From positions 1 through 29,535 of IMG/VR virus record IMGVR_UViG_3300020178_000512: a stretch of 29,535 bases of DNA. One strand, written 5' to 3'. Source of the DNA: a virus. A model generated the notes under the pieces. That model made no database searches. It saw nothing but the letters and a program-made list of their open reading frames with translations, and had not been told where the DNA came from. Position 1 is the first letter of the stretch. The number at the start of each line of letters is the position of its first letter. Made by a program: the position numbers and the translations under genes. Positions 1-29,535 of this stretch are shown piece after piece.

Positions 1-385
1 ACTCTTTCATATTTCTTTTGATGGTTACTGTATCGAACCAATCACCAGCTTCAGAAAGTGTTAAGGTTTTAGCTGCTTCTACAACACCAGCCAAAGTTTC
101 AGCGGTTTCAACAATATCGGATTGTCTCCTCATTTGTTCTTGGAAACCTTTGTAAGTAGAGATAATTTCTAAGAAATGTTTCTTTACTTCGGTTGCTAAA
201 GGTCTATTAGCTTCCAATGATTCAGATAAACTGAATTTACCATCTACGATTTTTACTTCGTTGATGTTAGTTTTTCTAATATCGTTATATCCTTTAACTA
301 CCTTAGTACCTTTAGGAGTGTCCACATTTAAACTAAATTTGTTATTGTGAACATAATCGTATATGTCAAAGTTCTTCTTACTCAT
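1..385 (-). CDS. Partial protein in the gp22 scaffold position
   Basis: This is the N-terminal 128 residues of a gene that runs off the left edge with no stop. It starts at an ATG whose first base is the last base of the gp21 stop (TAATG), so the two are translationally coupled. The protein is charged and mostly helical, with no fold I recognise. In T4-like phages the prohead core scaffold gp22 follows gp21, so a scaffold or core role is inferred from position only. A possible gp21 cleavage site, L110-S-E112|A113, lies in the segment TLTLSEAGDWF. It could equally be an unrelated core protein; the missing C-terminus would decide. Confidence 0.6.
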   Translation of the reverse strand, partial: MSKKNFDIYDYVHNNKFSLNVDTPKGTKVVKGYNDIRKTNINEVKIVDGKFSLSESLEANRPLATEVKKHFLEIISTYKGFQEQMRRQSDIVETAETLAGVVEAAKTLTLSEAGDWFDTVTIKRNMKE

Positions 386-972
386 TATGCTAATTCCGTT
401 ATAATTTCTCTCATTAAGTCTTGTGATTTACAAAAATCTCCACAAACATCAGTACCAATTTGCTTAACTACTGATTCGTTCATTGGAGTCATAAATGCAC
501 CATGTGTAGATGGGTTGGATACGAAATCCCAACCGATTAGTTCAAAATCTTCACCAACTAAAAGTTTGTTACCTTCCATTGGTTTTGTAGAACCCATACC
601 TCTTGATGAGATACCTAATAGGATTCCAGCTCTTAATAATTCTTTTAAAATGTTTCCAGAAGGAGTAGGTAAGATTTCCACTGTACCTACCACATCGTTA
701 CCTTCCCAATGAATCTCTCTGATATTGTGAGATACATTCTTTAGGTTAATAACCGAAGAATCTGGATGGTCTAACTCACCCAACGCTCTTCTCTCTTTTA
801 TTAGTTGTTCGTATTTTTTTACTTCTCTTTCTAAAATATTTTTTGGGTACACTCTACCATTTTGGTTTTCTGCACCTGCTCTTTGAAGGACACCCTTTAC
901 TAAGGTTCTACCTGATGAATCCTCATTCACTCTCCCTTCAAACAAATTTGTTTCAATTAATAGACCTTTCAT
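385..972 (-). CDS. gp21: Prohead core protease (T4 gp21-like)
   Basis: A 195-residue serine protease of the T4 prohead protease family (peptidase U9/S80), which degrades the scaffold and trims head proteins before DNA packaging. The family blocks are clear: NGRVYP at 38-43, GELDHP at 65-70 with the probable catalytic His69, and GISSRGMGS at 120-128 with the probable catalytic Ser (122 or 123). A conserved aspartate-containing segment, ELIGWDFVSNPS, lies at 144-155. Length fits the family (about 200 residues). The start ATG has TAAGGA upstream and lies 7 nt after the preceding stop. The gene sits between a core polyprotein and a scaffold-position gene, and neighbouring proteins carry matching cleavage motifs. 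Assignment is firm; the exact triad is inferred from the family. Confidence 0.95.
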   Translation of the reverse strand: MKGLLIETNLFEGRVNEDSSGRTLVKGVLQRAGAENQNGRVYPKNILEREVKKYEQLIKERRALGELDHPDSSVINLKNVSHNIREIHWEGNDVVGTVEILPTPSGNILKELLRAGILLGISSRGMGSTKPMEGNKLLVGEDFELIGWDFVSNPSTHGAFMTPMNESVVKQIGTDVCGDFCKSQDLMREIITELA

Positions 973-979
973 AGTATCC

Positions 980-2560
980 TTATTTGTTATATTTCTTTAA
1001 TAAATCTGCAAATTCCTTCTTCACTACTGAAGATAATCTTTTGTGTACACCAACTTTTGCTAACATAGGAATAGCATCTTTCATTTGTGAATTATCAATA
1101 GCAATACCAGTTCTAGTTCTAGCTAACATTGGTCTTTGTAAGAACATTCTTAATTCAAATGCTAACTCTGGAGAAATCTTTACTCCTTCAACTCTTGAAG
1201 TTTCACCTTTCTCAACACTCTTTAACAAAGATACTTTTCCTAATCTTGCTTCGTTTACTTCTTCTTTTAGAGTTACAGGGTAAGTTTTACCATTGAACTC
1301 AAATTCAGTTTTACCTTCTTCTTTTGCTTTTCTTGCAGCTTGAACAAATGCTCTACCTTCAGTAATTGATTCTCCAATCAAAGAATCAACATCAGAATGA
1401 ATATCTTTATAGTTATTAAACTTTTTACCTCTCAATGCACTATAAAGAGCCATTGTATATTTTTGAGAATTGTTGTGAGCTCTTGATTTTACCAAATCAA
1501 CTGCACCAGTAATAGGTTTTCCTTTTTGGATTGAATCAACTGCTGCTTTTAATGCTTTGAAATCTTCAAATGCTTGTTGTTTCTTTTGGTCTGAAATTAC
1601 TTGGATGATATATTCTTTTGATTTTTCCATATCACCATTGAACTTATCCAGAATTTGTTGTGCACCTTTATCGTTTCTTTGTAGTGCTCTTTCAAAGTTT
1701 CCGATTTGAGTTTTTGCCAAACCTTTAGCATTGAAGTAATCTTTCTTATCAAAGATAGAATATACTTTTTCAAAATCTCTATCAGTAGCTGCTTCGTTTA
1801 CTGATTCAAACTTGATTGATTTACCATATTTTTTTTGTAATTTTTTTATCAATTCTTCTTTACTATCAGCAATTTCATTACCTCTTTCATATCCAAACTT
1901 TTGAATAGGTTTACCTGTTTTAGGGTTAAGAGCCGCCGTTAGTTCTCTAAATCCTTTATTATCACCAACGATTTGAACCATAGTATCATCATCTACTTTG
2001 ATAGGTTTAGATACAGTTCTTGCTTCGTTTACTGATTCAGAACAACCACCACATCCACAACTACAACCAGTAGATTCTTCAATTGATTCATCCTTTTTAT
2101 TACCAGCTCTTAAAGCAGCTAAATCAGATGCTTCAATCTCACCATCACCATCAACATCCAACTTATGTTGGTTACCTTTTAATTCTTCGTTTTTTGGTGC
2201 AGGGTAAATCTTTAATATTTTCATATCATTGCCCCAATTTACTTTAAATCGGGCTTCTGCTCTTTTTTTATCAAATGCCTCTATATCAACTGTACGCTTG
2301 CTACCATCTGTGTGTTTAAAGTCTACTTTCCATTTTTTCATACCCTCTCGTAAATGTACTTCCGTTACTTCTTTCTTTTCGCCTTTAGCGTTCCAAGCAG
2401 CATCTATTTTATTGAAGAACTCTTTCTTTTCTTCATCAGACATAGATGGGATAGATTTCCCTGCTTTCTCCAATGCCTTTTTGAAGAATGTTTGATACTC
2501 AGTTTCTTCTGCCATAATAGTTCTGAGTGTTGATTTGATAGTTTCTCTGGTAATATTCAT
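980..2560 (-). CDS. Modular prohead core polyprotein with gp21-type cleavage sites
   Basis: A 526-residue protein from the ATG at 2560. A TTG at 2569 is in frame, but the AGGA at about 2572-2575 is spaced for the ATG. Numbering is from the ATG. It looks like a string of small modules, each beginning just after a gp21-type motif: LRE72|G, VNE179|A, VNE256|A, ITE401|G and VNE437|A. The 73-179 module has an EF-hand-type loop, DVDGDGEIEASD (135-146), then a cysteine cluster CSCGCGGC (166-173). The 402-437 module (RAFVQAARKAKEEGKTEFEF and following) is a type I recall from other marine T4-like phages. No enzymatic motif is visible. Position just before gp21 and the cleavage motifs suggest an internal head protein cut into peptides during maturation. 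The function of each piece is unknown. Confidence 0.8.
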   Translation of the reverse strand: MNITRETIKSTLRTIMAEETEYQTFFKKALEKAGKSIPSMSDEEKKEFFNKIDAAWNAKGEKKEVTEVHLREGMKKWKVDFKHTDGSKRTVDIEAFDKKRAEARFKVNWGNDMKILKIYPAPKNEELKGNQHKLDVDGDGEIEASDLAALRAGNKKDESIEESTGCSCGCGGCSESVNEARTVSKPIKVDDDTMVQIVGDNKGFRELTAALNPKTGKPIQKFGYERGNEIADSKEELIKKLQKKYGKSIKFESVNEAATDRDFEKVYSIFDKKDYFNAKGLAKTQIGNFERALQRNDKGAQQILDKFNGDMEKSKEYIIQVISDQKKQQAFEDFKALKAAVDSIQKGKPITGAVDLVKSRAHNNSQKYTMALYSALRGKKFNNYKDIHSDVDSLIGESITEGRAFVQAARKAKEEGKTEFEFNGKTYPVTLKEEVNEARLGKVSLLKSVEKGETSRVEGVKISPELAFELRMFLQRPMLARTRTGIAIDNSQMKDAIPMLAKVGVHKRLSSVVKKEFADLLKKYNK

Positions 2561-2576
2561 AATTGCCAATCCTAAT

Positions 2577-3023
2577 TTATAATTTGCTAATCTGCGTTAC
2601 AATATTATTTAATCTTTCTCTAATTCTAAAAAGATTCTTTTGTGTTCTTTTCCAATATTGATTAGAATTCAAATCACCTTCTTTTTTAATTTTACCATAC
2701 CATCTTAGGAATGTTTCAATTTCAGAAAGTTGCTTATTAACTTGAGAAATTCCTCTACCAATTTTTTGTTTTGGTGAGGATTCATCATTTTTTAATTCTA
2801 ACCATCGGTTTTCATCAACCCTTTTGTAACCAGTTGCTTGATTTATCTTATCAATATATTTAGCATCAGCTTCATCATCTTCATCAGTTCCATCAGAATC
2901 CTTAAAAGCATTAGGAGTATTGTAGCCAGCTATATCACCAGTGGTGGTAGCTTCATCCATCTCCAAATCTTCGGATTGGATTTCATCTAACAAATCCTCA
3001 ATTATTTTTTTAAGATTAGCCAT
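2577..3023 (-). CDS. Small prohead-cluster protein
   Basis: A 148-residue protein whose ATG overlaps the end of the upstream gene by 8 nt (ATGGCTAA), indicating translational coupling. The N-terminus is a short acidic helix ending in MDE24|A, a plausible gp21 site. It is followed by ATTTGDIAGYNTPNAF (25-40), a block I recall from head-cluster proteins of other marine T4-like phages. An Asp/Glu-rich linker follows, then a basic helical C-terminal region (about 85-148). No catalytic motif is present. The likely role is a minor head or core protein whose first 24 residues are a removable propeptide. Function is inferred only from position and the motif. Confidence 0.75.
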   Translation of the reverse strand: MANLKKIIEDLLDEIQSEDLEMDEATTTGDIAGYNTPNAFKDSDGTDEDDEADAKYIDKINQATGYKRVDENRWLELKNDESSPKQKIGRGISQVNKQLSEIETFLRWYGKIKKEGDLNSNQYWKRTQKNLFRIRERLNNIVTQISKL

Positions 3024-3885
3024 TTATTTTACTCTTCAATTCTTTGATTAGTTCGTAAGACATCATTAACGATGAAACGTGGTTATCTGAAACCGATTTT
3101 CCAATTTTAGTTTTATTAAGAACTGAAATGGTTTCAGCCAATTTAATCTTAGTTACTTTATCACTAACTTTAGATTGGATAGCTTTTAATTCTTTTACGA
3201 TTTTAGGAATCTCATTTTCAACATAAGATTTAAATCCAGTTGTGTTTGTCAAATTGTTGATATATTCTCTCAACAATGATTTTTGAGATTCGTTTAGATT
3301 TGAGTATTTTTTGTTAAAAGTTTCTACTAATACTTTGTAAGTAAGTAATCTCAAATCCTTATCTTGCTTTTTGTACTCTTCAACAACTTTATCTTTCTTA
3401 GCTTCAGTAAGAGTCGATGGCTTTGATATGATGTTCTCAATGAGGGTAATTTTTGAGTTAAATACATCTTTTACATCATAGCTATCATACTTTTTAGATT
3501 CAAAAACCTTATAGATTGATGCCAATACCTTATAGTTGGTAATTGGAGAAGAAAGGAACTCATCCATATTAAATGATTCATTAATCTTTTTGATAAGATT
3601 ATACTTTTCTCTTTGTAATTTATTTTGGTCAATACGATTGTGTGCTTCATTGACAGTATCAATGAATTTTTCTGCACGAGATTCTGAATTATACTTTTCT
3701 TTTGTAAGTAATTCATACAATCGTAACTCTTTATTTAACTCAGTTTTAGGACTAAAAAATTCTGCTACAATTTTTTTAGCCTTTTCGGTAGTATCACCAT
3801 TCAATACTTCTAAGGTGATTTGTCTCACCAAAAGTTCGAATAGAATACCAGTATTCTTAAATTTTGAATGTTTTACCCTCTTCAT
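3016..3885 (-). CDS. Head-cluster protein of unknown function
   Basis: A 289-residue, lysine-rich, almost wholly helical protein. The N-terminus KRVKHSKFKNTGILFELLVR is of a type I have seen in uncharacterised proteins next to gp20 in marine T4-like phages. It has no signal peptide, membrane segment or catalytic motif. Two gp21-type motifs occur, VNE80|A81 and LTE161|A162, so it may be trimmed in the prohead. It begins a co-directional set of five genes running to the left edge and is preceded by a candidate promoter 48 nt upstream that overlaps an inverted repeat. The head-assembly role is an inference from neighbours. Confidence 0.75.
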   Translation of the reverse strand: MKRVKHSKFKNTGILFELLVRQITLEVLNGDTTEKAKKIVAEFFSPKTELNKELRLYELLTKEKYNSESRAEKFIDTVNEAHNRIDQNKLQREKYNLIKKINESFNMDEFLSSPITNYKVLASIYKVFESKKYDSYDVKDVFNSKITLIENIISKPSTLTEAKKDKVVEEYKKQDKDLRLLTYKVLVETFNKKYSNLNESQKSLLREYINNLTNTTGFKSYVENEIPKIVKELKAIQSKVSDKVTKIKLAETISVLNKTKIGKSVSDNHVSSLMMSYELIKELKSKING

Positions 3886-3913
3886 TATGTTTTTATCCTA
3901 TAATAATATATCA

Positions 3914-3938
3914 ATATACGATACAATACATCGTATAT
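3914..3938. repeat. Perfect inverted repeat in the promoter region
   Basis: ATATACGAT (3914-3922) and ATCGTATAT (3930-3938) are perfect 9-nt inverted repeats around a 7-nt loop, ACAATAC. The right arm overlaps the candidate promoter at 3934-3944 upstream of the gene starting at 3885. No T-tract follows on either strand, so it is not a typical terminator. It could be an operator, or a hairpin at the 5' end of the leftward head-gene transcript. Confidence 0.6.
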
Positions 3939-3944
3939 AAATAT
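3934..3944 (-). promoter_or_regulatory. Candidate phage promoter motif
   Basis: The minus strand reads ATATTTATATA, 48 nt before the ATG at 3885. The same 11-mer or a close variant occurs upstream of seven other genes in the same relative orientation. No convincing -35 element is visible. It overlaps an inverted repeat. Confidence 0.5.
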
Positions 3945-3969
3945 AAGTTAATTTCGATTTCCTAAATTT

Positions 3970-5727
3970 TTATTCATCTATCAAATTCGAATCATCTAAA
4001 AAGTCTCCGTTTTCACTCATCAACTTCTTTTTTGCCGAAACTCCGTTTACATATTCTTTAGCGAATTTATTAGCTTTTTTAGTAACCGAAGATTCATTTT
4101 TAGATAACGCTTTTTGATTTTCTTTTGCTCCTAAAGGGTCTCTTCCATAAGGATGTTTATCCTTACCATAAGTATTCCCTTCTCTTGGTCTTCCACCTTT
4201 ATCTTTTAATGATGATTTTAATTCTTCTAATTCATCTTCAACATCAGTTGGTTCTGATTGAAGTGCTGGGTCATTACCCTCATCCTCAATCATACGGTAA
4301 CGATATCTATCTTTAATATCATTGATAAGGTTAGTTTTCTGATGGTCAATTTCATCATCACTAAAGTTGAAGATATTTTTATATGCCCATTCTTTGGATA
4401 CCATATTCAACTGAGTAATATCAGAAACCAATCTAACTTTCTCACTCCATAGGTTTACTTTCTCTTGCTCATAAATTGTAGATGGATTAACTAAGTTTAA
4501 TTCAAAATCTACCATCTCTGTTCCTTCAATACCTTGAGCTGCTAAGTGAGTTACAGCAATCTTAGTTAATTCTGAGATAAGAGTTCTTTGGATTCTTTCA
4601 ATTGTTCTTGCGAATCTTACATCTTCTGCAGCAAGAGTTGCTTTACCATTCACATTCTCATCGTATCCCAAATATGCTTTTGGAATCTTTAGAGCCGCAA
4701 ACATTTTGTTCTTTAGGTAATCAATATCATCAATTGCAGTGTATTCTAAACCACCCAATGAATCTATTTCAGTTCCACTATCACCACCCCTAACAGGTAA
4801 GAAGAAATCTTCAGTTAGGTTTTGAATATTATACTTTAAGTTGTAATCACCAGTTTGTTTGTCCACAAATGGAGTTTTCTTCATTTTAGAAATAATCTTC
4901 TGCATGTAGTTATCAACTTCTTGTGGTGGAATGTTACCAATATCAATTTTGAATACTCTCTTATCAGGTGCTCTCATAATTCTATGAATCAACATCGCAT
5001 CCTCCATAAGAGAAACTTGTTTCCAAATTCTTCTACCATTTTCAATCATTGCCTTACCATAAGGTAAGAAGTTGGTATCTGATAATAATCTAAAATGTAC
5101 TACTTCAAAGTTTTCATATTCACCTTTACCATTTGGGTCGTGATTAACTTTGAATTTTACATAGTTGGGATTATTTGGGTCAGTATTTTCCAATCTTTCA
5201 GTTTCATAAACCGGAAGTGGTTTTACATTGATGATACCAGCACCAGGTTGAATTTCTTGTAATAAAAAGAAATCACCATACTTAACCATATTACGAGTCC
5301 AAGACCAAAGATTGAACTCAATATTAAGAATATCATAGAAAAGATTTTCTAAGATATCTTTTACTCTTTCGTTTTTTGTTTTGATTTGTACAACTTCTCC
5401 GAATTCGTTTTTGAGTGTACATTCATCTGCGTAGATATCCAATGCTGATGAGATAATTGGGTCATTATCCATAGCATCATAATCTCTGAACAATTCTCTT
5501 CTAACTTGATGGTATGCCATTGATTGAGCTGCCATCTGGTCTCCATAAAAAGACCTTTGTAGTTTGGTGTACCTATCTCTTAAATTCATTAAGTTAGTAC
5601 CACCTTGCTGTCTATCATCCACATCAACAACTCGTCTCTTTCCATCCTTGTCAACCTTTACGATTGCTTGGGTAGAAAAGAGTTTAGTTAATCGATTAAA
5701 AAATGAACTGTTTTGTTCTTCTGCCAT
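3970..5727 (-). CDS. gp20: Portal vertex protein (T4 gp20-like)
   Basis: A 585-residue protein of the T4 gp20 family. It forms the dodecameric ring at the head vertex through which DNA enters, and on which the terminase and neck dock. Recognisable family segments are ELFRDYDAMDNDPIISSALD (about 78-97), DECTLKNEFGEVVQI, the MLIHRIMRAPDKRVFKIDIG region and the KIPKAYLGYDENVNGKATLA region. Length is close to T4 gp20 (about 524) with a charged C-terminal extension. The ATG has no clear Shine-Dalgarno and lies 31 nt after the upstream stop. It sits between the terminase side and the protease side, in the usual T4-like order 17-20-21. Confidence 0.95.
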   Translation of the reverse strand: MAEEQNSSFFNRLTKLFSTQAIVKVDKDGKRRVVDVDDRQQGGTNLMNLRDRYTKLQRSFYGDQMAAQSMAYHQVRRELFRDYDAMDNDPIISSALDIYADECTLKNEFGEVVQIKTKNERVKDILENLFYDILNIEFNLWSWTRNMVKYGDFFLLQEIQPGAGIINVKPLPVYETERLENTDPNNPNYVKFKVNHDPNGKGEYENFEVVHFRLLSDTNFLPYGKAMIENGRRIWKQVSLMEDAMLIHRIMRAPDKRVFKIDIGNIPPQEVDNYMQKIISKMKKTPFVDKQTGDYNLKYNIQNLTEDFFLPVRGGDSGTEIDSLGGLEYTAIDDIDYLKNKMFAALKIPKAYLGYDENVNGKATLAAEDVRFARTIERIQRTLISELTKIAVTHLAAQGIEGTEMVDFELNLVNPSTIYEQEKVNLWSEKVRLVSDITQLNMVSKEWAYKNIFNFSDDEIDHQKTNLINDIKDRYRYRMIEDEGNDPALQSEPTDVEDELEELKSSLKDKGGRPREGNTYGKDKHPYGRDPLGAKENQKALSKNESSVTKKANKFAKEYVNGVSAKKKLMSENGDFLDDSNLIDE

Positions 5728-5758
5728 TTTGTTTCTTTATTTTATAACCTTTATTTAT

Positions 5759-6166
5759 TTACCACGCTTTACAACTCCAATATCTAGCTCCAGTTCTTGG
5801 ACCAGGATTATCGCAGTTGTGTCTTGCTCTAAATGATGCTCTTCTTTCTGGATTATCTTTCTTAATCCTCATAGTTTCTTCACCTGCTTTTTTAGCTGAT
5901 GTTCCACCATGTCCGAAGTTTACCTTTACAACATTTCCCTTTGGATTTTTAACATACACTTTGAACTTCTTTACATCACCTCTCATAGGTTTGTTGAGTT
6001 TTACCTCTCTACCTTGATATTCAGCTTCTGTAATATCCTCTTTCATATTTTTTAGAAAGTGAATAAATTCCTTCAAATCTTCATAGTTTTCAACATCGTA
6101 TTCTTCGATGTTTTCATCTATTGATAATTTAAATTCGTTATAAAGTTCTTCAGAATAATTTTCCAT
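5759..6166 (-). CDS. Small head protein with probable N-terminal propeptide
   Basis: A 135-residue protein between terminase and portal. The first 47 residues are acidic and helical and end in ITE47|A48, a gp21-type site. The remainder is strongly basic, with EYQGREVKLNKPM and then a C-terminal block FRARHNCDNPGPRTGARYWS followed by CKAW. The C-terminal block, with two cysteines and a histidine, is one I recall from many T4-like marine phage head clusters, where it has no established function. The acidic propeptide and basic mature part resemble the design of T4 internal proteins, so a DNA-contacting internal head protein is a reasonable guess. An AAGGA ribosome site and a candidate promoter 27 nt upstream support the start. 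Confidence 0.78.
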   Translation of the reverse strand: MENYSEELYNEFKLSIDENIEEYDVENYEDLKEFIHFLKNMKEDITEAEYQGREVKLNKPMRGDVKKFKVYVKNPKGNVVKVNFGHGGTSAKKAGEETMRIKKDNPERRASFRARHNCDNPGPRTGARYWSCKAW

Positions 6167-6193
6167 GTTTTAATCCTTATAATTAACTTATAC

Positions 6194-6204
6194 TATATAA
6201 ATAT
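6194..6204 (-). promoter_or_regulatory. Candidate phage promoter motif
   Basis: The minus strand reads ATATTTATATA, within GATATTTATATAGTA, 27 nt before the ATG at 6166. It lies in the short gap between terminase and the small head protein, so it could start the head operon. Confidence 0.5.
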
Positions 6205-6216
6205 CAAAAATTAAAT

Positions 6217-7800
6217 TTACAACCATTTAGTTAAGTCCTCAAATCCATCACCAATATTCATTTGCCAAGGATTTTCATCATTATCATTTCCACCATATAC
6301 CCCACTATAAGTATATGTAGATATACCATCAATCGCTCTTTTAGTTAAATCAATACCTTCCTGCCTTAAACGAAGTGCAGTATCTCTAACCCATAGTGAA
6401 ATTGCTAAACTCATAGTTAAATCATCATTGTAACCTCTCATCGCTTCAGCTCTACCATTAAACCAAATAAATGTGAATAATTCCTCAATAGTTCTAATTG
6501 AACGTATTGTAATTGATTTTTCTCTAATATATTCTTCCAATTTGGAAATGATTAAAGGTCTGGTTCTTGATGTGGTTGAAAATCCTGCTACCATACCTCT
6601 ATCTTGTGCTCTATATTTGTTTGAAAATTGGTTCTCTACATCTACATACTTCAAATCTTTACTCATATAGTAAAGATTGGGATAGTTTCTATCGATTACT
6701 TGTTGGATACATGCCCAACCAACATTTGCATTTTCAATTACCAACAATGCGTTGTTATATTCAGTTGCTAATGCTACCAAAAAATTTCCAAAATCTTTTG
6801 TATCTAATTTACCTCTATATTCAGCTACTTGTTCTGAATCCTCTACATCAATTACATGAGCAGCTGAGTAGTCGGTTGAATCACCTCTAGAAACATCGGC
6901 AACTACCATATATGATTTAGAATAATCTGGATATTGCCATTTCCATAGATTACCATCAAATCCAGTTTTTTCTATTGGTTCTTGAACATAAGTGGATTTA
7001 TAAAATTCTAAAACTTGAGGGTCAATTACACTATCACCAGAAGAAATAAAATCACAGTCACATTCTTGTGCTGCTCCCTTTGGTCCTAATAAAACTTCTT
7101 GTTCATCTCTCCAATTTTTGTCTCTTTCAGGATGTAAACTCCAATGTAAACGAATCGTATTGAATGTGTTTGTACCATCTTCAGCACCTACCCAAGTTTT
7201 GTGGAAGAAGTTACCTACACCATTTGGAGTTGATAGGATAATTGCGTTACCACCAGTTGAAAGGGTAGATTGTGCGGATACCCAAATCTCCTCAATCTTA
7301 TCAATGAAAGCCGCCTCATCAAATACCAATAAGGATAGTGCTTCAGAACGACCAGCATCACCAGCGGCTGAAGTTGCTTTGATTTGAGAACCATTCGAAT
7401 ATCTGAGGGATAGTTTATTATCTTCAACAGTTTCTAACTTTAACCAAGAAGGAAGATACTGATTCATCACTCTTACTTTGGTTACCAAATTTTTTGCCAC
7501 TTCTTGCTTTGTTGCAATTACCAATACATTGAAATCTTGGTTGAATAGCATTTTCCAAAGAGAAAACCCAGCGGTTAGTGTTGATATACCAGTTTGTCTG
7601 GATTTTAAGATGATATTATATCGGTGGTCTTTGAATTGTGTTAAGGTATCCTCTTGAAACGGATAAAGGTGAAAAGGAATTTTCCCTCTCACCGGATGTT
7701 GAATCATACAATACTTCCTCATAAAATATATGGGGTCAGAAGCACACTTTTGATACTCCTCTTTGATGATTTCTTTTAATGTTTTCTTTTGTTGTGCCAT
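6217..7800 (-). CDS. gp17: Terminase large subunit (T4 gp17-like)
   Basis: A 527-residue DNA-packaging motor protein with ATPase and nuclease halves. The ATPase half has the Q-like segment PFHLYPFQ (42-49), Walker A SRQTGIST (67-74), Walker B LLVFDEAAF (157-165, with D161 and E162) and the coupling segment ILSTPNG (188-194). The RNase H-like nuclease half has VVADVSRGDSTDYS (299-312, D302), VIENAN (354-359, E356) and YNDDLTMS (457-464, D459/D460), which together supply the metal-binding acidic residues. Length is slightly shorter than T4 gp17 (610). It converts ATP hydrolysis into DNA translocation through the portal and cuts the concatemer. The portal gene follows after one small gene. The ATG directly follows the end of the lysis-like gene. 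Confidence 0.97.
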   Translation of the reverse strand: MAQQKKTLKEIIKEEYQKCASDPIYFMRKYCMIQHPVRGKIPFHLYPFQEDTLTQFKDHRYNIILKSRQTGISTLTAGFSLWKMLFNQDFNVLVIATKQEVAKNLVTKVRVMNQYLPSWLKLETVEDNKLSLRYSNGSQIKATSAAGDAGRSEALSLLVFDEAAFIDKIEEIWVSAQSTLSTGGNAIILSTPNGVGNFFHKTWVGAEDGTNTFNTIRLHWSLHPERDKNWRDEQEVLLGPKGAAQECDCDFISSGDSVIDPQVLEFYKSTYVQEPIEKTGFDGNLWKWQYPDYSKSYMVVADVSRGDSTDYSAAHVIDVEDSEQVAEYRGKLDTKDFGNFLVALATEYNNALLVIENANVGWACIQQVIDRNYPNLYYMSKDLKYVDVENQFSNKYRAQDRGMVAGFSTTSRTRPLIISKLEEYIREKSITIRSIRTIEELFTFIWFNGRAEAMRGYNDDLTMSLAISLWVRDTALRLRQEGIDLTKRAIDGISTYTYSGVYGGNDNDENPWQMNIGDGFEDLTKWL

Positions 7801-7807
7801 AAATCAA

Positions 7808-8239
7808 TTATCCACCAGCTGCAAAGAACAAACTAAGTAATCCACCAGCTAAAGTTCCCATCTTCCATAGGAAGGTATTTCTTTTCTGTCTTTTTAGTTC
7901 TTTTTCTAATTGTTTAGATTTTTCACTTTCTAAACCAAATTGTTCATCTTTCTTATCGATTATAGATTGTAAGTTAACAACTTTATCATTTAGATTAGTA
8001 ATGACACTATCCTTTAATACAACTTTATCGTTGGATAATCTTAACAATTCTTTGGTTTCTACTAATTCAAGTTTTACACCATCGAAAGTAACCAAATCTT
8101 TAATTACCAGTCTTACTATCGGAACTTGTAGTTTCACCACCGAATCCTTCCTCACCACCGAGTCGTTCGTTGTAACGGTCTGTGAAAAACTTGACAAGCT
8201 CATCGAAAGAAAGAACATCAACATTATTAATTTTTTCAT
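7808..8239 (-). CDS. Exported coiled-coil protein with C-terminal membrane segment
   Basis: A 143-residue protein from the ATG at 8239. A longer frame begins at 8296, but its extra 19 residues precede an obvious signal peptide and are probably not translated. Residues 1-19 (MKKLIMLMFFLSMSLSSFS) form a signal peptide with the SFS|Q cleavage style common in Flavobacteriia. Residues about 55-120 form a heptad-like coiled coil rich in Lys, Asp and Glu. Residues 123-141 (FLWKMGTLAGGLLSLFFAA) form a hydrophobic membrane segment. There is no lipobox cysteine, so it is not a classical Rz1 lipoprotein. Its first 140 nt overlap the preceding gene in another frame, like nested Rz/Rz1 genes. A host lysis role is suggested by architecture only. 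Confidence 0.7.
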   Translation of the reverse strand: MKKLIMLMFFLSMSLSSFSQTVTTNDSVVRKDSVVKLQVPIVRLVIKDLVTFDGVKLELVETKELLRLSNDKVVLKDSVITNLNDKVVNLQSIIDKKDEQFGLESEKSKQLEKELKRQKRNTFLWKMGTLAGGLLSLFFAAGG

Positions 8240-8507
8240 TCGTTTGATTTTTAATAGTTGAAATATTGTTTTGAACTCTATCGATATCACTATCAATCAG
8301 TTCAATTTCACTATGTAACGATTCTATTTTAGAGTCTAACTCTTCGTTAGCCAATGAGATTGAATCAATATCACTTTGGATTGCTTCAATCTTATCATCA
8401 AATGCAGCAACATCTGTTTGGATATCATGCATTACCATTAAATTGTAACCTACAAATCCTAAGATTACAATTAATATTAAATATATTTTTGTATTACTAT
8501 TATTCAT
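8100..8507 (-). CDS. Membrane-anchored coiled-coil protein (inner-spanin-like)
   Basis: A 135-residue protein with an N-terminal membrane helix (about 8-26, IYLILIVILGFVGYNLMVM) and an uninterrupted coiled coil rich in Ile, Asp, Ser and Glu (about 30-95). A conserved-looking segment LSFDELVKFFTDRYN (99-113) follows, then a flexible Gly/Ser tail. A short transmembrane helix followed by a periplasmic coiled coil is the architecture of inner-membrane spanins (Rz-like) that bridge to the outer membrane in Gram-negative lysis. The last 140 nt overlap the next gene, which has a signal peptide, in another frame. The start ATG is 1 nt after the upstream stop. Confidence in the gene is high; in the lysis role, moderate. 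Confidence 0.7.
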   Translation of the reverse strand: MNNSNTKIYLILIVILGFVGYNLMVMHDIQTDVAAFDDKIEAIQSDIDSISLANEELDSKIESLHSEIELIDSDIDRVQNNISTIKNQTNEKINNVDVLSFDELVKFFTDRYNERLGGEEGFGGETTSSDSKTGN

Positions 8508-8508
8508 C

Positions 8509-9180
8509 TTATAAAGGTTGTACTAATTCGTAGTTTTTATCTTTTAAGAGTTCGTATGCTGCGTTTCTCTTTTCAATAACTTCGATAAGTTCTTTCTTAC
8601 CATTTTCTATATCAGTTACCAATTGCTCTTTAAGATATTCAATATCTATATTCTCTACCCACTTTTCAACTGTACCATCTTCATTTACGAATTGATGAAC
8701 ATTATTTACTTCATCTAACGCTTGATTCCATTTTTGCAAAACTTCAGTTCCGTAAGCAGACATATTAGAATAAATCTTATATTGTTCATAAGCTTCCCAT
8801 AAACCATCACTTTTAATAACAGCTTCCTTTTCTGATAAACAAACCGAACAAAAACCAGTCTTTTTAATCAATTGTTTATCTGTAGGTCCGTATTTTTTCT
8901 TAGAACAAGTTTGAGATTTACATTCGGAAAGTTGTTGAACGAATTGTCTAACTTTAGAGAGTTCGGAAGATGATTTAGATTGCTTTACTCTACCATATTC
9001 TTTTTGTTCCCAAACTACACCATTTTCTTCCCAAATATCGCCAACATTTCGTTTGGTTTGCTCCTTTACATCCGAAAGAGATATTTGAGTATCTTTTTGG
9101 TACTCTCCAGTGTTAACCATATCAACCAACTTTCTACGAGTTGGATGCATGTATTTTTTATTGAATTGTTTATCAGCCAT
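8509..9180 (-). CDS. Unknown protein with a four-cysteine putative zinc site
   Basis: A 223-residue soluble protein of unknown function. The N-terminal region contains RNVGDIWEENGVVWEQKEYG (45-64). A four-cysteine arrangement C87-x4-C92-x18-C111-x2-C114 looks like a zinc-binding site. The C-terminal half (about 125-223) is helical and Glu/Lys-rich. It is the first gene after a candidate promoter 21 nt upstream and leads a set running through the lysis-like pair into terminase. That position would suit a small terminase or a regulator of packaging, but no helix-turn-helix or gp16-like motif is recognisable, so no function is assigned. Confidence 0.7.
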   Translation of the reverse strand: MADKQFNKKYMHPTRRKLVDMVNTGEYQKDTQISLSDVKEQTKRNVGDIWEENGVVWEQKEYGRVKQSKSSSELSKVRQFVQQLSECKSQTCSKKKYGPTDKQLIKKTGFCSVCLSEKEAVIKSDGLWEAYEQYKIYSNMSAYGTEVLQKWNQALDEVNNVHQFVNEDGTVEKWVENIDIEYLKEQLVTDIENGKKELIEVIEKRNAAYELLKDKNYELVQPL

Positions 9181-9201
9181 ACTAAATCTTATATATACTT
9201 A

Positions 9202-9212
9202 TATATAAGTAT
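9202..9212 (-). promoter_or_regulatory. Candidate phage promoter motif (C variant)
   Basis: The minus strand reads ATACTTATATA, 21 nt before the ATG at 9180, one base different from the main motif ATATTTATATA. It is embedded in the 14-nt palindrome ACTTATATATAAGT. Confidence 0.4.
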
Positions 9213-9223
9213 TAAGTTTTTTA

Positions 9224-12200
9224 CTATTCGTAAAATAAACCGAGAATCTGATTGAGTGGTGCGAATGTTCCCGTCAATTTGAAAGTTTTTCCACCATACA
9301 CAAATACGATTCCTTCATTTGGTACAATCTTATTCTTTCCACCGATTGCGTTTAATCTTTCCAACTCTAATTTAAGTTTAGAAACTTTCTTTGGGTCTCC
9401 ACCTTTCTGAACATCTTTGATGGTTTGGTCTAATCTCTTTTTCATATCTCTAACAGCAGAATTAGGATTTGCTGTCAGTGCTGAACTCATAAATGATAGA
9501 ACCTCTGCTCCAACACCTAAGAAGATATCTTCAAATGGTCTGATGTTATCCTTAGCCATCTTAGCATGGTCATTCTTATCAATCCCCTTAGCCCATTCTA
9601 AAGTTTTCTCATCAGTAATGTTCTTATTATCTAATCTGAATGATTTATCGTAGAATGCCCATCTCTTTACCAATCCCATTAGGGTTTTGTTATCTAACTT
9701 AGATGGTGATTTCTTATTCACAAAATCCATCCACCAAGCCTGATGATATTCTGCTACACCATCGGTATCTTTTAATTTAAACTTAGATTGTAGTTTTGAT
9801 ATTTGCCCATTATACTTTCCTTTAAGTGAAGAAAGGTTTTTGGATTTAGGTAATTGAACTACTGGTGGGCCTTGGATTGTGTAAGCTGATTGAACATCTG
9901 CATTGATTTGTTTAATCATACCAGCTAACATTCTAGCAGCGTCTTGGTTCTCACCAATTGCGATACCATCCTCATTATACTCCATCGTTCCGTGGAATAC
10001 TAAAAGTGCTTGTCCGTAAGGAATTACATTAACAGAAGTTGGATAGATTACTTCCAAATTCATAAAACATGCTCCACCTTTGAAAATTTTCTCTCTCTGC
10101 TTTTCGGATAACTTTGAAATGGCTTGGGTCAAATCTTTCATTGCGAAGTTATACGCTTTCTCCAATTCTCCTCTTCCTGCAAACTTCATAGCTACACCAT
10201 TGATATCCAATGCCCCAGCTCCTTTGTTTTTCAAATGTCCTTTGTTTCTCGCTGCAACCAATCTTCCATCTCTCCAACTAACTGCTAATGCTTGACCATC
10301 GGTCTTTTCTCTAGTGAGTTCCAAATTACCCTCTAAAGCTTTGTTTACAATATCTTTCAATTGTCCAAAAGTTAAATTGATTTCAGTATCAAATGGGTGA
10401 TTCATATGTCCATATGCTCCACCTTCGGTTAGTAAAACTTCATTTAACAATTTCTTTAATCGTATCATTTCTTCACTTTTATTAGTTGATTCAGTAATAC
10501 CACCACCCAATGCATATGGTTCATTATACTGAAGTTTTTCCTTATCAAATTTTTTTCTTAATCTCTTTAATTCTTCGCTATGGTCATCAATCCATTTTTG
10601 GTCAGGATAGCCATGTGGTGCCACTTCTTCAAGTTCATCACCCAACCCACTTTTATCTTTTGGATACATTTTGTGAGTACGATACATTACATACTCTTCA
10701 ATATCTTTAAGTTTAGTGTAATACTTTGGGTCCTCATACAAATGGTCTAATGCAATTCGTTCAGCCACACTCTTATCCGAAGTGTGTTCCATTTCTACTT
10801 TGATTCCCGCTTGTAATTCTTTATCTAAATCATCAATATCTACACCATGCATATTTGCAATATCGTAGATATCCATACCCTTTGCTAATTGTTCAAATTT
10901 ATATTCTGGGTCTGGAGTTTTAAAATCATCTTTTCTCATTATGGTTTTAGCGATTACTTTGTTCGCTTGTTTCATAAATGGAATGTTGATTTTACTTCTA
11001 TTATCTTTTGCTACGATTTGTCCATATAGGTTTAAGAAGTTTAGGAATTCCTTTTTCTTCTTTGCTAATCTTTTGAAAAATCCGATTAGTTCCGCAGGTG
11101 TAATTTCTTTTTTGTTTCTTGGGTCTGTCAACCTATCAAAGAAATGTTTATCGGTTAAAACTACATCTACTGGGTTTAGTTGTTTATCAGCGTATGTATC
11201 AATCTTAACCAAATCCGCCATTGGGATTTCATCTAATTGAACTTGTACACCTTCTTTTAAGATTCTAAAGTTTACAACTTTTCTACCATTGATGGTTGGC
11301 ATTCCATGTTCATCTTTACCAATAGTTTTAACAACTGTCTTTTTGTTTTTGAATCTACCCGTTAATATCGTATCACCAATTTTTACTGGGAGTTTAATAT
11401 CCTCTTTAAGAGTGTTACCCACTTCTTCTTTTTCATTTTCAATACCAACTAAAGATTCTTCTCTTTCATCTTCTAACTCAATAAAGTCAACTAATGAGTA
11501 TCCAACCAAACCAGCTACTCTAGTTACATGACTCCACCACTTATCGTAAGCTTCAGAACCATAAAAATCTTTTTGGTTTGTAGCAGTTGTTTTACCAGCT
11601 ACACCTGCTGGGAATGGGGTTACTGCCTTTACAGGACCTGTTGGATAAATTGGATGTGGGTCAATATCGGTAAGTTCATCACTCATTATTTGAGCTAATA
11701 CAGTATATCCAATTTTTTCTGCTCTTCTTTGAGAAATTCTATCGAATGTTGAATATGATGGAAATAAAAAGTTAGGGCCATCATCTACCTCGGTTTTACC
11801 AATAGTTTGAGATGCTTCTTTAATTAAATCAACATTATTAACTAACCACCTTTCTACCACTTCCTTTGGAATAGTAAATTCTTCGTTTAATGTATTGGTT
11901 ATAAAATTAAAAATCTTTTGATTGAATTTTGGATATGCTCTTTTTGAAAAAAACTTTTTCTTATCTTCTTCTGAACCTGTTGATAGTCCTCTACGAACTT
12001 CAGTTCCACTCACACCTCCTCCCCCTTCGGGAGCGATATACACATACCCCCTATCTTCATATCCTTCAAAATCAATTCCATCTTTGTAAGGAGTGAAGAA
12101 TTTACCACCTAATCTACTAGCATCTTTTTTACCAACAACGGTAATAAATGCGGTGGTATCTTTATTAAATTTTTTAAGTACCTCAGTTGGTACATATGGG

Positions 12201-12478
12201 TTCTTTACTTCAACGATTTGGTTTTTTGGAATACCAAACATCGTTGTCATAATCATCACCTTTTCTTTGAAGTTAAATGGTGATTTATCATTATCTGTTT
12301 TATTGGATGTACCAATATAAACATTGTTCTTACCAAACTTCTTTACTAAATGAGAATAAGTTGCGTAATGGCCCTTATGAAAAGGTTGAAAGCGGCCAGC
12401 GTAGACTACAACTTTGTTTTCTACACCGTCCGCTTCCCCTAATATACTCTCTACTAAAAATTGAGATAATTCGTTCAT
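9224..12478 (-). CDS. NMN-adenylyltransferase-like / RNA-ligase-like fusion protein
   Basis: A 1084-residue multidomain protein. Residues 20-200 form a nucleotidyltransferase (HIGH superfamily) domain resembling NadM/NadR NMN adenylyltransferases: GRFQPFHKGH (28-37) with the HxGH motif, and GVSGTEVRRG (155-164), the SxTxxR-type motif. Residues 222-335 hold an uncharacterised phage segment; 361-406 is a small beta-rich segment; 444-503 (KHFFDRLTDPRN and following) is of a type seen in other marine phages; 525-592 resembles DUF5661 (VEMEHTSDKSVAERIALDHL). Residues 686-1084 resemble covalent nucleotidyltransferases/RNA ligases: KTDG (725-728, candidate AMP-accepting lysine), NLEVIYP (807-813), NEGIVF (1054-1059) and KTFK (1064-1067). 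It may match the family called DUF6267, from memory only. Cleavage motifs LGE15|A, IKE221|A and LTE685|G precede domains. Substrates are unproven. Confidence 0.85.
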   Translation of the reverse strand: MNELSQFLVESILGEADGVENKVVVYAGRFQPFHKGHYATYSHLVKKFGKNNVYIGTSNKTDNDKSPFNFKEKVMIMTTMFGIPKNQIVEVKNPYVPTEVLKKFNKDTTAFITVVGKKDASRLGGKFFTPYKDGIDFEGYEDRGYVYIAPEGGGGVSGTEVRRGLSTGSEEDKKKFFSKRAYPKFNQKIFNFITNTLNEEFTIPKEVVERWLVNNVDLIKEASQTIGKTEVDDGPNFLFPSYSTFDRISQRRAEKIGYTVLAQIMSDELTDIDPHPIYPTGPVKAVTPFPAGVAGKTTATNQKDFYGSEAYDKWWSHVTRVAGLVGYSLVDFIELEDEREESLVGIENEKEEVGNTLKEDIKLPVKIGDTILTGRFKNKKTVVKTIGKDEHGMPTINGRKVVNFRILKEGVQVQLDEIPMADLVKIDTYADKQLNPVDVVLTDKHFFDRLTDPRNKKEITPAELIGFFKRLAKKKKEFLNFLNLYGQIVAKDNRSKINIPFMKQANKVIAKTIMRKDDFKTPDPEYKFEQLAKGMDIYDIANMHGVDIDDLDKELQAGIKVEMEHTSDKSVAERIALDHLYEDPKYYTKLKDIEEYVMYRTHKMYPKDKSGLGDELEEVAPHGYPDQKWIDDHSEELKRLRKKFDKEKLQYNEPYALGGGITESTNKSEEMIRLKKLLNEVLLTEGGAYGHMNHPFDTEINLTFGQLKDIVNKALEGNLELTREKTDGQALAVSWRDGRLVAARNKGHLKNKGAGALDINGVAMKFAGRGELEKAYNFAMKDLTQAISKLSEKQREKIFKGGACFMNLEVIYPTSVNVIPYGQALLVFHGTMEYNEDGIAIGENQDAARMLAGMIKQINADVQSAYTIQGPPVVQLPKSKNLSSLKGKYNGQISKLQSKFKLKDTDGVAEYHQAWWMDFVNKKSPSKLDNKTLMGLVKRWAFYDKSFRLDNKNITDEKTLEWAKGIDKNDHAKMAKDNIRPFEDIFLGVGAEVLSFMSSALTANPNSAVRDMKKRLDQTIKDVQKGGDPKKVSKLKLELERLNAIGGKNKIVPNEGIVFVYGGKTFKLTGTFAPLNQILGLFYE

Positions 12479-12503
12479 TATAATAGTACTATTGTGTTTG
12501 TAC

Positions 12504-12514
12504 TATATAAATAT
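12504..12514 (-). promoter_or_regulatory. Candidate phage promoter motif
   Basis: The minus strand reads ATATTTATATA, within CGTATATTTATATAGTAC, 25 nt before the ATG at 12478. It is nearly identical in extended context to the copy at 6194-6204. Confidence 0.5.
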
Positions 12515-12534
12515 ACGATTTATTAGTTTACCAT

Positions 12535-12951
12535 TTATACCTTAGAAAATGGTTCATTTACAACCTCACCACTATCGATTCCATTTGGATTAGCTCCAAA
12601 CTGACCTCCTTGTTGCTGTTGTTGTTGTTGTTCCATTTGCTCTTTTAAAGATTTATTGTAGGTAATTGTACCTTTTTCTAAATCTAACTGACCTCTAGGG
12701 TAATCTCTTTCCAATTTGTTTAATACTTTTCTCATTTCTGAGTTAGTATCTTTAAAACCTTCTTCCGCTTGAGTAAATGCATCCTCAATTCTTTGAAGTT
12801 CTTCGTGTAACTCATTTTTTCTAATATGAAGTTGTCCGAGTTGACCCATCAAATTATTAAGATTTGAATTGTACTCTTTGATTTCAGTAACTTTTTCTTC
12901 TGAAAGTTGTACTGTAACTAAATCAATTGATGTTGTTTGTTCTGTTGCCAT
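12535..12951 (-). CDS. Coiled-coil protein with polyglutamine tail (paralogue A)
   Basis: A 138-residue acidic coiled-coil protein of unknown function. Residues about 20-90 form a helical coiled coil containing LMGQLGQLHIRKNELHEELQ, followed by PRGQLDLEKGTITYNK. That pattern is shared with the protein encoded at 17497-17772 (LGQLAVQQRALNKRLKEVE and GQVDLDKGTITF), so the two are paralogues. The C-terminal tail has seven consecutive glutamines encoded by a CAA/CAG triplet run, then a Gly/Asn-rich end. The gene lies directly downstream of the glycosylation island and has its own candidate promoter 35 nt upstream. No enzymatic motif is visible. A structural or chaperone role is possible but unsupported. 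Confidence 0.8.
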   Translation of the reverse strand: MATEQTTSIDLVTVQLSEEKVTEIKEYNSNLNNLMGQLGQLHIRKNELHEELQRIEDAFTQAEEGFKDTNSEMRKVLNKLERDYPRGQLDLEKGTITYNKSLKEQMEQQQQQQQGGQFGANPNGIDSGEVVNEPFSKV

Positions 12952-12986
12952 ATGACTTTTAAATTAATTAATTGTTTTTGAATTCA

Positions 12987-12997
12987 TATATAAATAT
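12987..12997 (-). promoter_or_regulatory. Candidate phage promoter motif
   Basis: The minus strand reads ATATTTATATA, 35 nt before the ATG at 12951, in the gap after the heptose kinase gene. The surroundings are very AT-rich, which lowers confidence. Confidence 0.4.
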
Positions 12998-13002
12998 ATA
13001 AT

Positions 13003-13755
13003 TTATAAATTTTCGTAATCTATTGTTGTTACACCTCTTTTTTGTACTACTTGTGCTGAACAACGATTTCCGAATTGTATTGATTTTGGAATATCTTCGG
13101 AATCTAAGAACTCTTTCACAAATCCTGCTACAAAAGTATCTCCAGCTCCTGAGATATCCATAATCTCTACTCGTTCGGTTGGATACATTGTACCGTTGTA
13201 CATACATCCATCCTTATCTAATGTAATTATTAACTTTTCTAAAATCCAATCGTTCTGCTCTATAAATTCTTTGTTGTTTTCAAATTCTGAACGATTAAGT
13301 TTTATAAATCGTAAATCTCTACACCACTCACCCAATTTTTTCTTTGTATCACAAATTACATTTGGGTGTTTGAATCCGATATATGCTATATCTTCTTCGG
13401 TTAGGAATCCTTTGTTGTAATCAGAAACTACAACCATTTGATATTCCCAAAAATCCAACTTAGGTAATCTATCACCTATGTTATCAATATTTTTTTCCTC
13501 ATCAATTCTTAAAAGTAAAGTGTTTGATGGTTCGTGAATGTGTCTTGTCTTTGTAATTGGAAATTTTTGATGTTCAAAATCTACATCAATGTTTAGTGCA
13601 GATAAATTAGCCATTACATTCATTCCCATACCACCATTGTAAACTTCTCTTTTTGGAATGAATACAGGCGCAGGTCCTTCGGGTGAAAGACGAGGGGTAT
13701 CTCCATAAATGAAGATATCATCACATTGTTCTCCTATTACTAATACTTTACTCAT
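13003..13755 (-). CDS. hldE: PfkB-family sugar kinase, HldE kinase-domain-like
   Basis: A 250-residue kinase resembling the N-terminal domain of HldE (RfaE domain I), which phosphorylates D-glycero-D-manno-heptose 7-phosphate at C1. The N-terminus VLVIGEQCDDIFIYGDTPRL and SPEGPAPVF (about 4-33) match the RfaE pattern GDTxRxSPExPxPV. NGGMGMNVMANLSALN (40-55) corresponds to the sugar-binding GGAANVA segment. DISGAGDTF (200-208) is the PfkB signature with catalytic Asp206. It is shorter than a typical HldE kinase domain (about 315 residues), with apparent loss of central elements, so activity is not certain. Its start overlaps the stop of the nucleotidyltransferase gene by 8 nt (ATGAGTAA). Together the two form a split HldE. 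A different sugar substrate is possible. Confidence 0.85.
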   Translation of the reverse strand: MSKVLVIGEQCDDIFIYGDTPRLSPEGPAPVFIPKREVYNGGMGMNVMANLSALNIDVDFEHQKFPITKTRHIHEPSNTLLLRIDEEKNIDNIGDRLPKLDFWEYQMVVVSDYNKGFLTEEDIAYIGFKHPNVICDTKKKLGEWCRDLRFIKLNRSEFENNKEFIEQNDWILEKLIITLDKDGCMYNGTMYPTERVEIMDISGAGDTFVAGFVKEFLDSEDIPKSIQFGNRCSAQVVQKRGVTTIDYENL

Positions 13756-14131
13756 CCAATAAACCAGTTGTTGAGAATCCTTCTACTTTAGAGAAATATT
13801 CTATTTTCTTAGCATGCTTTCTACCAATGATTCCCTTATCTCTATATTCTTCACCAATTACAAAAATATCAGGTTGATACTTTTTAATTAAATTTGATAA
13901 TTCTTTATCTGAATCAAAAACTACAATATCAGTTACTCCATCAATTTGAAGTAAATTAAATATTCGTTGATTCTGATTATGGAAGGGTCTACTATCTCCC
14001 TTTGATTCTTTTACTCTTCTATCCGAATCGATTCCTATTTTTAATTCTCCACCAAAAGATTTTGCGTGTGCAATCAACTTAAAGTGTCCGTGATGGAGAA
14101 CATCAAAACATCCGTTAATCCAAACTTTCAT
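13748..14131 (-). CDS. hldE: Heptose-1-phosphate adenylyltransferase, HldE C-terminal-domain-like
   Basis: A 127-residue cytidylyltransferase-family enzyme resembling RfaE domain II, which makes ADP-heptose from heptose 1-phosphate and ATP. It has INGCFDVLHHGH (5-16) with the HxGH nucleotide-binding motif, then LKIGIDSDRRVKESKGDSRP, which matches the family's GVNSDxSVxxLKGxxRP pattern, and a C-terminal EGFSTTGLL that fits the STT(x)I-type motif. Length matches the stand-alone domain (about 130-160). Glycerol-3-phosphate cytidylyltransferase is the main alternative, but the adjacent RfaE-type kinase and heptosyltransferase favour ADP-heptose. It abuts the stop of the heptosyltransferase gene upstream and overlaps the kinase gene downstream, in a tight operon. 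Confidence 0.85.
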   Translation of the reverse strand: MKVWINGCFDVLHHGHFKLIAHAKSFGGELKIGIDSDRRVKESKGDSRPFHNQNQRIFNLLQIDGVTDIVVFDSDKELSNLIKKYQPDIFVIGEEYRDKGIIGRKHAKKIEYFSKVEGFSTTGLLDE

Positions 14132-15271
14132 TTACAAAAACTTTTCTAATTCTTTAATTACCATTTCCGATGTAATTGATGTGGTACATTCGAATTGCCT
14201 TTCAGTTCTTTTGTGGTCTGGACACCAATTCCAATCACCAGCATCCAACCTTAATCTATTAAAACAACCTTCACATTTTCCTTTAGGTGTACTGATTCTA
14301 ATACAATCTTGCATTTCAGCCCAATCGTATGAGAATCCACTAATCAATACAGTAGGAACATCCAATGACCAACTTAACCAACTCAATCCACTACCAATAC
14401 CAATAAATGCTTGAGATTTCTCCATTTCATCCATTACCAATTCTAAAGGTCCCCAAGGATGTTTTTCAATTCCTTTAGGTTCAAAGTTACCCATATAACC
14501 ACTTTGTTCTTTTGAAAGTAATCGTACTCTATAACCTCTACCTTTCAACCAATCAATAACTTCTTGCCAACCAGTTGGGTTATTCCAATATTTTGCTTGA
14601 GCGGTTCCGTGAATTGCAATAGTTACTAATTTTTCTTTTTTTAGATTTTTCTTATTTAATTTTGGTTTAATTTCTTTATACTCCAATCCCAATATATCAG
14701 AACCCATTTTTTGCATTGTTTGAGTTTTTGGGTCAGATGGGTTTTTGTATAAGTTTATATTCCCATCAGCAGTGTAAAATAATCCTAAAGAATACATAGC
14801 GTATAAGTTTTCAACAACATCACCAGGATTAACAAATTCAATATTTGGATATTGTTTTTGTAACATATCATTATGAAATGTAGATGTTACCATTTTACAA
14901 TTATGAACTTTTCCAAACTCTTCTACATAAGGAAACCAAGCCAAAGTATCACCCAATGCCTTTGAACTCAATGCAATGTAAACCCTTTTAGTGGATGCAT
15001 CAAAGTTTTCTTCATAAAATAATGTATCACCATCCCATACTTTAATGTTCCAATCTACAAAATATTCAATGTTGCACTTAGCCCAACAGTTATTTTTAAT
15101 TTCGGTTTCAAAATGAATTATATTTTTTCTCTTATCAAAAAATTGAACTCGATATGTAGCTGGAATATTTCCAGAAATATTTACTGTAGCCCCATTAACA
15201 TATGATATTGTAACAATATTTTTTACATTAACAATATTGTTTACATTTCGTTTTATATTATTGTAAATCAT
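14132..15271 (-). CDS. TibC-like protein O-heptosyltransferase (GT9 family)
   Basis: A 379-residue glycosyltransferase resembling the autotransporter O-heptosyltransferase (TibC/BAHT) family, which transfers heptose from ADP-heptose to serines. The ATG at 15271 overlaps the previous stop as ATGA, so I prefer it over the in-frame TTG at 15277. An N-terminal beta-rich domain (about 15-95) fits the family. The GT9 core contains VYIALSSKALGDTLAWFPY (97-115), IAIHGTAQAKYWNNP (218-232) and FIGIGSGLSWLSWSLDVPTV (289-308). Near the C-terminus four cysteines, C333-x2-C336-x13-C350-x11-C362, match the metal-finger layout reported for TibC. Genes for ADP-heptose synthesis follow immediately. The acceptor protein is not evident; no classical strand-loop-strand repeats are visible here. 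Confidence 0.88.
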   Translation of the reverse strand: MIYNNIKRNVNNIVNVKNIVTISYVNGATVNISGNIPATYRVQFFDKRKNIIHFETEIKNNCWAKCNIEYFVDWNIKVWDGDTLFYEENFDASTKRVYIALSSKALGDTLAWFPYVEEFGKVHNCKMVTSTFHNDMLQKQYPNIEFVNPGDVVENLYAMYSLGLFYTADGNINLYKNPSDPKTQTMQKMGSDILGLEYKEIKPKLNKKNLKKEKLVTIAIHGTAQAKYWNNPTGWQEVIDWLKGRGYRVRLLSKEQSGYMGNFEPKGIEKHPWGPLELVMDEMEKSQAFIGIGSGLSWLSWSLDVPTVLISGFSYDWAEMQDCIRISTPKGKCEGCFNRLRLDAGDWNWCPDHKRTERQFECTTSITSEMVIKELEKFL

Positions 15272-17439
15272 TTCCAACTTTTATTTAAATTATCAAGTAA
15301 AGAAAATCCTTCAGCTTGTTTTGAATGTCTGTAATTTGTTGTGTATCTATTTCGTTTGTGATTATAGAATACATGGTTATACCATAAATCCCCAACATCC
15401 CATTCACAATCGTTAATTCTATCCATCCACCAATCTTTATCTCTATTTGGTATTAGGTATGCATGAGCCCAATCTTGGTTGTAATCAGTTTTTCTAAAGT
15501 TATCATCTACACCCCAAGAGTTCCAAGATGGATTATCAGCCAATCCAATAAATGGAACATCATCTCTTTCCGAAATAAAACACGCTTTATAAACTATGTT
15601 TACAAAATCCTTTAGATTAGAATAAATAAATGCATCTGCTTCAAAAATAAGAGTGTAATCATAGTTTTCAGTATCAATTTCTTTTAATGCATTTATATGA
15701 GCTAAATAACATCCATAATGTCTACCAGTGATGTTTCCTATACCAAATTCTCCTTTGTATAATGGTTTATCAGATATATGTTCCGGTCTCCTACAAAATT
15801 CTTTAGGTGGTATATCATCATATACTTCATTTATGATTGGTTTATAATCAAATCCTAATCGTTGAAGTTGTCTAAGAGAGTTTGCACTAATTTGTTCCCT
15901 AACATCATCAGGTCGTGTCATCATATGAATAATTTGAACACGTGGTTTTTTTCTAAACCAACTATTTCCAATTTTTTCTATCTGTCCATAAAAATAATCA
16001 TTAACAGAATCAACAACACCACTAAACATTGGTATGTAATCATCACCAGCAATTATACCACCCGGCTTTACTTTATGAAACCAATTTTCAATATCAGTAC
16101 TGACTTCTTTATATGTATTACCCGCATCTATCATTACAAAATCCAATGAGTTGTTAATGAAAGAATCTTTAGCGTTTTTAGATAAGTCCTTAATTACATT
16201 TACATCATCCAATTTATCGAAATGAATCATATTACTTAAAAATTCTGAGTAAATATCATTATCATATAAACTCAATCGATGTTTTAAGTTTTCTTCAAAT
16301 GGAGAACCTTTAAATGTATCAATGGCTGTAAAGTTTATGTTTTTACCACTTTCTTTGATTTTATTAATCATAAAATTGGTAGATTTACCAAACCATGAAC
16401 CTACTTCAACTATGTTAGCATTATTAGGAAGTTTATCTACTACTTTAGTATATAATTCTTCATACGAAAACCAACCAGGAATTTCATTAAATTCAGGTTC
16501 TAACTTTTCCAATAATATGGTTTTGATATTATGAATATCGCCATCAATGTAAGTAACCAATTTGTTATCATCATATGTATCCAAATAAGTTTGTAATCGT
16601 CTGAATATGGATGGTAATCTATATGAAAGTGCTTCTTTGATTGAAAGTGGATTTAATTCTAACTTAGAACTAAAGTAAAATAAATCCGATGCTTTGTAGA
16701 ATTTATCAGTATCAGTTCTTTCACCCCATACAATACAATTATCGGGCTTATCTTCCATTAATGGTTTCCAATAAGATTCAAAGTTAACCGCTTGGTTTCC
16801 TACAAAATGAAATTTGATTTTATACTTTTCTAATAATCGTGCTACATCAAATATCTCACTTTGATTCTTTCCTTCTGAAAATAATCCTACCATTAGAACA
16901 TGCTTCCAATCTTTTTCAAATCCTAATTCGTCTTTTGCCGAATCTTTATCGTATTTGAAATTTTCAATTGGATACTCCCATACCTTAGTATCAACTCCTA
17001 AATGTTCAAATCTTCTTCTACTCCATTCAGATACCAAAATATATCTATCAGGTTGGTAACGAATTTCATTTGGATTTGTAAACGAACCATGTGTTGAACA
17101 AACGATATCAAACTTTCGAATGGTATTATCAAAAATTTTATCTAATGTGTTGTGGTCAATAAAGTGTTCTGGGATTTCGGTGAAGTGTATAATATCAGGA
17201 GATTCTTCAGATATAATTCTAAGAAGCTCTTCACCTTTATTTTCATAAAGAGTGTGAAGTTTTACTAAATCATTGATTTGATTTTTTTGAACTACAAATA
17301 CACCACCACTATGGTCGTTGTATTCAACCACTTGTATTTCAAACTCATCTTTGAAAGTTTGAATTTGTTTAAGAAGATATTGTGGCATTCCACCCGTAGA
17401 AAGATGCGATGCTACATAAAGTAGTTTTTTCTTTATCAT
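15268..17439 (-). CDS. Trifunctional GT4 / methyltransferase / GT25-like fusion
   Basis: A 723-residue protein with three apparent catalytic domains. Residues 1-315 are a GT-B, GT4-type glycosyltransferase: LLYVASHLSTGGMPQYLL at the start, VLMVGLFSEGKNQ (181-193), and an E-x7-E signature in ELNPLSIKEAL (261-271, E261 and E269). Residues 325-495 are a class I SAM-dependent methyltransferase of the Methyltransf_24 type: VEVGSWFGKST (344-354, SAM-binding glycine motif) and MIDAGNTYKEVSTDIENWF (436-454), then PGGIIAGDDY. Residues 498-723 resemble GT25 glycosyltransferases: YGCYLAHINALKEI (575-588) and YTLIFEADAF (595-604), where EADA stands for the acidic metal-binding motif. It leads the glycosylation operon and overlaps the heptosyltransferase gene by 4 nt. 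Sugars and acceptors are unknown. Confidence 0.85.
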   Translation of the reverse strand: MIKKKLLYVASHLSTGGMPQYLLKQIQTFKDEFEIQVVEYNDHSGGVFVVQKNQINDLVKLHTLYENKGEELLRIISEESPDIIHFTEIPEHFIDHNTLDKIFDNTIRKFDIVCSTHGSFTNPNEIRYQPDRYILVSEWSRRRFEHLGVDTKVWEYPIENFKYDKDSAKDELGFEKDWKHVLMVGLFSEGKNQSEIFDVARLLEKYKIKFHFVGNQAVNFESYWKPLMEDKPDNCIVWGERTDTDKFYKASDLFYFSSKLELNPLSIKEALSYRLPSIFRRLQTYLDTYDDNKLVTYIDGDIHNIKTILLEKLEPEFNEIPGWFSYEELYTKVVDKLPNNANIVEVGSWFGKSTNFMINKIKESGKNINFTAIDTFKGSPFEENLKHRLSLYDNDIYSEFLSNMIHFDKLDDVNVIKDLSKNAKDSFINNSLDFVMIDAGNTYKEVSTDIENWFHKVKPGGIIAGDDYIPMFSGVVDSVNDYFYGQIEKIGNSWFRKKPRVQIIHMMTRPDDVREQISANSLRQLQRLGFDYKPIINEVYDDIPPKEFCRRPEHISDKPLYKGEFGIGNITGRHYGCYLAHINALKEIDTENYDYTLIFEADAFIYSNLKDFVNIVYKACFISERDDVPFIGLADNPSWNSWGVDDNFRKTDYNQDWAHAYLIPNRDKDWWMDRINDCEWDVGDLWYNHVFYNHKRNRYTTNYRHSKQAEGFSLLDNLNKSWK

Positions 17440-17496
17440 AACCTATTAGATACACTTTACGATGTAAAGATACGAAAATAATTTTAAATATCCAAA

Positions 17497-17772
17497 TTAT
17501 TCTTCAAAAGTAATTGTACCCTTATCTAAATCAACTTGGCCGTTTTTATATTTCTTATCAAGTTCACCAAGTTTTTCTTCTAATTCAAAGATATACTTAT
17601 CGTTCATTGCTCCGTACTTTTCTTGATTATCTTCTACTTCTTTTAATCTTTTATTTAAAGCTCTTTGTTGAACGGCAAGTTGTCCTAAGAAGATTACAAT
17701 CTTATCAGTTTCATCTCGTAGAAATCTTAATCTTTCTACAGTCTCTTTATCTAAATTTTCTGTCTTTGCCAT
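17497..17772 (-). CDS. Coiled-coil protein (paralogue B)
   Basis: A 91-residue charged coiled-coil protein. It shares with the protein at 12535-12951 a GQL-containing helix (FLGQLAVQQRALNKRLKEVE, about 28-47) and the C-terminal block NGQVDLDKGTITFEE, where the paralogue has RGQLDLEKGTITYNK. It lacks the paralogue's polyglutamine tail. It lies 57 nt upstream of the glycosylation operon, so the two paralogues bracket that operon. A candidate promoter (C variant) is 15 nt upstream of the ATG, which also has AAAGG at a reasonable distance. Function is unknown. Confidence 0.8.
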   Translation of the reverse strand: MAKTENLDKETVERLRFLRDETDKIVIFLGQLAVQQRALNKRLKEVEDNQEKYGAMNDKYIFELEEKLGELDKKYKNGQVDLDKGTITFEE

Positions 17773-17787
17773 AATAACCTTTGTTTG

Positions 17788-17798
17788 TATATAAGTAT
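17788..17798 (-). promoter_or_regulatory. Candidate phage promoter motif (C variant)
   Basis: The minus strand reads ATACTTATATA, 15 nt before the ATG at 17772, the same variant as at 9202-9212. It could drive the coiled-coil gene and the glycosylation operon behind it. Confidence 0.4.
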
Positions 17799-17854
17799 AT
17801 ATAAGTTTGGTTTAACGAAATTAATTTATGAGTAGTAATTATGTATCCGTTATA

Positions 17855-18124
17855 TTAAAATTTTGGAAATGGTGATTCAACACCCAAGCTACCAGATGGC
17901 CAAAGATTAACTAACTCATCTCTTGTCTCAAATGAACCAGTATCAATATCAGTTAAATCTCTGAGCGTTTGTTTTTTAGCTGCAATTTCATTTTGTAAGT
18001 CAACATCACCCATCTCAACAGCTCTCATAAATTGAATATCCAATTTAGAAAATTCTGATTTTCTAAAATGTCTAATTGCTTTAGACATATGTTTTTTTGC
18101 TCGTTCTTTACTAAATTCAAACAT
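17855..18124 (-). CDS. Probable tail fibre assembly chaperone-like protein
   Basis: An 89-residue protein from the ATG at 18124. A longer frame exists upstream, but this ATG has a strong GGGAGGAGG ribosome site and overlaps the preceding stop by 8 nt (ATGTTTGA). The central segment SKLDIQFMRAVEMGDVDLQN followed by EIAAKKQTLRDLTD fits the pattern of small proteins encoded after tail fibre genes in T4-like phages (LDxxFMRAxExGD, EIxxKKQxLRD). I regard it as a fibre assembly chaperone-like protein, probably helping fold or trimerise the giant fibre two genes upstream. The family link is from memory of the pattern, not a search. Confidence 0.7.
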   Translation of the reverse strand: MFEFSKERAKKHMSKAIRHFRKSEFSKLDIQFMRAVEMGDVDLQNEIAAKKQTLRDLTDIDTGSFETRDELVNLWPSGSLGVESPFPKF

Positions 18125-18449
18125 TTTTAGCCTCCTCCCATTCTTTATATGTTGGCATCGCATCAGATACCACATCAATAGTTACACTTGCACTAACATA
18201 GCTGTAAGAACCAGACCCAATACCATCAGGATTTGAAAAGTTAAATGTATAAAAATCCTTTTCTTCAAAAAAGTTATTAGGTAAATCCGATATATTTACA
18301 ATGTTATATGGCATTCCCAAAGGTACGCCATTTTTAATCATATATTCCGAATCTTTAGCGGAATGTGGTGCGAGTAGTAAGTAACCATAATTTAACTCAT
18401 CATATGGATTAGGGTCTTTAAAAATTACAATTTGAGTTTTTCTATTCAT
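18117..18449 (-). CDS. Small unknown protein after the giant fibre gene
   Basis: A protein of 110 residues from the ATG at 18449; an in-frame TTG at 18461 would add four residues and overlap the fibre gene. It has no signal peptide or membrane segment and looks like a small beta-rich globular protein with a short C-terminal helix (YKEWEEAKN). It starts 4 nt after the fibre stop and overlaps the chaperone-like gene by 8 nt, so the three genes form one translation unit. A fibre-associated or assembly role is inferred only from this coupling. Confidence 0.7.
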   Translation of the reverse strand: MNRKTQIVIFKDPNPYDELNYGYLLLAPHSAKDSEYMIKNGVPLGMPYNIVNISDLPNNFFEEKDFYTFNFSNPDGIGSGSYSYVSASVTIDVVSDAMPTYKEWEEAKNV

Positions 18450-18453
18450 ATTA

Positions 18454-21400
18454 TTATCCAATTATTATAAAATTTAATCGTGCAATGTTTGTATAATCAT
18501 CTTCACTTGATGTTGCCGATGGGTCTTGTGCCCACACTTGAATAGTTGCAGTAGAATTAGCTACATTACTTTGTACAGTACCCGTACCCAATCCTAATTG
18601 TTGGTCATCACCACCACCACCTGTTATTAATCGTACACCACTACCTACCATACCAAACCACTTAGCATCTGCATTTGCTCCGGTGGATAAAACAGTATCA
18701 ATGGTAACATTCCATCTACCATAATTCGTAGATGAAATTGAATCAAAATTACCAAAACTCATAGCAATAGTTTCGGTTGGGTTTGATGTAGTGATTGCTG
18801 CAAAGGATATGTTAATTAATCCACCACCCTTTATAGCGTATGGGTGTCCTGCTAGGTTATATGCACCACCAATACCAGGTGCAGCTGTAAATCCACCTGC
18901 ACCATACAATTTATCCACAGCAAGTCCACCCTGTATATCACTAATGTAACCAATATCAGAGCCAAATGCTTTGGTTGTATCCGATGCAACTCTGAAGTAA
19001 TTGGTTGCATCTTTAATTACAGCAAATCCACCACCATTCACATATGTACCTGTATTCTGAGCTTCAAGAGTTACATAGTGAGTTGTTCCAGATGGTGCAT
19101 AACTAAATTGTGCAGAATATTGGGTATTTGCAGCTGAAACAGTTAAAGACGTATCTATCACATAATGAACATAATAGGTTCCTGCTGCTAAACTTTCAAT
19201 AGTTTTTGTCAGATTTGTTGATGGGAATGTATTAATCCCACCACTTACAGGAATAGTTGTTACGAAGTTGTGAGAAACAATATTGTTAGAGATATAGTTG
19301 TTTAATTTAGGTATTTCCATAGAATATACCTTAATCGTTTTAGCAATCAACTCTACCGAATCTACTATTCGTTTTACAAAAGAATCTCCCTCTTTCACAT
19401 AAACCTCATCTTCACCAGCTCTTAAATCAGTTACTATGATTTTCCAACCAGGAGCGTAGAAGAATCCGTGAGTATCGGATACTTCAACAACATTATCACC
19501 AACCTTTACTCGATAAACTTTATCTACAACCCTACTTTTTAAATGTTTTATTTTAGCAGATTCGTATTGATTTGTTTCCACATTCCAAGCTAAAATTGTA
19601 TCTTTAACTCTTAAATCTTCTACATTTTTAGTTTCACCATTTGATAAAGTAATTTGAGTTCCCTCAATTACAGATTCATATCCAATACCACCCTCATCAT
19701 ATCCAATAGATTGTTGAGTAATTGTTTGACTGGTTGCGTATAAAGTTCCACCACCACCTGTCGATGAATCTCTCAATTCTGCTCGAAGGGCGATAGTAGC
19801 ATATGAACCAGCACCAACACCATCCACATAAGTGTTACTATTTTGAACATGCTGTGCTTTCATTTTATACTTACCAGCATCAGAAACAGTCAATGCACTA
19901 CTAACTCTATAATTCGTAACTTCCGAAGTACCCGTAGAGGTATTACCAACGCCAAGTTGTTCAGTAATAGCAGTAGTCGATACTCCGGCAGTTGCCGAAC
20001 CACCACCACTTAAATCAGGTAATGAGGTGCCTGTGTTTGCATTAAATCTAGGATTACCATCAGTATCACCAACCGAAAAATCAGAATCTACTGAGTTTAG
20101 GGTAATATTTCCCGATGAATCTTGAATACCAGCTGAGTTGATAGTCCATCCACCAAGAACACCATTATTTGCTGTTATAGTACCTGAGAATGTGTTATTA
20201 TCACCTAATGCAGTTACTTCACCTTGTTCATTAACCCTAAAATTAAATTCTCCTGAGTTTGTATCAAATCCAACCAATAAACTACCACCTCTAAGAGTTG
20301 AACCTGTAACGAATCCACTATATACAAGAGTAGTACCATCAAAATCAACAAAACCAGATTCAGGGTCTGTTATATCAGCATACATTGAAAATTTAGGGTC
20401 TCCTGTTACACCAACAGTTCCACCATCGAATCCTAAGAAAATACCATCCTGTCCATAACCTTGAGTTCCACCCTGTCCTATTGAGATGTAAGGGTTAGCG
20501 TTTGTACCAGCAGCATCAGCGTTTAATGCAATTACAGCCGAACCATTTTTAGCACCAACATTTATTGTTCTATCAGCATAAACATCTTGTGCAAAAAGAA
20601 TATCAGTTGCAACTGAAGTAAATTCTGCTCCAAATGCATCCCAACCAGCTCCCCAAGAACCAGGTGCGATTGAAGAACCGATTGAATCCCAATCAGCAGT
20701 GGCTATATTAGGTTCCTGGTCACCTGGTGCGGTTGCATTAACACATATATAATATGTACCAGAATAAAGGACAACATCATCTGCAACATATCCAACAGAA
20801 CCACCACTCCAAGTACCAGTATATCTATGAGTTGTAGCACATACCCAATAGTTAGAAGCACCCGATGTGTATTTTACAACATATTTTAAATCATCCTCAC
20901 CTAAATAAACAACTTTATCGGTTGTATCGGGTGTAGAACCATCGGGTAATGTTAATGTCCATTCTCCAGCATATACGATACCAGCAGCCTGTCCATTTGC
21001 ACCATTTGCACCAGAAGTACCCGAAGTACCTGATTCACCTGCTTTGGATTTAGTTAAGGTTTGTGTGGTGGATATTGTAAAATCAGTTCCATCTAATCGT
21101 TTCCCACTAAATTCATAAGTAATAACAACCGTATCCGCCGTCATATTGGAATGTTGAGTAATATTGAAATCATCGTTACTATCAATATTATCAGTTCCTA
21201 AACTTAAATTATTAGGAGTTACTGTAAATGTTGGAATATCATAAGTACCTGGACTCGTACCACTTTCATCATAAGTTAATTTAGTTGCTCCCTCATAAAT
21301 AATAATAGTAGTACCACTACCAGCATAAGATGAAACCGTACCATCGGATGCAGCGGGGAGTGTATGTGCTTGGTTAGTATTTACAACAGTAATACCATCA

Positions 21401-24400
21401 GAACCTTCTTCAACTCTAACAATTGTAATCTCATCACTTACCCCATCAGCCGTTGCAGTAACAGTAACTGCACCATTTGTGCCGAAATCGGTATTTGATA
21501 AAGTTCTCGTATCACCCGTTCCACTTAATGTTACGCTTGGGGATGATGTAAATCCAGAGGTTGAAGCTATGTTTTGTCTATTGGTAGTAAATGTAATTGA
21601 TGCTGGGGTTAATGTAGCACTATCTTTTGGTTTTACGAATGTTTGTGAACTTGCAGATAATCTAATCGTTTTTGCAGTAGCACCCCCACTACCAGCAGTA
21701 CCTGCCGTTCCCGATGTACCAGCAGCTGCTGCTAATGACCAAGATTCAGCATTATCCACACCAACACCAGGTTCATAACTATCCACCGATGCAGTGTGAG
21801 CTAATCCAATCATAGTCCAACTCTGACCAGAATTACTTACAATATCATTTGGATAATAAATTGAACCAGCTGTCCAAGTACCCCTTAATGAACCTTCAAT
21901 TATACCAGCAGCTGTTTGTCTGATTGCTCCCCTAATAGTAAGTGTATTACCATCCCACTCCATTGAGTTGTAGGTTTGATTTGGAGGACTACCAATTGGT
22001 GATGATTTTAATGATAAAATGCCCGTTGTTCCAGCAGTTCCAGAAGAACCGAAATCATTAGTCATACCAATGAATACACCTGGCTGTCTAAAACCTTGAG
22101 TACCAGTCTGTCCAACTGAAATGTATGGTTCATCCGTTCCACCAACAATAGCGATGTTAGCGTTTTGATTTCCAGCAGGTGGAATACCAACATTAATTGT
22201 ATTCTTAACAAACGATTCTTCGAAGATTGCTAACTTAGCTGCTACAAAGAAATCTTGTTGACCTAAATACTGCCAAGTAGTAGCATAATCAATATCACCT
22301 TCTTGAGTTGCGGGTGGTCCAGCATCGTATTGTGGTTGAAGTGTATAAACACCATCACCATCTACATATTCCGAAGCGGTTGGGGTTAATTCAGTAGTTG
22401 CCCAATAGTGAACATCGCCACTAATTTCTCTAAATACTGCATCTCTTCTCTTTTGATTTAAATCAAATACATAAGGAATGGTTTCATCCCACTCACCCCT
22501 TACAACTAAACCAGGACCAGTTGCTCCTTCAAAAACAGTTGAGAATGATTGTTGTACAAATTGAGTTCCTCTACCATTTTCAAAATCAATTTTATAAATG
22601 ATATATCCTTGAGTATTATCTTGAGGTAAATTCCAATTAGTAACTGCGGATGCACTAGCATATAATTCATCTTCGGTTGGTGAAATTGATTTGGAAACAA
22701 TACTTTTTCCATCCCTCAAAGTACCAGCTGTTAAAAATGATGATATTTCATGTATAGATGCTGAGAATTGTCCGAATGTACCAATTGGTAAGAACGTAAT
22801 CGGGTCAAACGCATTTTCGTTATATTCCTCAACATATTGTAATTCAGTTCCACCTTTATATGCCCTAATTAAAGTACCACCATTATCAAAATAAGTTGTA
22901 CCATCAACTTCAACAGTTACAGAAGATGCTGGGTTTGATAATTGTGCTGAATATGCCTGTGTACCTTCTTTAACACCAGAAATAGTTACACTATCAATAT
23001 CAGCAATTGGAGAAGATGCACCACCATCTCTAAGGTTTACTGTGAATAAACTTGATGAACCAAAATTAGGTAAGTAGTTATCAATATTAACAGTATTGGA
23101 TGTAGATGAACCCCCACCAATAGTACCACCATCAGCATCTAAAAATTCAAAATAAGCAGAACCAGTTGTGTTAAATGCAGTTGCGGTAAGGCTAACCGAA
23201 CCAACAGGTGCAACTTTAGTACCATCGCCATCATAAATAACAGTATCACTATTTGATACTAATGATACCTTTCTAGCTTTACTACCATCATTTACTTTTG
23301 AGAAGGTTTGAGTTTTGGATACAATAGTAGGTACACCAGCAACCCCACCTTTAAGTGCATATGGATAAACTCTAAAGTTATATGTTATACTAGCAGAAGG
23401 TTGATTTCGTTCAATACCACCAAATCCCTTAAAGTGTAAGATTTCATCTCCACTTAAAGAGCTATCTCTTTGAGAAGATGATACCTCAGAAAATGTAATA
23501 CCAGAAGCAGAAATGGATGCCGTTAAGAATGTACCGGGTGTTCCCGCATTAGTTTCATCATAAATTAAAAACTCATCGTTTTGTTTGATAAATACTTCAG
23601 TTGTACCAGCAGTATAATTTGAAATAAATCCACTCTCATCTGCATTAAATGAAACAGCAATAGGGTCTAAGTTTACTTCAATAGCACCAGCTCCTTCTAC
23701 AACCTTTGTGAACTTCTGAGTTCTACTTGCGGTAACTAAAGATGCTGTAAAATATGGGTATATATCAAAATCATATTTAATACTAGCACTTAAAGCTGTC
23801 ATATTAGAAAATCCAGCCAAACTCATAGTTGTGGTTGAATCACCATCCAATGTTCCAAATGAAATATTAATTGGTGTTACCGATGTTGTGGTAAATGTAC
23901 CAGGGTCACCTGATGCGGTATTTATTAAAAATAAATCACCTTGTGTAACTTGAATATCAGTATTCGCTAGTGAGTAATTATATACCTCACCTTTTGGATT
24001 AGACCCTAACGAAACTGGTTGCGGGTCTATATCAATAATAATAGCATTTTGACCTGGTAAACCATCAGGTGTAATAAAGAATGATTTATTAGCGGTTACC
24101 GATGCTGATGTAATTGGTTCGGTATAGGTAAATTCAAAATTTAATTGTTTTGTATCATCCGCTTGAAAGAATGTTATGGGATTCCCACTTGTTTCATCTA
24201 ATGTTTGACCAGGTACACCATTATTAATAACATTACCTTGAAAATCCGTTACAGAAACAGTAATACTTTCATCAAATGCTCCAGTTTCATAGAACATATA
24301 GTAATGAGGTAATTCCGTTTTTGTTTCAATCGATGCCGATGGAATTACCTTTAAACTAGCAGATAAAGGATTTAAAGTTGTACCTCTTCGTTGGAAAGAT

Positions 24401-26883
24401 GCTGTTACTATTGATTGTAATGGGTCAAACTGAGAAACTTCTCTTGGTTTATATTTGATGTTAAATTGTTCGGTTGTGGATGTTACTAAACCTGGATTTA
24501 AACCATCTTTTAAATCGGTTAGTATAAGTGAGGTTAAAATAGATTCCGAAGTAGGTCCATCCATAAGGTAAACCGTCAATTCATTATCAATAGAATCTCT
24601 CGTAAAGATTGCGTTGTAATCAATCTCACCACTACCAGTTGTACCAGCAGTTACACCTTCTATAAAATTAGGGTCAGTAATTGCTTGAGAAAGAGATACA
24701 TAGGTAAGTACAGTATCTACCCCATCGATTGATGATGATAATAAGTGTAGCTTTGCATCAGAAAATCCCCTATCCAACCCATCTCTAAGTTGAATTCTAT
24801 TAATACCATCAACCCTAATAGCTTGAATTTCTAATGTTTTAGATTCTTTGTTTTTAATTTGAGTTCCCCTAAAAGGTACAATTTCAAAACTAACACCACC
24901 TTTACCATCTTCAACTCTTGTAATTACAAATGTATCCGATACTCCCTCAACTTCACCAGTATATCGAATAAATTGAACAACAATATCTTCCCTAGAACCC
25001 GTAAAGTCTTGAACTCTTAAAAATGGCTGCCTACCTAAATCAACATTCCAATCAGTTAAGTAACCAGGATAACCACCCACAGAATAAGATGCTTCTGGAA
25101 TAAGATTCCCGAAGAAATCATATGCACCAGAGGTATAAGTAATTGAACCTGTAACTAATGTGGTTTCCACATCAAAGTTAATTACAGTAGGTGGAATTGG
25201 ATTTGCTGGGTTGGATGCCGAATCAAAAGAAAAATATAAATTATCAGGAGTAATTTCAATACTTTTTTCAAATAAATTAGTATTACCACCAACAAATGTT
25301 TTTGTTGTTTCAACTCTAATAGGAATAAAGTTGTTGTTTATATCATAAAATTCGAAACGATAATCGAATGTTTCTGTTACTAATGTTTTTGGTACTTGTT
25401 GAATGAATGTAATTTCATCAGGTGAAAACGATGTTTCTTGAGATGCTTTTAAACTTACATTGTTAATGTACCAATCACTACCACTTACCTCAAAATATAA
25501 ACTAGCCGTTTGAATATTATCGGCTATAATATTTTCATTAAAATTTGTTTTTTGTAATAGGGTATTTGATGAATCTATTGTAGTGATTGTTTGAGAAACA
25601 GAACTACCATTTATAGAACCACTTAAAAATACCTTTAAATAATCACCAGAAGTATTAGCATCCTTTCTTACATTTAAATCCAAAGTGTATTCTACTCCAC
25701 TTTGTATTGAGAAGCTTTGTGAGGTATAAAAATAATTACCAGGTGAAGAATCCAACTTAGCTGAGTTGTATAACACATCTTGATTAAATGTTACATCAAA
25801 ATCATTAGATGATGTTACCCAATATGAATCTAAAACACCTTGAGTAAAAATACCATAGTTTTCATCTTTTTTATCAAAGGTAGTGATATCTCTTAAAAGT
25901 TCATTTGATTCTAATTGTATTTCTTGTACAAACTCAAAATCAGTTAGGTTTGATTGAGACCTTCTAAATACTTTTACCCTTGCCGCATCACCAACAAATG
26001 TTTTCATATCGGTGATGTTAATCTTAGCAAAGGAACCAGTCAATGCTGTTGCTAAATCACCAACACCCTCTATATATGGAAATGTTAATGAATAATCTTC
26101 ATTTATAAATGGTTGTACTGAATCATTTACTGAATATGGGGGAGAAACAACTATTTCGGTTTCGTTTACAACTTCATTAATTGTGGGTGAATATGTAATG
26201 TTATCAAACGAAATAGTTTGCCCTTCAATTGAACCAGTCCATTTATTACCACTATTAACTTTTAATCGATACGAAGTTGGTAATGTAAAATTTGATAAAT
26301 TTGTATTTTGAGTTGGTACTAAAGGAATACCATCAACCGAACCAATTTGGGTTACTGATGGGGGATTGCCACTAAAGATTGGCTTCACCACCTCATCAAT
26401 AGTTACTTTAGGTCTACGATAAAATCTTACCTTATCTTCGTTTGCAAGATTTTTATTAACTTGGAAAGTTCTTTGCCATTTAACATTATACGCACCTTGC
26501 CATTCGGTTGGAATGGGTCTCTTTACCCCATTTTCATCATACTCTTTAAGTTCTCCTAAAATGGTAATTTTACCTAAACCAATTGGGGTATCATTATATA
26601 CATAAACAGCTACTAGTTTAGATATACCTTCATAATATTCAGGAATACCATTTCCTGGTTCATAATAAATGGGCTCCCCATTAACATCTAAAAGTTCAAT
26701 TTTAATCTCAGTTGATTCTTTTAGATATTCCGAACCTTCAATTAAAAATCCATTCTTACCACCAGTAAATGTATCCTTAAATTCAGTAATACGAAAGTAG
26801 TCCGAATTTGGATTTTCATCTACCAAAAATGTTTGAAATGATGATAAGTTTTGTTTAGGTGCAAACTTTTTAATTCTAGCCAT
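18454..26883 (-). CDS. Giant tail fibre/adhesin-like protein with inserted Hint domain
   Basis: A 2809-residue Ser/Thr/Gly-rich beta-structured protein, probably the host-recognition fibre. The N-terminus (KKFAPKQNLSSFQTFLVDEN) resembles fibre-type structural proteins of marine T4-like phages. From about 520 to 1960 there are at least nine tandem beta-sandwich-like modules, most ending in a K-x-x-(D/E)-G turn (for example KFTKVVEGAG, TFSKVNDGSK). Collagen-like triplets occur near 1609 (GSSGTAGTTG), 1720 (GTSGTAGTAGSGG) and 1950 (GESGTSGTSGANGANG). Two segments resemble CBM5/12 carbohydrate-binding modules: about 1665-1718 (RGTWTAGSIYYPNDIVSNSG) and 2018-2070 (TGTWSGGSVGYVADDVVLYS). Residues 2404-2539 are a Hint domain. 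The last 270 residues are a Gly-rich beta tip. No signal peptide or membrane helix is present. It is followed by an assembly-chaperone-like gene. Confidence 0.85.
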   Translation of the reverse strand: MARIKKFAPKQNLSSFQTFLVDENPNSDYFRITEFKDTFTGGKNGFLIEGSEYLKESTEIKIELLDVNGEPIYYEPGNGIPEYYEGISKLVAVYVYNDTPIGLGKITILGELKEYDENGVKRPIPTEWQGAYNVKWQRTFQVNKNLANEDKVRFYRRPKVTIDEVVKPIFSGNPPSVTQIGSVDGIPLVPTQNTNLSNFTLPTSYRLKVNSGNKWTGSIEGQTISFDNITYSPTINEVVNETEIVVSPPYSVNDSVQPFINEDYSLTFPYIEGVGDLATALTGSFAKINITDMKTFVGDAARVKVFRRSQSNLTDFEFVQEIQLESNELLRDITTFDKKDENYGIFTQGVLDSYWVTSSNDFDVTFNQDVLYNSAKLDSSPGNYFYTSQSFSIQSGVEYTLDLNVRKDANTSGDYLKVFLSGSINGSSVSQTITTIDSSNTLLQKTNFNENIIADNIQTASLYFEVSGSDWYINNVSLKASQETSFSPDEITFIQQVPKTLVTETFDYRFEFYDINNNFIPIRVETTKTFVGGNTNLFEKSIEITPDNLYFSFDSASNPANPIPPTVINFDVETTLVTGSITYTSGAYDFFGNLIPEASYSVGGYPGYLTDWNVDLGRQPFLRVQDFTGSREDIVVQFIRYTGEVEGVSDTFVITRVEDGKGGVSFEIVPFRGTQIKNKESKTLEIQAIRVDGINRIQLRDGLDRGFSDAKLHLLSSSIDGVDTVLTYVSLSQAITDPNFIEGVTAGTTGSGEIDYNAIFTRDSIDNELTVYLMDGPTSESILTSLILTDLKDGLNPGLVTSTTEQFNIKYKPREVSQFDPLQSIVTASFQRRGTTLNPLSASLKVIPSASIETKTELPHYYMFYETGAFDESITVSVTDFQGNVINNGVPGQTLDETSGNPITFFQADDTKQLNFEFTYTEPITSASVTANKSFFITPDGLPGQNAIIIDIDPQPVSLGSNPKGEVYNYSLANTDIQVTQGDLFLINTASGDPGTFTTTSVTPINISFGTLDGDSTTTMSLAGFSNMTALSASIKYDFDIYPYFTASLVTASRTQKFTKVVEGAGAIEVNLDPIAVSFNADESGFISNYTAGTTEVFIKQNDEFLIYDETNAGTPGTFLTASISASGITFSEVSSSQRDSSLSGDEILHFKGFGGIERNQPSASITYNFRVYPYALKGGVAGVPTIVSKTQTFSKVNDGSKARKVSLVSNSDTVIYDGDGTKVAPVGSVSLTATAFNTTGSAYFEFLDADGGTIGGGSSTSNTVNIDNYLPNFGSSSLFTVNLRDGGASSPIADIDSVTISGVKEGTQAYSAQLSNPASSVTVEVDGTTYFDNGGTLIRAYKGGTELQYVEEYNENAFDPITFLPIGTFGQFSASIHEISSFLTAGTLRDGKSIVSKSISPTEDELYASASAVTNWNLPQDNTQGYIIYKIDFENGRGTQFVQQSFSTVFEGATGPGLVVRGEWDETIPYVFDLNQKRRDAVFREISGDVHYWATTELTPTASEYVDGDGVYTLQPQYDAGPPATQEGDIDYATTWQYLGQQDFFVAAKLAIFEESFVKNTINVGIPPAGNQNANIAIVGGTDEPYISVGQTGTQGFRQPGVFIGMTNDFGSSGTAGTTGILSLKSSPIGSPPNQTYNSMEWDGNTLTIRGAIRQTAAGIIEGSLRGTWTAGSIYYPNDIVSNSGQSWTMIGLAHTASVDSYEPGVGVDNAESWSLAAAAGTSGTAGTAGSGGATAKTIRLSASSQTFVKPKDSATLTPASITFTTNRQNIASTSGFTSSPSVTLSGTGDTRTLSNTDFGTNGAVTVTATADGVSDEITIVRVEEGSDGITVVNTNQAHTLPAASDGTVSSYAGSGTTIIIYEGATKLTYDESGTSPGTYDIPTFTVTPNNLSLGTDNIDSNDDFNITQHSNMTADTVVITYEFSGKRLDGTDFTISTTQTLTKSKAGESGTSGTSGANGANGQAAGIVYAGEWTLTLPDGSTPDTTDKVVYLGEDDLKYVVKYTSGASNYWVCATTHRYTGTWSGGSVGYVADDVVLYSGTYYICVNATAPGDQEPNIATADWDSIGSSIAPGSWGAGWDAFGAEFTSVATDILFAQDVYADRTINVGAKNGSAVIALNADAAGTNANPYISIGQGGTQGYGQDGIFLGFDGGTVGVTGDPKFSMYADITDPESGFVDFDGTTLVYSGFVTGSTLRGGSLLVGFDTNSGEFNFRVNEQGEVTALGDNNTFSGTITANNGVLGGWTINSAGIQDSSGNITLNSVDSDFSVGDTDGNPRFNANTGTSLPDLSGGGSATAGVSTTAITEQLGVGNTSTGTSEVTNYRVSSALTVSDAGKYKMKAQHVQNSNTYVDGVGAGSYATIALRAELRDSSTGGGGTLYATSQTITQQSIGYDEGGIGYESVIEGTQITLSNGETKNVEDLRVKDTILAWNVETNQYESAKIKHLKSRVVDKVYRVKVGDNVVEVSDTHGFFYAPGWKIIVTDLRAGEDEVYVKEGDSFVKRIVDSVELIAKTIKVYSMEIPKLNNYISNNIVSHNFVTTIPVSGGINTFPSTNLTKTIESLAAGTYYVHYVIDTSLTVSAANTQYSAQFSYAPSGTTHYVTLEAQNTGTYVNGGGFAVIKDATNYFRVASDTTKAFGSDIGYISDIQGGLAVDKLYGAGGFTAAPGIGGAYNLAGHPYAIKGGGLINISFAAITTSNPTETIAMSFGNFDSISSTNYGRWNVTIDTVLSTGANADAKWFGMVGSGVRLITGGGGDDQQLGLGTGTVQSNVANSTATIQVWAQDPSATSSEDDYTNIARLNFIIIG
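19267..19674 (-). other. Hint (intein-like) domain within the giant fibre
   Basis: This segment encodes residues 2404-2539. It begins SVIEGTQITLSNG, which fits the block A pattern C-x-x-x-G-T-x-I with Ser for Cys at position 1. It has VEVSDTHGFF (His2472), fitting block B (T/S-x-x-H), then IKVYSMEIPKLNNYI (block F) and NNIVSHN (block G, ending in Asn2539). At 136 residues there is no room for a homing endonuclease. The residue after the final Asn is Phe, not Cys, Ser or Thr, so canonical splicing is unlikely. This resembles bacterial intein-like (BIL) domains that mainly cleave. It interrupts what looks like one beta-domain. Confidence 0.8.
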
Positions 26884-26906
26884 CTATGAATAGTTCCTTT
26901 AATTCC

Positions 26907-26917
26907 AATATAAATAT
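26907..26917 (-). promoter_or_regulatory. Candidate promoter of the giant fibre gene
   Basis: The minus strand reads ATATTTATATT, 23 nt before the ATG at 26883 and one base different from the main motif. An AAAGGA ribosome-site-like sequence lies between it and the ATG. Confidence 0.45.
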
Positions 26918-26936
26918 TGTGAAATTTAGAATTAGG

Positions 26937-26947
26937 ATATTTATTCT
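26937..26947 (+). promoter_or_regulatory. Candidate promoter of the plus-strand operon
   Basis: The plus strand reads ATATTTATTCT, 25 nt before the ATG at 26973. It shares the ATATTTAT core with the minus-strand motifs and is turned round to face the only plus-strand genes, which argues that the motif is directional. It lies back-to-back with the fibre promoter. Confidence 0.4.
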
Positions 26948-26972
26948 AAAGAAAACTAAAGAGTTCTAAAGA

Positions 26973-27368
26973 ATGAAGAAAAAATACCCAGATAACATTG
27001 TTTACGATGAGGAAACGGGATTTAACGCTAATATTTTACCATATGGAACCAGCGTTGGAGCTCCAGCAATTAAGATAGAAGATATTGCAGTTTGGAAAGG
27101 TATAAGTGTTAATAAAGTTAACAAACAATTTTCAGCTAAGTTTAATGAACTAAAAGAAGAGTATAAAAAGTTAGTTGAAGAATACCAATGGAACGATTTA
27201 GTTTACAAATCTAAATTTAACTTTGAACCTGTTATTGGTGAAAACTATCATCTATATGTAGGTGATGATGGTGGAATGTTCCTTTCATTAATCGAACCCA
27301 CTATGTGGAATAGAGAACACATAGGTTCATTCACACTTAACAGCGAAAGAAAATGGATAAAGATATGA
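26973..27368 (+). CDS. DUF2452-like small protein
   Basis: A 131-residue soluble protein. The N-terminal block YPDNIVYDEETGFNANILPY followed by GTSVGAPAIK (about 5-34), a central acidic helix, and the C-terminal pattern FNFEPVIGENYHLYVGDDGG, SLIEP and then GSFTLNSERKW resemble a family of unknown function (DUF2452, from memory) found in Bacteroidota genomes and some phages. No catalytic motif can be named. It is the first of two plus-strand genes and overlaps the next by 4 nt (ATGA), transcribed divergently from the giant fibre gene. It may have been acquired from a Bacteroidota host. The gene is certain; the family label is moderately sure. Confidence 0.8.
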   Translation: MKKKYPDNIVYDEETGFNANILPYGTSVGAPAIKIEDIAVWKGISVNKVNKQFSAKFNELKEEYKKLVEEYQWNDLVYKSKFNFEPVIGENYHLYVGDDGGMFLSLIEPTMWNREHIGSFTLNSERKWIKI

Positions 27369-27535
27369 GTAAAAAATATGCAATGTTACAAATCGATGCT
27401 GAGGTTCATCAGATGTTGAAGGAGTTCTGCAAAGATAAAGGATATAAGATGAATGGGTTAGTGGAATCCCTTATAAAAGAAAAGGTTTCACCAAATGTGA
27501 AACCCCTTCCTACTAATGTTCTTAAAACTAAATAA
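27365..27535 (+). CDS. Ribbon-helix-helix-like DNA-binding protein
   Basis: A 56-residue protein from the ATG at 27365, whose ATGA overlaps the previous stop. An in-frame ATG at 27353 lies deeper inside the previous gene and is less likely. The layout, one beta-strand (YAMLQIDAE), a helix (VHQMLKEFCKDKG), a turn (YKM) and a second helix (NGLVESLIKEKV), is that of Arc/MetJ-type ribbon-helix-helix repressors, which bind DNA as dimers. A Pro/Lys tail follows. It may regulate its own operon or the divergent fibre promoter. Its 3' end overlaps the ugd-like gene by 8 nt tail to tail and contains the terminator hairpin of that opposite gene. Confidence 0.75.
   Translation: MSKKYAMLQIDAEVHQMLKEFCKDKGYKMNGLVESLIKEKVSPNVKPLPTNVLKTK
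27475..27504 (-). terminator. Intrinsic terminator of the gp46-ugd transcript
   Basis: On the minus strand a perfect 8-bp stem, GGTTTCAC (27504-27497) and GTGAAACC (27491-27484), encloses a 5-nt loop and is followed by TTTTCTTTT. It begins 24 nt after the ugd-like stop. On the plus strand the stem is followed by CCTTCCTACT, a poor T-tract, so it acts mainly leftward. It is embedded in the coding sequence of the ribbon-helix-helix gene. Confidence 0.75.
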
Positions 27536-28346
27536 CTGCCCTACCCTTCATGGTTTCCCAATCTCTATTCTGTCGAACTTCATCGTTTGTAGTTTGAGTA
27601 GAACACAATACATTATTTGTAGTACCCAACTCAAAACTTAGTTTAATAAGTGCTGATAAATCTTTGGGGAAACAATGTCCACCAAATCCAAAATCCCCAT
27701 CATGACCAGGTACACCCCAATGCGATTTACCCAATCGTTCATCGTAAGTTGCATATTCAACTACCTTATCGTAATCAATGTTTAAGGAATCACATAACTG
27801 ATAAATCTCATTTGCAAATGATACCTTAACCGAAAGGAATGTGTTGGTTAGGTATTTCACCATTTCCGCATGAGTTGAATCGGTTTTAACGATATGTGCT
27901 TTTGGAAATACCTTTGAGAACACACCCTTTAATTGAGTTGTAGTTGGTCTTGGCCCCCCTAAGATAATTCGGTTTTGATTTTCGTAATCCTTAACCGCAT
28001 TTCTTTCAGTTAAGAACTCTGGATTGAATATAATGTTTATTTTGTATTTATCGTTCCACTTTTGAGTGGTACCAGGCACAATAGTTGATTTAACTACAAT
28101 ACCTTTAGTTTTACCAATCTCATCGATTTGTTTGATTACACCTTCTACAATATCAGTATTACAACTACCATCTGAATTCATTGGTGTTGGTAAACAAGTG
28201 AATACATAATCACATTTAGCTACCTCATCGAATGTTGAGTTACATTTAGTTTCATCTAAATCAAATGTAAGAACTTCATAATATTCTTTGAATTTTTGAT
28301 ATACCGCATTTCCTACAAAACCTTGTCCAACAATTCCTATTTTCAT
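27528..28346 (-). CDS. ugd: Short UDP-glucose/GDP-mannose dehydrogenase-like enzyme
   Basis: A 272-residue member of the UDP-glucose/GDP-mannose dehydrogenase family, which oxidises nucleotide sugars to uronic acids with NAD+. It has the Rossmann motif GIVGQGFVGNAV (4-15), CLPTPMNSDG (51-60), STIVPGTT (87-94), NPEFLTE (108-114), EMVKY (161-165, conserved Lys164) and the catalytic block GFGGHCFPKD (220-229, Cys225). Usual enzymes have 390-450 residues; this one stops about 45 residues after the catalytic cysteine and lacks the C-terminal nucleotide-sugar-binding domain. It may therefore use another substrate or partner, or be inactive. It follows gp46 by 3 nt in one operon and ends at a strong terminator. 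Confidence 0.88.
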   Translation of the reverse strand: MKIGIVGQGFVGNAVYQKFKEYYEVLTFDLDETKCNSTFDEVAKCDYVFTCLPTPMNSDGSCNTDIVEGVIKQIDEIGKTKGIVVKSTIVPGTTQKWNDKYKINIIFNPEFLTERNAVKDYENQNRIILGGPRPTTTQLKGVFSKVFPKAHIVKTDSTHAEMVKYLTNTFLSVKVSFANEIYQLCDSLNIDYDKVVEYATYDERLGKSHWGVPGHDGDFGFGGHCFPKDLSALIKLSFELGTTNNVLCSTQTTNDEVRQNRDWETMKGRAVI

Positions 28347-28349
28347 TTA

Positions 28350-29535
28350 TTAAAATTTAATGTTACTAAATCCATTTACTTTTTTGATTTCCATTAAGGA
28401 ATCTACTACATCTCTCATTGAATCGATGTGAGAAATAATCATCACAAAATCAAATTGAGTTTTTAGATAAGCGAACAACATATACAATGATGTAAGGTTT
28501 TCGTTATCCAAAGTTCCGAACCCTTCATCCACAACTAAGAAGTTAGGACGAGGTAGGTTACATACATTGATTAGAGCGATTCTAATTGCTAGTCCGCTGA
28601 TGAACCTCTCCATACCACTACACATCTCTAAACTCCATTGTTGGTCATCGTAAACGATGTTAGCGTTGATGTTCTTACCATCCATCTCTAATTGTAAACC
28701 AAACTCTACGATTTGACCTAAAATGTTATTTACCTCACCTTCAATCATTGGAAGAGCTTTAGAAATCAATTCATAAGATACACCATCTTTACCCAAAGCG
28801 TTTAAGTAGTATTCGTATAATCCAAATTGTTCTTCTAAGGTTTCAACCTCTTTGATTCGTTCTTCAATTGTTTCCTTTTGATTCGTCAAAGATGATACTG
28901 AACCATTTAGAGTAAGGAGTTGTTTATTGAATGAATCTACATTTGATTTAGTAGATGCCAAATCAGTTCTCACATTACCCATCTCAGTTCTTAACTCTTT
29001 GTTTCTTTGGATTTGTTTTTCATTTTCCAAATAATCATCAATCAATTGCGTAACTTGTAGAAGTTCGTTGTTTAACTTAACTTCTTGAGTTTCGAATGTT
29101 GATAACCTGTTGATAAGTGTGTTAATATCTCTACTTAACTTTTCCTCATCTGATTTTAGTTTGGTAAGTTGTTCGTTTAACTCTTTGTATTTTTTACGAG
29201 TATCAATTGATAAAAGTAGAACATTCTTCTCTTCAAACTTCGCCTCTTTATCAACAGCGATAGTTACCAAATCAGCTTCTACACCAACTTTAGCATCAAT
29301 GATTGTTTCTGAGTTTTCCATACAAACCTCACAATTAGGATTGTATTTATGAGTGTTTAGATGAGCCAATCTTTCCACCAAAGAATCCTCTTTGATTTTT
29401 ATCTTATCCAACTCATTATCCAAATCCTTTAAATCAGAAATGTATTGGTTGTATAATCCGAACTCTTTGATGATTTCATCCTCATCCATCGAATCGATTT
29501 GCTCCTCTAATTCGATTTGAGTTCCCTCTAAAGTA
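28350..29535 (-). CDS. gp46: Recombination endonuclease subunit gp46 (SbcC/Rad50-like), partial
   Basis: This is the C-terminal part (about 395 codons) of a Rad50/SbcC-type ATPase. The reading frame is open to the right edge of the window, so the N-terminal Walker A half is missing; the methionine at 29489 is internal. A zinc-hook CEVC is encoded at about 29322-29333, between two coiled-coil stretches. The C-terminal ATPase lobe has the ABC signature-like CSGMERFISGLAIRIAL, Walker B FLVVDEGFGTLD and the H-loop MIISHI. With gp47 it resects DNA ends for recombination-dependent replication in T4-like phages. It leads the two-gene transcript with the ugd-like gene. Assignment is firm. Confidence 0.93.
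   Translation of the reverse strand, partial: TLEGTQIELEEQIDSMDEDEIIKEFGLYNQYISDLKDLDNELDKIKIKEDSLVERLAHLNTHKYNPNCEVCMENSETIIDAKVGVEADLVTIAVDKEAKFEEKNVLLLSIDTRKKYKELNEQLTKLKSDEEKLSRDINTLINRLSTFETQEVKLNNELLQVTQLIDDYLENEKQIQRNKELRTEMGNVRTDLASTKSNVDSFNKQLLTLNGSVSSLTNQKETIEERIKEVETLEEQFGLYEYYLNALGKDGVSYELISKALPMIEGEVNNILGQIVEFGLQLEMDGKNINANIVYDDQQWSLEMCSGMERFISGLAIRIALINVCNLPRPNFLVVDEGFGTLDNENLTSLYMLFAYLKTQFDFVMIISHIDSMRDVVDSLMEIKKVNGFSNIKF

Follow-up and report, generated by a model that had tools for sequence, protein, structure and literature searches.

Could a single phage gene encode several enzymes that are carried in the head, cut apart there and injected with the DNA? This is the question raised by P0001, an open reading frame in a viral sequence of 29,535 nucleotides (IMG/VR record IMGVR_UViG_3300020178_000512; ‘the window’ is this whole stretch). 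Head-packaged effectors are already known. A first-pass annotation had described P0001 as one 1084-residue protein carrying two enzyme domains, and so it reads: the frame runs from 12478 to 9224 on the minus strand of the window, and the N-terminal part of its product is a NadM-like nucleotidyltransferase (HKGH), the C-terminal part a KxDG ligase-fold domain. That annotation missed three further modules in the middle, namely m3, m4 and DUF5661. The features of the gene and its surroundings are as follows (↓, predicted cut).

9224..12478, minus strand: whole open reading frame P0001, 1084 residues (frame call and translation)
12434..12478, minus strand: N-terminal leader, residues 1-15, ending LGE15↓A (also FLVE10↓S) (motif scan)
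11864..12433, minus strand: NMNAT-like HxGH nucleotidyltransferase, about residues 16-205 (Pfam, PHROG, PDB and NCBIfam comparisons)
11813..11827, minus strand: predicted site LIKE221↓AS, after the nucleotidyltransferase (motif scan)
11429..11815, minus strand: module m2, residues 222-350; no Pfam or PHROG family match over cut-off
11243..11401, minus strand: module m3, residues 360-412, with LKE359↓D before it and ILKE409↓G near its end
10889..11242, minus strand: module m4, residues 413-530 (phrog_23027, E 2.7e-8; weak RegB-like signal)
10694..10864, minus strand: DUF5661, residues 539-595 (Pfam, E 1.7e-14)
10487..10498, minus strand: predicted site ITE663↓S (motif scan)
10424..10468, minus strand: leader-like segment inside the protein, residues 671-685, up to LTE685↓G (counterpart of the N-terminus of the 414-residue split-gene ligase)
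9227..10423, minus strand: KxDG RNA-ligase-like domain, residues 686-1084 (conserved motif residues, AF2 model, structure comparisons)
6217..7800, minus strand: terminase large subunit (PHROG search and further check)
3970..5727, minus strand: portal protein, phrog_213 (PHROG search)
385..972, minus strand: head maturation protease, phrog_207 (the family of T4 gp21), predicted to do the processing (PHROG search)

Two enzyme domains and a mosaic middle

The HxGH motif of the first domain, H34-K-G-H37, lies within GRFQPFHKGH (28-37), and VSGTEVR at 156-162 is the (I/V)S[ST]xxR-type motif looked for in a NadM-type enzyme. The domain is matched by Pfam CTP_transf_like (E 9.8e-8), by PHROG_395 (E 2.3e-15) and PHROG_3041 (E 1.4e-13) and, by sequence, by NMN adenylyltransferases of the PDB (best E 8e-5); its scores stay below the NMNAT cut-offs of NCBIfam (33.1 bits vs 127 for NF002243, 29.4 vs 181 for TIGR01527). 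Within a set of ten sequences it matched five of the nine others pairwise, and the E of 2.8e-9 refers to that set. HxGH is retained in all 39 distinct sequences of P0001's clade; its first His is absent from Microcystis phage Mel-JY01 and from 24 of the 25 distinct second-clade sequences (GPHH type).

In the second domain, KxDG is K725-T-D727-G728, and the remaining residues expected of a ligase are R744, E809, E1055 and K1067. K725 and these four (K40, R59, E124, E370 and K382 in domain numbering) are invariant in 47 sequences; we take the motifs concerned to be I, Ia, III/IIIa, IV and V, the last with one lysine (KLTG) and without the second. The first-pass annotation had proposed comparing a predicted structure of residues 686-1084 with RNA ligases, and the AF2 model (pLDDT 88) indeed has a ligase fold: the 50 PDB entries listed by VIA are all RNA or DNA ligases or capping enzymes (best Z 8.9, rmsd 4.1, 185 residues aligned). 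Both enzyme identifications are supported at the level of superfamilies, the first by HxGH and its Pfam, PHROG and PDB matches, the second by the KxDG residues and the modelled fold.

The KxDG residues being those of a superfamily, the C-terminal domain might instead be another covalent nucleotidyltransferase (a DNA ligase, a capping or a nucleotide-transfer enzyme). Such an enzyme might depend on NAD, with the fused NMNAT supplying it and thereby recycling NMN. The VIA entries listed do include DNA ligases and capping enzymes, at lower Z (5.3-7.6), and the smallest fusion found, that of Mel-JY01 (WWT39297.1), is the nucleotidyltransferase-ligase pair alone. We nevertheless find this unlikely, as the first 19 VIA rows are all RNA ligases (Z 7.9-8.9, among the entries listed), as are 26 of the first 28 rows of a Foldseek search of the PDB, where a putative DNA ligase accounts for the remaining two and the best match reaches only E 9e-3, and since no OB or NAD-binding Ia domain was matched in P0001 by Pfam, PHROGs or NCBIfam. 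That NAD-dependent LigA-type ligases are missing from the VIA entries listed is evidence neither way. The matches of the ligase profile to PDB sequences, eS6 ribosomal protein among them, were taken as chance.

The domain thus resembles T4 Rnl1 and Rnl2 and the Naegleria and archaeal RNA ligases in its modelled KxDG fold and conserved motif residues. It differs from Rnl1, Rnl2 and their kin in lacking a match in the curated libraries, PF09414 included (Pfam, PHROGs and NCBIfam gave no RNA-ligase match for P0001 at E 1), and in roughly 200 residues, largely helical in the model, between motifs IIIa and IV. What this adds is an RNA-ligase-like family without counterpart in those three libraries. 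A separate PF09414 RNA ligase occurs in five of 14 records at E 1e-3, in four of them over cut-off.

The ligase is the last module in all 73 complete frames of the family, P0001 counted in, and the nucleotidyltransferase is present in 64 of them; the middle cargo varies (two relatives added later, L341 and L342, both with ΦxE↓GG by eye, are left out of these counts). Module m3 also occurs as separate genes in other phages, and m4 with DUF5661 forms a separate 252-residue protein (gp080) in Flavobacterium phage immuto, with a leader ending IIKE↓A. As to the nature of m4, the signal for a BECR/RegB-like RNase is weak: REGB_T4 matches four of its 21 members (best E 1.1e-4) and does not match the window's own; hhalign against T4 RegB gives a probability of 0.2%, a PDB sequence search found nothing below E 1, and the AF2 model of m3-m4-DUF5661 (mean pLDDT 57.7) is too poor for a comparison of folds. 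Relatives carry a CCA tRNA nucleotidyltransferase with HD (L052; Pfam PolyA_pol, E 2e-29), a zeta/AAA_33 kinase (L179, L209 and L164) and a Zn_protease match (L218). Among Pfam families the kinase matches Zeta_toxin best; a match to the polynucleotide-kinase PHROG was obtained for the HTVC008M homologue only (E 8.5e-8). Kinase and CCA modules belong to these relatives and are absent from P0001, which gave no PADLOC match at E 0.01. We found no literature report of a fused nucleotidyltransferase-ligase protein.

Motifs at the module borders

The sites LGE15↓A, IKE221↓A and LTE685↓G, claimed earlier as prohead-protease sites, read as described; further [LIVFMY]xE↓[AGS] sites are at E10, E409 and E663, and LKE359↓D precedes m3. 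Across the family, [LI]xE ends 103 of the 105 distinct 15-residue windows before the ligase domain, the other two having M for E. These linkers fall into 36 dissimilar clusters, one representative each, of which 35 end in ΦxE exactly at the ligase border; in 2000 shuffles the mean was 1.8 and the maximum 7. Before m3 the motif stands in 19 of 20 clusters (shuffles: mean 0.6, maximum 4). A cluster holds linkers with at least six of 15 residues identical to its first member, so that remoter kinship between linkers is possible; windows near the start of a frame were dropped (15 residues needed for the 105-window count, 40 for the cluster count), as were ten of 220 ligase frames without the start pattern, i.e. 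eight cut by contig ends, Mel-JY01 (IAE↓GG, the GG being at residue 239) and LR756508 (L150), whose ligase lacks a preceding ΦxE↓GG. Since dissimilar linkers share ΦxE at the same border, the reading as cleavage sites is stronger than the first-pass annotation could know.

Could P0001 be an ordinary multifunctional enzyme, made late or early, that is not packaged or cut, with ΦxE belonging to the module folds or to a chance habit of linkers? In favour of this, the residue after the predicted cut is not constant: 33 of 50 m3 starts have D and 8 have N, and only 31 of 56 leaders have A, G or S. Moreover, whilst 56 of the 58 distinct 30-residue N-termini hold [LIVMF]xE within residues 6-26, so do 25% of random internal windows of leader length. 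Yet the motif stands at the same position in front of two modules that are unrelated to each other, the linkers ahead of them being dissimilar, and it ends the leader where the ligase stands alone: in six loci (L038, L045, L103, L104, L105 and L106) the ligase is its own 414-residue frame with the leader MIRLxKxLxEVLLxE↓GG, and huge phage LR756500 has a separate ligase with an 18-residue leader ending LILE↓GG. In the ligase model, which starts at the site, the first five residues are disordered. The gene also sits inside a terminase-portal-protease block, and we regard an uncut enzyme as improbable.

The window's protease matches phrog_207 at E 4e-53 (T4 gp21 itself at E 8e-76), and a protease of this PHROG is present in 13 of the 14 long records. 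In T4, ipI, ipII and ipIII have ITE↓A or IAE↓A at residues 10-19, and the major capsid proteins of two of the records (G001 and G005) and of Mel-JY01 have QLLDE↓A or QLISE↓A aligned to FLTE65↓A of gp23, whose maturation removes 65 residues according to the available text of PMC9958956.

Known systems and cyanophage virions

P0001 resembles the T4 internal head proteins and Alt in its short N-terminal leader with ΦxE↓A, its protease of the same PHROG and the same kind of gene block. Each of those T4 proteins loses one small N-terminal peptide, as far as the available part of PMC9958956 describes, whereas P0001 has predicted sites between its enzyme modules as well, so that one gene would give several enzymes.

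It also resembles the polyvalent proteins, for which the accessible portion of PMC5512222 describes many disparate domains per phage protein and predicts injection; P0001 falls within their range of 2-15 disparate domains per polypeptide. Domain types common to both are GNAT-like (matches below the Pfam cut-off), Pol-beta-type nucleotidyltransferases in relatives and, by eye, a ParB-like domain in L150. Polyvalent proteins are proposed, in the same portion, to be processed by built-in zincin or assemblin-like peptidases, and here the prohead protease is separate: P0001 has no Pfam peptidase match, a metallopeptidase of one's own being common in polyvalent proteins, if not universal. No RNA ligase is described in that portion of PMC5512222, whereas P0001 has a ligase-like domain.

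Stand-alone NMNAT-like or cytidylyltransferase proteins have been detected by others in cyanophage virions: T4-GC190 by mass spectrometry in S-SM1 (PMC3037559), and an NMNAT-like protein likewise in S-CREM2 and S-SCSM1, whose authors warn of carry-over (PMC10665884, PMC9602691). Fourteen virion proteins are given for S-CREM1, and the available text does not say if its NMNAT is one of them (PMC9964418). The virion-detected proteins are distant, small homologues of the P0001 domain, a kinship computed for T4-GC190 of Syn1 and P-HM2 rather than for the S-CREM2 and S-SCSM1 proteins. These two T4-GC190 have an HxGH domain of the same PHROGs, 395 and 3041; pairwise, one of the two was matched, Syn1's not. 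Unlike P0001, they are 183-189 residues long and have no fused ligase. For P0001 or any fused relative we found no virion data in the literature, and for the Flavobacterium phage no virion proteome in the available text of its paper (PMC7077304).

In Syn1 and P-HM2 T4-GC190 adjoins a KWDG protein, DUF6267, in which KWDGAP and EGxV motifs are seen by eye. By hhalign DUF6267 shows no link to the P0001 ligase (probability 0.2%, likewise in single-sequence comparison), nor does it match a ligase in the PDB, and it is no more than a side lead.

A possible RNA-repair kit

We think it rather probable that P0001 is a modular pro-protein of a T4-like phage, packed in the prohead, cut at its module borders and injected, to act as an RNA-repair kit. 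The short leader would target it to the prohead core, where the gp21-type protease would cut after ΦxE at the leader and the module borders, releasing the NMNAT-like nucleotidyltransferase and the RNA-ligase-fold enzyme together with at least one effector module from the middle. The freed enzymes would remain inside the head and reach the host along with the DNA, and their most likely joint action would be immediate RNA repair (healing the ends of tRNA or other RNA that the host has cleaved, and sealing them), preceding early gene expression. The composition of the protein, its conserved catalytic residues, the exchange of cargo and the conserved motif at the borders are read directly from sequence, whereas packing in the head, cutting, injection, enzymatic activity and the role in RNA repair are inferred.

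Alternatively, the protein could be packaged and cut, with the NMNAT-like domain restoring host NAD against NAD-depleting defences as its main role. The NadM-like motifs, the family matches and the HxGH conserved throughout P0001's clade would suit this. However, NADases release nicotinamide, not NMN, and NadV would therefore be needed as a source of NMN; a NAPRTase/NadV match was found in one of 12 fusion records (G005) and in two of the 14 searched overall (the other being W03), most of which are or may be fragments, and the 190-kb Mel-JY01 record is without one. The missed NMNAT cut-offs and the loss of the first catalytic His in other clades likewise argue against it. This role has been proposed for virion NMNAT-like proteins (PMC9602691) and, in the available text of PMC9503650, for phage NadM/NadV, yet PMC9503650 also states that NadV accompanied NadM in all the NadM phages that it covered. 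We consider NAD restoration as the main role quite unlikely. The NAD side of the pro-enzyme role suggested by the first-pass annotation is thus weakly supported, and its RNA side appears to fit the cargo of the relatives (kinase, CCA-adding and HD) better. The nucleotidyltransferase may contribute by supplying NAD or ATP, or by a modification that it makes itself.

More tentatively, and with somewhat less than even confidence, we suggest that many T4-like phages have a swappable head-loaded polyprotein, in which the NMNAT-like domain and the new RNA-ligase family are fixed, the modules between them exchangeable and the protease sites punctuation, giving an RNA-repair kit that would act before the phage expresses any gene of its own; nucleotidyltransferase and ligase may together form a coupled cofactor-recycling unit. 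Whether the NMNAT-like proteins of cyanophage virions are real cargo, and for what purpose, becomes directly testable. If the interpretation is correct, capsid-protease sites between modules would be a simple rule to spot delivered enzymes in unannotated phage genomes, the leader-and-site system would be a modular one usable for protein delivery, and RNA repair would be under way as soon as infection starts, ahead of defences that cleave RNA.

The fused protein and its phage

The 1084-residue ORF that the first-pass annotation placed at 9224-12478 (hereafter P0001) is real and runs from 12478 to 9224, on the minus strand of the 29,535-base window, which it shares with three recognizable head and packaging genes:

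385-972, minus strand: head protease of T4 gp21's PHROG (PHROG match)
3970-5727, minus strand: portal (PHROG match)
6217-7800, minus strand: terminase (PHROG match)

In the phage collection the terminase comes nearest to its counterparts in Microcystis phage Mel-JY01 (57%) and in Flavobacterium phage immuto (56%), so we read the window as a T4-like myovirus, perhaps one of Bacteroidota. A relative also occurs on a Flavobacteriales MAG contig, followed, as judged by eye, by terminase-like and portal-like ORFs.

Two other regions of the window deserve mention. At 13003-14131 (minus strand) a PfkB-type protein (Pfam E 1.4e-20) adjoins a small GCFDVLHHGH protein, with glycosyltransferase-like ORFs alongside, and together these look like a heptose/LPS sugar-nucleotide set. 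A 2809-aa protein (18454-26883, minus strand) shows two faint Pfam signals: CBM_5_12, which is weak, and at 2416-2539 Intein_splicing, which at E 1.4e-5 and 25.4 bits stays under the threshold of 35.8 bits.

The two terminal enzyme domains

As first proposed, residues 16-205 form a NadM-type HxGH nucleotidyltransferase, according to Pfam, PHROGs, PDB and NCBIfam searches, with both nucleotidyltransferase motifs intact; because the domain falls short of the NCBIfam NMNAT score cut-offs, 'NMNAT-like' is a fair name for it. HxGH is kept in all 39 distinct sequences of P0001's clade, and its first histidine is lost in Mel-JY01 and in 24 of the 25 distinct sequences of a second clade.

No Pfam, PHROG or NCBIfam family reaches its cut-off for residues 686-1084. 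Their AlphaFold2 model (47-sequence input, pLDDT 88), which starts at G686 and says nothing on the folding of residues before the predicted cut site, places RNA ligases on top in Foldseek against PDB, the best only at E 9e-3. The 50 entries listed by VIA-align 2 are ligases or capping enzymes throughout, led by a Naegleria RNA ligase (Z 8.9, rmsd 4.1, 185 aligned) with T4 Rnl1 and Rnl2 next, and K725, R744, E809, E1055 and K1067 are invariant in the 47-sequence alignment. At superfamily level, model and alignment support the ligase-type KxDG domain suspected at first. Of the four closest BFVD models, two depict phage proteins (825 and 915 aa) that carry the name 'cytidyltransferase-like', so fused nucleotidyltransferase-ligase forms seem to have been deposited already under that name; we found no description of this RNA-ligase-like family.

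Exchangeable modules between predicted cleavage sites

Four middle modules separate the two enzymes of P0001:

Residues 222-350: m2
Residues 360-412: m3
Residues 413-530: m4
Residues 539-595: DUF5661

In IMG/VR, the whole protein retrieved 98 confirmed relatives (80 retained, 78 distinct loci), the ligase domain at least 593 (80 retained) and a Mel-JY01-type query 304 (80 retained). Of the family's 182 distinct ligase ORFs that show the start motif, 73 are complete, P0001 included. In these 73 the ligase is always the last module and the nucleotidyltransferase is found in 64, with 18 module orders and lengths of 414-1999 aa; the smallest fusion seen, that of Mel-JY01 (639 aa), has these two domains only. 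One relative, L052, has HD and the head of a CCA tRNA nucleotidyltransferase among its middle modules; the head matches Pfam at E 2.3e-29 and a tRNA nucleotidyltransferase PHROG at E 2.5e-60. Another middle module is a zeta/AAA_33 kinase, whose homologue in HTVC008M is a gene of its own that also matches a polynucleotide-kinase PHROG (E 8.5e-8), and a GNAT-like stretch in some middle regions stays under the Pfam cut-off.

Short zinc-ribbon-like CxxC...CxxC segments are inserted in linkers shortly upstream of the ligase domain (L014, L017, L093 and others). Immuto gp088 (L343:2902-5625; 907 aa, annotated NadR) appears by eye to be a further multi-enzyme phage protein: it starts like a Pol-beta-type NTase and also holds an HxGH-like domain and a pair of peptidase-like HExxH motifs. 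Synechococcus phage S-SM2 SSM2_109 (L249:3992-6118; 708 aa), matched by a query from the relative L179, sits between the terminase subunit genes and has several ΦxE sites.

The gp21-type cleavage motifs (ΦxE) claimed by the first-pass annotation are borne out on sequence. The 15-aa windows ahead of the ligase end in [LI]xE in 103 of 105 distinct cases (LLLM in the remaining two); among clusters of dissimilar linkers the motif lies exactly before the ligase in 35 of 36 (shuffle maximum 7, 2000 shuffles), against 24 of 1080 other upstream positions. It precedes m3 in 19 of 20 linker clusters (shuffle maximum 4), and [LIVMF]xE falls within residues 6-26 in 56 of 58 distinct N-termini, against 25% of random same-length windows. 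Where the ligase is its own gene, a leader ends at the same site (15 aa at six loci, 18 aa in the huge phage LR756500), and immuto's m4-DUF5661 protein carries its own leader. LR756508 has no site before its ligase. The residue after the predicted cut varies, being frequently D or N in front of m3 and A, G or S in just 31 of 56 leaders. The major capsid proteins of Mel-JY01 and of two other records (G001, G005) show ΦΦxE|A in the alignment column of the T4 gp23 site. T4 internal proteins allow the same leader-and-site reading, and P0001 fits the class of gp21 substrates by sequence features only.

Packaging and possible role

Phages are already known to pack enzymes in the head, to trim leaders and to make polyvalent proteins; IPI-III and Alt are reported as trimmed by the T4 protease (PMC9958956). 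We found no description of a polyprotein with protease sites punctuating exchangeable enzymes, and our literature search turned up no virion analysis of any fused nucleotidyltransferase-ligase protein. T4-GC190, a putative citidylyltransferase, is reported from purified S-SM1 virions by mass spectrometry (PMC3037559); it is the cytidyltransferase gene of Syn1 and P-HM2, both copies of which belong to PHROGs 3041 and 395, and P0001 matches both PHROGs. Virion lists also include a cytidylyltransferase in S-CREM2 (3 peptides; PMC10665884) and an NMNAT in S-SCSM1 (PMC9602691), each with its authors' caution that carry-over is possible.

Directly upstream of T4-GC190, DUF6267 (phrog_455, T4-GC71) adjoins it in Syn1 and P-HM2. 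Its members, such as L248:2302-3534 (HTVC008M gp127) and L334:2977-4173 (Syn1_160), share in a 12-sequence alignment (A5) an invariant K-x-D-G-A-P-like motif, E-G-x-V and a later K, and by eye it looks like a KxDG-nucleotidyltransferase. It has tblastn matches in 469 phage records, and no paper naming it was found in the literature search.

The NMNAT-like domain could point to NAD restoration as the main role, which fits less well than RNA repair: NadM in phages is described as always accompanied by NadV (PMC9503650), and NadV was found in one of 12 records with the fusion (two of the 14 searched). In favour of RNA repair, known phage repair systems are described as including ligases, kinases, phosphoesterases and CCA-adding enzymes (PMC7824862). 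Our best reading is that the leader would direct P0001 into the prohead, where a gp21-type protease would cut it at ΦxE and free several enzymes which, injected into the host, may carry out RNA repair immediately on entry.

What the first reader, a model, noticed from the sequence alone, without database searches (positions are those of the whole stretch)
13003..15271. Phage-encoded ADP-heptose synthesis coupled to a TibC-like protein heptosyltransferase
Three overlapping or abutting genes encode an HldE-type kinase, an HldE-type adenylyltransferase and a transferase resembling the autotransporter O-heptosyltransferase family. This is a self-contained late part of a protein glycosylation pathway inside a phage structural region. 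The isomerase GmhA and phosphatase GmhB are not in the window, so the host or another part of the genome must supply them. HldE is normally one fused protein; here it is split, and the kinase half is short. ADP-heptose is also an innate immune signal in animals, so its production by a phage is notable.
Basis: partly seen in the sequence, partly recalled or inferred. Interest (0 to 1): 0.88.

Follow-up and report, generated by a model that had tools for sequence, protein, structure and literature searches.

The report
Phage enzymes sugar-coating collagen-like tail fibres
A large aquatic phage carries a protein-glycosylating enzyme of the TibC kind next to enzymes that make its likely sugar donor, and comparison of many genomes suggests that the enzyme coats repetitive collagen-like fibre proteins rather than the bacterial adhesins its family is named after.

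Summary
The three genes are real and at the stated coordinates. The transferase is a TibC relative, not an LPS heptosyltransferase: TIGR04414 277.7 bits (cut-off 200); AlphaFold model fits TibC 4RAP at TM 0.87, WaaC at only 0.43-0.47; catalytic Asp, phosphate-binding Thr/Lys, Trp-305 and all four iron-finger Cys are kept. The kinase is closest to HldA, the nucleotidyltransferase to HldE domain II; both are short but conserved phage families, also found in cyanophages. Viral ADP-heptose synthesis is already reported (Tang et al. 2024, via two commentaries); its purpose was open. New here: the phage enzyme lies outside the autotransporter clade of TibC. In 8 of 9 Methylococcales genomes with this type, the gene is directly beside a secreted Gly-Thr-Ser collagen-repeat protein; autotransporter-clade genes never are. 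Phage relatives carry giant Gly-Thr/Ser-Ser tail fibres; T4-like phages without the transferase lack them (0 of 19). Best explanation: O-glycosylation, probably heptosylation, of Ser/Thr in collagen-like tail-fibre triplets. Cautions: no chemistry was tested; TibC's adenine-contacting Arg-286 is lost, so the donor is uncertain; about half of the relatives lack the donor genes; GmhA/GmhB were not found; the window itself has only short triplet runs.

The parts
13003..13755 (-). Short HldA/HldE-like PfkB kinase (250 aa; GAGD catalytic Asp206 kept)
   Evidence: TIGR02198 107.5 bits (below equivalog cut-off 345), phrog_8133 250 bits over its whole length; AlphaFold model pLDDT 87, best 7 PDB fold matches all B. 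cenocepacia HldA; invariant GAGDTF across 16 phage rows
13748..14131 (-). HldE domain II-like nucleotidyltransferase (127 aa; HxGH motif; GFSTT, not the NTP-promiscuous GRSTT)
   Evidence: TIGR02199 95.5 bits (cut-off 181.5), against 50.0 for glycerol-3-phosphate cytidylyltransferase; alignment; motif meaning from PMC11573728
14132..15271 (-). TibC-family protein O-glycosyltransferase
   Evidence: TIGR04414 277.7 bits, over cut-off 200; TibC 4rap/4rb4 E 4e-54/2e-54; TM 0.87, 2.5 A; D110, T226, K230, W305 and C339/342/358/370 of TibC all kept
15268..17439 (-). GT4 + methyltransferase-24 + GT25-like protein (723 aa), beside the transferase in the close relatives wherever the contig reaches; GT4-TibC fusions in distant phages
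   Evidence: Pfam; synteny; fusions in Mel-JY01, a 735 kb phage and L064
18454..26883 (-). 2809-aa probable fibre/adhesin with short collagen-like triplets: residues 1612-1623 GSSGTAGTTGIL, 1722-1730 GTSGTAGTA, 1949-1966 GESGTSGTSGANGANGQA. Candidate acceptor, weak in this window
   Evidence: a homologous large protein lies upstream of the cassette in most relatives whose contig reaches that far

Best explanation
The cassette is a phage protein-O-glycosylation unit. The TibC-type enzyme transfers a heptose from a nucleotide-activated heptose to Ser/Thr side chains of Gly-Thr/Ser-Ser (collagen-like) triplets in the phage's own long tail fibres. The short kinase and nucleotidyltransferase raise or replace the host's supply of that donor; the host, or unlinked phage genes, provide the isomerase and phosphatase steps. 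Shown here: gene identities, fold, conserved catalytic residues, and the comparative-genomic link between this TibC type and collagen-like repeat proteins. Inferred: acceptor, donor, enzyme activity and any benefit (stiffer, protease-resistant or shielded fibres).
For: Family and fold. Acceptor: (1) in 8 of 9 Methylococcales with this type the gene is directly beside a signal-peptide protein with (GTS/GTT/GTA/GTN) repeats, called Collagen by Pfam in the 4 tested, in several relative orientations; genome level 8/9 against 26/242, p 4e-7; (2) also in Polaromonas L082; in Gammaproteobacteria MAG L089 all 29 pattern hits of a 3.8 Mb genome lie within about 2 kb on either side of the gene; (3) autotransporter-clade genes: 0 of 28 rows beside such repeats, 13 beside SLS-like proteins, one tested and called AIDA by Pfam; (4) phage relatives carry fibres with hundreds of Gly-Ser/Thr triplets, one ending in a Peptidase_S74 tail-fibre chaperone; 8/10 transferase-positive lineages against 0/19 T4-like records without it, p 1e-5; (5) 15 of 22 large viral contigs picked only for GTS arrays hold a TibC-like gene, against 1 of 12 picked by TerL, and that one has an array 310 bp away. 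Ser, the residue TibC modifies, fills most third triplet positions. Donor: HldE-like genes directly downstream in 28 of 62 scorable close relatives, window included, and none seen elsewhere in two large contigs lacking the pair.
Against: TibC Arg-286 (contacts adenine; its Ala mutant is inactive or nearly so) is Val/Ile/Leu/Met in all 23 window-family and 8 Methylococcales-type rows tested but Arg in 28/28 autotransporter-clade rows, so the donor may differ. The window's own protein has only short triplet runs, and most close relatives show none within the flank held. Arrays can lie about 45 kb from the transferase (G004). No array in W03, G022 or beside L181. Kinase and nucleotidyltransferase score below NCBI's equivalog cut-offs. 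No gmhA/gmhB in 30 related records. Close relatives are not independent samples.
Confidence: 0.62

Rival explanations
1. Same enzyme type and acceptor, but the sugar is not ADP-heptose: this type uses another nucleotide or sugar, and the HldE-like pair makes that.
For: Loss of Arg-286 and Pro/Ser-300 replaced by Gly throughout the window family and Methylococcales type; kinase and nucleotidyltransferase below equivalog cut-offs; about half of the relatives have no pair.
Against: The best profile and fold matches of the two enzymes are heptose enzymes by a clear margin; phosphate-binding and sugar-contacting residues are kept; viral heptose enzymes were reported to make ADP-heptose.
Confidence: 0.22
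2. The transferase and the collagen-like fibres share the tail-fibre module only for modular reasons; its real acceptor is another virion protein or another part of the 2809-aa protein.
For: Conserved position near the 2809-aa protein; short or absent triplet runs near many phage copies.
Against: The same pairing occurs on bacterial chromosomes among housekeeping genes, with no phage module and in several orientations.
Confidence: 0.2
3. The cassette alters host LPS or surface to block superinfection, as proposed for other phage glycosyltransferases.
For: Cyanophages carry the same kinase/nucleotidyltransferase in sugar-gene clusters; pelagiphage rfaE and glycosyltransferases were so interpreted (PMC7029224).
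Against: The transferase has the protein-glycosylating TibC fold with iron finger, not the LPS heptosyltransferase fold, and sits in the late structural region.
Confidence: 0.1

Closest known systems
TibC/AAH bacterial autotransporter heptosyltransferases (BAHT, TIGR04414; PMC4358343)
   Same: Fold, catalytic Asp-110, Thr-226, Lys-230, Trp-305, four-Cys iron finger; gene beside its repetitive acceptor
   Different: Outside the autotransporter clade; beside collagen-like GTS repeats instead of strand-loop-strand adhesins; Arg-286 lost, Pro/Ser-300 to Gly; phage-borne, linked to a GT4/methyltransferase protein and sometimes to donor genes
HldE / HldA+HldC ADP-heptose synthase
   Same: Order of chemistry, fold, catalytic motifs
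   Different: Two separate proteins, kinase about 65 residues shorter, below equivalog cut-offs
Cyanophage kinase/nucleotidyltransferase clusters (P-SSM2, S-SM2, S-CAM1, P-TIM68)
   Same: Same short kinase (34-46% identity) and nucleotidyltransferase
   Different: Not among the four phage-collection records with a TibC-like gene; they have a HAD phosphatase misnamed phosphoheptose isomerase, and other sugar genes
Viral NDP-heptose enzymes of Tang et al. 2024 (commentaries PMC11573728, PMC11461863)
   Same: Virus-encoded ADP-heptose synthesis
   Different: Role in viruses was left open; here a transferase and a candidate acceptor are attached
Glycosylated BclA of Bacillus; mycobacteriophage virion glycosylation
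   Same: Glycosylated collagen-like protein; glycosylated phage virion
   Different: Unrelated transferases and sugars, as far as known (own knowledge)

Membership tests
TibC/AAH (BAHT, TIGR04414) | Profile score above curated cut-off | tested here: met
   277.7 bits against 200; but autotransporter-type L187 scores 663
TibC/AAH (BAHT, TIGR04414) | TibC fold with N-terminal beta-barrel | tested here: met
   TM 0.87 to 4RAP over 372 columns
TibC/AAH (BAHT, TIGR04414) | Four-Cys iron finger, Asp-110, Thr-226, Lys-230, Trp-305 | tested here: met
   All kept in 23/23 window-family rows
TibC/AAH (BAHT, TIGR04414) | Arg-286 adenine contact | tested here: not met
   Val (22) or Leu (1) in the window family, Arg in 28/28 autotransporter-clade rows
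TibC/AAH (BAHT, TIGR04414) | Gene beside an autotransporter with strand-loop-strand repeats | tested here: not met
   None in the window; collagen-like proteins instead in this type. Hence filed as a relative of BAHT, not an autotransporter heptosyltransferase
TibC/AAH (BAHT, TIGR04414) | Ser O-heptosylation with ADP-heptose | not testable with these tools
   Needs biochemistry
HldE (kinase + adenylyltransferase) | Equivalog score in TIGR02198 / TIGR02199 | tested here: not met
   107.5 against 345; 95.5 against 181.5; still the best family by far
HldE (kinase + adenylyltransferase) | Closest solved fold is the heptose 7-phosphate kinase HldA | tested here: met
   Ranks 1-7 are HldA
HldE (kinase + adenylyltransferase) | Fused bifunctional protein | tested here: not met
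   Two ORFs overlapping by 8 nt; split forms (HldA/HldC) are known
LPS heptosyltransferase (WaaC/WaaF, GT9) | Best match to LPS heptosyltransferase models | tested here: not met
   24.8 bits in TIGR02193, TM 0.43-0.47 to WaaC

The most novel reading that the evidence does not exclude
A branch of the TibC family in phages and bacteria has a different acceptor from the autotransporter enzymes: collagen-like Gly-Thr/Ser-Ser triplets instead of beta-helical adhesins, giving heavily heptosylated collagen-like fibres; some phages bring their own ADP-heptose genes to feed it, which would answer what viral heptose synthesis is for.
Probability: 0.55. Interest if true: 0.82.

Novelty: new variant of a known kind. 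Interest (0 to 1): 0.72.

Why it matters
Viruses were reported in 2024 to encode working heptose-nucleotide enzymes with no known use. This locus supplies a transferase and a specific, testable acceptor. It would also mean that the NCBI name 'autotransporter strand-loop-strand O-heptosyltransferase' covers a second group with another substrate, add a collagen-glycosylation route outside animals and Bacillus, and explain long proline-free Gly-Thr-Ser arrays in aquatic phage tail fibres, which without hydroxyproline may need such decoration to be stable. The one paper in the held library with both 'heptosyltransferase' and 'collagen-like' is on another subject, judged by its title and abstract.

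Tried and rejected
gmhA and gmhB (TIGR00441, TIGR00213) in 30 related viral records: none. Cyanophage 'phosphoheptose isomerase' as GmhA: rejected, it is a HAD phosphatase; a homologue exists in one relative, G017, and in none of the other 27 records searched, window included. LPS heptosyltransferase: rejected. NTP-promiscuous STTR5 nucleotidyltransferase: motif is GFSTT, not GRSTT. The kinase/nucleotidyltransferase pair as an inseparable part: rejected, absent from 34 of 62 scorable close relatives, with 5 changes at the least on the transferase tree as drawn. Triplet arrays inside the 2809-aa protein as a general feature of the family: rejected, most copies lack them. Host supply of GmhA: patchy in Flavobacteriales, isomerase hits of 100 bits or more in under half of 60 genomes; the host itself is only inferred.

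Full report
Observation. The window is a whole 29,535-base IMG/VR record, probably a fragment. Three minus-strand genes lie exactly where described: kinase 13003-13755, nucleotidyltransferase 13748-14131, transferase 14132-15271 (ATG), with 8-nt, 0-nt and 4-nt junctions including the upstream GT4/methyltransferase gene. Neighbours are a T4-like structural module (TerL, portal, prohead protease). TerL is nearest to Microcystis phage Mel-JY01 and Flavobacterium phage immuto (57% and 56%); with an SFSQ-type signal peptide at 7808-8296 this suggests, but does not show, a Bacteroidota host.

Transferase. NCBIfam TIGR04414 277.7 bits (cut-off 200) against 24.8 bits for LPS heptosyltransferase I. Solved TibC matches at E 4e-54. 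The AlphaFold model (pLDDT 89.8) fits TibC 4RAP at TM 0.87, WaaC only at 0.43-0.47. Against the residues given in the TibC structure paper (PMC4358343), Asp-110, Thr-226, Lys-230, Trp-305 and Cys-339/342/358/370 are all kept; Arg-286, which contacts adenine, is Val/Leu in the window family and Val/Ile/Met in the Methylococcales type, and residue 300 is Gly.

Donor genes. Kinase: best family HldE domain I (107.5 bits, below the equivalog cut-off), whole-length member of phage family phrog_8133, best fold HldA, catalytic GAGD invariant. Nucleotidyltransferase: best family HldE domain II. The same two proteins occur in cyanophages such as P-SSM2 and S-SM2. Functional viral heptose enzymes and the open question of their role are reported in two commentaries on Tang et al. 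2024. In the window family the order GT4/MT - transferase is constant wherever the contig reaches, whereas the kinase/nucleotidyltransferase pair is present in 28 (window included) and absent in 34 scorable loci; in the window's own subclade all have it. gmhA and gmhB were not found in 30 related records.

Acceptor. Scanning genomes for relatives of the transferase and reading their neighbours showed Gly-Thr-Ser repeat proteins beside many of them. Tests: (a) Order of Methylobacter (taken to be Methylococcales), 251 genomes: 9 have phage-type homologues (468-532 bits); 8 of the 9 genes are directly beside a signal-peptide protein with GTS/GTT/GTA/GTN repeats, called Collagen by Pfam in the 4 tested. 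A strict DNA pattern for four triplets occurs in 8 of these 9 genomes and 26 of 242 others, p 4e-7; in 6 of the 9 it lies within 1.7 kb of the gene, while the strict hits listed for G032 and G180 lie elsewhere and the repeats beside their genes are looser. The five autotransporter-type genomes have no hit, and L187 is beside an AIDA-repeat adhesin. (b) Gammaproteobacteria MAG L089: all 29 pattern hits of the genome flank the transferase within about 2 kb. (c) Tree of 73 transferases: a 28-row autotransporter clade (SH-aLRT 100) has 13 rows beside SLS-like proteins and 0 beside GTS arrays; all 16 GTS-linked rows are among the other 45, p 2e-4. Some deep branches are long and uncertain, so that the GTS-linked rows form one clade is not shown, and the group labels rest on simple sequence patterns. 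(d) Phages: large window-family contigs carry GTS/GSS tail fibres, up to 1,221 residues of triplets in one 3,994-aa protein, with Ser in most third positions and no Pro; a companion 3,929-aa protein ends in Peptidase_S74. Counting one per lineage, 8 of 10 transferase-positive phages have the pattern against 0 of 19 T4-like records without the transferase, p 1e-5; the lineage count is mine, contigs are incomplete, and the absence of the transferase from the eight named phages rests. (e) Reverse test: 15 of 22 viral contigs of 62-299 kb chosen only for GTS arrays contain a TibC-like gene; of 12 contigs chosen by TerL, 11 have neither and one has both, 310 bp apart.

Mechanism. Most likely the enzyme O-glycosylates Ser (perhaps Thr) in collagen-like triplets of tail fibres, with heptose from ADP-heptose made partly by the phage. 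Enzyme type and genomic association are shown; acceptor, donor and benefit are inferred. The window itself supports the acceptor only weakly: its 2809-aa protein holds three short triplet runs rich in Ser/Thr, and the rest of its genome is not in the record. The close relative G004 (TerL 90% identical) has a long array about 45 kb from its transferase. The adjacent GT4/methyltransferase/GT25-like protein, and fusions of a GT4 domain to the TibC domain in Mel-JY01 and other phages, suggest that the glycan may be extended or methylated.

Comparison. It works like TibC/AAH and is a relative in fold and catalytic residues, but two features of the autotransporter heptosyltransferases (Arg-286, autotransporter neighbour) were tested and not met, so it is not filed as one of them. 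Novelty lies in the acceptor class and in the phage setting; the heptose enzymes alone are already known from phages.

Noticed in passing
window 19267-19665 (-): Hint/intein-like domain inside the 2809-aa protein (Pfam Intein_splicing 25.4 bits, below cut-off; by eye it lacks the first Cys and has Phe after HN), probably not a splicing intein.
   Followed up: partly
L069 6722-7066, L070, L071, L072, L073, L075: The cyanophage gene annotated 'phosphoheptose isomerase' (about 110 aa) is a HAD phosphatase like EcbF-BcbF, beside or near the same kinase/nucleotidyltransferase; it may be the phosphatase said to be missing in viruses.
   Followed up: partly
window 27528-28346 (-): UDP-glucose dehydrogenase of 272 aa with the first two domains and no C-terminal domain.
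   Followed up: no
window 9224-12478 (-): 1084-aa protein with an N-terminal nucleotidyltransferase-like domain, DUF5661 and a C-terminal region with a KxDG-like motif (EKTDGQAL).
   Followed up: no
window 12535-12951 and 17497-17772 (-): Two small, mutually similar proteins, coiled-coil-like by eye, bracket the glycosylation cassette in nearly all relatives.
   Followed up: no
L067, L068, L064, L084, L126: In distant phages the TibC domain is fused to, or follows, GT4, GT9 or methyltransferase domains in long multi-domain proteins.
   Followed up: partly
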